A DNA stretch of 56,497 bases from an uncultured Clostridia bacterium. Lineage in GTDB: Bacteria > Bacillota > Clostridia > Oscillospirales > Oscillospiraceae. The stretch is taken from positions 1 through 56,497 of the forward strand of contig CANSSG010000018.1 of NCBI GenBank assembly GCA_947649615.1, read 5' to 3'. Positions 1-56,497 of this stretch are shown piece after piece. Under the pieces are notes generated by a model. That model ran no database searches, was not told the DNA's origin, and saw nothing but the letters and a program-made list of their open reading frames with translations. The position numbers and the translations under genes are program-made. How positions within the stretch are numbered: position 1 is the stretch's first letter; every line of letters begins with the position of its first letter.

Positions 1-63
1 TTGACCGGACATCGTTGGACAGCGGCCAAAGGCGTTTCCCAGAGCCGCCGGAAAGGAGAATGA
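1..63 (+). other. possible 3' end of an unidentified gene entering from the left
   Basis: A frame stays open from the first base to a TGA at 61-63 and would encode about 20 residues ending in SRRKGE. It is too short to identify and has no homology that I recognise. If real, it converges on the glycosyltransferase gene ending at 122. The remaining bases to 121 show no convincing terminator or promoter. Confidence 0.15.
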
Positions 64-121
64 TGTTCATAGCTTACGCGCCCTTCTCTTTCAGTATGGT
101 ATGGTAGGAAAATTCGAATAC

Positions 122-2068
122 TTAAACTTCCAGCAAAGCCGCTGCGTTTTGGATCATTTGCGGCAGTGAAATATAGTTGTAGGTAAAGTCCAATTCCATA
201 TCCAGAATCCGATGGCTCGGTCCCTCCCACGCAGGAAATGCGGGATGTATTTTACTCCCCCAAATCTTTCTTGCCGCAGGCAAAGCAGCCCCCGACAAAA
301 ATATCGTATCTGCGTGTTCTGCCATATAAGTAATGTACGTCTCTATGTTACTGGATAAAAGGAATTTCTCCCGATTCAACGGATCAAAAATATCCGGGAC
401 AACGTAGGGAATACCCGATACTTTCTGCTCTAAAAACACATCTGGGTGGGAAACAACCGCTACGGCCGGCAAAGGAAACCGGTCTACACATTGACTGACC
501 AATTCGTGGAACAGAGTCTTGTAATTTTCTTTGCCTTTGCTGCCTTTGGACAAGCATGGAATCAAATCGACATGGAAACAATAAACACTGCCTACACTTC
601 TTATATTCTCCAGGGCATACCTTGCAGCCATCTCGTCACTGACATCATCCCTTACTGTACCACCCATCGGTTGAAAAAAGGACACCTTCTGCCCCATCCT
701 GGCTAGAAGCAGGGCCAAAGTTTTTACATATGGGGTATAATAATTCCATCCTTCCATTGGGAAGAAAATAAAGTGCCGGACAGGTTTGGTTTGCAGAAGC
801 TGATACAGCTTCTGCCCAAATGGTGCCATTTGGGCAAAATATTCCTGATAGTCCTCTGGGTCGCCGTAGCGGTTTGCCAATGCCGCATGAATCGCACTCT
901 CTTCTATATAGCCAGACTGATACAAGGCCCGAAAATAGTTGGCATGAAACGTAGCATCCTCATGTTCTCTTTGCATCTGCACATAAAATGTACGTAGTGC
1001 GGCGGGCAAACCGTCCTCCCCTTTTTGCGCCAAAGCAATGGTTTTAAAGAGTGCCAATTCCTTTGTCTCAGCTTTCGATAATCTATAGCTATCCAAGCTT
1101 ACCTGGTCAACCAAAGCAACTGCCTCATCATTGCGCGCTTCCTCAATTAAAGACAAAACTTCATCATTGACAGAAATCTGCTGTTGGCTCACAAGTTTAG
1201 TCTCATACCGTCTGGAGAATGCGTCAATTTGCTCATCATTTAAACAGATTTGATTGCGAATATCTCTGCTGTTTTTTTCCGTCTTTTGGCAAAGATTTAT
1301 CTGATTGCTGCTTTGACTCAGTTCTGCTGCCCAGAAACCATACGAACTCTGTGCTGTCAAAATTCTTCCATTACATGCCGATATGCAGAAAAATTCATCC
1401 AAATTAGCATCCATGCCTCCCAACAGATGAACAAAATGATAGTTTTCAAACGGTCCAAATTGGGATTTTGCATATTGGATATCATCCGAGAAAAAATAGA
1501 AGTGGGCGTCAGGATAAATTTGTTTTATGTAGGTAATGGCTGCTTGGTAATATTTGACTGGTGCATGGCAGTTCAAATCTACAAAATCAGTCCTACGGAG
1601 ATGTACCGCAACACTGTATTCCCGTTGTATCTTTTCTCTGAATTGCCGCACGGCAATCGAAGGAGTTCTTGGTTGCAGACGTTCCCGGAATTTGTCGCGC
1701 TCCTCTTGTGTGCAATAATGAGGGCCTCCATACCCTAACAAATAAATATTTTCCGCCCCTTCTGCAGCAGCAAGCAACGTTTCTCGTGTTTTGTAATCTT
1801 CATGCCGGATAATCCGAAGGTTATTGGCTCTGAGGTCCTCTGGCAAACAGCTTTCGTCCATAAATCCACTGGAAGCTGGAGGGTAGATAAGTTTTCGATG
1901 GGAACCGATTTGCAAGTTATCCAAGCAATATGGATGAATGTACCCTCTGAGTGTATAATCTGATACATCCAGCACCAATTCTTGGTCTAAATATTTTGCG
2001 ACAGTATAGCCGCAAATATAAGCGTCAAGTTGGTTTCCAAGACCGCCTAAGATTTCTGCAATTACCAT
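122..2068 (-). CDS. GT11-family glycosyltransferase (fucosyl-/colitosyltransferase type) with long C-terminal extension
   Basis: 648 aa. The first ~290 residues look like glycosyltransferase family 11 (alpha-1,2-fucosyltransferases): a GGLGNQL motif at residues 8-14, the family HxRRxD motif (HLRRTD, 156-161) and a YFFSDD strand near 191-196. GT11 enzymes transfer L-fucose from GDP-L-fucose; related bacterial enzymes transfer L-colitose. GT11 proteins are usually about 300 aa, so the C-terminal ~350 residues are extra: a helical TPR-like stretch (about 300-420), then a Rossmann-like segment of unknown role. A GAGGAGAAGG ribosome site precedes the ATG. It is the last gene of a minus-strand run beginning at the flagellin. 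The preceding genes make GDP-linked 6-deoxy sugars, which fits the donor. The acceptor is unknown; flagellin or a preceding glycan is inferred from position. Confidence 0.8.
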   Translation of the reverse strand: MVIAEILGGLGNQLDAYICGYTVAKYLDQELVLDVSDYTLRGYIHPYCLDNLQIGSHRKLIYPPASSGFMDESCLPEDLRANNLRIIRHEDYKTRETLLAAAEGAENIYLLGYGGPHYCTQEERDKFRERLQPRTPSIAVRQFREKIQREYSVAVHLRRTDFVDLNCHAPVKYYQAAITYIKQIYPDAHFYFFSDDIQYAKSQFGPFENYHFVHLLGGMDANLDEFFCISACNGRILTAQSSYGFWAAELSQSSNQINLCQKTEKNSRDIRNQICLNDEQIDAFSRRYETKLVSQQQISVNDEVLSLIEEARNDEAVALVDQVSLDSYRLSKAETKELALFKTIALAQKGEDGLPAALRTFYVQMQREHEDATFHANYFRALYQSGYIEESAIHAALANRYGDPEDYQEYFAQMAPFGQKLYQLLQTKPVRHFIFFPMEGWNYYTPYVKTLALLLARMGQKVSFFQPMGGTVRDDVSDEMAARYALENIRSVGSVYCFHVDLIPCLSKGSKGKENYKTLFHELVSQCVDRFPLPAVAVVSHPDVFLEQKVSGIPYVVPDIFDPLNREKFLLSSNIETYITYMAEHADTIFLSGAALPAARKIWGSKIHPAFPAWEGPSHRILDMELDFTYNYISLPQMIQNAAALLEV

Positions 2069-2085
2069 ATTACCTTCTCCTCTTG

Positions 2086-3063
2086 CTATTCTGTTCCGAG
2101 GTATTCAGCCGAAGCCCGCTCCAAATAATCCAAATACGTTTTTTCCAACCCAAGCCTTAAAGATGTTTTTGCCTGCCATCCCAAGGCATTAATTCGACTG
2201 ACGTCCAAAACCTTCCGTGGCATTCCATCCGGTTTGGAAGAATCAAAGCGCAGTTCCCCCCGGTACCCTACGACATCCATGATGATTTCCGCCAACTCTT
2301 GAATGGTCATATCAATACCGGTTCCTACGTTTAGAAATTGTGAATCACTATACGCATTTTCCAAGAGGAAAACACACGCATCCGCCAAATCATCACTGTA
2401 CATAACTTCCCGGCGTGCCTTTCCGGTCCCCCAGAGCGTAATATGCTGCGCATTAGTTATTTTGGCCTCATGCACCTTCCTAATCAATGCTGGAACTACG
2501 TGGGAGCGGATAGGATCAAAATTATCACCCGGACCATACAAATTACACGGCATAACACTGATATAGGCATATCCGTACTGCTGGTTGATAAATTCGCAAA
2601 GTTTCAGACCAGCAATCTTAGCCAAAGCATAGCCCTCATTGGTAGGTTCAGGCTTTCCATCCAGCAAATATTCCTCCCGCATTGGCTGAGGAGACAAACG
2701 CGGGTAAACACAGGAAGACGCCAGAAAAATTAGCCTGCGGACGCCATGCTTTGCAGCAGAGTAAATAACATGGTTTTGAATTGCTAAATTATCATACAAA
2801 AATTCAACTGGGGAATTCATATTTGCCTGGATGCCGCCCACTCTTGCTGCGGCTAAAATCACGCAGTCTGGGCTTTCCTGCACAATATAAGCTTCCGTTT
2901 CTTGCTGGCGCCGCAAATCCAGCTCTCTTGAGCGGAGACCGATGATATTGCTATATCCTCGCTCCATCAATTTTCTGACAATCGCGGAACCGGCCATTCC
3001 GCTCCCGCCGGCAACCCAAATTTTTGCGCTTTTTTCTAAAGCATCCTGTTTTCCCACTATCAT
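2086..3063 (-). CDS. fcl: GDP-L-fucose synthase / GDP-L-colitose synthase family epimerase-reductase
   Basis: 325 aa from an ATG that overlaps the upstream stop as ATGA (3060-3063); an ATG three codons earlier is less likely. It is an extended short-chain dehydrogenase with N-terminal glycine motif GGSGMAGSA and catalytic YxxxK (YALAK). It matches Fcl/WcaG strongly, including the ASSCVYP and NLYGPGDNFDP segments. Fcl epimerises C3/C5 and reduces C4 of GDP-4-keto-6-deoxymannose; its close relative ColC does the equivalent step on the 3-deoxy compound to give GDP-L-colitose. Gmd lies two genes upstream, but a PLP dehydratase sits between them, so colitose is as plausible as fucose. Sequence alone does not separate Fcl from ColC. 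Confidence 0.85.
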   Translation of the reverse strand: MIVGKQDALEKSAKIWVAGGSGMAGSAIVRKLMERGYSNIIGLRSRELDLRRQQETEAYIVQESPDCVILAAARVGGIQANMNSPVEFLYDNLAIQNHVIYSAAKHGVRRLIFLASSCVYPRLSPQPMREEYLLDGKPEPTNEGYALAKIAGLKLCEFINQQYGYAYISVMPCNLYGPGDNFDPIRSHVVPALIRKVHEAKITNAQHITLWGTGKARREVMYSDDLADACVFLLENAYSDSQFLNVGTGIDMTIQELAEIIMDVVGYRGELRFDSSKPDGMPRKVLDVSRINALGWQAKTSLRLGLEKTYLDYLERASAEYLGTE

Positions 3064-4265
3064 CCGGCACAATGTCCTTTCAAATAGGTATGGATCGTCT
3101 CGATTTCATACTCCAGATCCATCTGGCTGAGTCCATGATGGCAACCGATGTAAAAGCCATTATGATTAACATACTCTGCAGCAGGGTACGCTTTCTCAAT
3201 ATCGCCAAATATTTTCTTATACGCCGGCTGGTTTAGCAATGGCAGCATGGGACGGGTTTCAATATTGTGCTTTTCAAGATACTTCACCAAATCTGCCCGG
3301 TTAATTCCGCTACCTTTGCGAGGAAGGAGCGGGAACATCATATAAGTATGTTCGACACTCTCAGGATGCCGCGGCAACTGAATCTTATCCTCATAAGGAG
3401 TAAGACCGTCTATTAACACCTGTGCATTGCGCCGTCGTGCGCCCATAATCTCGTCCACGCGTTCTAGCTGTCCCAATCCCAGCGCCCCTTCTAATTCACC
3501 AACGCGGCAGCTATACCCCAGCCGCACGAACATAAAGCGCCGGTCTATGTCTGTATCCATACGCTTGGGGCAAACAACATTCGCATCGCTGGCTAGGCAC
3601 CGCTCACAAGTACAGGCGCGGCCATGTGCCACAAGACTTCGCATAACTTCCATCAAACTACGGTCGCTGGTACACATGATGCCGCCTACTCCAGTGGTGA
3701 TCGTGTGCGCTACATATGTACTGCATGCCATAATATCTGAGAAACTCCCAACGGTTCGCCCGTTAATCGTGGCAAAATGCGCCTCTGCGCAATCCTCTAA
3801 AATCCGGAGATGGTATTTTTGAGCAATAGACACTATGCGCTCCATGTCGCAAGGCATTCCAAAGCAATGAACTGGAATAATACATTTTGTACGCGGGGTA
3901 ATATGCTTTTCAATTTCATCCGGATTCATATTATATGTCGCCAAATCAATATCTACAAAAACAGGCTTCATTCCAGCGTGTAAAACTGCATTACTGGTTG
4001 CAATAAAGGTAATGGCAGGAACCAATACCTCGGTCTCATCCGTCCATCCATCCGTTTCCCGCAGAGCTTCCAGAGCTAAATGGAGGGCGCTCGTCCCACT
4101 ATTGCACATGATGCCATACTTCTGACCGTGCATTTGGGAGAATCTTTTTTCAAATTCGACTACAAATTTGCCCTGTGACAAGCGCTGGTTGTCTAAGGCA
4201 TCCATTACATATCTTTTTTCTATTTCTGACACAGATGCATACCCTACGCCAATTTTATTACGCAT
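3060..4265 (-). CDS. PLP-dependent 3-dehydratase of the DegT/ColD/RfbH type (active-site Lys replaced by His), cysteine-rich
   Basis: 401 aa; the ATG at 4265 is chosen because a GGAGGAG site lies 6 nt upstream. The fold is DegT/DnrJ/EryC1/StrS aminotransferase: NSGTSALHLAL near 55, VPAITFIATSNAV near 82 and ILEDCAEAH near 155. At the place of the PLP-binding lysine the sequence reads STYVAHTITTG, so His187 replaces Lys. This substitution is known in sugar 3-dehydratases ColD (GDP-4-keto-6-deoxymannose) and RfbH/E1 (CDP sugars). It also has Cys159, Cys218, Cys220, Cys223 and Cys232, resembling the [2Fe-2S] spacing C-x57-C-x1-C-x7-C of E1, which ColD lacks. Next to gmd and an Fcl/ColC homologue, a 3-deoxygenation of the GDP-keto sugar is the natural role. 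The exact electron donor is unknown. Confidence 0.75.
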   Translation of the reverse strand: MRNKIGVGYASVSEIEKRYVMDALDNQRLSQGKFVVEFEKRFSQMHGQKYGIMCNSGTSALHLALEALRETDGWTDETEVLVPAITFIATSNAVLHAGMKPVFVDIDLATYNMNPDEIEKHITPRTKCIIPVHCFGMPCDMERIVSIAQKYHLRILEDCAEAHFATINGRTVGSFSDIMACSTYVAHTITTGVGGIMCTSDRSLMEVMRSLVAHGRACTCERCLASDANVVCPKRMDTDIDRRFMFVRLGYSCRVGELEGALGLGQLERVDEIMGARRRNAQVLIDGLTPYEDKIQLPRHPESVEHTYMMFPLLPRKGSGINRADLVKYLEKHNIETRPMLPLLNQPAYKKIFGDIEKAYPAAEYVNHNGFYIGCHHGLSQMDLEYEIETIHTYLKGHCAG

Positions 4266-4279
4266 ACTGCGCTCCTCCA

Positions 4280-5326
4280 CTAAATATTTTTTAAGGCTCT
4301 CTCCCGCTTTGCCAACGCACGGTCATGGCTTGCCATGACCGTAACCAGCTTTGCAAAGCTGGTTTGCGCAGGGTTCCAGCCCAAAACAGCCTTCGCTTTT
4401 GTCGGATCGCCCAGTAGATTGACAACGTCCGTCGGACGGTACCACTTGGGGTTCACGCAAACTAGCATCTTCCCTGTCTGTAGGTCGTAACCCTTTTCTT
4501 CCAAGCCGGTTCCTTCCCAGCGAACAGTCATACCATTTGCGGCAAACGCCGCTTCCACGAACTCTCGCACTGTATGTTGCACACCGGTGGCAATCACAAA
4601 ATCGTCCGGCTCATTGTGCTGGAGCATTAACCACATGCACTCCACATAGTCCCCGGCATAGCCCCAATCCCGCAAAGAGTTCATATTGCCAAGTTCCAGG
4701 TGGTCTTGCAATCCTTCTGCAATGCGTCCAGCGGCCAACGTAATTTTTCGGGTAACAAAGTTCTCTCCACGCCGCTCAGACTCATGGTTAAACAGTATCC
4801 CGTTGGCAGCGAACATTCCATAAGCTTCACGGTATTCTTTGGTAATCCAGTAGCCATACTGTTTTGCTACGGCATAAGGACTGTATGGGTGAAATGGAGT
4901 AGTTTCTTTCTGCGGGACTTCCTCCACTTTGCCAAACAACTCAGATGTGGATGCCTGATAGAATCTAGTTGTATTTGTTAGATTCAAAATGCGGATGGCT
5001 TCCAAAACACGCAAGACGCCGATAGCATTGACATCACCGGAATATTCTGGTACATCAAAAGATACCTGCACATGGCTCTGGGCAGCTAAGTTATATATCT
5101 CGTCCGGTTGAATGGTGCCGATAATACGAATCAACGAGGATGCATCTGTCAGATCTCCTTCATGGAGTATGATTTGATGATCCACCATCAGGTGGTCAAT
5201 ACGCGCTGTATTGGACAGGGATGCCCGCCGTACCAAACCGTGGACCTCATAACCCTTTGATAGCAAAAGTTCCGCCAGAAAAGAACCATCTTGGCCCGTG
5301 ATGCCGGTGATAAGCGCGGTTTTCAT
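4280..5326 (-). CDS. gmd: GDP-mannose 4,6-dehydratase
   Basis: About 348 aa from the ATG beginning [15 protein letters not shown]; an upstream TTG would add 11 unlikely residues. It converts GDP-D-mannose to GDP-4-keto-6-deoxy-D-mannose with tightly bound NADP. Diagnostic features are the N-terminal TGITGQDGS nucleotide-binding loop, [27 protein letters not shown], the catalytic TSELFGKV and YxxxK (YAVAK) segments, and [18 protein letters not shown]. These are near-invariant in Gmd. The stop codon lies 14 bp before the ATG of the dehydratase. It supplies the keto sugar for the next two genes. A 128-bp gap separates it from the upstream reductase, the largest gap in the island besides the flagellin terminator region, so a separate promoter is possible; I see no clear consensus there. 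Confidence 0.95.
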
Positions 5327-5454
5327 TACATAATACCCCCATTCAGTGTAGGGCGCCAATCCAGTGCCCCATCCTTGTTGAACGATTTAGAAAATCTGCA
5401 TATGTCAAACAAATGCCACTTGCTCTTATATGTCCACACGGTTATTGTTTAGGC

Positions 5455-6408
5455 CTATCCATCTATTAGCTTTATATTAGTTCGTACCCATTCGATAGTT
5501 TTTTTGATTCCATCCGCAAAAGCAACCCTTGGTGTAAAGCCCGTCTGCGCAGTCAATGCATAAATATCTGCTTGCAAGTGCATGACCTGAACTGGGGAGT
5601 ACGGCACTTCGCCAAATCCTATCGGCAGGGATGGATCAATTGTATCTCTAAGGATCTCCACATAATTCTTGAGCGGCATAGCCATACCACTGCCCAATGG
5701 ATAAATCGCCCCATCCTGCCCGTACAGTGCCGCACAATATAACGCCTCCGCCGCATCCGCGACATATAAATAGTCCCAGACTTGCTCCCCGGCAGTCAAG
5801 CTGGGACGTTGATTCATTAAAAGCTTTCGAGTTGTACGCATAATCATACTTCCAGGATCGTCGCCCGGCCCATATACAGACAAAATCCGCGTCCAGATGT
5901 GCGCAATTCCCAATCGTCCACATTCCAGACGGCTCATCTGACCCGCGCAGAGTTTGGCTGCTCCGTATGGGTTCTCTGGTTTACAAGGCGTATCCGGCTT
6001 CAGCGCCCCATCTACGTATCCGTATTCCGCCTGACTACCAGCGCCTATGAAAATCTGGCAGCCAAGTTCCGATGCAGCATGTACCGCATCAATTGTGCTG
6101 CTGATATTGGCAATTTGGCACAGCACATTATTTCGGGCTTCTTTGGAAGTTCCCGACCATGCCAGGTGAAAATAAGCATCTACTGGCTCCCCGACTTTAC
6201 CTGGAAGTCTGGCATAATCTGCTATATCGCAGGGAATCGTACAAAGATTATCATTGACAGGCAATATGCCCTGCCGGTAGCTGTTTGGGCGGCAAACAGC
6301 GTATACGTATACTCCGTTATTCAGCAACCGCTGGCACAATGCACATCCTATTGCTCCTGTCGGGCCAGTAACAACAGCCGTTTTTATCTTACGTGGATGG
6401 ACTGGCAT
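5455..6408 (-). CDS. NAD(P)-dependent epimerase/reductase of the short-chain dehydrogenase family (nucleotide-sugar reductase)
   Basis: 317 aa, extended SDR fold: TGPTGAIGCAL glycine motif near residue 14, LAWSGTS, GAGSQAEYG and the catalytic YxxxK as NPYGAAKLCAG, then a typical WDYLYVADAAEAL segment. The family includes the reductases that finish CDP-3,6-dideoxyhexoses (abequose/paratose synthases) and the YerF-type reductase of the yersiniose pathway. The ATG directly follows the TAA of the thiamine-diphosphate enzyme (TAAATG), so the two are translationally linked. With rfbF/G/H upstream, reduction of a CDP-4-keto or CDP-4-C-acetyl sugar is the likely job. Choice among abequose-, paratose- and YerF-like activity cannot be made from the sequence. 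Confidence 0.75.
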   Translation of the reverse strand: MPVHPRKIKTAVVTGPTGAIGCALCQRLLNNGVYVYAVCRPNSYRQGILPVNDNLCTIPCDIADYARLPGKVGEPVDAYFHLAWSGTSKEARNNVLCQIANISSTIDAVHAASELGCQIFIGAGSQAEYGYVDGALKPDTPCKPENPYGAAKLCAGQMSRLECGRLGIAHIWTRILSVYGPGDDPGSMIMRTTRKLLMNQRPSLTAGEQVWDYLYVADAAEALYCAALYGQDGAIYPLGSGMAMPLKNYVEILRDTIDPSLPIGFGEVPYSPVQVMHLQADIYALTAQTGFTPRVAFADGIKKTIEWVRTNIKLIDG

Positions 6409-8166
6409 TTACAGCATCTCCTCATGTGGCAGACAGCTTTGCGCCCTAGATTTATACTTCAAAATAGTACTAATTTCATTTTGCAATTTCTCTGACAATG
6501 GCGGCTCTTGCTCATGAATAGGTTTATTCAGACCTAGCTTAGGAACAAGCCTAGTTGTCTGCGGTAATGCAACTTCAATAAAGGCTGGATCTGCATCTGC
6601 CAATATTGATTTCAAAGAAATCTCATTTGTATAGCGCATTGCACGAATTCCATACGCCTTTGCAATGCCTATAAAGTCTGGAACAGTAAATCCTGCGCTA
6701 TCGTCTGTCTGCACAAAGTTGCTGTCGAAATACATCTCCTGGAAGTGGTGTATCATTCCAAGCGCCCGGTTGTTTAATAAAATAATTTTAATTGGCAGGT
6801 GCTCTCTCACAACCGTTTGTAATTCCTGAATATTCATTTGAAGCCCACCATCGCCTGTTACGCATATTATAGGATGCTTCGTTGCTATTGCCGCTCCTAT
6901 CGCCGCTGGCAGGCTATACCCCATTGCACCATGTCCTCCCGAAAAAAGGATTCGCTGGTTTTCCTTTACTTCTAAACTTTGTGCAACCCACACTTGGTTC
7001 TGTCCAACATCTGTTGTAATCACTACTCCGTCTGGGCATAGTTCTCCCAACTTTTCTACAAATAAGCTTGCCGGCTCCAACCGGTCAGCATATTTTAATT
7101 TGGAGTATATTTTCATGCAGCAGTGCTGCCAATCGTGAAATTTCCATATGATTTGCTTCGATTTTTCCAGCAAAACCGGCAGCAATTCCTCAAGGAGAAC
7201 TTCATAATGCGTTTCCCAATCATTGACCCTATGTTCTAGTTCACTCTGATCAATGTCAACCCGCAACAATTTCGCAGTTGGTGCAAACATATCTCGACAT
7301 GTCCCGGTTTGCCGGGAATCCAGGCGGCTGCCCAGCGACAAAATACAGTCACTATGATTCACCAAATAGTTCGACCACCTGTTGCCATATGCGCCTATCA
7401 TTCCGTAACAATAAGCAGATTTGCTTGGAAGTACATCAACTGCAATCATGCTAGTTACTGTCGGAATTCCAGTCTGTTCCACAAACGCACGAAAATACTC
7501 CCTGGAACCAGAAAGGGTAATTCCATGTCCTGCTAAAATGACAGGGCGATGGGCTTTTTGGAGTTCATGGAGAATGCCGGTGGCGATTTCGACAGGTGGG
7601 ACAACCGGTTGTAAAGGTTGATCCCACAGAGGGAGAGGTTTTTCAATATCCTCTCTCCAAACATTCATTGGGATGTCCACCAAAACCGGACCGCGCCGCC
7701 CCTCCATAGAAACCCGATACAGAGTTTCAAGTAATTCTGGCAGCTCTGACGCATTGCGTACCATGACCGCTTGCTTCGTGATTGGCTGCGCCATAGAAAC
7801 AATATCGGTTTCCTGAAATCCTTTTTGCCGTACCCGTAGGTTCTCTTTTTGTTCATATGTATTTACTTGACCTGTGATAAAAATACAGGGCAACGAGTCA
7901 AAATAAGCGCAGGCAATTCCTGTCAGTAGATTTGTTGCGCCAGGACCACTGGTTGCATATGCTACTCCGGGCAGTCCTGTCATCTCGGCCCATCCACAAG
8001 CTGCCATGGCACACGCTTGTTCATGATAATTTAAGTGCGCTGAAATCTGCATCCGGTATTTGTCAAGCGAGTCCATAAAATGGGTTACCATTCCACCGGG
8101 ATAACCAAAAATGTCTGTAATTTTGTGTTGAATCAAAAATTCTACAACGTAGTCAGATGCTTTCAT
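6409..8166 (-). CDS. thiamine-diphosphate enzyme of the acetolactate-synthase family, probably sugar-branching (YerE-like)
   Basis: 585 aa with the full three-domain acetolactate synthase layout. The catalytic glutamate is Glu49 (HLNYHEQACAMAA), the mid domain spans about 190-340, and the cofactor motif runs from GDGG at 438 to NN at 465. The same family includes YerE, which condenses a two-carbon unit from pyruvate with CDP-3,6-dideoxy-4-ketoglucose, and it includes true acetolactate synthases. Context favours the sugar role: no ilvN, ilvC or other branched-chain amino acid genes are near. The gene is inside a nucleotide-sugar operon, between a glycosyltransferase and a reductase abutting its stop codon, in the same cluster as rfbF, rfbG and rfbH. 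Family membership is sure; substrate is inferred. Confidence 0.75.
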   Translation of the reverse strand: MKASDYVVEFLIQHKITDIFGYPGGMVTHFMDSLDKYRMQISAHLNYHEQACAMAACGWAEMTGLPGVAYATSGPGATNLLTGIACAYFDSLPCIFITGQVNTYEQKENLRVRQKGFQETDIVSMAQPITKQAVMVRNASELPELLETLYRVSMEGRRGPVLVDIPMNVWREDIEKPLPLWDQPLQPVVPPVEIATGILHELQKAHRPVILAGHGITLSGSREYFRAFVEQTGIPTVTSMIAVDVLPSKSAYCYGMIGAYGNRWSNYLVNHSDCILSLGSRLDSRQTGTCRDMFAPTAKLLRVDIDQSELEHRVNDWETHYEVLLEELLPVLLEKSKQIIWKFHDWQHCCMKIYSKLKYADRLEPASLFVEKLGELCPDGVVITTDVGQNQVWVAQSLEVKENQRILFSGGHGAMGYSLPAAIGAAIATKHPIICVTGDGGLQMNIQELQTVVREHLPIKIILLNNRALGMIHHFQEMYFDSNFVQTDDSAGFTVPDFIGIAKAYGIRAMRYTNEISLKSILADADPAFIEVALPQTTRLVPKLGLNKPIHEQEPPLSEKLQNEISTILKYKSRAQSCLPHEEML

Positions 8167-8207
8167 ATTCTTGCACCCTTATAAAATATCTTCTCAATCC
8201 GTTACCA

Positions 8208-9884
8208 CTATATTTGTATCAAATACCAACCGTTCCCTATATCCTTCTTTGCTAAACATTCCTGCAAAAGAAAACGTTTATTTTGTTCACTCCATTTTAA
8301 AATTAACCGGCCGCCTGGCCCAAGGCTTTCTTGGCAAACCTTAAAAATTGTCTTGAACTGCACCCCAGTTAAAAAAGGTGCTTCCCATATGACGTACTGA
8401 ACAGTTTTTCCATGTAAGAACTGTTTTAATTCTTCAGCACTTGAGATTAATTTGGCGTCATCACTGATCCCTTTCAAATCTAAGAGAAAACTGGGCGCAT
8501 CTGTTATGTTATAAAGTACAGTGTCTATATTATGCCAATACTCTTTCAACTGCTCCTTGATACGAAGCGAATTGCTGCCCATGCCACAGTTGATCCCCAA
8601 AATCTCTGTATGCGTATGACTCTCCTCTACCACGCATTGCATAAATGCCGCATCAAAGCAAAACCCTGCACCCCAAGGATCGATTCCAAAATTCTTGTAA
8701 AATGCTTGCCGTCCTTTAAGATAGAATTCTGCTTCTGTCTCCTCCCGCTTGGTTACATCCTCTTTTATGGTAACAGAACCAAAATGATAGCAGTAAGCAT
8801 CCTTTGCCAGCATCAACTTGTATCCTCTGCGTCTCAACAAAAGCGACCGCCGGTCATCCGGAAAGGCTAAATCTGTTGCTGCACCTAAGTAGCTATTGTC
8901 AAATATCCCCTGGCAGCCAAAAAAAGCTGCACTGCGCCAGACAGCAATCGGGTCACACAGCCTAGTTCTTTGTTCCCAGCGAAACGGATCGGACACGTTA
9001 TTCTGTCTTGTAAACTCGTTCATTTCCTCTAAGGAGCTATACTGTGCCGGAATTGTCTGGAAATTGGATGTATTCGGGGTGCTTGGTACAACAAAAGCAA
9101 TTTGATCATTAGATTGGATACATTTCAACATATTGGAAATGGTATTGCATCCAATTATGACATCATTGGAAATAAAGAAGGCAAACTTAGATTCTATGAT
9201 CCGCCTAACAATGTCGAATCCCGCTCCGTTGACTGCAATATCTAACTGCTTGGTCGGTTGAATACTCTCAAAGTACTCTCTGGTTCCATCGTTGGAACCA
9301 TGATTGACTAAAATCAATTCATACCGCAACCCCTTAGGAATATTCCGCAGCAGACTCTCCACACACATTTTGGTATAGTCCAACTTGTTGTAACCAATCA
9401 CTACAAACGCAGCCTCAAAGGGGTATTCCCCTGTCTCCTCCGATTGGTCAATATAATAATTTCCGCAGAGTGATGGCACTTCTTCACGGTATTGTTCCAT
9501 CCGCTCTGAATCTTTCACCGCCCACAGCCAATACCGCGCATGTTGGAAGGCTTCCTCAATTAAGGGAATTAACTCGAACTGGAGCCTGGACAGCCGATAT
9601 GATTCATCTGCTTTTCGGATTCGTACGCGCGACAGGGTGTCCTGAATACTCTGCAAGATTTTGGTCAACGAAATATCCTGATACCCCTTACCAAGCTGTT
9701 CTTCCAGAAGTTGTATCATTTTAGCGGCCATGGTGTATAAATTTTTTGTGATGTCGTCAAATTGTCTACCGCTGCCAAAGTCTTGTTGTAACAGGTAGCA
9801 CGCAGCTTCATGCATGGTAGAAATGCTGGAAAAGAAATGTTCTGTTACCGACTCCTCCATCTGGCGGCATTGATTTTTTTTCAT
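8208..9884 (-). CDS. GT2-type glycosyltransferase with N-terminal helical and C-terminal methyltransferase-like regions
   Basis: 558 aa from the ATG overlapping the rfbG stop as ATGA (9881-9884). Residues ~1-125 are predicted helical. A GT-A glycosyltransferase domain follows, beginning AAFVVIGYNKLDYTKMCVESLL, with NHGSNDGTREYF as the nucleotide-binding loop and ISNDV at the usual DxD position. The last ~135 residues begin ILGINCGMGSNS and end with LGPGGRLIL, echoing a SAM-methyltransferase Rossmann fold, although the first glycine motif is degenerate. Multi-domain GT2 proteins of this kind are typical of flagellin glycosylation islands in Clostridia. Donor and acceptor are unknown. The coding region is visibly more AT-rich than rfbG just upstream. 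Confidence 0.75.
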   Translation of the reverse strand: MKKNQCRQMEESVTEHFFSSISTMHEAACYLLQQDFGSGRQFDDITKNLYTMAAKMIQLLEEQLGKGYQDISLTKILQSIQDTLSRVRIRKADESYRLSRLQFELIPLIEEAFQHARYWLWAVKDSERMEQYREEVPSLCGNYYIDQSEETGEYPFEAAFVVIGYNKLDYTKMCVESLLRNIPKGLRYELILVNHGSNDGTREYFESIQPTKQLDIAVNGAGFDIVRRIIESKFAFFISNDVIIGCNTISNMLKCIQSNDQIAFVVPSTPNTSNFQTIPAQYSSLEEMNEFTRQNNVSDPFRWEQRTRLCDPIAVWRSAAFFGCQGIFDNSYLGAATDLAFPDDRRSLLLRRRGYKLMLAKDAYCYHFGSVTIKEDVTKREETEAEFYLKGRQAFYKNFGIDPWGAGFCFDAAFMQCVVEESHTHTEILGINCGMGSNSLRIKEQLKEYWHNIDTVLYNITDAPSFLLDLKGISDDAKLISSAEELKQFLHGKTVQYVIWEAPFLTGVQFKTIFKVCQESLGPGGRLILKWSEQNKRFLLQECLAKKDIGNGWYLIQI

Positions 9885-10966
9885 ACCTGCTCCTTGTCCT
9901 GCACTTGATAGAAGGTATGGATCTGCCTGCGGCAAATCTCCTCCGGATCTGCCGTCCGGTACTCCCGGTACCACTCAGCCGTCCACCGCAGCGTCTCTTC
10001 CAAAGGAAGCTGCGAAACCCAGCCCAGCCGCTCCCGCGCCTTCGTACTGTCCAGCAGTAAAACCGCGTCCTCGTGTGGCGCAGCCGTTTCTTCCCGCGCT
10101 TCCACGCTTCCGCCGTACAACCCGGCAATCTGGCCCGCAACCTCGCCAACAGTAGCGACCTGTTTCGCATCCGGTCCAAAATTCCAGCCCTCGCAGAACT
10201 CCGCAGGCTGCTCCCACAGCCGCTCCGCCAGCATCAGATATCCCCGCAGCGGCTCCAGCACAAACTGCCATGGACGAACAGCGCCCGGATTCCGCAACAC
10301 AACCGGCTTTCCTGTCTCCATTGCCCGGATACAATCCGGAATCAGCCGATCCGCTGCCCAGTCCCCTCCACCGATGACGTTTCCAGCCCGGGCGCTGGCG
10401 ACTGCCGTTTGGCAAAGTCCGCTTCCCCCCTGCGTAAAGAAGGAGCGGCGGTAAGAGGCAATCAATATCTCCGCGCAGCCCTTGCTGGCACTGTAGGGGT
10501 CGTAGCCTCCCATTGGGTCCGTCTCACGGTACCCCTGCATGGTTTTGCGGTTTTCATAACATTTGTCCGTCGTAATCATCACGGCACTGCGGACACTGTC
10601 CGTATGCCGGATGGCTTCCAAAACGTTCAGCGTGCCGATGACGTTTGTTTCGTATGTAAGCTTCGGTTCCTGATAGGAGCGGCGCACCAGCGGTTGCGCC
10701 GCCAGATGAAAGACGATTTCCGGCTGATGTTTCTGTACCACCGCTTCCAGCTTTCCGGCATCCAGAATATTTCCCCGGATGTCCGTTACCTTCTCCTCCA
10801 ATCTGCAAGCGGTATAGTTGTCCCGTTCACTGGCCGGAGACAGTGCATATCCGATGACCTCCGCTCCCATTTCCAGCAGCCAAAGACAGAGCCATGAGCC
10901 CTTGAATCCGGTATGGCCCGTCACCAATACCCGTTTGCCGCGCCAAAACACGCTGTTTACACCCAT
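9881..10966 (-). CDS. rfbG: CDP-glucose 4,6-dehydratase
   Basis: 361 aa. It converts CDP-D-glucose to CDP-4-keto-6-deoxyglucose. The SDR signature is complete: VLVTGHTGFKGSWL at residues ~13-26 (GHTGFKG is characteristic of this subfamily), HLAAQPLVRRSY, ITTDKCYEN, and the YxxxK as YSASKGCAE. ARAGNVIGGGDWA and the RPWQFVLEPL segment are further hallmarks. An AAAGGAG site precedes the ATG, 16 bp after the rfbH stop, and its own stop overlaps the next glycosyltransferase. It supplies the substrate of RfbH. Codon use is GC-rich like the chromosome core, unlike the flanking glycosyltransferases, suggesting that rfbFGH moved or evolved as a separate block. Confidence 0.95.
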   Translation of the reverse strand: MGVNSVFWRGKRVLVTGHTGFKGSWLCLWLLEMGAEVIGYALSPASERDNYTACRLEEKVTDIRGNILDAGKLEAVVQKHQPEIVFHLAAQPLVRRSYQEPKLTYETNVIGTLNVLEAIRHTDSVRSAVMITTDKCYENRKTMQGYRETDPMGGYDPYSASKGCAEILIASYRRSFFTQGGSGLCQTAVASARAGNVIGGGDWAADRLIPDCIRAMETGKPVVLRNPGAVRPWQFVLEPLRGYLMLAERLWEQPAEFCEGWNFGPDAKQVATVGEVAGQIAGLYGGSVEAREETAAPHEDAVLLLDSTKARERLGWVSQLPLEETLRWTAEWYREYRTADPEEICRRQIHTFYQVQDKEQV

Positions 10967-10982
10967 TTAGCCGTCTCCTTTT

Positions 10983-12326
10983 TCACGTATGTGTTTCGCA
11001 AAACCGCCGGATCTCCTCCGCCATATAGCGCAGCATTTCTTCCGTCATCCCCGGATAGACTCCAATCCAGAAGCTCCGCTCCATCACGGTGTCCGTGTTG
11101 TCCAGCGTCTCCACTACACGGTATCCCCTGCCGGATTTCCGCAGTTCGTCGAAGCAGGGGTGCCGCAGAAGATTTCCCGCAAAAAGATTTCGGGTCTGGA
11201 TGTTTTTGCTCTCCAGGTAACGGGTCAGATCATCTCTGGAAAATCCTGCGGTTTCTTTCACTGTGATGAGCAACCCAAACCAGCTTGCCCGGCTGTCCGG
11301 CCCCTCCTCGGGAAGAATCAGCGTTTCCGACAGACCATCCAGAAGTTCCCGCAGCAAGGCCCAATTCTTCCGTCTCAGATGGACAAACTGGTCCAACTTC
11401 TTCAATTGCGCACAGCCTACCGCCGCCTGCAAATCGGTCGCTTTCAGGTTATAACCCAGATGAGAATAGACGTATTTGTGGTCATATCCCCTAGGCAATT
11501 CTCCAAACTGCCCGTCAAAGCGGCAGCCGCAGGTCCCATCCTTCCCCGGCGGACACCAGCAGTCCCGTCCCCAGTCCCGGAGAGAATTCACAATGCGGTG
11601 CAGCAGCGGGTCATCCGTGTAGACTGCGCCGCCTTCCCCCATGGTGATGTGGTGGGGCGGGTAGAAGCTGGATGTCCCAATATGTCCCACCGTACCGCTC
11701 TTTTTCCACACGCCCTGATAACAGTACTCCGCCCCCAGCGCGTCGCAGTTGTCTTCAATGAGCCATAGTTTATTGGCATCGCAAAACGGCCGGACCCTAT
11801 TTAAATCAAAGGGATTTCCCATGGTATGGGCGATCATGACCGCCTTTGTCCGGGGCGAAAGCGCTTTTTCTAGTTGGGAAACGTCTATGTTATACTGGGG
11901 AATTGTAATGTCTACAAAAGCGGGCGCTGCACCGTATTGGATGATTGGCGCGACAGTAGTCGGAAATCCTGCCGCGACGGTGATTACTTCGTCTCCGGGC
12001 TGAATTCTCCTGCCGCCAAGCGCAGGCGAAGTCAGCGCTGCAAACGCCAGAAGATTGGCGGAGGACCCTGAGTTCACCAGGGAGCAATACCGGACGCCAA
12101 GCCACGAGGCCAGACCGGATTCAAACTCCCGGGTATAGTTCCCTCCGGTGAGCCAGAACTCAAGGGATGCAGAAACTAATTCCCGCAGTTCCTCCTGGTC
12201 AAATACCCGGCCGGCATAGTTGACACGGTCTCCCGGCTGAAACGGCGGCTTCTGTCCGAATTGAGCCTGATAGTACTTCTCGGTCAGCGCCAGTATTTGT
12301 TCCCGAATAGTTTGTGCATTGCTCAT
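10983..12326 (-). CDS. rfbH: CDP-4-keto-6-deoxyglucose 3-dehydratase (E1), PLP and [2Fe-2S] enzyme
   Basis: 447 aa. RfbH/DdhC removes the C3 hydroxyl of CDP-4-keto-6-deoxyglucose on the way to 3,6-dideoxyhexoses. The PLP lysine is replaced by His225 in SSFYPPHHITMGEGG, the hallmark of this enzyme. The iron-sulfur cysteines are visible: Cys194 (EDNCDALG), Cys256, Cys258 and Cys266 (RDCWCPPGKDGTC), matching the C-x57-C-x1-C-x7-C pattern of Yersinia E1 with a four-residue longer first spacer. Gene order rfbF-rfbH-rfbG differs from the enterobacterial order. The usual partner reductase E3 (RfbI/DdhD, a ferredoxin-like flavoprotein) is not in the window, so electrons must come from elsewhere. Confidence 0.95.
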   Translation of the reverse strand: MSNAQTIREQILALTEKYYQAQFGQKPPFQPGDRVNYAGRVFDQEELRELVSASLEFWLTGGNYTREFESGLASWLGVRYCSLVNSGSSANLLAFAALTSPALGGRRIQPGDEVITVAAGFPTTVAPIIQYGAAPAFVDITIPQYNIDVSQLEKALSPRTKAVMIAHTMGNPFDLNRVRPFCDANKLWLIEDNCDALGAEYCYQGVWKKSGTVGHIGTSSFYPPHHITMGEGGAVYTDDPLLHRIVNSLRDWGRDCWCPPGKDGTCGCRFDGQFGELPRGYDHKYVYSHLGYNLKATDLQAAVGCAQLKKLDQFVHLRRKNWALLRELLDGLSETLILPEEGPDSRASWFGLLITVKETAGFSRDDLTRYLESKNIQTRNLFAGNLLRHPCFDELRKSGRGYRVVETLDNTDTVMERSFWIGVYPGMTEEMLRYMAEEIRRFCETHT

Positions 12327-12353
12327 ATGGCAACCCTTTCCCGGATGTACCGA

Positions 12354-13133
12354 TTACCAAACATACCAAGGAGCCGACTGCTCCTGCCACAGCTGCTCCA
12401 GTTTCCCCTTGTCCCGCTGGGTGTCCATGCACTGCCAGAAACCGGCATGCTTATAAATACCCAGCAACCCTTCCTGTGCCAGGGTTTCCAACGGCTTCCG
12501 CTCCAAAATACAGCTTTCTTCCGCGCTGAGATACTGGAACACCTCCGGTTCCATCACCATAAATCCGCCGTTAATCCAGCCGCCGTCCTCCCTGGCCTTC
12601 TCCCGGAAGCCCATGACTGTCCTGCCCGATTCGTCCAGGTCCAACACACCGAACCGGCCTCCTGGCTGGATGCCGGTAAGGGTCACAATTTTACCGGATG
12701 CTTCATGCTGCGCCAGCAGGGCGTTCAAATCAATGTCGCTTACCCCGTCGCCGTATGTCAGCATGAACCGCTCATCCCCTATGTACTTTTGCACCCGTTT
12801 CACCCGTCCACCCGTCTGGGTATTCAGCCCGGTGTCCACCAGCGTCACCCGCCATGGCTCCGCCACATTCTGGTGAACCGTCATACGGTTTTCATCAGAA
12901 AAGTCAAAGGTAACATCCGACCGGTGCAGATAATAGTCCGCGAAATATTCTTTAATTACATGCCCTTTATACCCGCAGCAAATTAAGAAATCATGGAACC
13001 CAAAACTGGAGTAATATTTCATGATGTGCCACAGAATTGGCTGCTCGCCAATGGGAATCATCGGCTTGGGCTTCAGGTAGCTTTCCTCGCTGATGCGGGT
13101 CCCTAAGCCGCCCGCTAAAATTACAATTTTCAT
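12354..13133 (-). CDS. rfbF: glucose-1-phosphate cytidylyltransferase
   Basis: 259 aa. It makes CDP-glucose from CTP and glucose-1-phosphate, committing carbon to the CDP-sugar branch. The N-terminus has the nucleotidyltransferase motif LAGGLGTRISEE (residues 6-17) followed by PKPMIPIGEQPILWHIMK; the YGDGVSDIDL motif near 130 and the EVFQYL and WQCMDT segments are typical of RfbF. The ATG overlaps the stop of the upstream glycosyltransferase as ATGA (13130-13133). Length matches the family (about 257 aa). It is the first enzyme of the rfbF-rfbH-rfbG series. Confidence 0.95.
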   Translation of the reverse strand: MKIVILAGGLGTRISEESYLKPKPMIPIGEQPILWHIMKYYSSFGFHDFLICCGYKGHVIKEYFADYYLHRSDVTFDFSDENRMTVHQNVAEPWRVTLVDTGLNTQTGGRVKRVQKYIGDERFMLTYGDGVSDIDLNALLAQHEASGKIVTLTGIQPGGRFGVLDLDESGRTVMGFREKAREDGGWINGGFMVMEPEVFQYLSAEESCILERKPLETLAQEGLLGIYKHAGFWQCMDTQRDKGKLEQLWQEQSAPWYVW

Positions 13134-15298
13134 TGCGGCAGTCCTCCAAACACGCCCAGGTCCGGCCCTTCAATCAGATGCGCTACCTTCTGATACGCCG
13201 CGCTCTGCTTCAAAGCCTCCACCGCCGGGTCATCCGCAGGATACATGGAAAGCAGCGTCCGCACCTGCTCCGCCAGGCTCAGCAGCTCCGGCGTAGCCTG
13301 GACCCTCTGGCTCTCTTCCAACTGCGTCAGCAGGAATTCAACCATGGACTTCATCTCCGGGCAGATATCCAAACCCTTCCGCAGCAGGCGGACGTACTCA
13401 GCCGGGTCCCCGGCATCCAGCGCCCAGAAGGCCTTGCCGCAGTACCAGCCGAAGCGGTGCATGGGCGGCAGCATCCGGATGTTTTCGTCACACAGCAGCT
13501 CGGGAGCATAGTACCTGGGCAAGAACGTATTCTCAATTTTTGCAAACGCCTGGCATAGTTCCATCCCCTGCTTACTGTCCACCCAATCGCAGGTCTTGAC
13601 CGCCGCCAGCGCCAGCCCCCTGGCCCAAGCCAAAGATTGCCAATTTTCCGCAAGGTCTTCTTCTGCCGCCAGGATTGCCAAACCTACCAAAGGGCTGTCC
13701 TTTCGTGACATGCGGGCGGCAAAGACATCCATCTCCTCAATATTTAACACTTTAGACGCAAGAGGAAAGCGCACACCGCCTAAAATGGCATGCTCCAAAG
13801 CGTAGATTGAAAACTCATTCCAATTTTCCACCGAATCAAGCAGTCTCTCCAGCTCTGCCTGATCATCAGTTTCCAAAGCCACAACAGCGGTTCCTAATTC
13901 ACAATCCTTATGGTCTATAAGCGAATGAAAAACGGTATAGGAATGCCGCTTAAACTCTTCTCGCGTTAGTTCATCATCTCTATAATTTTTAGTTAATGCA
14001 TTGGCAGCAACACGCAGGAATTCTATCCGGCGCTTTTCTGCCATCGCCTTGTCTGGGAAGGGCAGGTTAATCTGATTCCAAAATGCATTTACTACGGCGG
14101 CAGCGTCTAGTTGCGTTGTCCGCTGAATCCGCATCAGCATATTGACGCACAACTCGATCTGCCGGTCATCTTCCAACTCGCCGCCCTTAACATTCCGAAT
14201 CCCGGCTAATGCTTTTTCAGGTTCATTTAGCTCCAAATAGACCTGCGGCAGCAAAACAGAGATTTTTCTTTCCCAAAATGGCGACGCGAATTCCAGCACT
14301 CCCCGAGTGGATTCGCTCGTATTGTAATTCCCTGCAAAGTAGTCCGCTAGGCCCTTACAGTATGCTTCGCCCCAATAGGCAGCCTCATTGTACTTTTTTT
14401 CATCAAAGTAGTAGACAAAAGCATAGTAAGCGAGATCGACCCGGACAAAAATGGAATCCGGAAAACACGCTACCCCTTGCCTGATCCACTCTTCCATCTC
14501 TGGCAGTTGATGTAGCTGCGCAACGGACACCGCATTACGGAATACGACACCCCCAAATCTATCCCATGTAGGACACTTCTGCCCCACAAGTTCAACCGAC
14601 TGCCGCGCATATTCGGCACTTTCGATACCGTGGTGTTTAGAGGAATCGACACACTCAATTAAAGTCTGGAGATGGTTGGGGTTTTCACGCAGCTTTTTCT
14701 TCAAAAGCGCCATGTTCCGCTCGCGCTTTGCTTGTTCCGCCGCCTTGTCTTCGTAGATGTACCCATCATGATAGAACATGGTTTTGGAGAGCGTCATGAT
14801 TTCCAGCGTACTTCCGTCCGGGTTGCTCCAAGACTCATGAATACAGCCTTTGTAGCGTATCCCAGTACTCATTCGAAGTAACCGGACAGCGACAAACTCC
14901 ACATAATTCTGCCCTTTTTCCAAATCAAATGATTTGTAGTTGCGGAGCGTAACACCGCCAAAATTGAGCGGTTGCTTCTGATCCTTAGAAAGCAGAACCA
15001 ATTCGTCAATATTTTCCGCCAACCACTCGTCGGCGTCAATGGAAAGATACCAGGCGCCCGAGCAGCGATCCATTACCGCGTTTCGCGCGGCGGAAAAATC
15101 ATCGACCCACGGAAAGTCAAACAGAATGTCCGCATATCTCTCCGCAACTTCACGGCTCCCATCGGACGAGCCAGTATCCGCCATCACCAGCTCACAGGGG
15201 ACTGCATTTCTCAACGGCTGAAGGGATTTCAAGCACCGCTCCAAACAGCGAATTTCATTTTTAAAAATAATTCCAATGGAGTAAAAAGGCTTTTTCAT
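13130..15298 (-). CDS. GT2 glycosyltransferase with TPR-like C-terminal region, candidate flagellin glycosyltransferase
   Basis: 722 aa. An N-terminal GT2 domain (about 1-230) carries SIGIIFKNEIRCLERCLKSL, ADTGSSDGSREVA and the metal-binding SIDADEW (DxD) motif; this subfamily resembles SunT/YkcC-like transferases. The remaining ~490 residues are helical repeats of TPR type, probably a protein-binding scaffold. It is the first gene after flagellin on the same strand, preceded by GAAGGAG. In Clostridia a GT2 gene directly beside flagellin commonly initiates flagellin O-glycosylation, so that role is inferred here. Base composition shifts within the gene: the part encoding the N-terminal two thirds is more AT-rich than the last ~600 bp. 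Confidence 0.8.
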   Translation of the reverse strand: MKKPFYSIGIIFKNEIRCLERCLKSLQPLRNAVPCELVMADTGSSDGSREVAERYADILFDFPWVDDFSAARNAVMDRCSGAWYLSIDADEWLAENIDELVLLSKDQKQPLNFGGVTLRNYKSFDLEKGQNYVEFVAVRLLRMSTGIRYKGCIHESWSNPDGSTLEIMTLSKTMFYHDGYIYEDKAAEQAKRERNMALLKKKLRENPNHLQTLIECVDSSKHHGIESAEYARQSVELVGQKCPTWDRFGGVVFRNAVSVAQLHQLPEMEEWIRQGVACFPDSIFVRVDLAYYAFVYYFDEKKYNEAAYWGEAYCKGLADYFAGNYNTSESTRGVLEFASPFWERKISVLLPQVYLELNEPEKALAGIRNVKGGELEDDRQIELCVNMLMRIQRTTQLDAAAVVNAFWNQINLPFPDKAMAEKRRIEFLRVAANALTKNYRDDELTREEFKRHSYTVFHSLIDHKDCELGTAVVALETDDQAELERLLDSVENWNEFSIYALEHAILGGVRFPLASKVLNIEEMDVFAARMSRKDSPLVGLAILAAEEDLAENWQSLAWARGLALAAVKTCDWVDSKQGMELCQAFAKIENTFLPRYYAPELLCDENIRMLPPMHRFGWYCGKAFWALDAGDPAEYVRLLRKGLDICPEMKSMVEFLLTQLEESQRVQATPELLSLAEQVRTLLSMYPADDPAVEALKQSAAYQKVAHLIEGPDLGVFGGLPQ

Positions 15299-15370
15299 AA
15301 TCTATTCTCCTTCATTGATAACAAGGCTGTCGGGAAAACGGGAATACTTCCGGCTTTCCCCACAGTCCTG

Positions 15371-15404
15371 AAAAGGCGGGCCGGGCGTAGGTCCGGCCCG
15401 CCTT
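15371..15404 (-). terminator. intrinsic terminator of the flagellin gene
   Basis: On the minus strand a perfect 12-bp stem (AAGGCGGGCCGG/CCGGCCCGCCTT) with an 8-nt loop ends in TTTT, 38 nt after the flagellin stop. Genes of the glycosylation island below it need read-through or a promoter of their own. Confidence 0.8.
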
Positions 15405-15441
15405 GGGAATTAAGATGCGAGTAAATAGCTTCCGGCAAAAA

Positions 15442-17247
15442 TTAGCCGAGGAGCTGGAGGACGCCCTGAGGAATCTGGTTGGCCTGGGCCAGCATGGCCT
15501 GGGCGGACTGCACCAGAATGTTGTTCTTGGTGTAGGCCATCATTTCCTCGGCGACGTCGGTGTCGCGGATGGTGGACTCGGCGTCCTGGATGTTCTCCTT
15601 CATCACGGACAGGTTGTTCTGGGTGTGCTCCAGACGGTTCTGGGTGGCGCCCAGGGTACCACGGATGGAGGAAACAGTGTTGATAGCGTCCTTAATCTGA
15701 TTGACCGCCGCAGCAGCGCTGGTCTGACTGGCAATGCTGATCTTGTCAATGCCCAGGGCTGCGGTGTGGATGTCGCCGATATTGACCTTCAGCTGGTTGA
15801 AGCTCTCGCTGGTGTCGCCAATCTGCAGGGTCAGGGCCTTGCCGGTGCCTGCCTTGAGAGTGGCCTGGCCGAAGGAAAGCAGCCCCTGCCACGCTTCGTT
15901 GGTGTTCTTGTTGGAGTCCAAGGCGGTGGAGCCACCGTTCATACTGCCCAGGCCATCCTCGCCGGCCAGGTTGTTCACCAGGTAATCAATGCCGCCGTCC
16001 TTTTCGGTAAGGCTGAGCGTAATAGCATTTCCGGCATCGTTGACCTTCGAGCCGACAAAGAACTGCTTATTATCCCGGGCGGCCTGTACCAGGCGCTGGC
16101 CGGCAAGGTTCAGCTGCTCTGCGATCAGCGTACCACTACTAGCAATTTTCTGGTCAGTCAGATCAATCACGTTTTCGAAATCCTTGTACTTGCTGTCCTT
16201 GCCAAGAGCAAATACATACGTGGTGTCTCCAATCTTGATTGCACTGCCGTCTTTTATCTGATTCGGACCCAATGTAAAGACAGCCTGGGCGTACTCTTTG
16301 GCGGCTTTGGCCGCTGCTTCCTGCTCAGTATAAACCTCGAACTGGTTTCCGGTGTTGGAGGCGACCTGCGTATCTTTGCTGCTGCCAACGCCGGCAGTGA
16401 ACGCAGCATCAAAAACGACCTTGGTTGCTTCATCCTTTGTCTTCGGGATGTTGTCCATTTCGACAACTACCTTCCCGCCATCGGCCTTGAAGTTGTATGT
16501 CATTGTGTCGCCAGCGACGATAGTGCTGCCGTTAAGCTTAGCGAGTTCATCGGCAATTGCCTTGGCGAGCTTTTCACCTTCCAGGCTGGAACCCGCAGCA
16601 ATTGAAAGATTCACCGATACAGCGGCGGTCAGCTTGAAGCTTACCGAGATAGCTCCGGTAGAGTTGTTCGTCAGGGTCGCCTGGCTGAAGTCAACGCTGT
16701 AGATACCCTTCTGGGGGTTCTTGCCGGCCAGCTGTCCGTCAGCGACAACGGAGAAGCCGTAGGCGGTACCGTTATCCTTGGCAATGTCCGTGGGCTCCAG
16801 AATCGTGTAGCCGCTGCCGCCGTCCAGAGAACCGTCCAGCAGCTTGATGCCGTTGAAGTTGGAGCTGTCGGCAATACGGTTGATTTCGGAACGGAGCTGG
16901 TCAACTTCCTTCTGGAGGTTGGCGCGGTCCACTTCGTTGTCATAGGTGCCGTTGGCGGACTGGGTAGCCAGGTTGACCATGCGGTTGAGCATGTCCTGAA
17001 CTTCCTGCATGGCGCCTTCAGCGGTCTTCACCAGGGAGATGCCGTCCTTAACGTTCTTGCTGGCGGCGTCCAGGCCGGTGATCTGGGCGCGCATCTTCTC
17101 GGAAATAGCCAGGCCGGCGGCGTCGTCGCCCGCGCGGTTGATACGGTAACCGGAAGACAGCTTCTCCAGGTTCTTGGAAACAGCGGAGGTATTGAGGTTG
17201 TAGTTGCGGTAGGCGTTCATTGCCGCAATATTGTGTTGAATACGCAT
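15442..17247 (-). CDS. hag: flagellin
   Basis: 601 aa, the filament subunit. The conserved N-terminal D0/D1 domain begins MRIQHNIAAMNAYRNYN and includes LSSGYRINRAGDDAAGLAISEKM; the C-terminal D1/D0 domain contains DTDVAEEMMAYTKNNILVQ and ends QGVLQLLG. The central ~330 residues (about 160-490) form a large variable D2/D3 region rich in Ser, Thr, Ala and Asn, roughly double the size of the Bacillus Hag protein and with many possible O-glycosylation sites. There is no signal peptide, as expected for type III export. The leader carries two hairpins with GGA in the loop, one containing the ribosome site, and csrA is the next gene upstream. A strong terminator follows. Confidence 0.97.
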   Translation of the reverse strand: MRIQHNIAAMNAYRNYNLNTSAVSKNLEKLSSGYRINRAGDDAAGLAISEKMRAQITGLDAASKNVKDGISLVKTAEGAMQEVQDMLNRMVNLATQSANGTYDNEVDRANLQKEVDQLRSEINRIADSSNFNGIKLLDGSLDGGSGYTILEPTDIAKDNGTAYGFSVVADGQLAGKNPQKGIYSVDFSQATLTNNSTGAISVSFKLTAAVSVNLSIAAGSSLEGEKLAKAIADELAKLNGSTIVAGDTMTYNFKADGGKVVVEMDNIPKTKDEATKVVFDAAFTAGVGSSKDTQVASNTGNQFEVYTEQEAAAKAAKEYAQAVFTLGPNQIKDGSAIKIGDTTYVFALGKDSKYKDFENVIDLTDQKIASSGTLIAEQLNLAGQRLVQAARDNKQFFVGSKVNDAGNAITLSLTEKDGGIDYLVNNLAGEDGLGSMNGGSTALDSNKNTNEAWQGLLSFGQATLKAGTGKALTLQIGDTSESFNQLKVNIGDIHTAALGIDKISIASQTSAAAAVNQIKDAINTVSSIRGTLGATQNRLEHTQNNLSVMKENIQDAESTIRDTDVAEEMMAYTKNNILVQSAQAMLAQANQIPQGVLQLLG

Positions 17248-17249
17248 AA

Positions 17250-17268
17250 TTCTATAACTCCTTTAGAA
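17250..17268 (-). promoter_or_regulatory. flagellin ribosome site inside a hairpin loop, candidate CsrA binding site
   Basis: In the transcript, TTCTA and TAGAA pair around the loop AAGGAGTTA, which holds the Shine-Dalgarno sequence 2 nt upstream of the stem that ends just before the ATG at 17247. GGA in a hairpin loop over the ribosome site is the classic CsrA repression site, as in the Bacillus hag leader. CsrA is encoded by the adjacent gene. Confidence 0.6.
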
Positions 17269-17286
17269 AATTGTTTTTTGTGTTTT

Positions 17287-17300
17287 GGCCATCCTTAGCC
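17287..17300 (-). promoter_or_regulatory. second GGA-loop hairpin in the flagellin leader, candidate upstream CsrA site
   Basis: RNA GGC and GCC pair around the loop TAAGGATG, which resembles the CsrA consensus ARGGAUG. It lies about 33 nt upstream of the ribosome-site hairpin, fitting two-site binding by a CsrA dimer. The stem is only 3 bp. Confidence 0.4.
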
Positions 17301-17414
17301 GCCACACAGATAGGAATTAGAGTGTCTTGATCCTGGTCATCCGGCCGGACTGCCCAAAACGCGGACGCTCCTTGTATTTCAACCGGCTCGTCAGCCGGAA
17401 GAAACCTGGGTTGG

Positions 17415-17630
17415 TTAACATTGATTGGCGGGACCCGGCTTCTGCGGCCTGATCAGGCCGTCGGGACGGTCTGCGCCGTTCCGTTCCCGAACCTCGCCCC
17501 GAAGTATGGTCATATCCCTCGGGGCGGTTACCGCAACGCGGATTCTGCCGCCGGTTTCCTGGAACACCTGGATAGCAATATCATCGCCAATGGTCAGGTA
17601 TTCGCCTGATTTAAGCTGCAAAAACAGCAT
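17415..17630 (-). CDS. csrA: carbon storage regulator CsrA (RNA-binding translational repressor)
   Basis: 71 aa from the ATG with an AAAGGAG site 7 nt upstream. CsrA dimers bind GGA motifs in RNA hairpins and block translation; in flagellated Firmicutes the target is flagellin mRNA and the antagonist is FliW. The sequence starts MLFLQLKSGEYLTIGDDIAIQVF and contains RIRVAVTAPRDMTILRGEV, matching the five-strand CsrA core, with GEV in place of the usual RxEV. The C-terminal 22 residues are a polar tail. It lies 167 bp upstream of flagellin on the same strand, so the two may share a transcript. FliW is not in the window. Confidence 0.88.
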   Translation of the reverse strand: MLFLQLKSGEYLTIGDDIAIQVFQETGGRIRVAVTAPRDMTILRGEVRERNGADRPDGLIRPQKPGPANQC

Positions 17631-17662
17631 GGCACACTCCTTTCGCCACAAACCTGTTCATT

Positions 17663-17683
17663 GATGCGGAATCCTTCCGCATC
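17663..17683 (-). promoter_or_regulatory. GGA-loop hairpin in the csrA leader
   Basis: An 8-bp perfect stem (GATGCGGA/TCCGCATC) encloses the loop AGGAT, 33 nt upstream of the csrA start and just beyond the stop of the upstream gene. No T tract follows, which argues against a terminator. The exposed AGGA suggests CsrA autoregulation. Confidence 0.45.
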
Positions 17684-17695
17684 TCAAAAGCTGCT

Positions 17696-18121
17696 TTATT
17701 GCGCAGCGTTTGCTGTATTTTCTTCCTTACGCAGCACCGCGCGCCGGAAGGAAGTCCTGCCCATGCCGCAGGAATCCGCCGCCTGCTGAAGGGAGAGCCG
17801 GCCGTCCCGCCATGCCTGGTGGCATTCGTCAAACGCGTCGGGAAGGGGGGCAGGCCGGGGGCCAAAGCGAATGCCTCTTTCTTTGGCGGCTGTGATACAC
17901 GCCATCTGGTGCCGTTTGCGTTCCTCCCGGCGTCTCTGATCCGCAGCGGAGAGGACCAATTCAGCGATAAAGATATCTAGTGGTGTGGCGTCGCCAGAAG
18001 TTGGTATTTCAGAAAGTCCGGCAACGACTTCTTCTGCGAAACTCCGCAGTTTTTCCCGCTGGCAGCCGCACTCCGCGATCGCCGCCTGTAAGGTTTTCTG
18101 TTTCGAGGAAGCAGAAGGCAT
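17696..18121 (-). CDS. small DNA-binding protein resembling the C-terminal tail of serine recombinases
   Basis: 141 aa; the ATG at 18121 has an AAAGGAGGG site 8 nt upstream. The C-terminal half reads KERGIRFGPRP followed by a predicted helix-turn-helix (RDGRLSLQQAADSCGMGRTSFRRAV). This is the arrangement at the end of resolvase/invertase-family recombinases, where the segment binds DNA. The N-terminal half (about 20-85) is helical and polar and lacks the recombinase catalytic domain, including the active serine. It is the first gene of the csrA-flagellin run and sits under a promoter flanked by two large palindromes, so a regulator acting on those sites is a reasonable guess. I do not recognise a named family. 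Confidence 0.6.
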   Translation of the reverse strand: MPSASSKQKTLQAAIAECGCQREKLRSFAEEVVAGLSEIPTSGDATPLDIFIAELVLSAADQRRREERKRHQMACITAAKERGIRFGPRPAPLPDAFDECHQAWRDGRLSLQQAADSCGMGRTSFRRAVLRKEENTANAAQ

Positions 18122-18165
18122 ACGCAATTCCCTCCTTTGCAATTCATCGAAAATCAGAGGGCATA

Positions 18166-18187
18166 CGCAGAAGGTATACCTTCTGCG
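18166..18187. repeat. 22-bp perfect palindrome, copy 1
   Basis: Perfect inverted repeat starting CGCAGAAGGTA, centred on GGTATACC, 11-32 nt past the predicted transcription start of the small DNA-binding protein gene. It shares GCANAAGGTATACCTTNTGC with the larger palindrome at 18295-18328. Operator or recombination site are both possible. Confidence 0.85.
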
Positions 18188-18204
18188 CGAGTGATTTTTA
18201 GCAC

Positions 18205-18234
18205 AGTATAGCAACTTTGCAATACCTACACCAA
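18205..18234 (-). promoter_or_regulatory. sigma-A-type promoter for the small DNA-binding protein gene
   Basis: -35 TTGGTG and -10 TATACT with an 18-bp spacer on the minus strand. The start would fall near 18198, so palindrome copy 1 is in the initially transcribed region. Confidence 0.5.
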
Positions 18235-18294
18235 CTATATCGGATGGTTTGCGGCAAAAATAAGGGGTCTTTCAGAAAAATTTGAACATCCCAA

Positions 18295-18328
18295 TTACCA
18301 CGCAAAAGGTATACCTTTTGCGTGGTAA
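18295..18328. repeat. 34-bp perfect palindrome, copy 2
   Basis: Perfect inverted repeat with half-site TTACCACGCAAAAGGTA, so GGTATACC is again at the centre. It is not followed by a T tract on either strand, so it is not a normal terminator. Centre-to-centre distance from copy 1 is about 135 bp. Between and around the two copies (18122-18430) I see no gene other than overlapping frames. Confidence 0.9.
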
Positions 18329-18430
18329 AAATGGTTGTCTCGTATATATTTTCTCGGGTTCTCCAAAGATTTCGAAACTTTTTGAATATATTTCCATAAT
18401 ACTTTGGAACAAAATCGATGCCGGATGCGT

Positions 18431-18474
18431 AAAAAGGCGCTGTTCTTCTTTTAAAGGAAGAACAGCGCCCTTTG
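18431..18474 (-). terminator. strong terminator-like hairpin without an obvious gene
   Basis: A 13-bp perfect stem (GGCGCTGTTCTTC/GAAGAACAGCGCC) with an 8-nt loop; read on the minus strand it is followed by TTTTT. No minus-strand gene ends here, since the next genes to the right are on the plus strand. It may insulate the flagellar regulator from the permease operon or end an unannotated small RNA. Confidence 0.6.
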
Positions 18475-18614
18475 CTGTGTCAATGCCAGTGATATAATCT
18501 AAAAAGTGGTAAACTGAAGACCTGGATAAACAAATGAGCATGCCCGGCCTGCTGGACGAACTGAACCCCGCAGGGGAAGCAGGCGGAAAAATCGTGCCGT
18601 GCTCCTGACAGGTG

Positions 18615-18643
18615 TTGCCTTAAGGGCCGGCCTATGCTATACT
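18615..18643 (+). promoter_or_regulatory. sigma-A-type promoter of the permease pair
   Basis: TTGCCT, 17-bp spacer, TATACT, ending about 38 bp before the first permease ATG. A further TATAAT at 18493-18498 lacks a good -35. Confidence 0.55.
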
Positions 18644-18681
18644 TTTTATCGGTGGAAAACGCTACGGAAGGAAGGGGAAAG

Positions 18682-19161
18682 ATGTTTACAAAAATCTTAT
18701 ACGGAACAGCAATATTGGGGCTGTTGATCTCGTTTGTAAAAGACAAAGCAAAAACAAAACTTGTGTTGAAAAAGGCGTGGCGGTCTTTTGAAAACATATT
18801 GCCATCTATTCTGGCGATTTTGCTCTTAATCGGCTTTGTCCTCACCTTTTTGGACGCGCAGACCATATCCAAGCTTCTCGGAGCAGATTCCGGGGCGTCG
18901 GGCATGGCCGCTGCCGCTGCTGTCGGCTGTGTTACTTTAATTCCTGGTTTTGTAGCGTTTCCTCTTGCGGCTTCGCTTCTGGCCGCCGGGGCGGGATATG
19001 CGCAGATCGCCATCTTTATTTCCACGCTTATGATGGTGGGCGTTGCCACGTTGCCCCTTGAAATGAGGTGTTTTGGGAAACGCATCGCGCTAAAAAGAAA
19101 TATTTTATCGCTGATTCTCGCGGTTGTCACGTCTTGCGTGGTGGGGGTGATTATGTCATGA
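18682..19161 (+). CDS. permease half, YraQ/DUF318 family (N-terminal half)
   Basis: 159 aa from the ATG preceded by GGAAGGGGA. Four or five hydrophobic segments are visible, including ILPSILAILLLIGFVLTFL and AAVGCVTLIPGFVAFPLAASLLAAGAGYAQIAIFISTLMM. This resembles one half of the YraQ/ArsP permease family, whose members have two such repeats in about 300 aa. The next gene encodes the other half and overlaps by ATGA. Family members export organoarsenicals (ArsP) or have unknown cargo; nothing here identifies the substrate, and no ArsR-type regulator is adjacent. Confidence 0.7.
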   Translation: MFTKILYGTAILGLLISFVKDKAKTKLVLKKAWRSFENILPSILAILLLIGFVLTFLDAQTISKLLGADSGASGMAAAAAVGCVTLIPGFVAFPLAASLLAAGAGYAQIAIFISTLMMVGVATLPLEMRCFGKRIALKRNILSLILAVVTSCVVGVIMS

Positions 19162-19712
19162 GTAAATGCAAGAAAATTGTAAAAAGGTATTTGTTTTTTC
19201 TGCTTTTGCTTCTGCTGAATGCCCTGCTGCTGATCGTTGAGCCAAAGTTGGGCCGGGAGGTTATTTCTCTTTCTCTGGATAACCTTTTGGAAATGCTGTC
19301 GATTATACCGCCCATTTTCCTGCTCCTGGGGCTGATGGACGTATGGGTGCCGAAGGAAACCATCATGAAGTTCATGGGAAAGGACGCGGGGATAAAAGGA
19401 GGGCTGCTTGCCTTTGTTTTAGGTTCGTTTTCGTCGGGACCCTTATACGCTTCCTTTCCTGTCGCAATGGTTTTTCTCAAGAAAGGGGTATCTCTGGCCA
19501 ACATCTTCATTTTCCTCGGCGCGTGGTCAACAACAAAGGTTCCGATGATGCTGTTTGAAATAACGCAGCTGGGAAGCAGGTTTGCGCTCATTCGCTTTGG
19601 TTTGAATGTAACCGCAATTATCGTCCTTGCCGTTGTTATGGAAAAGACAACAACAAAAAAGGATGCGGAAACCATGTATGAACTTGCATCCCGCCAGTCA
19701 GGCGAGGACTAG
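19158..19712 (+). CDS. permease half, YraQ/DUF318 family (C-terminal half)
   Basis: 184 aa; the ATG overlaps the preceding stop (ATGA). Hydrophobic segments include YLFFLLLLLLNALLLIV, IIPPIFLLLGLMDVWV and GGLLAFVLGSFSSGPLYASFPVAMVFL. VWVPKETIMKFMGKDAGIKG is the conserved loop between membrane segments, repeating the pattern DAQTISKLLGADSGASG of the preceding protein. The two proteins therefore look like an inverted or tandem repeat pair that forms one heterodimeric permease. Both halves look intact, so this is a real split arrangement and not a frameshift. Confidence 0.7.
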   Translation: MSKCKKIVKRYLFFLLLLLLNALLLIVEPKLGREVISLSLDNLLEMLSIIPPIFLLLGLMDVWVPKETIMKFMGKDAGIKGGLLAFVLGSFSSGPLYASFPVAMVFLKKGVSLANIFIFLGAWSTTKVPMMLFEITQLGSRFALIRFGLNVTAIIVLAVVMEKTTTKKDAETMYELASRQSGED

Positions 19713-19802
19713 GGCGTGTTTGATATATAAGCAGCGCCAAGGGCGGCCCGGCGCATCTTAAGAGGGAATATTGCGCTTCCCCGGCTGTTATGCTGTCGTG
19801 AT

Positions 19803-19844
19803 GGATGCAAACCAACAGCCGTGCTGCATCCAATCGAATTTTTT
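19803..19844 (+). terminator. possible terminator after the permease pair
   Basis: GGATGCA and TGCATCC pair around a 15-nt loop and are followed 7 nt later by TTTTTT. It lies immediately upstream of the rpmH promoter. The rest of 19713-19845 shows only GC-rich inverted repeats and no DnaA boxes that I can see. Confidence 0.4.
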
Positions 19845-19845
19845 G

Positions 19846-19874
19846 TTGACATCCCCGCCTGGTTTATGTATAAT
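19846..19874 (+). promoter_or_regulatory. consensus sigma-A promoter of rpmH
   Basis: Perfect TTGACA, 17-bp spacer, perfect TATAAT. The rpmH ATG is 121 bp downstream of the -10, leaving a leader of about 110 nt. Confidence 0.9.
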
Positions 19875-19994
19875 AGGGAGTGCTTGTCAACAGACAGGCG
19901 CAAAATGGTCAACTGCGGGGGAGTTTTTCTCCGCCGTCGAGTAGAGGGCGCTCCGGCCCCTCCGTAAATCTTTCAAATCAGGAGGTGTATGCAA

Positions 19995-20129
19995 ATGTTC
20001 CGTACCTATCAGCCCAAAAAGCGCCAGCGCTCCAAAGAGCATGGCTTCCGCAAGCGGATGAGCACCGCTAACGGCCGTAAGGTCCTCGCCCGCCGCCGCG
20101 CAAAGGGCCGCAACCGCTTGACCCATTGA
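19995..20129 (+). CDS. rpmH: 50S ribosomal protein L34
   Basis: 44 aa, [20 protein letters not shown] at the N-terminus and ending AKGRNRLTH, matching L34 in length and in the invariant FRTYQP-K-R, HGFRKRM and [13 protein letters not shown] segments. AGGAGG ends 9 nt before this ATG; an in-frame ATG two codons earlier is too close to the site. It starts the rpmH-rnpA-yidD-yidC-jag cluster found near the origin in many bacteria. Confidence 0.97.
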
Positions 20130-20286
20130 GGCTCGCCGTTGGGCCGCCCTTTGCGGCCGTAGGCCGCGCCGCCGCACGACCGGCGGCAAGAGGCGGAGCT
20201 TGCAGCATCGCAAACAGGATAGATCATGATGGGACGGTCGTTTAAGCGCCTGGCGTTTAGATGGCCGTCCTTGCGGGTAATTGCCG

Positions 20287-20634
20287 ATGAAAAAAGATGC
20301 CACCATTAAAGAAAACCGCACCTTTCGCAGGATTTATAACAAAGGCCGGTCCGCCGTCACCCCGTTCTTGGTCCTTTACTGCCGCCCTAACGGGGGCAAG
20401 AGGAACCGGCTGGGCGTCACTGTCAGCACTAAGCTGGGATGCGCGGTGGTGCGCAACCGCGCCCGCAGGCGGCTGAGGGAGGTCTACCGCCTGGCCCAGC
20501 CGGATATGAAGCAAGGGTATGACGTCATCCTCGTGGCCCGGTCCCGGGCCGTGAACGGGCCATACCCGAAGCTCACCGCCGCATTTTATAAGGCCTGCGG
20601 CCAATTGGGGCTGACCCAGGGCGGCAAGACATGA
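20287..20634 (+). CDS. rnpA: ribonuclease P protein component
   Basis: 115 aa from ATG ([15 protein letters not shown]). It is the protein subunit that helps the RNase P RNA bind pre-tRNA. The family motifs are present: [11 protein letters not shown] near the start and the RNR box as [15 protein letters not shown]. Its stop overlaps the yidD ATG. The 157-bp gap from rpmH is GC-rich without a clear promoter, so rnpA is probably expressed from the rpmH promoter. Confidence 0.95.
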
Positions 20635-20846
20635 TCCGGCGGTTTCTGCTGGGGGCCATTCGGTTCTATCAGAAGCACATCTCGCCGGGGCTTCCGCCCC
20701 GGTGCCGTTTTATTCCCACCTGCTCCCAATACGCCGTGGAAGCCATTGCAAAATATGGCGCGGCCAAGGGGGGCTGGCTGGCCTTAAAGCGGTTTTTGCG
20801 GTGCCACCCCTTTTATAAGGGGGATTTTTACGACCCTGTTCCCTAG
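20631..20846 (+). CDS. yidD: membrane protein insertion efficiency factor YidD
   Basis: 71 aa, overlapping rnpA by ATGA. It contains the signature [30 protein letters not shown] and [15 protein letters not shown]. YidD is a small amphipathic inner-membrane-associated protein that assists YidC-dependent insertion; it always lies between rnpA and yidC, as here. Confidence 0.95.
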
Positions 20847-20911
20847 CCGTTCCGGGGGAATGCCGGGGAACGTCCCGAAAAGCTCATAATTACTTGGAGG
20901 AAATACCGTCA

Positions 20912-22009
20912 ATGGGCAAGATCATTACATTACCCTTTGCCGCCCTGCTGCGCCTGATGTATTCCATCACCAATTCCTACGGCCTGTCCATCATCCTGTT
21001 CAGCTTGATTATCACCCTCATCATGGTCCCCTTCCAGATGAAGTCCAAGCGCAGCATGATCCGCATGGGCCGCTTGTCCGGCAAGCAGGCGGAATTGCAG
21101 AAGCAGTACGCGAAAAACCAGCAGAAATACCAGGAGGAGTTGGCCAAGCTCTACCAGGAGGAGGGCATCAACCCTATGGGCGGGTGCCTGTGGTCCTTCC
21201 TGCCCCTGTTCATCCTGCTCCCCCTGTATTCCATTATCCGCATGCCGGTGGTCTATTTTATTGGCCTGAGCGAGGCCGCCTGCGATGCCCTGCGCACTGC
21301 CGCCGTCTCCCTGGGCTATGTAGCCGATACCATGGGCAACGGGGCCTTCGGCGCCTACGAGCAGGTGAAGCTGGTGGACTTCGTTTCCCAGCGCTGGGAC
21401 GAGTTCAACTGGACGGCGGTGGAGGGCTGCGCCAATCTGTTCCCCGTCCATTACAATTTCCTGGGCATCGACCTGTCCGTCATGCCTAACACCGCATTCG
21501 CCAACTTCAAGCTGGAATGGGCCGTCATCGGCCTGGTTTTGGTGCCTGTCCTGGCCACGGCCATCCAGTATGCGTCCACCTTCGTCCTGGCCAAGAGCAA
21601 CGGGCAGACCGCCGAGCAGCAGAAGAGCATGCGGATGATGAACCTGCTGATGCCGCTGATGAGTTTGTGGTTCTGCTTCTCCATGCCCGCCGGGCTGGGC
21701 GTGTACTGGATTGCCAACAGCCTGTGGATGATGATCCGGGAGTCCATCCTGGGCAAGTTTTACACCAAAAAGCTGAACGAAGAAGAAGAGGAGCGGGAAG
21801 CCGCCCGGGAAGCATCCCGGAAGCTGCGCCAGGAGGAGGCCAAAAAGCGGGCCGCCGAGCAGCGGGACCTGGAACCGCGGAAGCCTAAAAAGCAGCCCCA
21901 GAAGGATAAAGAAAAGAAGGTCACAACCAATGAAGCGGGCCGCGTGGGCGAACGCCCCTACGCCAGGGGGCGCAGCTACCAGGCCGGCCGATATGATGAT
22001 AAGGAGTAA
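20912..22009 (+). CDS. yidC: membrane protein insertase YidC/Oxa1
   Basis: 365 aa from the ATG at MGKIITLPFAALL with GGAGGA upstream; an upstream TTG is inside the ribosome site. The first hydrophobic segments (ITNSYGLSIILFSLIITLIMVPFQMKSK) and the cytoplasmic loop GKQAELQKQYAKNQQKYQEELAKLYQEEGINPMGGCLWSFLPL are typical. There is an insertion of about 80 residues (roughly 115-195) between membrane segments, larger than in Bacillus SpoIIIJ. The C-terminal 80 residues are a charged Lys/Glu/Arg-rich tail, common in Gram-positive YidC for ribosome contact. The first segment does not look like a lipoprotein signal. Confidence 0.95.
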   Translation: MGKIITLPFAALLRLMYSITNSYGLSIILFSLIITLIMVPFQMKSKRSMIRMGRLSGKQAELQKQYAKNQQKYQEELAKLYQEEGINPMGGCLWSFLPLFILLPLYSIIRMPVVYFIGLSEAACDALRTAAVSLGYVADTMGNGAFGAYEQVKLVDFVSQRWDEFNWTAVEGCANLFPVHYNFLGIDLSVMPNTAFANFKLEWAVIGLVLVPVLATAIQYASTFVLAKSNGQTAEQQKSMRMMNLLMPLMSLWFCFSMPAGLGVYWIANSLWMMIRESILGKFYTKKLNEEEEEREAAREASRKLRQEEAKKRAAEQRDLEPRKPKKQPQKDKEKKVTTNEAGRVGERPYARGRSYQAGRYDDKE

Positions 22010-22018
22010 GGACCCGTT

Positions 22019-22951
22019 ATGACGACGAAATTTATTGACGCCACTGGCAAGACCGAGGACGAGGCGATTGGCAAGGCCCTGGCGCAGTTGGGCTTGGAGC
22101 GGGACGACGTGTCCGTGGAGATTCTGGAGCGGGCCAAGAAGGGCTTTTTGGGCATCGGCGCCAGCCCCGCCAAGGTCCGCGTGACCTACGAGGCCCCGGA
22201 CGAGCCGGCCAAGGCCGTCCAGCCTGCGGCGGCGGTGCGGCCCGTTCCGTCTCCGCCTGCTCCCCCACGGCCGGCGAAGCCCGCCCAGCCGGAGCAGCCG
22301 GTTGAGAAATCCGTTGAGAAGCCGGCCCCGGCCGTTGCCGCCGCGCCCCAGGAGGAGCGGAAGCCCGAGCGGAAAAAGCCTGTCCGTCCTAAGCCCGAGC
22401 GCCGCCCCCAGCCCCCCCGCCCAGAAATGGAGGGCGAGGCCGCCGTGGAGATCAAGCCCGTGGACCTGGGCGAGCCGTGCGATGACGAGAAGGCCCGGCA
22501 AATCGCCGCGTTCCTCACCGGCCTGCTGGAACATATGGAGAGCAAGGCGCAGGTAAAGGTCTACATGGACAGCGAGGGCCGCTACAAGGTCATTTTGGAG
22601 GGTGAGAAGCTGGGCGCGCTCATCGGGCGCCGGGGCGAGACGCTGGACGCGATCCAGCAGCTCACCAACTATTCCATCAACAAGGGCAGCGAGAAGCGGG
22701 TGCGGGTCCATGTGGACGCAGAGAACTACCGCCTCAAGCGGGAGCAAAGCCTGCACCATCTGGCCCATAAGGTTGCGGCGAAGGTGGTCAAATACAAGCG
22801 CAACGTGACCCTGGAACCGATGAACGCTTATGAGCGCCATGTCATCCACACCGCCCTGCAAGATGTGGAAGGGGTTACCACCTACTCCATGGGTACCGAT
22901 CCCAACCGCCGGGTGATCGTGGCCTACGACCGGAACGGCGGCCGCCAATAA
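22019..22951 (+). CDS. jag: RNA-binding protein Jag/KhpB
   Basis: 310 aa. Three parts are visible: an N-terminal Jag_N domain (about 1-60, with the KKGFLGIG motif), a Pro/Ala/Lys-rich linker (about 60-150), and a KH domain with GRRGETLDAIQQL near 205. An R3H domain follows (RDV-type helix replaced by MNAYERHVIHTAL, then DPNRRVIVAYDR). KhpB forms an RNA-binding complex with KhpA and affects division and envelope control in Gram-positives. It lies 9 bp after yidC and closes the cluster with a bidirectional terminator; mnmE, mnmG and rsmG do not follow. Confidence 0.93.
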   Translation: MTTKFIDATGKTEDEAIGKALAQLGLERDDVSVEILERAKKGFLGIGASPAKVRVTYEAPDEPAKAVQPAAAVRPVPSPPAPPRPAKPAQPEQPVEKSVEKPAPAVAAAPQEERKPERKKPVRPKPERRPQPPRPEMEGEAAVEIKPVDLGEPCDDEKARQIAAFLTGLLEHMESKAQVKVYMDSEGRYKVILEGEKLGALIGRRGETLDAIQQLTNYSINKGSEKRVRVHVDAENYRLKREQSLHHLAHKVAAKVVKYKRNVTLEPMNAYERHVIHTALQDVEGVTTYSMGTDPNRRVIVAYDRNGGRQ

Positions 22952-22970
22952 GAAAATAGAAAGCAAAAAA

Positions 22971-23002
22971 CAGGGCGCGGAGTTTTCGGCTTCCGCGCCC
23001 TG
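22971..23002. terminator. bidirectional terminator between jag and araR
   Basis: Stem CAGGGCGCGGA/TCCGCGCCCTG with a 10-nt loop, A-rich on the jag side and T-rich on the other, between the converging genes. Confidence 0.85.
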
Positions 23003-23005
23003 CTT

Positions 23006-24088
23006 TCATTTCTTTTTCCTGCTGCTCTCCCGCTCCACCAGGACCCAGGGGATTTGTACGCTCTGGCAGTATTCGCCGCCGAGCTGCTTGATGAGGATTT
23101 CCGCCGCCGTGCGGCCCGCGTTCTCGCTGCCGTGGGAAAGGGAGGTGAGGGGGACGGCGGCGATCTCGCTGTAGTAGCTGTTATCAAAGCTGACCACCGC
23201 CGCGTCGCCGGGGATGCGCAGGCCCCGCTTCTGCATCTGCCCCACCAGGAAGTTGGCCAGCTCGTCGTTGTAGCAGACGAAGGAATCCACTTCGCCCAGG
23301 GTCTCGTCCAGGAAAGCGCGGATGGGCGCGTCGTCCCCGGCCATCAGGCTGGCCTTGATCTCCGTGTTGTACCAGTAGACGTGCCGGTCCTGAAGGGGCA
23401 GGCCCTTTTCCCGCAGGCCGGTGGCGTAGCCGTCGTAGCGTCCGTGGCCCTGGATGTCGTCAGATTTGAAAATGCCGCCGATGCGGCGGTAGCCGTTGTC
23501 CGCCAAGTAATGGGCCAGCAGCCGCCCGCCGTCAAAATTGGCGTCCAGCACATAATGCACCCCGGAGAGGTTGGCATAGTAGCCGTGCATGAACACAATG
23601 GGAATATTCCGCTCCATAAGCTGGCGGTAGAGGTCCAGGTTGGGGTTGGGCAGGGCGCTCTTCGTAGCCTCCACCAGGATGCCGTCCACGGGCTGGGTAA
23701 GGAGGTTGGAGAGGATGCGGCGTTCGTTGGACACCTGGTTCTGGGTAGCGAACAGGGATGGGGTGCAGTTGTTCTGGGAGAGGACGTTCTCCACTTCCCG
23801 GAGGATGCCAGGGAAGAAGTAGTCTCCGATATATGTAAAAATGACGGCGATGCTGCGCCGCTGCCCGCCGCCGGAGGGGGAGCGCAGGATGTGGGAGCCG
23901 CTGCCCTGCCGGGTTTCGATCAGCCCCTCCCGGACCAGGACGGCCAAGGCCTGGCGCACGGTCTGCCGGCTGACCTGGTATTCCTCCGCAATGGTGAATT
24001 CCGGGGGCAAGCCGGTGGCGGTGGCGTACTTCCCCGCTTTGATATGCGCCCGAAGTTCGTCGGCAATCAGTTGGTATTTAGCAGCCAT
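23006..24088 (-). CDS. araR: AraR-type arabinose repressor (GntR HTH with LacI-like sensor domain)
   Basis: 360 aa. Residues 1-70 form a GntR winged helix (QLIADELRAHIKAGKYATATGLPPEFTIAEEYQVSRQTVRQALAVLVREGLIETRQGSG). Residues ~75-350 form a periplasmic-binding-like sensor of the LacI/GalR type (IAVIFTYIGDYFFPGILREVE, GILVEATKS, YLADNGYRRIGGIFKSDD). This combination is diagnostic of AraR, which represses arabinose genes until L-arabinose binds. It is divergent from a sugar importer, kinase and araA, its expected targets. Candidate operators with ACAAAT half-sites lie in the shared upstream region. Confidence 0.9.
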   Translation of the reverse strand: MAAKYQLIADELRAHIKAGKYATATGLPPEFTIAEEYQVSRQTVRQALAVLVREGLIETRQGSGSHILRSPSGGGQRRSIAVIFTYIGDYFFPGILREVENVLSQNNCTPSLFATQNQVSNERRILSNLLTQPVDGILVEATKSALPNPNLDLYRQLMERNIPIVFMHGYYANLSGVHYVLDANFDGGRLLAHYLADNGYRRIGGIFKSDDIQGHGRYDGYATGLREKGLPLQDRHVYWYNTEIKASLMAGDDAPIRAFLDETLGEVDSFVCYNDELANFLVGQMQKRGLRIPGDAAVVSFDNSYYSEIAAVPLTSLSHGSENAGRTAAEILIKQLGGEYCQSVQIPWVLVERESSRKKK

Positions 24089-24130
24089 AGCTTCCCCTCC
24101 CCAGAAATAATAGGTAAATTGGTTAGTTGC

Positions 24131-24159
24131 AGTATACTAGAAATGCAGACAAATTGCAA
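24131..24159 (-). promoter_or_regulatory. araR promoter
   Basis: Minus strand -35 TTGCAA, 17-bp spacer, -10 TATACT. An ATTTGTCTGCAT sequence lies inside the spacer, as expected if AraR represses itself. Confidence 0.5.
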
Positions 24160-24389
24160 GGGCTTCTTTGTGAGACGGGTTGGAATATAGGAAAAATCGG
24201 ACAATTATCCGGACAACCGGCGTAATTTCCTGCGTCTTTGTGCAAAACGACACCAGGAAAAACCGGGGGTGCGCATATATTCAGACAAATTTATTTGCAG
24301 ATAATATCGATAATTTGAACGTAAATAATGAAAAAACAAAACTATAAGGTTAAAAATAAGAACTTTTACATAGGCGGAATCCAGGTAGT

Positions 24390-24403
24390 ATACAAATTTG
24401 TAT
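24390..24403. promoter_or_regulatory. candidate AraR operator
   Basis: Perfect 14-bp palindrome ATACAAATTTGTAT, resembling AraR sites built from ACAAAT half-sites. It is 42 bp upstream of the -35 of the transporter promoter. A related sequence, CAGACAAATTTATTTGCAG, lies near 24282-24300. The rest of 24191-24444 is AT-rich and contains no gene. Confidence 0.5.
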
Positions 24404-24444
24404 TGTATATGCGTCCAAAAACTAAAAGAAGTGCGTGCAAATTA

Positions 24445-24473
24445 TTGACAAACTCAACGAAAGAGATTATACT
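24445..24473 (+). promoter_or_regulatory. sigma-A promoter of the sugar importer operon
   Basis: TTGACA, 17-bp spacer, TATACT, 51 bp upstream of the substrate-binding protein ATG. Confidence 0.75.
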
Positions 24474-24524
24474 CAATCCATCACCCGAAAGGGAATACAT
24501 CAAGAATGGATTGGAGCAAACACT

Positions 24525-25637
24525 ATGAAGAAGTTTCTTGCGTTAGCCCTGGCCCTGGTTATGGTCCTGGCCCTGGCCGCCTGCGGCGGCACTGGCGATA
24601 CCCCCGGCAGCGGGGACGCCCCCGCTGGCGATCAGGTCGGCGCCGGCAAAACCATCGGCATCGCCATGCCCACCCAGTCCTCCGAGCGCTGGATCAACGA
24701 CGGCGCCAATATGAAGGCCAAGCTGGAAGCCCTGGGCTACACCGTCCAGCTTCAGTACGCCGAGGACGATCCCCAGGCCCAGGTTTCTCAGATTGAGAAC
24801 ATGGTCTCCCAGCAGGTGGACTGCATCGTCATCGCGGCCGTGGACGAAGGCACCCTGACCGGCGTGGAAGCGCAGGCCAAGGAAGCCGGCATCCCCGTCA
24901 TCGCCTATGACCGCCTGCTCAAGAACACCGACGCGGTGCTGTACTACGCCTCCTTCGACAACGAGGGCGTAGGCACGGCTATCGGCCAGTACATCAAGGA
25001 CGCCAAGGACCTGGAAGGCGCCCGCAAGGAAGGCAAGAGCTACACCATCGAGTTCTTCATGGGTTCCCCCGATGACAACAACGCCGTGCTGCTGCACAAG
25101 GGCATCATGGGCGTATTGGAGGAGTACCTGAACGACGGCACCCTGGTGTGCAAGACCGGCCGTACCTCCTTCGATGAAACCTGCATCCTCCGCTGGAGCC
25201 AGGAGACCGCCCAGCAGTGGTGCGAGAACTACCTGTCCGGCTTCTATGCCGACGAGCCCCTGGACATCGCCTGCTCCGCCTTTGACGGCTTCTCCTACGG
25301 CATCCGCTCCGCTCTGGAGTCCGCCGGCTACACCAGCGAAAACTGGCCCCTCATCACCGGCCAGGACGCCGAGTTGATGGCAGTCAAGAACATCATCTCC
25401 GGCCACCAGACCATGTCCATCTACAAGGACACCCGCCTGCTGGCTGAGAAGTGCGTGGGCATGATCAACGCCGTCATCAGCGGCACCGAGCCTGAGATCA
25501 ACGACACCAGCACCTATGACAACGGCGTTTTCGTGGTTCCCTCCTACTTGTGTACCCCCGTGGCAGTGGATGTGAACAACTATGAAGAGATCATTGTCGA
25601 GGGCGGCTACTATACCGCCGACCAGTTGGCCGGCTGA
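24525..25637 (+). CDS. chvE: sugar ABC transporter substrate-binding lipoprotein (ChvE type)
   Basis: 370 aa from the ATG that begins a lipoprotein signal: MKKFLALALALVMVLALAAC, with Cys20 in the lipobox LAAC, followed by a Gly/Asp/Pro-rich linker. The mature part is a type I periplasmic-binding fold (KTIGIAMPTQSSERWINDGANMKAKLEALGYTV in the family; VDCIVIAAVDEGTLTGVEAQAKEAGIPVIAYDRLL). This is the ChvE/multiple-monosaccharide class, whose members bind arabinose, galactose, glucose or xylose. It is first in the importer operon; the context with AraR and araA suggests L-arabinose. A terminator-like hairpin after the gene probably raises its level relative to the downstream genes. Confidence 0.9.
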   Translation: MKKFLALALALVMVLALAACGGTGDTPGSGDAPAGDQVGAGKTIGIAMPTQSSERWINDGANMKAKLEALGYTVQLQYAEDDPQAQVSQIENMVSQQVDCIVIAAVDEGTLTGVEAQAKEAGIPVIAYDRLLKNTDAVLYYASFDNEGVGTAIGQYIKDAKDLEGARKEGKSYTIEFFMGSPDDNNAVLLHKGIMGVLEEYLNDGTLVCKTGRTSFDETCILRWSQETAQQWCENYLSGFYADEPLDIACSAFDGFSYGIRSALESAGYTSENWPLITGQDAELMAVKNIISGHQTMSIYKDTRLLAEKCVGMINAVISGTEPEINDTSTYDNGVFVVPSYLCTPVAVDVNNYEEIIVEGGYYTADQLAG

Positions 25638-25671
25638 TTTCCCCGAAGCGCAGCCAAAAGGATGTGAAAGC

Positions 25672-25707
25672 GCGGGCGGCGGCTTCTGCCGCCGCCCGCC
25701 GGTTTTT
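25672..25707 (+). terminator. attenuating hairpin between the binding protein and ATPase genes
   Basis: A perfect 12-bp GC stem (GCGGGCGGCGGC/GCCGCCGCCCGC) with a TTCT loop followed by CGGTTTTT. It would give partial termination and 3' protection of the binding-protein mRNA. Confidence 0.65.
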
Positions 25708-25763
25708 CCCGCCCGGGCCAGAGGGGCGGGGTGAGAAGAGTATGAGGAAAAGGAGTTGAAAAA

Positions 25764-27314
25764 ATGGCGCAAGAGTATATCCTGGAAATGAACCACATCG
25801 TTAAGGCGTTCTCCGGCGTACGCGCCCTGGACGACGTGGATTTCAAGGTCAGGCGCGGCGAGATCATGGCCATCTGCGGCGAAAACGGCGCCGGCAAGTC
25901 TACGCTGATGAACGTCCTCTCCGGGGTTTACCCCTACGGGAGTTATGAGGGCGATATCGTCTACTGCGGCGAGACCTGCCGGTTTCACAGCATCAAGGAC
26001 AGCGAGCAGAAGGGCATCGTCATCATCCATCAGGAGTTGGCCCTCAGCCCCTATCTGTCGGTGGCGGAAAACGTGTTCATCGGCAACGAGCGGCAGAAAA
26101 ACGGGGTGATCGACTGGACCCGCACCCGCCGGGAGGCCCAGGAGTTGCTGGCCCGTGTAGGCCTGGAAAACGAGAACGTCAACGTACCCGTCAACACCCT
26201 GGGCGTAGGCAAGCAGCAGATGATAGAGATTGCCAAGGCCCTGGGCAAGAAGGCGGACCTGCTGATTCTGGACGAACCCACGGCGGCCCTCAACGATACC
26301 GAGAGCGCCCAGCTTTTGGAGCTGATGCTCCAGCTCAAGGCCCAGGGCATGACCTGCATCATCATTTCCCACAAGCTCAACGAGATCAGCTATGTCGCCG
26401 ATTCCATCACCATCATCCGGGACGGCAAATCCATCGAGACCCTCCACAAGGGCGTGGACGAGTTCTCTGAGGACCGCATCATCAAGGGCATGGTGGGGCG
26501 CGAGCTGACCAACCGCTATCCCAAGCGGGAGGACTGCCCCATCGGCGAGGCCATCTTCGAGGTAAAAAACTGGAACGTCTACCACCCCGACGACGCCGAC
26601 CGGCAGGTGCTCAAGGACATCAACCTCACCGTCCGCGCCGGCGAAGTGGTGGGCCTGGCGGGCCTGATGGGCGCGGGGCGGACGGAGCTGGCCATGAGCC
26701 TGTTCGGACACGCCTATGGACAGAAGATTTCCGGCGAGGTGTACATAAAGGGCAAAAAGGTGGATATGCGCAGCGTACGCTCCGCCATTGACAACAATTT
26801 CGCATACGTCTCCGAAGACCGCAAGACCTACGGCCTGGTGCTCATTGACAGCATTACCTTCAACATGTCCCTGGCGGCGCTGCGGCGGTTCTTCTCCGAG
26901 CGCGGCGTGGTGGACGAGCGGAAGGAAGCGGTCAAGGCCGAGGAGTACCGCCGTCTCATCAACGTCAAGACCGCCACCATGGAGCAGCCGGTAGGCTCCC
27001 TCTCCGGCGGCAACCAGCAGAAGGTGGTGCTGGCGAAGTGGATGCTCACCCAGCCGGATGTGCTGATTCTGGACGAACCCACCCGGGGCATCGACGTAGG
27101 CGCGAAGTACGAGATTTACAGCGTCATCAACGACCTCGCCAGGGCCGGGAAGGCCATTATCATCATTTCTTCGGAAATGCCGGAGATCATCGGCACCTGC
27201 GACCGCACCTACGTCATCAATGAGGGCGAGATTGCCGGCGAGCTGTCCCGGGACGAGATGACCCAGGAGGCCATTATGGGTACGATCATGGCCCACAACA
27301 GGAAAGGAGAATAA
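25764..27314 (+). CDS. mmsA: multiple-sugar ABC transporter ATP-binding protein (MmsA/GguA type)
   Basis: 516 aa with two fused ATPase domains, as in all carbohydrate CUT2 importers. Domain 1 has Walker [10 protein letters not shown] (39-47), Walker [12 protein letters not shown] and the dimer-interface IISHKLNEI. Domain 2 has the degenerate P-loop GLMGAGRTE typical of CUT2, the signature [14 protein letters not shown] and [16 protein letters not shown]. The sequence matches the GguA/MmsA/XylG group. An AAAGGAG site precedes it. It lies between the ChvE-type binding protein and the permease, and powers uptake of the sugar used by the FGGY kinase and araA products. Confidence 0.93.
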
Positions 27315-27316
27315 TC

Positions 27317-28504
27317 ATGGGAACCAAAATGATGGAAAAAACGGCGGCGTCCGCCGGTAAAAAGGCAAATCTGAGCATGAAGCAGTACGGCATGATGCTG
27401 GCGCTGATTGCGGTTTACGTCATCTTCGCCTTCATTACGGAAGGCAAGAACCTCTCCGCCATGAATGTGAACAGCCTGATCATGCAGAATGGCTACGTGG
27501 TAATCCTGGCCGTCGGCATGCTGCTGTGCGTACTGACCGGCAACGTGGACCTGGGTGTCGGCTCCGTGGTGGCGTCCTGCGGCGCGGTAGCCGGTACGCT
27601 GATTGTGGATTTCGGCGTAAATACGCCCCTGGCGATGCTGGCGTCTTTGGTAGTAGGCGCGCTGTTCGGCGTATTTGTAGGCTTCTTTGTCTCTAAGCTG
27701 GACATTCCCCCCTTCATTGTCACCCTGGCCACCATGCTGATGGGCCGCGGCATCTGCTACGTTATTCTCCAATCCCAGACGAAAGGACCCCTGCCCGCTT
27801 CCTATACCTGGATCAGCACCGGCTTCCTGCCCACATGGAAGGTGGGCAACGTGGATATGATTACCATGATCGTCGCCATCGTGTGCGTGGTTCTGGTATT
27901 CGCCATGGACTTCAAGAGCATCGCGACCAACAAAAAGCACGGCCTGCCCACGATCCCCCTGTGGCAGTCCATCGCCAAGGACGCGGTCATCTCTGCGATC
28001 ATTCTGTTCTTCTTCTTCAAGCTGGCCTGCTATAACGGCATCCCCGTGCTGCTGCTCCTCATGCTGGCGGTGGTCTGCGTATACCACTTCATCACCACCA
28101 AGACTGTAGCCGGCCGCCAGATTTACGCCATGGGCGGCAACGCCAAGGCCGCCAGTCTCTCCGGCATCAACACCAAGAAGGTGTTCTTCTGGGTTTACGC
28201 CAACATGGGCCTGCTGTGCGGCCTTGCCGGCATCGTCCTCTCCGCCCGCAACGCTTCCGCCACCCCCAAGGCCGGCGACGGCTTTGAAATGGACGCCATC
28301 GCTTCCTGCTACATCGGCGGCGCGGCCACTTCCGGCGGCATCGGCACCGTCATCGGCGCGGTCGTTGGCGCGTTCATCATGGGCATCCTGAACAACGGCA
28401 TGTCCCTGGCGGGCTTTGACACCAACGTGCAGAAGATCGTCAAGGGCGCGGTGCTGCTGGGCGCGGTGACGGTAGACCTGGTGTCCAAGCGGAAGAAGGG
28501 CTGA
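27317..28504 (+). CDS. mmsB: multiple-sugar ABC transporter permease (MmsB/GguB type)
   Basis: 395 aa, CUT2-family permease with about ten hydrophobic segments. Typical family stretches are NGYVVILAVGMLLCVLTGNVDLGVGSVVASCGA near the N-terminus and AMGGNAKAASLSGINTKKVFFWVYANMGLLCGLAGIV, plus AIASCYIGGAATSGGIGTVIGAVVGAFIMGILNNGMSL near the C-terminus. An AAAGGAG site sits at the end of the ATPase gene; 2 bp separate the two. It forms the channel of the importer. Confidence 0.93.
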   Translation: MGTKMMEKTAASAGKKANLSMKQYGMMLALIAVYVIFAFITEGKNLSAMNVNSLIMQNGYVVILAVGMLLCVLTGNVDLGVGSVVASCGAVAGTLIVDFGVNTPLAMLASLVVGALFGVFVGFFVSKLDIPPFIVTLATMLMGRGICYVILQSQTKGPLPASYTWISTGFLPTWKVGNVDMITMIVAIVCVVLVFAMDFKSIATNKKHGLPTIPLWQSIAKDAVISAIILFFFFKLACYNGIPVLLLLMLAVVCVYHFITTKTVAGRQIYAMGGNAKAASLSGINTKKVFFWVYANMGLLCGLAGIVLSARNASATPKAGDGFEMDAIASCYIGGAATSGGIGTVIGAVVGAFIMGILNNGMSLAGFDTNVQKIVKGAVLLGAVTVDLVSKRKKG

Positions 28505-28505
28505 T

Positions 28506-28778
28506 ATGCCAAAGGGTGAAAACCCCTCCCAGGTGACTGTGCTTCTGCGGCTGCTGTGCGGCGGGTATTTGATCTATCTGGCATGCAGCCTGTTTGCCAG
28601 CGCGGCGGGAGGCCTGGTGTTCTACATCGCGGCGGGGGTGTTCGCCCTGGTAGGGGCGGCGCTGATTGTCTATACCCTGCGCGGTGTGCTGCGGTCCCGG
28701 TCCCGGGGGACGGAGGAGCCTGTGGAAGAGGCGTCTCCCCTCCCGGAGGACGCGGACGAGACGGACGGAAAGGAATAA
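28506..28778 (+). CDS. small two-helix membrane protein of unknown function
   Basis: 90 aa. Two hydrophobic segments (about residues 11-31 and 36-58, [18 protein letters not shown] and [24 protein letters not shown]) are followed by an acidic tail ([21 protein letters not shown]). It starts 1 bp after the permease stop and ends 5 bp before the kinase ATG, so it is a member of the operon. I recognise no family. A role with the importer is inferred from position only. Confidence 0.7.
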
Positions 28779-28783
28779 AACCA

Positions 28784-30379
28784 ATGGACGCAACAATTCG
28801 CGAAACCATCGAAGCGGGCAGGGCCTATTTAGGCATCGAGCTTGGCTCCACCCGCATCAAGGCGGTGCTCATCGGGGAGGACTTTGCCCCCATCGCTTCC
28901 GGCGGGCATACCTGGGAGAACCGCTATGAAAACGGGATGTGGACATACGCCCTGGAGGACGTATGGAGCGGCCTGCGGGACGCTTACGCCGGCCTGGCCA
29001 AGGACGTGGCGGAAAAGTACGGCGTGAAGCTGGCTTCCGTGGCGGCCATGGGCGTGTCGGGCATGATGCACGGCTATCTGCCCTTTGACGGGGAAGGGAA
29101 GCTGCTGGCGCCCTTCCGGACATGGCGCAACACCACCACCGGGCAGGCGGCGGCGGAGCTGACGGAGAAATTCCAGTTCAACATCCCCCAGAGGTGGTCG
29201 GTTGCCCACCTCCATCAGGCGGTGTTGAACGGCGAGGCCCACGTCAAAGACATCCGCTTCCTCACCACCCTGGCGGGCTATGTCCACTGGCAGCTCACCG
29301 GCGAGAAGGTCACGGGCGTGGGCGAGGCCAGCGGCATGTTCCCCATTGACAGCGAAAGGCTGGACTACGACCAGGGCATGGCCGCCAAGTACGACGGCAT
29401 CGCGGCGGAAAAGGGCTTCCCCTGGAAGCTGCGGGAGATTCTGCCCAAGGTTCTCCCCGCCGGGGAGAAGGCCGGCGTTCTCACGCCGGAGGGCGCGAAG
29501 CTGCTGGACCCCACCGGGACGCTGCAAGCGGGCGTCCCCATGTGTCCGCCGGAGGGCGACGCAGGCACCGGCATGGCCGCCACCAACGCCGTGGCGGTGC
29601 GTACCGGCAACGTGTCGGCAGGCACCTCTGTGTTTGCCATGGTGGTGCTGGAAAAGCCCCTGAGCCGCGTCTACGAGGAGATTGACATGGTGACCACCCC
29701 CGCCGGGAAGCCGGTAGCCATGGTTCACTGCAACAACTGCACCAACGAGATCAACGCCTGGGTGGCCTTGTTCCAGGAGATGCTGGCTGCGCTGGGCCAT
29801 GAGAGCGGGCAGGGTCCTATTTTCGAGGCCCTGTTCCGCGCCGCCCTGGACGGCGAGAAGGACGGCGGCGGGAACGTGCTTTACAACTTCCTGTCCGGCG
29901 AGCCGGTGGCGGGTACGGTTGAAGGCCGTCCCCTGCTGGCGCGGACGCCGGAGGCGGAGCTGACCTTCGCCAACTTCGCCCGGGTGCAGCTTTACGCCGC
30001 CCTGGCGTCGCTGAAGCTGGGCCTGGACATTCTGGGCCGGGAGAACGTGGCGGTGGACCGCCTGCTGGGCCACGGCGGCTATTTCAAGACGCCGGAAGCG
30101 GGGCAGCGGATGCTGGCTGCGGCGGCGGGCGCGCCGGTGTCCGTCATGGAGACTGCCGGAGAAGGAGGACCCTGGGGCATGGCCCTGCTGGCCGCCTACA
30201 GCGCGGCCAAGGCCGGGAACCAAAGCCTGGAGGGCTTCCTGGACAGCCGCGTGTTCGCGGGGCAGAAGGTTTCCACCATCGCCCCCGACCCGGCGGACGC
30301 GGCGGGCTTCAACGCCTATATTAAGCGGTTCGCCGGGTCCATGCCCGTGGAGAAGGCCGCAGTGGAATATCTGAAATAG
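28784..30379 (+). CDS. FGGY-family carbohydrate kinase, probable ribulokinase
   Basis: 531 aa from the ATG following AAGGAATAAAACC. The FGGY fold is clear: [18 protein letters not shown] is the N-terminal phosphate loop, [17 protein letters not shown] is the substrate loop, and [14 protein letters not shown] and the [21 protein letters not shown] segment form the C-terminal ATPase half. Located between the importer and araA under AraR, it most likely phosphorylates L-ribulose. It resembles the xylulokinase-like group of AraB proteins rather than classical E. coli AraB, so the substrate is inferred from context. Confidence 0.8.
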
Positions 30380-30391
30380 GAGGACGCTTCT

Positions 30392-31855
30392 TTGAAAAAG
30401 ATGGAATTTTGGTTCGTAGTGGGCAGTCAGTTCCTCTACGGTCCCGAGGTGCTGGACACCGTTGCCGCCCGCGCCGCCGAAATGGCGGAGACGCTGAGCA
30501 AGGTGCTGCCCTATCCCTTGGTTTACAAGGTTACCGCAAAGACCAATCAGGAAATCGCCAACGTGGTCAAGGAAGCCAATTACGACGGTTCCTGCGCGGG
30601 CATCATTACCTGGTGCCACACCTTCTCCCCCAGCAAAATGTGGATCAACGGCTTTGCGAACCTGCAAAAGCCCTACTGCCACTTTGCCACCCAGTACAAC
30701 CGGGAGATTCCCAACGAGGAAATCGACATGGACTTCATGAACCTGAACCAGGCCGCCCACGGCGACCGGGAGCATGGGTTCATCGCCGCCCGCCTGCGTA
30801 TGTCCCGTAAGGTCATCGCCGGCTACTGGCAGGACGGGGACGTGCAAAAGCGCATCGGCGACTGGATGAAGGCCGCCGTAGGCGTGGCCGTGTCCAAGGA
30901 GCTGAAGGTCATGCGCTTCGGGGACAACATGCGGGAGGTCGCCGTCACTGAGGGCGACAAGGTGGAGGTTCAGGCCAAGCTGGGCTGGCAGGTAAACACC
31001 TGGCCCGTAGGCGACCTGGTGGCCGTGATGGACGCCGTCACCGAAGAAGAGATCGATAAGCTGATGGAGACCTATAGGGCGTCCTACGACTTCGCCACCG
31101 GGGATATGGAAACCGTGCGCTACCAGGCCCGGGAAGAAATCGCTATGAAGAAGATGATGGACGCCGAGGGCTGCATGGCCTTCTCCAACACCTTCCAGGA
31201 CCTCCACGGCATGAAGCAGCTCCCCGGCCTGGCCAGCCAGCACCTCATGGCCCAGGGCTACGGTTACGGCGGCGAGGGCGATTGGAAGGTCTCCGCCATG
31301 ACCGCCATCATGAAGGCAATGGGCGAGGGCGGCAACGGCGCGTCCGCGTTTATGGAGGATTATACCTACCATCTGGTAAAGGGCCAGGAATACAGCCTGG
31401 GCGCCCACATGCTGGAGGTCTGCCCCAGCGTGGCGGCGGGCCGGCCTCGGATTGAGGTCCATCCCCTGGGCATCGGCGGCAGGGAGGACCCGGCCCGCCT
31501 GGTGTTCGAGGGCAAGGAAGGGGACGCCATCGTCGTGTCTCTGGTGGACATGGGCGGACGGCTGCGGCTGATTTGCCAGGACATCCACTGCGTCAAGCCC
31601 ATCCTGCCCATGCCCAATCTGCCCGTGGCCCGGGTCATGTGGCAGGCGGAACCCAGCCTTACCACCGGCGTGGAGTGCTGGATTACCGCCGGCGGGGCGC
31701 ACCACACGGTGCTCAGCTACGATGTGACGGCAGAGCAGATGAAGGACTGGGCCAACATGATGGACATTGAGTTCGTCCACATCACCAAGGATACCACCGT
31801 CGAGAGCCTGGAAAACGACTTGTTCCTGGCCGATTTGGCGTGGAAGCTGAAATAA
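30392..31855 (+). CDS. araA: L-arabinose isomerase
   Basis: 487 aa. It interconverts L-arabinose and L-ribulose, using Mn in the active site. The N-terminal motif FWFVVGSQFLYGPEVLDTV and the segments CAGIITWCHTFSPSKMWI, LQKPYCHFATQYNREIP and AHGDREHGFIAARLR are diagnostic, and the C-terminal region has VECWITAGGAHHTVLSYDV. A TTG start is chosen because GGAGGA lies 8 nt upstream; the first ATG is three codons later and too far from it. It is the last gene of the operon. No araD (ribulose-5-phosphate 4-epimerase) is adjacent. Confidence 0.95.
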   Translation: MKKMEFWFVVGSQFLYGPEVLDTVAARAAEMAETLSKVLPYPLVYKVTAKTNQEIANVVKEANYDGSCAGIITWCHTFSPSKMWINGFANLQKPYCHFATQYNREIPNEEIDMDFMNLNQAAHGDREHGFIAARLRMSRKVIAGYWQDGDVQKRIGDWMKAAVGVAVSKELKVMRFGDNMREVAVTEGDKVEVQAKLGWQVNTWPVGDLVAVMDAVTEEEIDKLMETYRASYDFATGDMETVRYQAREEIAMKKMMDAEGCMAFSNTFQDLHGMKQLPGLASQHLMAQGYGYGGEGDWKVSAMTAIMKAMGEGGNGASAFMEDYTYHLVKGQEYSLGAHMLEVCPSVAAGRPRIEVHPLGIGGREDPARLVFEGKEGDAIVVSLVDMGGRLRLICQDIHCVKPILPMPNLPVARVMWQAEPSLTTGVECWITAGGAHHTVLSYDVTAEQMKDWANMMDIEFVHITKDTTVESLENDLFLADLAWKLK

Positions 31856-31901
31856 TCCTTTTTCTCGAAAAAGACAGGTAAAAAGCACCCCATGCAGGCC
31901 A

Positions 31902-31942
31902 AACCGCCCCAACTTGTGCTATCCGCACAAGTTGGGGCGGTT
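31902..31942. repeat. 18-bp perfect stem hairpin after araA
   Basis: AACCGCCCCAACTTGTGC pairs perfectly with its complement around a 5-nt loop, 46 bp after araA. It is probably the operon terminator, although only CAATATTT follows instead of a clean T tract. Confidence 0.6.
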
Positions 31943-31996
31943 CAATATTTCGCCGGTTCACTATGGTTCGTATATTTTCCGCACCATCCTCCGAAA

Positions 31997-32015
31997 ATTA
32001 TTGACAAACAATAAT
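31997..32015. promoter_or_regulatory. operator 1: ATTATTG-N5-CAATAAT
   Basis: Inverted repeat with 7-bp arms overlapping the -35 of the DUF2975 operon promoter. An identical arm pair with the same 5-bp spacer occurs at 32040-32058, 43 bp away (about four helical turns). The HTH protein encoded in this operon is the likely binder. Confidence 0.7.
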
Positions 32016-32029
32016 TTTTATGGTACACT
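32001..32029 (+). promoter_or_regulatory. sigma-A promoter of the DUF2975/YozG operon
   Basis: TTGACA, 17-bp spacer, TACACT. The -35 lies within operator 1 and the transcription start within or next to operator 2. Confidence 0.75.
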
Positions 32030-32039
32030 GCCTATATAA

Positions 32040-32058
32040 ATTATTGTAAAACAATAAT
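32040..32058. promoter_or_regulatory. operator 2: ATTATTG-N5-CAATAAT
   Basis: Second copy of the inverted repeat, placed over the expected transcription start and ending 6 bp before the AGGAGG ribosome site of the membrane protein gene. Confidence 0.7.
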
Positions 32059-32076
32059 CACCAAGGAGGTGCGCCC

Positions 32077-32991
32077 ATGGAAAAGAAAACCCTCCCCATA
32101 GCGGCCGCCGCATTTGCCGTGATCGCCGTCCTTCCCGTTATGCTTCCGCTGGAAGCGCTGCCGGCCCTCGGCCAATGGCTCCGGACGCTCTCCCTGTCCG
32201 GCGGCCGGGGCAACCTGGCCGCGTGGGCCGTAGTCCTGCTTTTAGCCGCCCTTCCGGCTTTGGGGCTGCTGTGGCGTCCCAGGTGCAAGTGGGACTTTCT
32301 CCTGCTGGCGGCAGCGGGAGGGATTTTCGCGGGACTGTACCTGCTGGTAAACCCCTCCCTGGTCTATCCTCTGCCGGATTCCGAAGGCCGGCCGCTGATT
32401 GCCATAGCTGCCGCCGGCTGCGTATCGGCCTCCCTTTTGGCGTGGGCGGTACTGCGGTGTCTCAGCCGCGCGGAGCAAAGCGGCGCCCCGGCCCGGGCGC
32501 TGGAAAAGCTGCTGGCCTTCGCGGCGGTGCTGCTGGGTGGGCTGGCGGCGTGGAGCACCGGCGCAGCGGTTCTGAGGCAAATCAAAGACGTGGCTGCATC
32601 CAACACCATGCCGGGGGTGGATTTAGGTGGGACAAACTTTTTTATCGTCCTGCTGGCGGCGGCGGATTTGATCCCCACGCTGCTGGGCTGCGGCGTACTT
32701 TTCCTGGCGGGGCGGCTGGCCCGGTCCATGGAAGCCGATCCCTTCGGTGAAGAAACCATAGCCCTTTCGGAGCGTCTCAGCCACGGCTGCGGCCGGATTG
32801 CCGCCGTATCGGTGCTGGTCTGCGCGGCCGGAAACCTGCTGCAATTTATATGGATGCCTTTCCTGCACAGCATGCATTTCACAGTATCCTTCCCTGTGTT
32901 CCCCGTGCTGTTAGCTGCATCGCTGGACCTATTGTGCCGCTATTTCCAGCGGGCCAAGGCCGTCAGCGACGACAACGACAGCATCATATAG
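32077..32991 (+). CDS. DUF2975-type multi-pass membrane protein
   Basis: 304 aa, preceded by AGGAGGTGCGCCC. About eight hydrophobic segments are spread over the length. The C-terminal half carries the DUF2975 pattern: an RLARSMEADPFGEETIALSERLSHGCGRIAAVSVL stretch (position ~215-250), where a short DPF motif leads into a membrane segment. DUF2975 proteins are usually about 160-180 aa, so this copy has an additional N-terminal set of membrane segments. It is co-transcribed with a Cro/C1-type regulator, the same pairing as Bacillus yoaS-yozG. Function is unknown. Confidence 0.7.
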   Translation: MEKKTLPIAAAAFAVIAVLPVMLPLEALPALGQWLRTLSLSGGRGNLAAWAVVLLLAALPALGLLWRPRCKWDFLLLAAAGGIFAGLYLLVNPSLVYPLPDSEGRPLIAIAAAGCVSASLLAWAVLRCLSRAEQSGAPARALEKLLAFAAVLLGGLAAWSTGAAVLRQIKDVAASNTMPGVDLGGTNFFIVLLAAADLIPTLLGCGVLFLAGRLARSMEADPFGEETIALSERLSHGCGRIAAVSVLVCAAGNLLQFIWMPFLHSMHFTVSFPVFPVLLAASLDLLCRYFQRAKAVSDDNDSII

Positions 32992-32999
32992 GTGGCCCC

Positions 33000-33230
33000 A
33001 TGGCGATTACAGTGCATTTAGACGAAATCCTGCGGGACTGCGGCGTCACCGGCAAAGAATTGTGCGCGAAAATCGGCATAACGGAAGCAAACCTGTCCAT
33101 TCTCCGCTCCGGGAAAGCCAGCGGCGTCCGTTTCCACACCATCAACAAGATTTGCTACTATTTAGGCTGTGATGTTGGAGACATCCTGCATTTTGACGGA
33201 AGATTGGAGGACAAAGATGAAGAGCTATAA
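33000..33230 (+). CDS. YozG-like Cro/C1-family transcriptional regulator
   Basis: 76 aa, MAITVHLDEILRDCGVTGKE at the start. The helix-turn-helix covers about residues 17-42 (TGKELCAKIGITEANLSILRSGKA), followed by VRFHTINKICYYLGCDVGDIL, the typical HTH_26/YozG ending. It begins 8 bp after the DUF2975 gene. Two identical inverted repeats at the operon promoter are probable autoregulatory binding sites. Such pairs are common in Firmicutes; the signal sensed is not known. Confidence 0.85.
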   Translation: MAITVHLDEILRDCGVTGKELCAKIGITEANLSILRSGKASGVRFHTINKICYYLGCDVGDILHFDGRLEDKDEEL

Positions 33231-34140
33231 AGTTCTGCTGCTGGCCCTGAGCACACTGCTGCTGGCGGGGTGTTCCCTGGCCCGAGCTGGGGAGAACGGC
33301 GCAGTATCGCAGATGGACCGCTGGGTAGGGTTCTACGCAGTCAGCTTGGAGAATTATCGCGCTTTTCATAACAATCCCCATCTGACGGAGTACGGATCTT
33401 CCCAATATAAAACGGACCAGTTCGGCTCCATCACTTTACCAGACCGCGTCCTCTTTGCGGAGGAAACGGAGGAGGGCTATGTGTTCCCGGATTTGCCCGG
33501 CTACCGTCTCTTTCTCCTGTGGGAGACCCTGGAGGACGGCTCGTCCTGTGTAGGCTGCGTTAGTGATATGGGTCCTGGCGATGACTTTTTTTCCAGGACT
33601 GCCACCGGCAGCGGAACCGAAGACTTCATCAGCGGAACCCTCTACGAGGGTCCTCCGGCGGGGGCAACGGACTGGGACCCCTCCGAAAACCATAGTATCT
33701 GGACCGCCTACCGGGTCTTCCAGACCCCGGACGGGCGTATCTATCTGAACGGCTCCGGCAACAGCTATGCCGGCGGCATGTCTAGCTTTACGGAGACCCA
33801 GACCTATTCTTACACCATGGACGGTGAGACGATGCAGGAGGATAAACTGACCGTCAAGGTCTATATAAAGAGCGTCCCGCGGCTGGAAAAAGTAATCGTT
33901 ACCCAATATGACGGCCAAAACGTTGCCCTCCGCTCCGATGACCTGGCCTTGCGGGATGAGATACCAGAGATTGTCTGTGAAACCGATACTGTGTGGGTGT
34001 TGGTGGAGGAGGTTAACACCGATGGTACAATCCACACCGCCTACGATGTCCCGGCGGGCGAGACGGTCAGCCACAATTTAGTCCTGCTGGATGACGCGGG
34101 GATGGGGACGGCGGCTACGCTGACAATCGGCAAAGAATAA
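33217..34140 (+). CDS. predicted lipoprotein of unknown function
   Basis: 307 aa from ATG overlapping the regulator gene by 14 bp, with GGAGG 6 nt upstream. The N-terminal MKSYKVLLLALSTLLLAGC is a lipoprotein signal with Cys19 in LLAGC. The mature protein is acidic and rich in Tyr, Thr and Gly and looks like a secreted beta-rich domain; I do not recognise it. It ends at a strong terminator and belongs to the three-gene operon. Possible link with the membrane protein is inferred. Confidence 0.75.
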   Translation: MKSYKVLLLALSTLLLAGCSLARAGENGAVSQMDRWVGFYAVSLENYRAFHNNPHLTEYGSSQYKTDQFGSITLPDRVLFAEETEEGYVFPDLPGYRLFLLWETLEDGSSCVGCVSDMGPGDDFFSRTATGSGTEDFISGTLYEGPPAGATDWDPSENHSIWTAYRVFQTPDGRIYLNGSGNSYAGGMSSFTETQTYSYTMDGETMQEDKLTVKVYIKSVPRLEKVIVTQYDGQNVALRSDDLALRDEIPEIVCETDTVWVLVEEVNTDGTIHTAYDVPAGETVSHNLVLLDDAGMGTAATLTIGKE

Positions 34141-34145
34141 GGGGC

Positions 34146-34183
34146 AAAAAGGGGACGCACTTTGTTCAGTGCGTCCCCTTTTT
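34146..34183. terminator. bidirectional terminator
   Basis: AAAAAGGGGACGCAC pairs with GTGCGTCCCCTTTTT around a short loop, ending the lipoprotein operon on the plus strand and the small gene at 34182 on the minus strand. Confidence 0.9.
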
Positions 34184-34394
34184 AAGGATTCGGGTCCTCG
34201 TCTTCCTCATATCCTTCTGAGAAGGGCATTCCCATCGGATAAAGCGGACCCCAAGGCCCGCCTACCAGGAACAGCCGCCGGCCCTGGTTAACCTGACGGG
34301 GATTTGACTCCTCAACAGTTTCCTCAATAGGAAAGAGGACCCCGCCGCCGCCCGTATTTTGATTCATGTTATTGATTACCGGCATTTCTCTCAC
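34182..34394 (-). CDS. small hypothetical protein, Gly/Pro-rich
   Basis: 70 aa from a GTG, or 67 from the following ATG (MPVINNMNQNTGGGG). It is rich in Gly, Pro, Asn and Glu, has no membrane segment, and ends EDEDPNP. The ribosome site is weak (GGGTGAGAG). The reading frame ends exactly at a terminator, which supports a real gene, but no family is recognised. Confidence 0.4.
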   Translation of the reverse strand: MREMPVINNMNQNTGGGGVLFPIEETVEESNPRQVNQGRRLFLVGGPWGPLYPMGMPFSEGYEEDEDPNP

Positions 34395-34447
34395 CCCGGC
34401 CTTAGCATGCCCGGAAGTAAGAAAATCATCGAAGAAAAATCTGGTTT

Positions 34448-36217
34448 TTATTCAAACTGCGCCGCGTACAGCCGGTAATAGGCTCCCTGGCGGGCCATCA
34501 ACTCCTGGTGCCGGCCCTGTTCCACCACCCGGCCCTGGTCGATGACCAGGATATGGTCCGCGTTCTGGATGGTGCTGAGCCGGTGGGCGATGACGACGCA
34601 GGTTTTCCGGGCCATCAGTTCCCGCATAGCGGCTTGAATCTGCCGCTCGGTGGCAGTGTCCACATTGCTGGTGGCCTCGTCCAAAATCAGCATTTTTGCG
34701 TCATACAGCATGGCGCGGGCGATGGTGAGAAGCTGCTTCTGCCCCTTGGAAATGTTGCCACCGTCCTCATAGAGCACGGTGTCGTAGCCCTGGGGAAGCT
34801 GCATGATGGCGGCGTGAATGCGGGCGGCCTTGGCGGCGGCGATGACATCCTCCCGGGCCGCGCCCTCCCGGCCATAGGCGATATTTTCGCAAACGGTCCC
34901 CTGGAACAGCCAGGTATCCTGCAAGACCATGGCGTAGGCCCCCCGCAGGCTGCTGCGGGTGAGACTGTACATATCCTTCCCATCCACCCTGCCCTCGCCC
35001 TGCTGGAAGTCATAAAAGCGCATCAGCAGGTTGATGACCGTTGTTTTCCCCGCCCCCGTAGGGCCGGCGATGGCCACAAGCTGGCCGGGCGCGGCATGGA
35101 GGGATACCTCCCGCAGGATGGTCCGTTCCGCCGCGTAGCCAAAGCTGACATTCCGCAGGGAAATTTCGCCCTTCACCCCAGAGAGCGGCCAGGCCTCCGG
35201 CAGGTCGGCGGCCTCCTCCGGCTCGTCCAGCAGGCGGAACACCCGCTCGGCGGCGGCCAGGGCGGAGTAGATTTCCCCGGTGACGTTGGCGATTTCGTTG
35301 ATCGGCCCGGAAAACTTCCGGGAGTACAGCACAAAGGAAGAAATCTGGTCCAGCCCAATCCGCCCCGCCATATACAGGACGCTTCCCAGCATCCCAATGA
35401 GGGCCAGCCCCAAATCGTTGATAAACCGGACGTTAGGACCCATCCGCTTGGCCGCCCTGGTCGCCTGATGGTAAGCATCGGCGGCATCATCGTTGTAGGT
35501 ACGGAACCGCTGGGCAGTCTGTTCCTCCCGGGCGTAGCCCTGGATGGTGGACAGGCCGGAGAATTTCTCCTCAGCAAAACCGTTCATCCCGCCGTAAGCG
35601 GAGGACCGGCGGGAAAAGAGGGGTTTTGTGATCCGGTTCATCCGCCGGGTGTAGAGAACCGCCATAGGGATGGTCACCAGGGTCACGCAGGTCAGCACGG
35701 GGCTGATGACCGCCATCATGGCGAAGGACCCCGCCACCGTCACCACGCTGGTCATAATCTGGGTCAAATCAGTAGAAATGCACGTACTGATAACATCCAC
35801 GTCGTAGGAAACCCGGCTGATGATGTCCCCGGCCTGGTTGCGGTCGAAAAACCCCACCGGCAGCTTCAGCAGCTTATGGAACACATCGGAGCGCAGTTCT
35901 TTCGCCGCCAGACGCCCAATCCGCATCATGCCGAAATTCACCGCGAAGGTGATAAGGGATGAACTGAGGTAACACGCCAGCATCCCCCAGGCGCACCGGT
36001 ACACCAGCGGGAAATCCACCAGGCCCTTCCCTGCCGCCGCCGCGCCCATAGCGGTACCCGCCAGCTTCGGACCCAGCAAGGACAGCACATTTCCCGCCAG
36101 CGACAGCAGCAGGATCACCGCCAGCGCGGCCCTGCGGCCCATCAGATAACCCACCAGGCGGCGCATAGTCCCCCGGGCGTCCTTCGGTTTTTCCACATTG
36201 GTGTTCCGGCGGGACAT
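34448..36217 (-). CDS. ABC exporter half-transporter (MDR type)
   Basis: 589 aa; the ATG at 36217 is used because an AAAGG site lies 9 nt upstream, while the ATG three codons earlier abuts it. The N-terminal six-helix membrane domain (about 25-320) contains the exporter coupling segments FFDRNQAGDIISRVSYDVDVIS and ATRAAKRMGPNVRFINDLG. The ATPase domain has Walker A GPTGAGKTTVINLL, signature ISKGQKQLLTIARAM, Walker B MLILDEATSNVD and IAHRLSTI. Many Firmicutes carry two such genes in tandem; here only one is present, so it is a homodimer or its partner lies elsewhere. It is downstream of exoA on the same strand. Substrate is unknown. Confidence 0.85.
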   Translation of the reverse strand: MSRRNTNVEKPKDARGTMRRLVGYLMGRRAALAVILLLSLAGNVLSLLGPKLAGTAMGAAAAGKGLVDFPLVYRCAWGMLACYLSSSLITFAVNFGMMRIGRLAAKELRSDVFHKLLKLPVGFFDRNQAGDIISRVSYDVDVISTCISTDLTQIMTSVVTVAGSFAMMAVISPVLTCVTLVTIPMAVLYTRRMNRITKPLFSRRSSAYGGMNGFAEEKFSGLSTIQGYAREEQTAQRFRTYNDDAADAYHQATRAAKRMGPNVRFINDLGLALIGMLGSVLYMAGRIGLDQISSFVLYSRKFSGPINEIANVTGEIYSALAAAERVFRLLDEPEEAADLPEAWPLSGVKGEISLRNVSFGYAAERTILREVSLHAAPGQLVAIAGPTGAGKTTVINLLMRFYDFQQGEGRVDGKDMYSLTRSSLRGAYAMVLQDTWLFQGTVCENIAYGREGAAREDVIAAAKAARIHAAIMQLPQGYDTVLYEDGGNISKGQKQLLTIARAMLYDAKMLILDEATSNVDTATERQIQAAMRELMARKTCVVIAHRLSTIQNADHILVIDQGRVVEQGRHQELMARQGAYYRLYAAQFE

Positions 36218-36232
36218 AGCACCCATCCTTTC

Positions 36233-36991
36233 TTACGGCAGATCCAGCGTAACGCCCACCGGGCAGTGGTCGCTGCCCATGACCTCCGGGAAGATGTCCG
36301 CCCCCGCCAGCCGCTCCCGCAGCCGTTGGGAGAGGATGAAATAGTCGATGCGCCATCCGGTGTTGTTGGCCCGGGCATTGGCCTGGTAGCTCCACCAGCT
36401 ATAGGCCCCGGTCTTATCCGGGTACAGCGTCCGGAAGCTGTCGATAAAGCCCGCTTCCAGCAGCTCGGTCATTTTCCCCCGCTCCTGGTCGGAGAAACCG
36501 GCGTTGCCCCGGTTAGGACCCGGGTTTTTCAAGTCGATTTCCTGGTGGGCCACGTTCAGGTCCCCGCACAGCACCACCGGCTTGCGCCCGTCCAGTTCGC
36601 ACAGGTACGCCCGGAAGTCATCCTCCCAGATCATCCGGTAGCCGATGCGCTTCAATTCCCGCTGGGCGTTGGGGGTATAACAGCAGACCAGGAAAAAGTC
36701 CTCATATTCCGCCGTAATGACCCGGCCCTCGTGGCGGTGGACGTCGTCCCCGAAGCCGTAGGCCACCGACAGCGGCTCCACCCGGGTGAGGACAGCGGTG
36801 CCGGAATAGCCCTTTTTATCGGCGTAGTTCCAGTACATATGGTAGCCGGGCATTTCCAGTTCTACCTGGCCGGGCTGGATTTTCGTTTCCTGCAGGCAGT
36901 ACACATCCGCGCCCAGCGCCTCGCAGGATTCCAAAAAACCCTTATTCAAACAGGCCCGCAGGCCGTTCACATTCCAAGATACCAGACGCAT
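36233..36991 (-). CDS. exoA: exodeoxyribonuclease III
   Basis: 252 aa from the second ATG (MRLVSWNVNG), which is 8 nt from AAAGGAG. It is an AP endonuclease and 3'-5' exonuclease for base-excision repair. All catalytic motifs are visible: SWNVNGLRA, LQETK (metal-binding Glu), GYSGTAVLTR, CGDLNVAHQEIDL and GWRIDYFILS, ending with SDHCPV. It overlaps no neighbour and lies between yhaM and the exporter. Confidence 0.96.
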   Translation of the reverse strand: MRLVSWNVNGLRACLNKGFLESCEALGADVYCLQETKIQPGQVELEMPGYHMYWNYADKKGYSGTAVLTRVEPLSVAYGFGDDVHRHEGRVITAEYEDFFLVCCYTPNAQRELKRIGYRMIWEDDFRAYLCELDGRKPVVLCGDLNVAHQEIDLKNPGPNRGNAGFSDQERGKMTELLEAGFIDSFRTLYPDKTGAYSWWSYQANARANNTGWRIDYFILSQRLRERLAGADIFPEVMGSDHCPVGVTLDLP

Positions 36992-37004
36992 GGCCATAAC
37001 TCCT

Positions 37005-37952
37005 TTACTGATGCCGGAAAATTTTCTTATCCAAGGCGAACACCTTTTTGCTGAAGCCGCCCACCTCGGTCTCGTCCATAGTTTCCTTGTAAATCTCCAT
37101 GCGGCTGTCGATGAGGTCGATCATGCTCAGCAGCTCGCTCTCGGCGCACACAGGGCGCACCGCCGCGCCGAACTCCGGCTCGCCGTGGTGGGAGAGGAGC
37201 ATGTGCTGGAGCAGGACGGACTTTTCCTCCGGCGTTCCCAGCTCCCGGGCCGCCAGGGCCACCTCCTCCGCCCCCATCACCAGATGGCCCAATAGCTGTC
37301 CCTTCACGGAATATTCCGTCACCAGCCCCAGGGGGGAGGTAACGAACTCATCGCACTTGGCAACGTCGTGGAGGATGGTTCCCGCCACCAGCAGGTCCCG
37401 GTTCACCACGTCCGCGTATACATCCGCCAGATATTCCGCGATATGGGCCATATATACCGTGTGCATCAGCAGGCCGTTGAGGAAGCTGTGGTGCATGCTT
37501 TTCCCGCCAGGGATGGTGCGGAAGCGGTCCCCGTGCTTTTCCAGCAAATGGCGGCAGATTTTGGCGTAATCCTGGTCCTTCATGCCGTCGGTCAAATCCA
37601 GAAGGTCCTGCCAGCTCTTTGCCGTGTCAATGGGAGCGGCCGGAACCAGGTCGGCCAGGTCAAAGCGGTCGTCCTCCCGGACCGGGCGGATTTGGGAAAC
37701 AATAAGCTGCAAGACCCCCTGGTACTCCGACACCACGGCCCGCAGCTTGACCACCGTCCCCTCGTCCTGGGGTCCTAACGGGCCGCCGTAGTCCCAGGCC
37801 TTCGCGTCGATGGTTCCGCTGCTGTCGGCCACGGAGGCGGCAAGAAAGGGCTTATCGTTTCGGGACTTTTTAATCTGGGCGGTTTTGAGGACGTAATAGC
37901 CCTCGATTTCATCGCTGACGGCCAAATCGGCAATCCATTTATTATATTCCAT
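37005..37952 (-). CDS. yhaM: 3'-5' exoribonuclease YhaM
   Basis: 315 aa. An OB-fold nucleic acid-binding domain (about 10-100) starts EIEGYYVLKTAQIKKSRNDKPFL; the HD nuclease domain (about 155-290) contains HHSFLNGLLMHT, ILHDVAKCDEF (the HD dyad) and LLSHHGEPEFG, all typical of YhaM. It degrades RNA and single-stranded DNA from the 3' end with Mn/Co. It is first in a minus-strand run with exoA, with a TAGGAG site before the ATG. Confidence 0.93.
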   Translation of the reverse strand: MEYNKWIADLAVSDEIEGYYVLKTAQIKKSRNDKPFLAASVADSSGTIDAKAWDYGGPLGPQDEGTVVKLRAVVSEYQGVLQLIVSQIRPVREDDRFDLADLVPAAPIDTAKSWQDLLDLTDGMKDQDYAKICRHLLEKHGDRFRTIPGGKSMHHSFLNGLLMHTVYMAHIAEYLADVYADVVNRDLLVAGTILHDVAKCDEFVTSPLGLVTEYSVKGQLLGHLVMGAEEVALAARELGTPEEKSVLLQHMLLSHHGEPEFGAAVRPVCAESELLSMIDLIDSRMEIYKETMDETEVGGFSKKVFALDKKIFRHQ

Positions 37953-37985
37953 TGCGCAACGCTCCTATAGTGTTTTCTGTGGGAT

Positions 37986-38015
37986 AGTATACCATAGGAG
38001 CGCATCGGCTGTCGA
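37986..38015 (-). promoter_or_regulatory. yhaM promoter
   Basis: Minus-strand -35 TCGACA, 18-bp spacer, -10 TATACT. An 8-bp inverted repeat (GCTCCTAT/ATAGGAGC) spans from the spacer to the ribosome site. Confidence 0.5.
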
Positions 38016-38061
38016 GGTTTTCTTTTTATTTTTTTCCATGCCCCCTTGTCCACACAAACGG

Positions 38062-38090
38062 TTGCCAAACGGCGCAGCATCCTGTATAAT
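38062..38090 (+). promoter_or_regulatory. promoter of the Gfo/Idh oxidoreductase gene
   Basis: TTGCCA, 17-bp spacer, perfect TATAAT, 46 bp before the ATG. Confidence 0.7.
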
Positions 38091-38135
38091 AGGTTCCGGC
38101 AACAATCCCTGCCATTTGGAAAGGAGAAAGACGAT

Positions 38136-39428
38136 ATGACGGGACCCATTACCTTTGCCATCTGCGGCTGCGGCAGCAGGGGGCTGGAGGCCTATGCCTC
38201 TTATCAGAAAGTACATCCGGAGAAGATGAAAATTGTGGCGGGGGCGGACAACCGCCCCGGGCGCCTGGCGCTGCTGCGGGAGTGGTACGGCGTGTCGGAA
38301 GATATGTGCTTTGCTTCCGATGAAGAGCTGCTGGCCCAGCCGAAGCTGGCAGACGTCATGCTCATCGCCACCCAGGACCGCCAGCATGTCCCCGCCGCCC
38401 TCAAGGCCCTGGAAAAGGGCTACCACGTCCTTTTGGAGAAGCCGGTCTCGCCGGATTTGGGCGAGTGCCTCCAACTCCAGCGGAAGGCCAAGGAAACCGG
38501 CCTGACGGTGGTGGTGTGCCACGTTCTGCGGTACACCCAGTTCTACTCCGCCATCAAGGCCCTGCTGGACCGCGGGGAGCTGGGCAAGCTGGAAACCATC
38601 GACGCCGTCGAACACGTCGCCTACTGGCACCAGGCCCACAGCTTTGTCCGCGGCAACTGGCGGCGGAGCGATGAGACCAGCCCCATGATTTTAGCCAAAA
38701 GCTGCCACGACATGGACATCCTGCGCTGGCTGGCGGGGGAGAAATGCCTGCGGGTCCAGAGCTTTGGCTCCCTGGACCACTTCCGTCCCGAAAGCGCCCC
38801 CCAGGGCGCGGGCGAGCGCTGCCTGGTAGACTGCGGCTGCAAGGACGGGTGCATTTACGATGCGGAGAAAATCTACATCACCGGCAAGCGCTGCGGCATC
38901 CGCAACGGCAAGAAGGGCTGGCCCAACAACGTCGTCACCGGCGGCCCGCCCACGGAGGAAGCCCTGCGGGAAGCCCTGCGCACCGGGCCTTACGGGCGCT
39001 GCGTATACCACTGTGACAACGATGTGGTGGACCACCAGACGGTAAACATGGCCTTTGAAAACAATATTTGCGCCACCTTTACTATGACTGCCTTTACCGA
39101 GACCAGCCGCCGCACGATCAAGCTTACCGGCACCCTTGGGGAGCTTGAGGGCGACCTGGAAACGGAGAAGCTGATTCTCCGCCCCTTCGGCAAGCCGGAG
39201 CAGGTGATTGAACTGGGCGACGTAGGCAGCGAGTTCGCCGGACACGGCGGCGGCGACGCCGGGCTGGCCGGCCAGTTCTGCGACCTGATTGCTTCCGGCA
39301 GCGCGGAGACGCTGACCGGCATTGACGTTTCCGTGGAAAGCCACGTCATGGCGCTGGCAGCGGAAGCGTCCCGCCAGCGGAACGGCGAAACCATCAGCCT
39401 GGACGAGTTTGTCCGCGCCTACCAGTAA
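38136..39428 (+). CDS. Gfo/Idh/MocA-family oxidoreductase
   Basis: 430 aa from the ATG with AAGGAG upstream. The N-terminal Rossmann fold begins ITFAICGCGSRGLEAYASYQKVHP, followed by a typical VMLIATQDRQHVPAALKALEKGYHVLLEKPVS motif with the EKP signature of the family. The catalytic region near residue 180 contains SCHDMDILRWL. Such enzymes use NAD(P) to oxidise or reduce sugars, inositols or related alcohols. The length exceeds that of short members and includes a Cys-rich loop (LVDCGCKDGCIYDAEKIY) that could bind metal. It is transcribed alone, with no sugar genes beside it, so the substrate is unknown. Confidence 0.9.
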   Translation: MTGPITFAICGCGSRGLEAYASYQKVHPEKMKIVAGADNRPGRLALLREWYGVSEDMCFASDEELLAQPKLADVMLIATQDRQHVPAALKALEKGYHVLLEKPVSPDLGECLQLQRKAKETGLTVVVCHVLRYTQFYSAIKALLDRGELGKLETIDAVEHVAYWHQAHSFVRGNWRRSDETSPMILAKSCHDMDILRWLAGEKCLRVQSFGSLDHFRPESAPQGAGERCLVDCGCKDGCIYDAEKIYITGKRCGIRNGKKGWPNNVVTGGPPTEEALREALRTGPYGRCVYHCDNDVVDHQTVNMAFENNICATFTMTAFTETSRRTIKLTGTLGELEGDLETEKLILRPFGKPEQVIELGDVGSEFAGHGGGDAGLAGQFCDLIASGSAETLTGIDVSVESHVMALAAEASRQRNGETISLDEFVRAYQ

Positions 39429-39457
39429 GGCTGGGCGGTTTCCGAAATATAGCGTGT

Positions 39458-39501
39458 GCAGCAGCGGGCCTGGCGGGGTTTCTCCCCAGGCCCGCTGCTG
39501 C
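39458..39501 (+). terminator. terminator after the Gfo/Idh gene
   Basis: A 16-bp perfect GC stem (GCAGCAGCGGGCCTGG and its complement) with a 12-nt loop, followed by CGTTT. The T tract is short. Confidence 0.65.
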
Positions 39502-39595
39502 CGTTTCCCCTCCCGGGCGATGCCAGGGCTTGTCCGCCATATCCGGCAAGCCTATAGGTTCCGGCGGAAAACTTCATTTTCCCCCTTTACAGAGC

Positions 39596-39625
39596 CGGTG
39601 CCTTTATGGCATAATAATAGATTGA
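39596..39625 (+). promoter_or_regulatory. prfB promoter
   Basis: TTTACA, 18-bp spacer, CATAAT, 31 bp before the prfB ATG. Confidence 0.5.
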
Positions 39626-39656
39626 AATAAAGTCCTATGGGAGAAAGAGGATTTCT

Positions 39657-40781
39657 ATGCCTATTATCGAATATGACGTTTACAAGCAGAAATTAGGCGC
39701 GATCGGCCCCCGGCTGGAAAAGCTGGCGGCGGCCCTGGATTTGGAGGGCGCCCGCCGGGAGGTGGAGGAGCTGGAGGAAAAAACCGGCGACCCCAACTTC
39801 TGGAACGACGTGGCCGCGTCCCAGAAGGTTCTCCAGCGCACAAAGCAGTTGAAAAACAAGCTGGAAAACCACGCCCGGCTTACCGGGCAGTGGGAGGATT
39901 TGACCACCCTGGTGGAAATGGCGCTGGAGGAGGACGACGAAAGCCTGCTTCCCGAGGTCCAGGAGGGATACGGCAAGCTGGAATCCGCCCTGGAGGAGGC
40001 CAACCTGGCCACCCTGCTCACCGGGGAGTACGACGGCAGCAACGCCATCCTTACCCTCCACGCCGGGGCGGGCGGCACCGAGGCCCAGGACTGGTGCCAG
40101 ATGCTCTTCCGCATGTATACCCGCTGGGGCGAGCGGCACAACTTTACCGTCAAGACCCTGGACTACGAGGATGGGGACGAGGCGGGCATCAAGTCTGCCG
40201 CCATCTCCATCGAGGGTGAAAATGCCTACGGTTTCCTGCGCAGTGAGAACGGCGTCCACCGCCTGGTGCGCATTTCCCCCTTCGACGCCAACGCCCGGCG
40301 GCAGACTTCCTTTGCCGCCGTGGAGGTTATGCCGGAAATCGAGGACGATAACTCCGTAGAAATCCGGCAGGAGGACATTGAAATGCAGGTCTACCGGGCC
40401 AGCGGCGCCGGCGGGCAGCACGTCAATAAGACTTCTTCCGCCGTGCGGCTCATCCACCGGCCTACCGGCGTGGTGGTCTCCTCCCAGCAGGAGCGCAGCC
40501 AGGTCCAGAACCGGGAAAACTGCATGAAGATGCTCCGGGCCAAGCTGATGGAAATGAAGGCCCAGCAGCATGCGGAGAAAATCTCCGACATCAAGGGCGT
40601 TCAAATGAAGATCGAGTGGGGCAGCCAGATCCGCTCCTATGTCTTCATGCCCTACACCCTGGCAAAGGATACCCGCACAGGCTTTGAAAACGGCAATATC
40701 ACCGCCGTGATGGACGGGGACATAGATGGGTTCATTAACGCCTACCTCACCGCCAGCGCCACAGGGGAACTGAAAAAATAA
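39657..40781 (+). CDS. prfB: peptide chain release factor 2
   Basis: 374 aa. RF2 reads UGA and UAA stop codons and triggers peptide release. The GGQ catalytic motif is in RASGAGGQHVNKTSS and the RF2-specific tripeptide is SPF in RISPFDANARRQTSF, which separates it from RF1. The frame is continuous from MPIIEYDVYKQKLG with no CTTTGA slippage site, so the programmed +1 frameshift that regulates many prfB genes is absent. It is upstream of cls with a 34-bp gap. Confidence 0.97.
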   Translation: MPIIEYDVYKQKLGAIGPRLEKLAAALDLEGARREVEELEEKTGDPNFWNDVAASQKVLQRTKQLKNKLENHARLTGQWEDLTTLVEMALEEDDESLLPEVQEGYGKLESALEEANLATLLTGEYDGSNAILTLHAGAGGTEAQDWCQMLFRMYTRWGERHNFTVKTLDYEDGDEAGIKSAAISIEGENAYGFLRSENGVHRLVRISPFDANARRQTSFAAVEVMPEIEDDNSVEIRQEDIEMQVYRASGAGGQHVNKTSSAVRLIHRPTGVVVSSQQERSQVQNRENCMKMLRAKLMEMKAQQHAEKISDIKGVQMKIEWGSQIRSYVFMPYTLAKDTRTGFENGNITAVMDGDIDGFINAYLTASATGELKK

Positions 40782-40815
40782 CGCTCCCGCCCCGCCGGTT
40801 TGAAAAGGATATACC

Positions 40816-42393
40816 ATGCTGAAAGACAGAAAAAATCTTGATGAAGAAGCCGTCCTGCTGCTCAACAAGGGCAAGCATGGCCTGTTCCGCCTGATTTTTG
40901 GGCGGACGACCACCGTGCTGGTGTTGTTGGCGGCGCAGTTTGTCCTCCTGTTCGTCTGCTTCTACCGCCTGCGGGATTATACCTTCTATGGCGGCTCCAT
41001 GCTGGTGGGCTTGATTGTCGCGCTGATTGTGGTCAACCGGCCCGGCAATCCCGCCGCGAAAATTACCTGGATTCTTCTTATTATGCTGTTCCCTGTGTTC
41101 GCCATCCCCTTCTACCTCTTTGTGGACGCGGAGCTGGGCCACCGGTTCGTCCGGGCCAGATTGGAGGAAATCGAGGAGGAATCCGCCCCTCTGCTCCATT
41201 CCGGACCCAAGGACGGGCTGGCCCTGAAGGAAGCGGACCCCGGTATGGCCGGGCTGGCCGGCTACCTGCAAAGGGTCGGGAACTTCCCCGTGTACCGGAA
41301 CTCCGGCGCAGCGTACTATCCCATCGGGGAGGCGGCCTTTGAAGCTATCTTGGCCGAACTGCAAAGGGCGGAAAAATTTATCTTCCTGGAATATTTTATT
41401 GTAGATGAGGGCTATATGTGGGGCCGCATCCTGAAAATCCTGGAACAGAAGGCTGCCGCAGGGGTGGAAGTACGGGTCCTTTACGACGGCACCTGCGCCC
41501 TCTACAAGCTGCCTTACCAGTACCCCAAGCAGTTGGAGCAGTTGGGAATCCAATGCCGGATGTACGCGCCCCTGCGGCCCCTGGTGTCCACCCACTATAA
41601 CAATCGCGACCACCGGAAAATCCTGGTAGTGGACGGGCGTTGCGCCTTTACCGGGGGCATCAACCTCTCCGACGAGTATATCAACCGCACCCATCCCCAC
41701 GGCCACTGGAAAGACGTAGCCATCCGGATCACCGGGGAAGCGGTCCGGACCTTTACCCTCATGTTCCTGCAAATGTGGAACGCCGAGGGGCGGGGGATGG
41801 AGGATTTTACCGGATACCTCAACGCTTCCGGCCCGGTAGACGCCCAGGGGTGGGTGCTGCCTTACGGCGACAGCCCCTTTGATGGGGAAAATGTGGCCGA
41901 AATGGTCTATATGGACATCCTTAACCGGGCGGTGAAGTACGTCCATATCATGACGCCCTACCTGATTATCGACAATGAGATGGTCACTGCCCTTACCTTC
42001 GCCGCGAAGCGCGGGGTGGATGTGAAGCTGATTACCCCCGGCTGGCCGGACAAGAAGACCGTGTTCGCTTTGACCAGGAGCTACTACAGGGAACTGATTG
42101 CCGGCGGGGTGCAGATTTATGAGTACACCCCCGGCTTTATCCACGCCAAAACCTTCGTCAGCGATGATGCCACCGCTGTGACAGGGAGCATTAATTTGGA
42201 TTACCGCAGTCTCTACCTCCACTTTGAATGCGCGGCCCTGCTCTACCGGAACCCCGTCGTGGCGGATATTGAGCAGGACTTTCAGAAAACCCTGGCGGAG
42301 TGCAGGCAAATCACCCTGGAGGACTGCCGGAAGGACCGGCTGACCCGCCGGATTACCGGCTTCCTTCTGCGGCCCTTGGCCCCTCTGATGTAA
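40816..42393 (+). CDS. cls: cardiolipin synthase (phospholipase D type)
   Basis: 525 aa. Two N-terminal membrane helices (about 34-56 and 58-90) are followed by two PLD domains with HxKx4D-type motifs: HYNNRDHRKILVVDGRCAFTGGINL near 255 and FIHAKTFVSDDATAVTGSINLDYRS near 440. The enzyme joins two phosphatidylglycerols to cardiolipin at the membrane. In the first motif the residue order is HRKxxxxD, as in bona fide Cls. Terminator follows 13 bp after the stop. Confidence 0.94.
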   Translation: MLKDRKNLDEEAVLLLNKGKHGLFRLIFGRTTTVLVLLAAQFVLLFVCFYRLRDYTFYGGSMLVGLIVALIVVNRPGNPAAKITWILLIMLFPVFAIPFYLFVDAELGHRFVRARLEEIEEESAPLLHSGPKDGLALKEADPGMAGLAGYLQRVGNFPVYRNSGAAYYPIGEAAFEAILAELQRAEKFIFLEYFIVDEGYMWGRILKILEQKAAAGVEVRVLYDGTCALYKLPYQYPKQLEQLGIQCRMYAPLRPLVSTHYNNRDHRKILVVDGRCAFTGGINLSDEYINRTHPHGHWKDVAIRITGEAVRTFTLMFLQMWNAEGRGMEDFTGYLNASGPVDAQGWVLPYGDSPFDGENVAEMVYMDILNRAVKYVHIMTPYLIIDNEMVTALTFAAKRGVDVKLITPGWPDKKTVFALTRSYYRELIAGGVQIYEYTPGFIHAKTFVSDDATAVTGSINLDYRSLYLHFECAALLYRNPVVADIEQDFQKTLAECRQITLEDCRKDRLTRRITGFLLRPLAPLM

Positions 42394-42406
42394 AGCATAT
42401 AAAACC

Positions 42407-42442
42407 CGCAGCCGGCCCCTTGGATGGGGCCGGCTGCGTTGT
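42407..42442. terminator. bidirectional terminator between cls and the XRE gene
   Basis: CGCAGCCGGCCCC pairs with GGGGCCGGCTGCG around TTGGAT; TTGTT follows on the plus strand and a T-rich stretch on the minus strand. Confidence 0.8.
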
Positions 42443-42681
42443 TACTGCCGCCGGTAGGGGCTTTGAAACCGGGTGAATCCCAGCAGATAATCGGCGGAGA
42501 CCTTGAAAATCCTGCACAGCTTCCGCAGATGCCGCACCGGCAGGTCCACCGCCCCCCGCTCGTACCGGGAATACATCGTCTGGGTAGTACCCAGCAGCTC
42601 CGCCACCTGGGTCTGGTTCAAGCCCGCGTCCTCCCGAAGCTCCCGCAAACGGTCCAGCCTGACAGCCGCTTCCTTACCCAT
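42442..42681 (-). CDS. Cro/C1-family transcriptional regulator
   Basis: 79 aa. A single XRE helix-turn-helix covers about residues 9-65 (RLRELREDAGLNQTQVAELLGTTQTMYSRYERGAVDLPVRHLRKLCRIFKVSADYLLG). It overlaps the MocR gene upstream by 8 bp and probably shares its transcript. The target is unknown. Confidence 0.88.
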   Translation of the reverse strand: MGKEAAVRLDRLRELREDAGLNQTQVAELLGTTQTMYSRYERGAVDLPVRHLRKLCRIFKVSADYLLGFTRFQSPYRRQ

Positions 42682-44092
42682 TCCGTCCTCCCCACGCCTG
42701 TTTCAGCGCCGCCGCCAATGCCGGAATGTCCCCGTCCTGCAAGGACGCATAGCCTAAAATAACGCTGTTTTCCGGGCATTCCTCCTGCCGCTCCATGTAA
42801 TATTCGCTCAGGCCCTTCAGCTTGACGCCCTCCGCCAGCGCGGCAGACGCCATAGCGGTCTCTCCCGGCCCTCCCGGCAGGGTTAGCAGCAGGTGCAGGC
42901 CTGTATGCTGCCCCTTCAGCCGGATATTCTCCCGGCCAAAAGCGTCCTCCAGCGCCGCCGCAAGCCGTTCCATCCGGTTTTTGTAGGCGCTGCGCATGCG
43001 GGCCAGATGGCGGGTGAAATAGCCGCCCTCCAGAAACCAGCGGAGGGTCTGCTGCTCAAAGCGGCTGACGGTGCTGGAATAGCTGCCGAAGGCTTCCCGG
43101 TAGCCCTCCAGCAAGGCCGGGGGCAGTACCATGCAGGCGATGCGGATGCTGGGCGCGAGGCTTTTGGAAAAGGTGCAGAGGTACACCACCGGGCCGGACG
43201 GCCCCGCCATGCCCTGCAAGCTGGGCAGGGGGCGCACGTCGAAACGGAATTCCGCGTCATAGTCATCCTCCAGGATGTACCGCCCCGGCTTCTCCCCAGC
43301 CCAGCGGAGAAGCTGCGCCCGCCGTCCGGCGGGCATGGTTACGCCGGTGGGGAAATGATGGCTGGGCGTGACATAGCACAGGTCCGCACCGCTGCCCTCC
43401 AGCCCCGCCGGGTTCAGTCCCCCGCTGTCGATGTCCACGCAGCGGCAGGGGATGCCGTTGTTTTCCAGGATCGTCCGGGGACGGTCATAGCCCGGGTTCT
43501 CCACCGCCGCCGTCCGGCCCCTGAGAAGCTGGGCCAGCAGGCCCAGAAGGTATTCCACCCCCGCCCCCACCACGATCTGCTCCGGCGCACAGACGACGCC
43601 CCGGTAGGAGCGCAGGTACGCCGCCAGCTCCCGGCGCAGTTCCAAATCTCCCTGGCGGTGTCCGTGGCGCAGGAGGGCTTCGCCATTGTAGAGCAGTTCC
43701 TTCTGAATCCGCCCCCAGGTGCGGAAGGGGAACAGCGCCGTGTCCACCGCGCCGGTGGATAAGTCGAACCTGGGGACCGTTTCAGCAGGCGGCTCCTCCG
43801 GCAGGAAGACGGGCGCGCGCTCCGGGGCCTGGGGCAGGGCGTCCAGGTATTCCAGGACGAAAAAGCCGCTTTTGGGCCGGGCTTCCAGGTAGCCCTCCGC
43901 CACCAGCATTTGATAGGCGGTATCGACGGTATTCACCGCCACGGCAAGCTGGTTGGCAAGGCTCCGCTTCCCCGGAAGCCTGCCGCCCTTTGGCAGCGCG
44001 CCGCTGCGAATCTGGGCCGACAGGTGGTCGTAGAGCTGCTGGTACAGGGGCCTGGCGGCTTTCGCGTCCAGGCAGACCGTCAGTTCAACCAT
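42674..44092 (-). CDS. MocR/PdxR-family regulator (GntR HTH fused to aminotransferase domain)
   Basis: 472 aa. Residues ~10-80 form a GntR winged helix (RPLYQQLYDHLSAQIRSGALPKGGRLPGKRSLANQLAVAVNTVDTAYQ). Residues ~110-470 form a class I aminotransferase-like domain with ILEDDYDAEFRF and the PLP lysine in TFSKSLAPSIRIACMVLP. MocR proteins sense PLP or related amines; PdxR members control vitamin B6 genes. It is divergent from an ECF S component, with an inverted repeat CTGGNNCTAT between them, so it probably regulates that transporter in response to PLP. The exact ligand is inferred. Confidence 0.85.
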   Translation of the reverse strand: MVELTVCLDAKAARPLYQQLYDHLSAQIRSGALPKGGRLPGKRSLANQLAVAVNTVDTAYQMLVAEGYLEARPKSGFFVLEYLDALPQAPERAPVFLPEEPPAETVPRFDLSTGAVDTALFPFRTWGRIQKELLYNGEALLRHGHRQGDLELRRELAAYLRSYRGVVCAPEQIVVGAGVEYLLGLLAQLLRGRTAAVENPGYDRPRTILENNGIPCRCVDIDSGGLNPAGLEGSGADLCYVTPSHHFPTGVTMPAGRRAQLLRWAGEKPGRYILEDDYDAEFRFDVRPLPSLQGMAGPSGPVVYLCTFSKSLAPSIRIACMVLPPALLEGYREAFGSYSSTVSRFEQQTLRWFLEGGYFTRHLARMRSAYKNRMERLAAALEDAFGRENIRLKGQHTGLHLLLTLPGGPGETAMASAALAEGVKLKGLSEYYMERQEECPENSVILGYASLQDGDIPALAAALKQAWGGRNG

Positions 44093-44106
44093 GGCGTCCC
44101 TCCTAA

Positions 44107-44152
44107 CTGGTTCTATAAAAAAATTCTATTCTGACTGTTCCAATAGTGCCAG
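44107..44152. promoter_or_regulatory. candidate MocR operator
   Basis: CTGGTTCTAT and ATAGTGCCAG face each other across 26 bp in the divergent intergenic region; both fit CTGGNNCTAT in inverted orientation. A TATAAT at 44160-44165 just downstream could be the -10 of the transporter gene. Confidence 0.5.
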
Positions 44153-44218
44153 ATAGCGTTATAATAACATCATCAACCTCCCCCGTCAAGAGGGGGCGGC
44201 AGCAAAGGAGAGATTTCC

Positions 44219-44797
44219 ATGAAGCCCGTAACGCTGAAACATTATTTCAACACGCGCAATATCGCGCTGGTGGGCATCTTAGCCGCCATCATTTTTGTGC
44301 TGACGAAGTTTATCAGCATCCCGATTCCCAGCCCCCTGGGCAAGACCGCCCTGTCGGTGGGCAACGCCATGTGCATCCTGTCCGCCCTGCTGTTCGGGCC
44401 GGTTACGGGCGGCCTGGCGGCGGGCATCGGCAACGCGCTGGTGGATTTGTCTGACCCCGCCTGGGCGCCGGAATTCTGGATCACATTTATCAATAAATTC
44501 CTGATGGCCTTTGTGGCGGGGCTGGTGATGCACCATTTTAAACCGTGCGGCAAGAAAATCCGGGTCTGGCTGGCGGGGCTGCTGGGGTCCCTGACCTACT
44601 GCCTGTTATACGTGGCGAAAAATATCCTCAGCGGCGTTTTGGTCAAGGGCTTCACCTGGGATGTGGCGGTTATTGAGACGTTGACGGTCAAGCTGCCTGT
44701 GACACTGGTAAACGCCATCATCGCCATGGTGTGCGCGGGGCTGTTGTACTTCGTTTTGAAGCAGCCCTTGCAGAAAGCCCATGTGCTGACGGCGTAG
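44219..44797 (+). CDS. ECF transporter S component, probable vitamin B6 precursor uptake
   Basis: 192 aa, six hydrophobic segments, with the S-component pattern of short hydrophobic helices: TRNIALVGILAAIIFVLTKF, CILSALLFGPVTGGLAAGIGNALVDL, FITFINKFLMAFVAGLVMH-like, and VKLPVTLVNAIIAMVCAGLLYFVL. The GNALVDL and a charged INKF motif are typical of the family. ECF S components bind a vitamin and share an energising module encoded elsewhere. The divergent MocR regulator suggests pyridoxine or a related B6 vitamer (PdxU-like). Substrate is inferred from context. Confidence 0.7.
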   Translation: MKPVTLKHYFNTRNIALVGILAAIIFVLTKFISIPIPSPLGKTALSVGNAMCILSALLFGPVTGGLAAGIGNALVDLSDPAWAPEFWITFINKFLMAFVAGLVMHHFKPCGKKIRVWLAGLLGSLTYCLLYVAKNILSGVLVKGFTWDVAVIETLTVKLPVTLVNAIIAMVCAGLLYFVLKQPLQKAHVLTA

Positions 44798-44873
44798 GCT
44801 GGCGGAGGCTGCATAAAAGCGCCGGAGACGGGGCTTTAGATGGCAGCGGCAAATATTGTTCATAGCATGCCAG

Positions 44874-44904
44874 AAGGGCAGCAATCTTTATGATTGCTGC
44901 CCTT
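44874..44904. terminator. hairpin between converging ECF S and M56 genes
   Basis: AAGGGCAGCAATC pairs with GATTGCTGCCCTT around TTTAT. No long T tract follows on either strand, so its efficiency is uncertain. Confidence 0.45.
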
Positions 44905-44953
44905 CCGCTGTAGCGAATGTATCTATGTCTTAAAACTAACAGCACGTCCAAAG

Positions 44954-47350
44954 TCAAGATGCGTCCGCCATAAATCCAATCGAAATGCTGCCTGTTACAT
45001 TACCCAAAGCGCCGTCCGGAGCCTGAAGGTACAGCCGATAGGTTCCAGGTTCTGCCGCCGGCAACCCAACAGTGAAACCCGCAATACAGTTCAGTGGTTC
45101 CCCCGGCTGCCGCAGGTTGTTTACAGACCAATAGACGACATTTCCCTGCTGGTCCTTGGCGAAAAAAACCTGCATTCTATTTCCCGTTTCCGCTGAAATA
45201 TCATACCAAATCTTATCTCCGTCAGACAATGTATATTCCCCCAGGAAAATCGTCTCGCCAGCCTCTATGGTTTTTAGGTCAATAGGAATCACCTGGGGGC
45301 GCCAAATCTCGCCCCTGGCAGTTTCCTGCCAGTCGTTATCATCCCAGCCATCACCGCCACCGCTCATATCCCCGAACAGTTCCGTAACCTCCGCCTGGGT
45401 CAGGTAGGCCACGCCGGTAATCTGGTTATCCACATCCCGGAGAATTTTGATGTTGACGCTGCCTTTGGGATTCATGTTGAGGGTATAAAAGCTGCTGTCC
45501 GCCCGCTGGTCCAGGAAGATATTCACCAGCTTGCCCTGATAGTAATAGTCCTTGCCGTCCACGGTGACGCCCACCGCCTTATACTGCGCGGCCTGCTGGG
45601 CGTCAAGGAAGGCTTCCAGTTCCTCCCGTTCATCGTCCTTGCCCAGCTTATTCATCAGGATAGACTGGAATCCAGCCTGTCCGTCCTTTTTGGCACGGGC
45701 CAGCCATGTTTCCAGTTTGTCTTTGGCAAGACGGTCTGTAGAACAGGAGAAAAACGCGAAATCACCGTTTTGATAGGCTTTTTCCGCAAATTTCTCAGCA
45801 AACTCCCCCTGGATGGACTGATCCTTCAGGCCGTCCAGGCTTGCGGAGAAAAACGCGAAGTCGCTGTTGTCAAAGAATTTTTCCAGCCACGCTTCCTGCT
45901 GCGCCTTGGGCAGGGCGGCAAAGGCCGTTTGGAAAAAGGGGAGGTTCCCGGCGTCATAGGATTCCTCTGCCAGTACGGCTGTCTCGCGCCCGCCAGTGTC
46001 CTCATAGCGGAACACAACTGGGCTGGCCAGCGGGAATGGGTTATCCTTAGTTTGCCCCCACAGGCGGTTCAGTGCCTTTGACAGGGCTTGAAGTGCTTCC
46101 ATGTCCTGGGCAAGCCCCTTGGCGGCAGGCGCGAGGCACACTGTCATTTTGCTCCCGTCAGGCAGCGTGATTTGCGTTGCGGCGCCTTCCATCGTGCCGT
46201 TCCAGCCAATGTCAAACATGTAGGGCGGTTCGTACAGCCCCTCCCTGGTAAACCATTTTCCTACCATCCGCAGCCCGTTTTTGTTTGGATTCGAGACGCC
46301 GTAAACCGCGCCATTGCCGCCCAGCCCTGCGGGGATGCCGGTATATGCCCCCGCCGCCGTGGCGGTCACGCCTAATGCCGCCGCCAGCAGCGCGGCCAGA
46401 ACCGCCGCGAATTTCGTGGGCTTTTTGAATTTCATGATCATATCCAACCTTTCCTTTAATTGTTCGCCGCTCTCCCCCAGTGTTGCGGAGGGAACCGCGG
46501 CTTTGTATGCGCCGCCTGCCGCCACTGTCCGCAGCAGCGCGTTCCCATAGGCCCGCCGCTCCGTCCCGTCCAGGCGGCGCAGTACCGCTTCATCACAGGA
46601 CAACTCCCCCGCCCGTTGGATTTCCCTGTTCATCCAATAAACCAGCGGGTTGAACCAGTGGACGCAGACAGCAAGCTGCACCAGCCATTTATACAGCCCG
46701 TCCCGCCGCCTGTAATGGGTCAGCTCATGCAGGACCACAAACCGGAAGTCCTCCTCTGGCAGCCCTGCCGCAGGCAAGACGATACACGGCCTGCGCCACC
46801 CCAGCAGCATGGGAGACGCCGCCAGCGGGTTGACATACAGTTCCATTGGCCGCTTTACCCCGATCCCCCCGCCAATCACCGCCACCTGATCCAGCAGCGC
46901 GGGATCGTCCACCGCAGCCCATCCAGCGCGGATGAAGCGGGTGAAGCCCTGATAGGCGGTGATTTTCCGGGTCAGCAGCCCCAGCGCCCCCGCCAGCCAG
47001 ATCAGCCATAGGTTTTCCCAAACCGCCGCCCCCAGCTTTTGAAGGTTCGATGGCTCCCGGGCCGTGTGGTTCTCCTGGTGCGGCTCTGCCGTATCTGTGT
47101 AAGTGTTTTCCCCAGCCGGAAGGGCCAACACCGAAACCGCTGCCGCGTCCATGTCTGCTACTGCGTTCCCTGCGGGGCTTTCTGGCGGCCCAAGGGGTAG
47201 GAACAGCCTTGCAATCACCAGCAGCCAAATGTAATACTGCCACCGTTTGCTGACCCGCCCCTTTACCAGCGGTTTCAGCGCCGCCAGCAGCACAATCAGC
47301 ACCGCCCCTGAGAGGGACAAGGAGAGGGTCAATTTCAGAAGGCCGTTCAT
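44954..47350 (-). CDS. BlaR1/MecR1-like M56-family membrane metallopeptidase with unusual sensor domain
   Basis: 798 aa. The first ~340 residues follow the BlaR1 plan: membrane helices near 5-25, 37-52 and 112-128, and the zinc motif HELTH at 208-212 with a glutamate in ELSCDEAVL, then another helix at about 316-335. The ~450-residue outer part does not show the penicillin-binding SxxK/SxN/KTG motifs; instead it carries two similar copies of a SDFAFFSASLDGLKD/GDFAFFSCSTDRLAKD repeat and a C-terminal beta-rich segment. In the family, peptidase activation leads to cleavage of the BlaI-type repressor, encoded just upstream with ATGA overlap. The signal is therefore probably not a beta-lactam. 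Confidence 0.8.
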   Translation of the reverse strand: MNGLLKLTLSLSLSGAVLIVLLAALKPLVKGRVSKRWQYYIWLLVIARLFLPLGPPESPAGNAVADMDAAAVSVLALPAGENTYTDTAEPHQENHTAREPSNLQKLGAAVWENLWLIWLAGALGLLTRKITAYQGFTRFIRAGWAAVDDPALLDQVAVIGGGIGVKRPMELYVNPLAASPMLLGWRRPCIVLPAAGLPEEDFRFVVLHELTHYRRRDGLYKWLVQLAVCVHWFNPLVYWMNREIQRAGELSCDEAVLRRLDGTERRAYGNALLRTVAAGGAYKAAVPSATLGESGEQLKERLDMIMKFKKPTKFAAVLAALLAAALGVTATAAGAYTGIPAGLGGNGAVYGVSNPNKNGLRMVGKWFTREGLYEPPYMFDIGWNGTMEGAATQITLPDGSKMTVCLAPAAKGLAQDMEALQALSKALNRLWGQTKDNPFPLASPVVFRYEDTGGRETAVLAEESYDAGNLPFFQTAFAALPKAQQEAWLEKFFDNSDFAFFSASLDGLKDQSIQGEFAEKFAEKAYQNGDFAFFSCSTDRLAKDKLETWLARAKKDGQAGFQSILMNKLGKDDEREELEAFLDAQQAAQYKAVGVTVDGKDYYYQGKLVNIFLDQRADSSFYTLNMNPKGSVNIKILRDVDNQITGVAYLTQAEVTELFGDMSGGGDGWDDNDWQETARGEIWRPQVIPIDLKTIEAGETIFLGEYTLSDGDKIWYDISAETGNRMQVFFAKDQQGNVVYWSVNNLRQPGEPLNCIAGFTVGLPAAEPGTYRLYLQAPDGALGNVTGSISIGFMADAS

Positions 47351-47727
47351 TTCCCTCCGCCCCCGCTTTCCCAGAAGCGTTTCAGTTCCCGGTAGTCATC
47401 CTCCGAGAGCATTTCCCCTTGAATCAGCGTAGCAACCAGGCTTTTCGCGTCCCCGGCGTAGAGCTTGTTCAGGAAGCTGCGGGCCTGGGCGGACTGGTAG
47501 CCGTTTTCCGTGACCAGGGCGATATATTCATTCCTCCGGCCAATCTTGTTGGTTTTCAGCAGTCCCTTGTCCACCAGCCTGGACAGCAGGGTAATCACCG
47601 TGTTTTTCTGCCAAGTGCGCCCCGCCTTGGCCAGTTCCTCCATAATGGACGCATAGGCAGCGGCGCCGCCGCTGGCCCAGACAATTTTCATCAGCTCTAA
47701 TTCAGAATCAGAAACTTGGGGTATCAT
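47347..47727 (-). CDS. BlaI/MecI-family transcriptional repressor
   Basis: 126 aa. The winged helix covers residues ~5-80: ISDSELELMKIVWASG-type start (VSDSELELMKIVWASGGAAAYASIMEELAK), then WQKNTVITLLSRLVDKGLL as recognition helix and wing. The C-terminal half dimerises (SFLNKLYAGDAKSLVATLIQ). The stop overlaps the M56 gene. A self-regulating arrangement is supported by two ACAnnnTGTA-like sites around its promoter. Confidence 0.92.
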   Translation of the reverse strand: MIPQVSDSELELMKIVWASGGAAAYASIMEELAKAGRTWQKNTVITLLSRLVDKGLLKTNKIGRRNEYIALVTENGYQSAQARSFLNKLYAGDAKSLVATLIQGEMLSEDDYRELKRFWESGGGGK

Positions 47728-47749
47728 TTTTCGCCCTCCTTTTTAGACG

Positions 47750-47784
47750 ACAAGTTGTAGGCGAATTTAAGATAACACAGTGTA
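47750..47784. promoter_or_regulatory. two candidate BlaI operators
   Basis: ACAAGTTGTA (47750-47759) and ACACAGTGTA (47775-47784) resemble the TACAnnTGTA half-sites of BlaI/MecI operators. The second lies inside the promoter spacer, the first just past the expected start. Confidence 0.5.
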
Positions 47785-47797
47785 GGCCAAAAGTCAA
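47769..47797 (-). promoter_or_regulatory. promoter of the BlaI/M56 operon
   Basis: Minus-strand TTGACT, 17-bp spacer, TATCTT. The start lies about 35 nt before the repressor ATG, which has AGGAGGG upstream. Confidence 0.65.
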
Positions 47798-47823
47798 GCG
47801 CTATTTTCCGCCCCCGCCCCGTC

Positions 47824-47852
47824 TTGACAAGAACCGGCATTTCTGCTACTAT
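47824..47852 (+). promoter_or_regulatory. promoter of the PadR/DUF2812 operon
   Basis: TTGACA, 17-bp spacer, TACTAT, divergent from the BlaI promoter. Confidence 0.65.
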
Positions 47853-47899
47853 TATGTCACACGATATAACGAGTTGCATAATAGAGGGAGGCGGTTCCC

Positions 47900-48211
47900 A
47901 TGCCAGACCAGGCCCCTATGACGGAAGCCATGTATTATATATTGCTGTCCCTCCTGAAGCCGGGCCACGGCTACGGCATGATGCAGCGGATCAAGGAGCT
48001 GTCCGGCGACAGGTTGGAGATTGGCCCCGGGACCCTCTATGGGGTTCTCAGCCGTATGAGCAGGGATTGCCTGATTGTCCTCACCGGCGAGGAAGGGCGG
48101 AGAAGGAACTATGCCATCACCGAGGCGGGAAGGGACGCCCTGCTGCGGGAATACAACCGGCTAAAGCGGATGGTGGCGGATGGGAGCATCTTGGAGGACA
48201 CGGAGAAATGA
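47900..48211 (+). CDS. PadR-family transcriptional regulator
   Basis: 103 aa. The winged helix begins EAMYYILLSLLKPGHGYGMMQRIKELSGDRLEIGPGTLYGVLSRMSRDCLI, the diagnostic PadR pattern with the GYG and GTLY motifs, followed by the wing RRRNYAITEAGRDALLREY. It overlaps the DUF2812 gene by ATGA. PadR proteins usually repress neighbouring membrane or stress genes, so the partner gene is a probable target. Confidence 0.93.
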   Translation: MPDQAPMTEAMYYILLSLLKPGHGYGMMQRIKELSGDRLEIGPGTLYGVLSRMSRDCLIVLTGEEGRRRNYAITEAGRDALLREYNRLKRMVADGSILEDTEK

Positions 48212-49356
48212 AGTACAAATATAAATTCCATCCCAGCGACTATGAGTTGGGCGAAAACGAACAATTTTACAGCGATATGGAAGCAAAAGGCTGGAAGCTG
48301 GTAAAGCGGGGTGTGAATCTCAGCAAATTCACGCCGGTAAAGCCCAGCCGCGCCCGCTACCGCATCGAGGTCTCCTCTCCCGGGTTCTTAGAGCAGGCGG
48401 TCTTAAGCGAGGGACAGCTTGCGGTATATGAGGACTGCGGGTGGTCGTATGTAACCGACCGGGGGTTTTTATACGTTTTCCGCGCCCCGGCGGGGGCGGA
48501 AGCGCCGGAGTTCTACAACGACCCCGCCCAGCAGGCGGAAACCTTAAAGCGGATGAAGCGGAACGCCGTCTGGGGATGGGCTGCGCCGGTCGTGATTTGG
48601 GGGCTTTACTTTCTGATGCTCGTATCCCTGCAAGGGGGCGTCAAAATTGCGGCGGATTTTCAGAGGGGCTTTGTGGAAGGGACGTCCTTGTATCTTTTGG
48701 CAGCCGCCGGGCTGGCGGACGGGACGTATCTGACGGTCCGCAACGGCTGGCTTATCAGCCGCACCTACCGGCGGCTGAAAAAGGGGGTGCCGTTGGACCA
48801 CAACCCCCAGAAGAAGCATCTGGCCCACAAGGTCATCCACCGCAGCCTGCTTGCGGTTCTGGCTTTGCTGGCGGCGCTGACGGCGGCGCAGTGGATTGCC
48901 GCCAGGCCGGCGGACTTGCCGGAGGAACCCGGCGGACCCTATCTCCTGGCCGGGGACTTAGGCTGGGAGGGCAGGCGAAAAACCTTCATGAACCATGAGA
49001 GCGTCGTAACCCACGCCCGCTCCCTTCTGGCAGAATTCTGGAAAACGGAGGAATACCTGGACGTAGGGCCGGATGCCACTTTCCATCTGTGCCAGGATGT
49101 TTACCGCTTGCGGGACCCGGGGATGTCCTTTTGGATGGCGGACACGCTTCGCAAAACTTCCACCTTTGGCCGCGGAGGGGGAAATTTTTCCACACTGGAA
49201 ACGGACGCTGTAGACGCCGCGTGGTACAACGATCTGGAAGTCGTGGCGGTCAAAGGGCCTTATGCGGCCTGCGTCACCATAACCGGCTGGGGACGGGAAA
49301 GAACGGAGCCGTTGGCAGTCTGCAACGCCCTGGCCGCGCGGTGGGGCGGGTCGTAG
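48208..49356 (+). CDS. DUF2812-domain membrane protein
   Basis: 382 aa. An N-terminal DUF2812 domain (about 1-110, with WKLVKRGVNLSKF and YRIEV) is followed by membrane segments near 115-135, 150-170 and 210-230 and a soluble C-terminal region (about 240-382) of unknown fold. DUF2812 genes are regularly paired with PadR regulators in Firmicutes, as here. Function is unknown; the domain may sense a membrane ligand and act with PadR. Confidence 0.75.
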   Translation: MKYKYKFHPSDYELGENEQFYSDMEAKGWKLVKRGVNLSKFTPVKPSRARYRIEVSSPGFLEQAVLSEGQLAVYEDCGWSYVTDRGFLYVFRAPAGAEAPEFYNDPAQQAETLKRMKRNAVWGWAAPVVIWGLYFLMLVSLQGGVKIAADFQRGFVEGTSLYLLAAAGLADGTYLTVRNGWLISRTYRRLKKGVPLDHNPQKKHLAHKVIHRSLLAVLALLAALTAAQWIAARPADLPEEPGGPYLLAGDLGWEGRRKTFMNHESVVTHARSLLAEFWKTEEYLDVGPDATFHLCQDVYRLRDPGMSFWMADTLRKTSTFGRGGGNFSTLETDAVDAAWYNDLEVVAVKGPYAACVTITGWGRERTEPLAVCNALAARWGGS

Positions 49357-49368
49357 GGAGAAAAGGAT

Positions 49369-49406
49369 GCCCCCTGCCATCCCGAGAAGGATGGCAGGGG
49401 GCTTTT
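49369..49406 (+). terminator. terminator after the DUF2812 gene
   Basis: GCCCCCTGCCATCC pairs perfectly with GGATGGCAGGGGGC around CGAGAA, then TTTT. It also serves the converging gene at 49409. Confidence 0.9.
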
Positions 49407-49408
49407 GC

Positions 49409-50530
49409 TTATTTTTCAATCCCAATCCACTCCGCCACCCACCGGCCGTCCTGATAAAGCATCTCCATGGTCAGGTAGCAATAGGAATCTTCCCCGCCCA
49501 GGCGGTATTGGACGGAGACAACGGCGCTTTCCGGCACCTCGTCATAGTTCTCCTTGCACCCGCTCCAAACGGTGTAATCGCAGTGGATGCTGGATATGCT
49601 GACATAGGCGTACACATCCTCGCCCGGGCCAATAACCTCCGCGTCCGGGGCCAGCAGGTCTTCCACGCCGGAGAGGTCATCGGACATCACCGCCTTTGTC
49701 AGACGCAGCGCCGTGTCCTCAAGCGCACGCATCCAGGGATAGGGCTGCGCAGCGGCGTCCGGCCAAATTTGAAAGTTCTGTATCATCGCCCGGAACCGGG
49801 TGCCGTGTCCCTCCTCGGCTTCCAGGAAATAGCTGGCGCTGAGGGCAAACACACCCGCCTGCCCCCCGTCCTCACCACAGGGCAGCAGCCAGGTCTCCTG
49901 CTGGGCGCTGTTCCAGTCCGTTCCGTTTGTTCCCCGGAAGTAGTGTTCCGCCCCCGGCAGCCATCCTATACCCATACTGGAATGGGCGTCCTGGTTCTCC
50001 TCGGACACATCCTGGTAATAGTTTTTCAAACGGCTGCGCACAGTCTCCACCGCATCCGCCAGATCCCCAGGCAAGTATTCAATCTCCATTTTGCATTCCG
50101 GCAGTTCCCCGTCCGGGACTTGGGGCGGGTTGAGGGGCTTGATGACATAAACGCCGCCTTGTTCATAGGTGTAATAGCTTTCCTCGTTGATCCAGAGGGT
50201 AAATTCTGGAATATCCCGCTCCTGGGGGGCAATTTGCAGATACCAGAGTTTTTCCGGTTTATCGGGATACCAGGGCAACGTGCATTGCCCTTCATCCGGT
50301 ACGGGCAAGACATCTTCTGCGCTGGGGGCATCCGGCGGAACGTCCGTCTCCACTGCTTTCATGTCCTTCCATGGCCCTGAGGCCGCCGCCAGCGCCACCA
50401 CCAGACACGCCGCCAGCGCCGCGCCCCAGGCAACCCAGCGCCGTCCGCCGGATTTTTTCCGTTCACTGTGCGCCAGCAGCTCCTCGTCTACGCCGCTCAA
50501 GGCGGCAAAAAGCCGTTCTTCCTTCCTCAT
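49409..50530 (-). CDS. membrane-anchored partner of the ECF sigma factor (putative anti-sigma)
   Basis: 373 aa from the ATG overlapping the sigma stop (ATGA). Residues ~1-30 are cytoplasmic (MRKEERLFAALSGVDEELLAHSERKKS in pattern), then one membrane helix (about 34-52, WVAWGAALAACLVVALAAA), then ~320 exported residues with no recognised domain. The layout and position match single-span anti-sigma factors of the clostridial ECF groups, although the cytoplasmic part is short. The outer part probably senses the signal. Function is inferred from context. Confidence 0.65.
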   Translation of the reverse strand: MRKEERLFAALSGVDEELLAHSERKKSGGRRWVAWGAALAACLVVALAAASGPWKDMKAVETDVPPDAPSAEDVLPVPDEGQCTLPWYPDKPEKLWYLQIAPQERDIPEFTLWINEESYYTYEQGGVYVIKPLNPPQVPDGELPECKMEIEYLPGDLADAVETVRSRLKNYYQDVSEENQDAHSSMGIGWLPGAEHYFRGTNGTDWNSAQQETWLLPCGEDGGQAGVFALSASYFLEAEEGHGTRFRAMIQNFQIWPDAAAQPYPWMRALEDTALRLTKAVMSDDLSGVEDLLAPDAEVIGPGEDVYAYVSISSIHCDYTVWSGCKENYDEVPESAVVSVQYRLGGEDSYCYLTMEMLYQDGRWVAEWIGIEK

Positions 50531-51087
50531 AGCGCGATGCCCTCCTTCTCCAAGTATTTCCGAAGCTTTTCCCTGCTGCGGTACAGGCTGGTTTTGACCG
50601 TGTTCTGCTTCATCCCATACCGCCCCGCCACTTCCGCCAGGGTTTCCGCGTACCAGTACCGCCGCAGGAATACATTGCAGTCCCGTTCCGGCAGGGTGCG
50701 GAGAAACCGGTTGAGAATTTCCTCCAGCTCCCGGTCCTCCACGACTTGATCCGCGCCGGGTACAGAGGGGACGCATTCGCCCAATTCCTCCAGGGCTTCC
50801 ACATACACCCCGCCGCCCCGCTTCTGGGCGGTTTTGGCCCGCAGGACATCGCAGGCCAGCCGCCGGGTGATTTTCCCCAGGAACAGCCTCAAATGGCTGG
50901 GGCGGTTGTCAGGCATCGCGTTCCACGCCTTGATCCAGGTATCGTTGACGCACTCCTCCTCGTCCTGGGCGTTAGACAGCAGGCTCCGGGCGACAGAGCG
51001 GCAATATGCGCCGTATTTTGCCGCCGTTTCCCGGATGGCATCCTCGCTGCGCCGCCAATATAGGTCGATGATAGTACAATCATCCAT
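50527..51087 (-). CDS. ECF-type RNA polymerase sigma factor
   Basis: 186 aa from the ATG after AGGAGGAAGGAACC. Region 2 is visible (YGAYCRSVARSLLSNAQDEEECVNDTWIKAWNAMPDNRP, with the DEEECVNDTWIKAW core-binding segment) and region 4 near the end (LPERDCNVFLRRYWYAETLAEVAGRYGMKQNTVKTSLYRSREKLRKYL). It directs transcription to specific promoters when released from its partner protein, encoded immediately downstream. An ECF-like promoter is present upstream. Confidence 0.93.
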   Translation of the reverse strand: MDDCTIIDLYWRRSEDAIRETAAKYGAYCRSVARSLLSNAQDEEECVNDTWIKAWNAMPDNRPSHLRLFLGKITRRLACDVLRAKTAQKRGGGVYVEALEELGECVPSVPGADQVVEDRELEEILNRFLRTLPERDCNVFLRRYWYAETLAEVAGRYGMKQNTVKTSLYRSREKLRKYLEKEGIAL

Positions 51088-51116
51088 GGTTCCTTCCTCC
51101 TTTCTCTTTGTACCCA

Positions 51117-51146
51117 TATAGTCGGAATCACACAGGGAAAGGTTCT
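51117..51146 (-). promoter_or_regulatory. candidate autoregulated ECF promoter
   Basis: On the minus strand GAACCTTT is followed, 16 nt after GAACC, by CGACTATA, close to the AAC...CGTC form of ECF-dependent promoters. It would start transcription about 20 nt before the sigma gene start. Confidence 0.45.
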
Positions 51147-51156
51147 CCATCCGGCC

Positions 51157-51194
51157 AAAAAATTTTCAGCCCCGGGCCTGCGGAAAGGCCCGGG
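51157..51194 (-). terminator. terminator after the lactonase gene
   Basis: CCCGGGCC and GGCCCGGG pair around an 8-nt loop, followed by GCTGAAAATTTTTT on the minus strand. Confidence 0.65.
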
Positions 51195-51217
51195 ACCGAA
51201 AACATCCCGTTAAACTT

Positions 51218-52315
51218 TTATGCGCCGTCCCACACCGCAAGTGTGGTTACAGATCCCGCGTCCTCCATACGCCAAACCAGGCGCGGTGCGCCGGTTTGCT
51301 CATCCAGGGCGTGGACGCAGACGGAGCAGTCGTCCTGCCCGCCGGCCAGCAGCCAGCGCCCATCGGCGGTCAGGCAAAAATCCCGGGGCGTTTTTCCGCC
51401 GCAGGGATAAAACGCAGGCCCGCCCAGCCCGCCGTCCTTCCTCACCGGGAACACAGCCAGCAGGCCAGGACCCCGCAGGGACGCGTAGAGGAACCTGCCC
51501 CCGGGATGCATCCGCAGGGCCGCGCCCAGACCCGGCCTATCGCCGTCCCCAGGCACGGCGGAAACGGTTTGCAGCAGCGTCCCGGCATCGGGGTCGAACA
51601 CATCGATTTCATCAGAAAGCTCCGTGAGGACGTACAACCGTGACCCTTGGGCGTTGAAAACGCCATGGCGTGGGCCCTGGCCAGGGCGTGCGGCGAGGTC
51701 TCCGGACGCTTCCGGGAGCAGCCATCCCCTGCCCCAGTCCGCCCGGAAGCAGTGCAGCCTGTCCGCACCCAAATCGGAGACATAGACCCGGCTGTGGCCG
51801 GGATGGAGCAAAACCTGGTGCGGATGGGAGCTATCCTGCCGCAGCGGGTCCGGCCCATGGCCTTGCAGCCGGCAGGCCCAGGACGGGGCCATCAGGGCGT
51901 GGTCCGCGCCAACAGGCAGGACGCATACGCCGCCGTTATAGCTTGCCGCCAGCAGGTGGCCGCCCTCATGGGACAGCGCGGCAAAGCAGGCCAGCGGACC
52001 CGCCGCCATCTGCCGCCCCAGCAGGCGGAGCTGCCCATTCTCCGGGCAGAACCCATAGGCGGAGACGGTGGATGCGGGAACGCCGTCCACCGTTTCCAGC
52101 TCATTGACGCAGTAAAGATACGGCTCCCGCTGGTTCAACGCCAGATAGGATGGATTCGGCGTAGACGGCGTCACGGCCAGCAGTTCCAGCCGCCCGGTTT
52201 CCCCGTCCAGGCGGCAGCAGGAAATCCCCCGGCTCCTGCTCGGAAGTACTTCACCGGACGCCATAGGCACATCCTGGGTGTAGCCGCTGAAAAAGACCAG
52301 CGCCATATCAGCCAT
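51218..52315 (-). CDS. 6-phosphogluconolactonase-type seven-bladed beta-propeller protein
   Basis: 365 aa. The lactonase propeller pattern is visible: FFSGYTQD near the start, [57 protein letters not shown] (the HPH and DLG motifs at the active centre), GPRHGVF and [12 protein letters not shown]. Members hydrolyse 6-phosphogluconolactone in the oxidative pentose phosphate pathway, though several only bind lactones. The start overlaps the guaB stop by 8 bp, an uncommon partner. Family is firm, substrate less so. Confidence 0.85.
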
Positions 52316-53822
52316 TGCTGGACTGCCCGCCGTGGGCCTTGAGCACCACGTCGTGGTAGCCGCCCTCCACGATAGAGGTTGCAGACACCAGGGTCAGCCG
52401 CGCGTTCTGCTGGAGGGCGGGAATGGTGGTCACGCCGCAGTTGCACATGGTGGATTTGACCTTGTAAAGGCTCTTTTCCACGTTTTCCTTCAAGGGGCCG
52501 GCGTAAGTGACGTAGGAATCCACGCCCTCCTCAAAGGCCAGCCCCCGGCCGCCGCCCAGGTCGTACCGCTGCCAGTTCCGCGCCCGGTTGGAGCCTTCGC
52601 CCCAATATTCCTTCATATACTGCCCGTTGACCAGCACCCGGTTGGTGGGGCTTTCATCGAACCGGGCGAAATACCGGCCCAGCATCAGGAAGTCCGCCCC
52701 CATAGCCAGCGCCAGGGTCATGTGGTAGTCGTGTACGATGCCGCCGTCGGAGCAGATGGGGACATAGACGCCGGTCTCTTTAAAATATTCGTCCCGGGCC
52801 GCCGCCACCTCGATAAGGGCAGTCGCCTGTCCCCGGCCGATGCCTTTGGTCTCCCGGGTGATGCAGATAGAGCCGCCGCCGATGCCGACCTTCACAAAGT
52901 CCGCGCCGGCCTCCGCCAAAAACCGGAAGCCGTCCTTATCCACCACGTTCCCCGCGCCTACTTTCACAGTGTCTCCATAGCGTTCCCGGATGAAAGCCAG
53001 GGTCTTAGCCTGCCAGCAGGAGTATCCCTCGGAGGAGTCGATACACAGCACGTCCGCCCCCGCGTCCACCAGGGCGGGAACCCGCTGCTCGTAATCCTTG
53101 GTGTTGATGCCCGCGCCCACCATGAAGCGTTTCTGGCCGTCCAGCAGTTCGCCGGGGTTTTCCTTGTGCCGCTCATAGTCCTTGCGGAACACGAAGTACA
53201 AAAGCCGCCCGTCCGCGCTGACAATGGGCAGGGAGTTGAGCTTATGGTCCCAGATGATGTCGTTGGCTTCCTTCAGGCTGGTGCCTTCGGGGGCGGTGAT
53301 GAGTTTTTCATAGGGGGTCATGAACTGGGACACCAGGGTAGCGGGGTCCATGCGGCTGACCCGGTAATCCCGACTGGTGACGATGCCTAGCAGCCGCCCC
53401 TGATTGGTGCCGTCGGCGGTGATGGCCACAGTGGAGTGGCCGTTGCGCTCCTTGAGACTGAGGACGTCCTGAAGGGTGGCGTCCGGGGGCAGGTTGGAAT
53501 CGCTGGGGACGAAGCCCGCCTTATAGCTTTTCACCCGGGCCACCATAGCTGCCTCATCGGCCACGGACTGGGAGCCGTAAATAAAGGACAGCCCGCCCGC
53601 CTGGGCCAGGGCCACCGCCAAGGTGTCGTTAGACACGGACTGCATAATGGCGGACACCATGGGGATGGAGAGCATCAAAGGGCAGTCCTCCTCCCCCTTG
53701 CGGTACTTCACCAGAGGAGTGCGGAGAGACACATTGGCGGGAACGCATTCCGGGGAGGTATAGCCGGGAACCAGGAGGTATTCGCTGAAGGTGTGGGAAG
53801 GTTCGGGGTAGTAGTAGGCCAT
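52308..53822 (-). CDS. guaB: IMP dehydrogenase
   Basis: 504 aa. It oxidises IMP to XMP with NAD, the committed step to GMP. The TIM barrel is interrupted by two CBS domains (about 95-215). The catalytic loop contains [20 protein letters not shown] with the active Cys in SICITR, and the NAD-binding [16 protein letters not shown] and [25 protein letters not shown] segments are present. The consensus GPGS is GGGS here, and the overall sequence is of the longer type found in Clostridia. It has its own promoter, with the MITE-like element 10 bp upstream of the -35. Confidence 0.94.
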
Positions 53823-53882
53823 GGGGGTACACGCTCCTTTTCATATTTTTGGCGTCGCTGGCCGGGTTGTTGTTAATTTTGT

Positions 53883-53911
53883 AGATTAGCATATTTTTAC
53901 GGAGGTGTCAA
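53883..53911 (-). promoter_or_regulatory. guaB promoter
   Basis: Minus-strand TTGACA, 17-bp spacer, TAATCT, leader about 55 nt, AAAGGAG before the ATG. Confidence 0.8.
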
Positions 53912-53928
53912 GCGGCAGTCTCCTGCGG

Positions 53929-54101
53929 CCACGGAAATCAATTTTGTGAGAAAACATTCAAAGCCCGCCGTAAATCTGACAAAGGCATATTTTAAGTGCC
54001 TTTGCCGATACCGCTTTTGACGCAAAAATGCCATAATTCAAAACTTCCTTATAAAGCGATTTGAATATTGTGAATGTTTATACTGAAAATTGATTTCCGT
54101 G
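53929..54101. mobile_element. 173-bp MITE-like element
   Basis: The ends are inverted copies of CACGGAAATCAATTTT (16 bp perfect), and after a 5-6 bp divergent stretch both arms continue with AAACATTCA. The element is flanked by an 8-bp direct repeat TCCTGCGG (53921-53928 and 54102-54109), the mark of transposition. It is AT-rich, encodes no protein and has an internal 8-bp hairpin (CAAAGGCA/TGCCTTTG, 53980-54004). It must be moved by a transposase supplied in trans; the family is not identified, but 8-bp duplications occur with IS66, ISL3 and ISAs1 elements. Confidence 0.75.
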
Positions 54102-54212
54102 TCCTGCGGGACAGGGTAATTGAATGAGTACAGAAAGAATTAACAAAATGTAGCTGAAGGGGAGCCAACATGGTATACTGTAGAGAAGCAAGGGATAGGA
54201 GGGAGTATACCA

Positions 54213-54863
54213 ATGAAGAAACTAGGTTTGCTGGAAGTGTTGGAAGGGATAGAAGACAGCCGTCGAGAGCGGAGCGTATGGTATCCGCTGCATGAAGTGC
54301 TGTTCATATTTATAGCAGCTGTGATATGCGGGGCAACGTCCTACGTAAAGGTAGAGATGTTCGGCAAAAGTAAGGAAAAATGGCTGAAAAAGTATATCCA
54401 GCTGGAGAATGGCGTACCGGATGCATGTACATTTCGGAACGTTGAGAAAGCCATAGACACCCAGCAGCTGCATGCAGTGTTCATTGAATGGATGAAGGAT
54501 GCAGTAGAAAGCATCAGAGGTGTGGTAACAGTAGACGGAAAGCAGGCGCGGCGGACAAAGGACGCAAAGAAGCGAGCGCTTCATGTAGTAAGCGCTTTTT
54601 CGGCAGAGTGCGGGTTGGTATTGGGACAACTGGCCTGCGAAGAGAAAAGCAATGAGATCACGGCTATCCCCAAGCTGTTGGAACAGCTGGAATTAAAAGG
54701 CTGCATCGTGACAATAGATGCAATGGGAACGCAGAGCGAGATTGCAGCGGCCATCACGAATAAGGGCGCGGACTATATCCTGTCTTTGAAGGAAAACCAG
54801 CCGGGTTTATACCGCGATGTGAAGCTGTATTTTGAAGAATACCGAAGGAATACGGCAGGATAA
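54213..54863 (+). pseudogene. truncated ISAs1-family transposase
   Basis: 216 aa, MKKLGLLEVLEGIEDSRRERSVWYPLHEVLFIFIAAVICGATSY... in the family pattern. The first catalytic Asp is in VVTVDGKQARRTKD, and the second in IVTIDAMGTQSEIA; KGADYILSLKENQP is the conserved segment before the third acidic residue. Full-length ISAs1 transposases are about 370-390 aa; this one ends after EEYRRNTAG, so the last ~160 residues with the catalytic Glu are missing. A GGAGGGAG site and an own start are intact. The break is next to unrelated sequence (54864-54948) that looks like the end of another element. Confidence 0.85.
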
Positions 54864-54948
54864 AGTGTACCCATTGTCAAGGACAAAATGATCAGCTATA
54901 AAAAGTCAAGCCCTTCAAGGGGAAAATTTAGTTGAGTAAAAAAGGGTG

Positions 54949-54975
54949 CGAAAAACCAAGCCCTCAGAGAGGGCG
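54949..54975 (-). terminator. terminator of the IS110 transposase gene
   Basis: On the minus strand GCCCTC and GAGGGC pair around TCT, followed by TTGGTTTTT, 25 bp beyond the transposase stop. Confidence 0.6.
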
Positions 54976-54999
54976 GATATATGTTCCAATATAAGGCAG

Positions 55000-56154
55000 C
55001 TAACGAATCAGAGCCGGATCATAGGGGATATCCTTGGTTTGCAATGTGTAGATCACCCGCAGCAGCTTCTTGGCAACATGGGACATGGCAACCGGATGGG
55101 TCTTGCCCTCAGCCCGCTTCTTGGCGCAAAATTCAGCGAAAACAGGTTCGTTAGAAACAAGTGGAAAGCAGCAGTTGAGAAGGGTGCAGCGGAGATGAGG
55201 AGAGCAATGCTTAACCATGTGGCCGGTGGATTCAAACTGGCCGGATTGGAAACAGCCCGGTTCCAGCCCCGCGAAAGCAAGCATCTTGGAAGAATTTTTG
55301 AACTTGCTGAAATCACCGTACTCAGAGAGGATAACGGCGGTGGACGAAGCGCCAACGCCGGGGATGGAGAGCATAGGCGGGTCAATACCACGGACGCATT
55401 CCTCGATCTGGTCATCTAATTCCTCCACCGTGGCGTCCAGCTGCGTGTAAAGCTCCAGCAGGATGGACATTTCCTGGAGAAGGAAGTCGGTCGTACAGCC
55501 AACAGTGTTCTTTGCCAGAGCCTTGAGTTTGACAAAGTCATTGAGAGAGAAGTGTCCCCGCGAGATTTTACGAAGGGGTTCATAAGAGCGTGTGTTCATG
55601 TTGGCGATTCGTTCTGGTGACTGGAAGTGGTCGAGGATATACAATGCTGTGGCGGAGAACTTCCCCTTGAAAAAGGGTTTGAACTCAGGAAACAGCTTGT
55701 CCAGGACGTTGGTCAACTCCACCAACTGTCGGGAACGCTGGCGAACAAGGCTGCTGCGGAATCTTGTCAGTGACTTTAGCTGATCCAAGTGGTAAAATGA
55801 GGGCGGATAGGGCTTGTACTCTACCGTCATCAGGTATTGGGCGACATTACGAGCGTCGATGGGGTCTGTCTTTGTATTCCTGAGAGATTTGCCATGAACA
55901 AACCGGGATACCAGCAGAGGATTGAACTCCATGAACGCGAAGCCGTTTGCTTCCAGGAACAGCTTCAGATTCTGCCCATAGTGACCGGTAGCCTCAAGTC
56001 CTATCTTTTTCTCTCCCGGCAGACTGTCGAGCTGCTCCTTCAGCAGGGAAAAGCCCTCGCAGTCATTCCTGAACGACCACGAGGGTTGGATGGTCTCGTC
56101 TATGACGGCGCAGTCGTGCTTGAACTTGGAAATGTCGATTCCTACAAAGTACAT
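55000..56154 (-). CDS. IS110-family transposase (DEDD recombinase)
   Basis: 384 aa from the ATG at MYFVGIDISKFKHDCAVID. The N-terminal RuvC-like DEDD domain has Asp in GIDISK, Glu in GLEATGHYG and the Asp pair in NTKTDPIDARNVAQYL. The C-terminal Tnp_20 domain includes SIPGVGASSTAVILSEYGD, the downstream serine that is the second nucleophile region, and the GLEPGCFQSGQ motif. IS110 enzymes use a bridge RNA made from the noncoding end of the element to choose donor and target DNA. The gene looks complete. Confidence 0.95.
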   Translation of the reverse strand: MYFVGIDISKFKHDCAVIDETIQPSWSFRNDCEGFSLLKEQLDSLPGEKKIGLEATGHYGQNLKLFLEANGFAFMEFNPLLVSRFVHGKSLRNTKTDPIDARNVAQYLMTVEYKPYPPSFYHLDQLKSLTRFRSSLVRQRSRQLVELTNVLDKLFPEFKPFFKGKFSATALYILDHFQSPERIANMNTRSYEPLRKISRGHFSLNDFVKLKALAKNTVGCTTDFLLQEMSILLELYTQLDATVEELDDQIEECVRGIDPPMLSIPGVGASSTAVILSEYGDFSKFKNSSKMLAFAGLEPGCFQSGQFESTGHMVKHCSPHLRCTLLNCCFPLVSNEPVFAEFCAKKRAEGKTHPVAMSHVAKKLLRVIYTLQTKDIPYDPALIR

Positions 56155-56394
56155 AGTTTCCTCCTTTTCTTGTGTGTACTGCTGTTTCCGCACCTGACTT
56201 GCCCCTGTACTCACGCAAATTCAAACGTCAAGCGTTAACTATCTAATCACCATTTCAGACAAGCCGCTACGGTCTGAGTCACCTCCGAACAGTCTGGCTG
56301 TAGATTTTATGTACAAATCCGCAGTGCTTGTGCTGATTATATCCCGGGCAGCTACTCCCGCTCTATAACTTTTTCAAAGAAAGGAGACATATAG
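56155..56394 (-). ncRNA. candidate IS110 bridge RNA region
   Basis: The 240 bp between the transposase start and the next gene is where IS110-group elements encode their bridge RNA. Two hairpins are visible, CAGAC/GTCTG around an 11-nt loop (56257-56277) and CGGG/CCCG near 56345-56360. The exact ends of the element and RNA are not determinable here. Confidence 0.4.
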
Positions 56395-56497
56395 TTACCA
56401 CAGTTGAAAAGCGGTAGAAAGGGCATCATCAAAGGAAGAGATAACGGGAAGGATTTTTCTCAAAAAGCGCTTCAGCCAAGCCCAGAAATGTTCGATA
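56395..56497 (-). CDS. IS630-type transposase, C-terminal fragment (runs off the window)
   Basis: Thirty-three residues are readable to a TAA: IEHFWAWLKRFLRKILPVIS, then SFDDALSTAFQLW. The NPIEHFWAWLKR-type motif with the catalytic Glu, and the SFDDAL ending, are characteristic of IS630-family DDE transposases. The gene enters from the right edge, so its intactness cannot be judged. The IS110 element lies directly beyond its stop codon. Confidence 0.75.
   Translation of the reverse strand, partial: IEHFWAWLKRFLRKILPVISSFDDALSTAFQLW

Follow-up and report, generated by a model that had tools for sequence, protein, structure and literature searches.

The window analyzed here, that is, the whole 56,497-nt stretch of contig CANSSG010000018.1 (assembly GCA_947649615.1), comes from an uncultured Clostridia bacterium of the Oscillospiraceae. 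It carries a row of 12 co-directional minus-strand genes, in the order flagellin, large GT2-type glycosyltransferase, rfbF, rfbH, rfbG, a further glycosyltransferase, a ThDP enzyme, an SDR, gmd, an rfbH-like gene, an fcl-like gene and a GT11 gene, with intergenic gaps of at most 143 bp, overlaps included. The first gene of the row (15442-17247) encodes a 601-aa flagellin (Pfam Flagellin_N, 148 bits; Flagellin_C, 93 bits); the genome has a strong Flagellin_N match at one other place. It is followed by a gene for a 722-aa GT2-type enzyme (13130-15298; Glycos_transf_2, 52 bits), a proposed flagellin glycosyltransferase for which no TPR family was reported by the Pfam scan. Then come rfbF (12354-13133), rfbH (10983-12326) and rfbG (9881-10966). 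The ATG of the next gene (8208-9884; Glycos_transf_2, 30 bits) overlaps the rfbG stop; its product is a GT2-type glycosyltransferase and a candidate for transfer of a branched sugar, and its relatives adjoin RfbG in two other loci, L119 and L121. The gene of a 585-aa ThDP enzyme (6409-8166) and that of an extended SDR (5455-6408; Pfam Epimerase, 110 bits) complete this part of the row.

The first-pass annotation covered positions 5455-13133, which the row exceeds on both sides, reaching the flagellin gene on one side and the gmd, rfbH-like, fcl-like and GT11 genes (122-5359) on the other. Profile scores recovered rfbF, rfbG, rfbH, the ThDP enzyme and the SDR exactly where that annotation had placed them. 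The order that it implied, rfbF-rfbG-rfbH followed by the ThDP gene, had to be corrected: the actual order is rfbF-rfbH-rfbG, and the 8208-9884 glycosyltransferase gene separates rfbG from the ThDP gene. As had also been noticed, the TAA stop of the ThDP gene is followed immediately, with no intervening base, by the SDR ATG. The same zero-gap junction recurs in relatives' loci L026, L039 and L043. The 12 genes, from a row that is cut by the contig end, gave no match to polymerase, flippase or chain-length families in our scans; since the island reaches this end, genes may be missing.

CDP-3,6-dideoxy-4-keto sugar genes and a second sugar route

RfbF (DdhA, glucose-1-phosphate cytidylyltransferase; TIGR02623, 389 bits, cut-off 300), RfbG (DdhB, CDP-glucose 4,6-dehydratase; TIGR02622, 477 bits, cut-off 278) and RfbH (DdhC, CDP-4-keto-6-deoxyglucose 3-dehydratase; NF011936, 702 bits, cut-off 423) each score above the curated cut-off. 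The closest solved chain to RfbH is the CDP-4-keto-6-deoxyglucose 3-dehydrase 3BCX (487 bits), which we take to be the Yersinia enzyme. In RfbH, a histidine replaces the PLP lysine, and the cysteines at 3BCX chain positions 193, 251, 253 and 261, which presumably hold the Fe-S cluster, are kept, as counted on the alignment. A DdhD/E3 reductase dedicated to RfbH was not found among the five Fer2 matches in the draft genome, one of which is RACo by Pfam, while the other four resemble xanthine-dehydrogenase-type small subunits as judged by reading their sequences. A coarse motif scan of 102 loci detected no such reductase either.

The distal genes point to a second sugar route. They encode a GDP-mannose 4,6-dehydratase, Gmd (4280-5359, with an ATG at 5326; TIGR01472, 515 bits, cut-off 415), a DegT protein of the RfbH/ColD/perosamine-synthase kind (3060-4280; NF011936, 259 bits, below the cut-off of 423) and an Fcl/ColC-like epimerase-reductase (2086-3072; NF047922, 436 bits, below the cut-off of 500). 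The fucosyltransferase-like GT11 glycosyltransferase (122-2068; Pfam Glyco_transf_11, 46 bits) is encoded by the last gene before the contig end. The DegT protein, as read from its sequence, carries a cysteine cluster and has its PLP lysine replaced by histidine, and it matches PDB chains of perosamine synthase, E1 and ColD type with 211, 194 and 166 bits, respectively.

Phylogeny and signature residues of the ThDP enzyme

The 6409-8166 protein contains three Pfam TPP domains above cut-off, and it has the catalytic Glu (Glu49) and the GDG motif (GDG438-440) of the ThDP machinery. Acetolactate-synthase models match it over nearly its full length, and all 25 of the models listed stay below their curated cut-offs (425 of 738 and 405 of 538 bits for the best two acetolactate-synthase models). 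Its best solved relative is 5AHK, which we take to be PpYerE of Pseudomonas protegens, with 355 bits versus 291 bits for AHAS chains; a profile built from eight relatives gave 609 bits with 5AHK and 472 with AHAS. The match to JanthE (8RPH), at 257 bits, is below that to the AHAS chains.

The first-pass annotation had proposed a phylogeny of this protein against YerE and IlvB as a check, and such a tree was built, leaving out L130 and L131 (AHAS references from congeners), one catabolic-type reference, the cut-off row L048_1 and 16 near-duplicates. In this tree the enzyme groups with PpYerE, JanthE and all YerE-like rows, and a branch with 100% support separates them from all 11 AHAS references, the organism's own IlvB included. 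On the YerE-like side, the enzyme occupies a branch separate from those of both characterised enzymes, PpYerE and JanthE; it shares 38% identity with the former over 542 aligned residues.

Five alignment positions follow the same division. They were counted over 83 YerE-like rows, 8 of 91 having been set aside (seven second-enzyme rows of the JanthE side and L053_1), with L093_3, also of the JanthE side, counted. Glu105 (82/83) lies within a 6-column insertion that is gapped in 11/11 AHAS. Arg113 (82/83) is replaced by Gly and Tyr260 (81/83) by His in all 11 AHAS, Gln114 is present in 83/83 YerE-like rows and 0/11 AHAS, and Phe475 (80/83) corresponds to Trp in 10 of the 11. 5AHK agrees at all five positions.

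The genome has its own ilvB-ilvN-ilvC-ilvD genes in one row on another contig (C26); their four products all score above curated cut-offs, and IlvB passes TIGR00118. No AHAS small subunit or ilv genes stand beside the 6409-8166 gene in the row. Predicted fold did not separate YerE-like enzymes from AHAS. Judged from its sequence, the 6409-8166 protein belongs with the YerE-like enzymes rather than with the biosynthetic acetolactate synthases.

Gene neighborhoods of YerE-like relatives and a proposed role of the SDR

The YerE-like gene is part of a conserved cassette. In 80 named loci with YerE-like relatives, RfbH is present in 67, RfbG in 56, RfbF in 55 and all three in 49; an SDR lies within 150 bp of the YerE-like gene in 44. 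All three rfb genes are absent from 11 loci, 4 of them on at least 15 kb of sequence. Among 398 sampled genomes of the phylum, RfbH exceeds the cut-off in 23 and the ThDP enzyme is found at E 1e-105 in 3, all of which are RfbH-positive. The association is therefore more than chance (hypergeometric 1.7e-4, or 2.9e-3 for the 2/2 genomes that are left when the window's own genome is removed). The YerE-like gene was seen in this genome only, among 25 of the genus and 200 of the family.

The SDR has the motifs TGPTGAIG and YGAAK, read from its sequence. By fold it is a generic extended SDR, with a GDP-4-keto-6-deoxymannose reductase as the top Foldseek match. Of 44 Bacillota YerE-like loci, 23 contain a relative of it scoring at least 150 bits, versus 0 of the 13 RfbH loci that lack a ThDP enzyme (Fisher 3.8e-4, with the 150-bit threshold chosen post hoc); for this comparison, 20 of the 21 RfbH loci outside the three YerE-positive genomes were taken, G522 being left out. 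On a rank test the association with YerE-like genes was not significant (p 0.10). We propose that the SDR acts in the role of YerF and would reduce a branched CDP-keto sugar.

Flagellin islands in congeners

Full-length relatives of the large glycosyltransferase were found in five congeners (19 other genomes were searched), and in all five they lie behind a flagellin gene, as here. With 43-57% identity to the 13130-15298 protein, they directly follow flagellin in three genomes and follow it after one ORF in two. RfbF, 82-86% identical, is next after the glycosyltransferase in four of the five islands. Thus, a common flagellin/glycosyltransferase/RfbF head is followed by cassettes that differ between congeners, which supports the earlier description of the locus as a flagellin island. 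One congener island ends in a JanthE-like ThDP enzyme, whose best solved relative is JanthE, and carries transketolase halves.

Flagellin was detected in the flanks of 0 of the 80 named loci (up to 10 kb on each side, often less); the evidence for a link to flagellin therefore comes from this genome and its congeners. Here the sugar genes and the glycosyltransferases share one row with flagellin. Since the putative branched-sugar enzymes belong to this same row, the arrangement suggests that the flagellin filament is decorated with the branched sugar.

Proposed pathway and alternative explanations

The CDP-yersiniose A route of Yersinia pseudotuberculosis serovar VI consists, as we take it, of DdhA/B/C, YerE and YerF. 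The earlier claim that the same set is found here holds for rfbF/G/H, the YerE-like ThDP enzyme and the adjacent SDR, which is likened to YerF by gene coupling. A further component expected from Yersinia, DdhD, was not found in the draft genome; moreover, a glycosyltransferase gene lies inside the set here, and the locus stands behind a flagellin gene, unlike the Yersinia O-antigen cluster. The phylogeny and the surrounding CDP-3,6-dideoxy-4-keto sugar genes support the predicted branched 3,6-dideoxy sugar pathway. In our reading, the row is probably an island for flagellin glycosylation whose product is a yersiniose-type 3,6-dideoxyhexose with a branch at C4.

From the gene content we infer the enzyme activities, the donor, the stereochemistry, the order of transfer and the attachment to flagellin. 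RfbF would form CDP-glucose, RfbG would convert it to CDP-4-keto-6-deoxyglucose, and RfbH, with PLP and an Fe-S cluster, would yield CDP-4-keto-3,6-dideoxyglucose. The YerE-like enzyme would then decarboxylate a 2-oxo acid, with pyruvate as the likeliest donor, and place the two-carbon unit on the C4 ketone; the acetyl branch thus formed would be reduced to hydroxyethyl by the SDR. The 8208-9884 and flagellin-linked 13130-15298 glycosyltransferases may put the sugar into a glycan of the flagellin encoded upstream. The product may be yersiniose A or its C7 epimer, or else a sugar with a longer branch. According to a review (PMC12247030), YpYerE moves activated acetaldehyde onto CDP-3,6-dideoxy-4-keto-D-glucose.

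Like ErwE and JanthE, the enzyme could instead use a functionalised 2-oxo acid of greater length, giving a branch of other than two carbons. We regard this as rather unlikely. In its favor, the branch of the 6409-8166 enzyme is separate from those of PpYerE and JanthE, several loci hold a JanthE-like relative next to a YerE-like one, and the donor range of YerE-like enzymes varies (PMC12247030); the preference of YpYerE for pyruvate given in the same review and the score of 355 bits with PpYerE versus 257 with JanthE argue against a longer donor. JanthE shares the YerE-like side of the tree, and according to PMC12247030 it has CDG where GDG is found here.

It is unlikely that the branched sugar is destined for a surface polysaccharide and that the cassette came to lie behind the flagellin operon by accident. 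The flanks of the 80 named loci are free of flagellin as far as they were examined, and in L037, a locus without rfb genes, the YerE-like relative precedes Wzz and CpsB/CapC capsule genes. GC3 is lower (0.41-0.52) from the 8208-9884 gene onwards, which would mark a later acquisition. Against this reading stand the head shared by the congeners with its variable tails, the short gaps and overlaps of the row, and the lack of polymerase, flippase and chain-length matches in the 12 genes of the cut row.

A plain 3,6-dideoxyhexose of the paratose or abequose type, with the SDR reducing C4 like RfbS/RfbJ and the ThDP enzyme doing something else, is very unlikely in our view. CDP-paratose genes are predicted in the flagellin island of Clostridium butyricum DSM 10702 (PMC13317340), and both the generic fold of the SDR with its Foldseek match and the rank test would fit this explanation; the 23/44 versus 0/13 distribution, at its post hoc threshold, and the SDR start codon directly abutting the ThDP stop, in this row and in three other loci, speak against it. 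Finally, that the ThDP enzyme is a biosynthetic or catabolic acetolactate synthase carried along by chance is hardly credible, being compatible with the nearly full-length model matches and the fold comparison and contradicted by the sub-threshold scores of all 25 models listed where the own IlvB passes, by the tree and signature residues, and by the absence of a small subunit beside the gene.

Implications

The review PMC12247030 associates YerE-like enzymes chiefly with lipopolysaccharide and with further sugars of the cell envelope. Flagellin is a protein sensed by host immunity. The first-pass annotation was not aware of any Firmicute flagellin described with a branched 3,6-dideoxy sugar, and none appeared in the literature searched. 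A 3,6-dideoxyhexose has already been predicted in Clostridium flagellin islands (PMC13317340), which leaves the branch as the new element. Those islands, like the present one, combine rfbF/G/H with flagellin in Bacillota and have GT2 enzymes as proposed flagellin glycosyltransferases; the YerE-like enzyme is added here, and the words acetolactate, thiamine, yersiniose and branched do not occur in the main text of that paper.

It is possible, if doubtful, that the flagellin islands of this genus start from CDP-glucose and swap modules, among them a YerE-like enzyme here and a JanthE-like one plus a split transketolase in a congener, so that the filament displays variable C-branched deoxysugars. 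In the present genome, two RfbH-type dehydratases might then feed a CDP-branched and a GDP-colitose-like 3,6-dideoxy sugar into one flagellin glycan. If a branched 3,6-dideoxy sugar does sit on this Bacillota flagellin, the protein would carry a tertiary-alcohol sugar that has not been described there in the literature searched. The large Bacillota branch of YerE-like carboligases may also be of use in biocatalysis, the signature residues telling these enzymes apart from acetolactate synthase.

Gene Row of the Flagellin Island

The genome comprises 2.65 Mb in 70 contigs, and the window is its contig C18. Twelve consecutive minus-strand genes, the first encoding flagellin (15442-17247) and the last a GT11 glycosyltransferase (122-2068), show several overlaps and intergenic gaps of at most 143 bases. 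The first-pass annotation had proposed a yersiniose-type pathway encoded by rfbF, rfbG, rfbH, a thiamine-diphosphate (ThDP) enzyme and an SDR. All these genes are present, and RfbF (12354-13133), RfbH (10983-12326) and RfbG (9881-10966) each score above the curated NCBIfam cut-off; to the original list we add the order F-H-G and a GT2 gene (8208-9884) between rfbG and the ThDP gene (6409-8166). As had been described, the TAA stop of the ThDP gene immediately precedes the ATG of the SDR gene (5455-6408).

A second nucleotide-sugar route, consisting of gmd, a DegT protein and an Fcl/ColC-like protein, occupies 2086-5359 on the minus strand. Gmd is above its cut-off and the Fcl-like protein is below its own. 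In the RfbH/ColD-like DegT protein (3060-4280), which matches both perosamine synthase and 3-dehydratases, His replaces the PLP lysine and a Cys cluster is present. Possible products are GDP-fucose or a GDP-colitose-like sugar; instead of fucose, the route may yield a colitose-like GDP-3,6-dideoxyhexose. The genome showed no DdhD-like reductase; one of its five Fer2 matches is RACo, and the other four read by eye as xanthine-dehydrogenase-type small subunits.

The ThDP Enzyme Groups with YerE-like Enzymes

When the ThDP enzyme was compared with all solved chains, the top match was 5AHK (355 bits), other scores being 291 bits for both plant acetohydroxy acid synthase (AHAS) and E. coli AHAS I and 257 bits for JanthE. 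A profile made from eight relatives gave 609, 472 and 430 bits for 5AHK, plant AHAS and JanthE, respectively. The title of the 5AHK structure names acetohydroxy acid synthase Pf5 of P. protegens; we take it to be the enzyme called PpYerE. This assignment is helped by an excerpt of PMC12247030, according to which structures of PpYerE and JanthE exist.

The alternative, that the enzyme is an acetolactate synthase, was to be weighed by phylogeny against YerE and IlvB. In an 88-row tree (a quick method, supported by SH-aLRT only, with long branches flagged for PpYerE, JanthE and Gcl), a 100%-supported branch parts 11 AHAS references and E. coli Gcl from a YerE-like side that holds the window protein, PpYerE, JanthE and 73 further rows. 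The proposed kinship with YerE is borne out here, all 11 references (E. coli IlvB and IlvI, Salmonella IlvG, a plasmid IlvB, Arabidopsis, the genome's own IlvB and five from relatives) lying across that branch. The YerE-like side comprises three branches, containing JanthE, PpYerE and the window protein, among which the tree gives no order; the last has Bacillota rows almost throughout. Among the matches listed, the nearest are from Oscillibacter valericigenes An890 (66% identity), D16-76 and UBA7060.

Residues were counted in the 11 AHAS rows and in 83 YerE-like rows, themselves gathered by similarity searching with the window protein and two relatives as queries. Catalytic Glu49 is conserved in 82 of the 83 (the remaining one is a gap) and GDG in all. 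A six-column insertion after GQVN-T, gapped in 11/11 AHAS, carries Glu105 in 82/83 YerE-like rows. Arg113 (82/83) stands where all 11 AHAS have Gly, Gln114 is found in 83/83 versus 0/11, and position 260 is Tyr in 81/83 versus His in 11/11. Position 475 is Phe in 80/83 versus Trp in 10/11 AHAS; this Trp governs AHAS acceptor choice.

The closest paralogue in the genome (38% identity), on contig C26, is IlvB (683 bits; NCBIfam cut-off 538), next to IlvN, IlvC and IlvD, all above their NCBIfam cut-offs. With this set elsewhere in the genome, the window enzyme is not needed for branched-chain amino acids.

Loci of Relatives

A contig scan with three query sequences gave 493 confirmed stretches, the best 80 of which were analyzed with ORF label thresholds of 120, 100 and 120 bits. 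RfbH was labelled in 67/80, RfbG in 56, RfbF in 55 and all three in 49. The window SDR labelled an ORF in 53 of the 80, which lies at most 150 bp from the ThDP gene in 44. All three rfb genes were absent in 11 of the 80, four of which are at least 15 kb long (L032, L034, L037 and L063); in L037 the YerE-like gene lies upstream of Wzz and CpsB/CapC genes. In the clostridial loci L032, L034, L036 and L037, the YerE-like gene has no rfb genes in the fetched flank.

An SDR of at least 150 bits against that of the window was detected in 23 of 44 Bacillota YerE-like loci and in 0 of 13 RfbH loci whose fetched stretch lacks a ThDP enzyme (Fisher 3.8e-4, at a threshold set post hoc). Over all scores, a rank test gave p 0.10, because 21 YerE-like loci have a weaker SDR or none. 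The evidence leans towards a putative role for the SDR once the branch has been added. The stereospecific reduction yielding yersiniose A or B is reported as uncharacterised in an excerpt of PMC4753412.

The ThDP gene is rare among near relatives: counting the window's own genome, it was found in 1/25 genomes of the genus, 1/200 of the family (E 1e-100) and 4/394 of the order. Across 398 sampled genomes of the phylum, RfbH exceeded its cut-off in 23, which include all 3 positive for the ThDP enzyme (E 1e-105).

Other enzyme combinations were also observed. A second, JanthE-side ThDP enzyme adjoins the YerE-like one in L027, L035, L038, L047 and L051, is separated from it by one ORF in L094 and lies elsewhere in the same locus in L049, which suggests two branching steps in one pathway. 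Seven of 20 further phylum RfbH loci (L165, L171, L176, L177, L180, L182 and L183) have a ThDP enzyme at 250-318 bits against the window enzyme; branching enzymes may commonly accompany RfbH. In L009 (genome G349), RfbF-RfbG-YerE-like-RfbH and a gene related to the window GT2 adjoin a protein (1069-2811) that combines collagen-like repeats with a CBM96 domain; a branched sugar may thus also decorate a collagen-like protein.

The Cassette and the Flagellin Island

Flagellin was found in 0 of the best 80 of 493 YerE-like loci within the fetched flanks, and tblastn with flagellin termini over the fetched cassette loci listed no match. No branched 3,6-dideoxy sugar on flagellin appeared among the matches listed in literature searches on yersiniose, YerE/JanthE and flagellin sugars. 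A 3,6-dideoxyhexose has already been predicted in print for flagellin islands of Clostridium (PMC13317340, excerpt), and enterobacterial islands with CDP-4-keto-6-deoxyglucose genes are likewise published (PMC4875605, excerpt).

Of 19 other genomes searched, 5 carry a full-length relative of the large glycosyltransferase after flagellin (13130-15298). All five congeners have flagellin sequence upstream of it; in two this is only the flagellin end, at the contig start, followed by one intervening ORF with no Pfam family match. RfbF (82-86% identity) comes next in four, the fifth contig ending there. Downstream of RfbF, two congeners have RfbG at 48% and 40% identity. The island of congener G601 contains transketolase halves and ends with a ThDP enzyme that, among solved chains, matches JanthE best (309 bits, versus 260 for E. 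coli AHAS I).

In G601 the transketolase halves lie near RfbG; they and the JanthE-like ThDP enzyme are two further candidate carbon-carbon enzymes (L119 10812-12559 and L191 2396-4120). After RfbF, the flagellin island of congener G122 (L118) continues with radical SAM/SPASM and AMP-binding enzymes. Within the 20 kb surrounding the genome's second flagellin gene (G000:C1:64835; L115 7138-9273), none of the other island genes of the window gave a match.

GC content falls from 0.51-0.59 in the island head to 0.43-0.50 from 9884 onward, with a similar drop in the related neighbourhood L121. Given this fall, and a common head followed by differing downstream genes in congeners, the branched-sugar cassette appears to be an exchanged module within the flagellin island.
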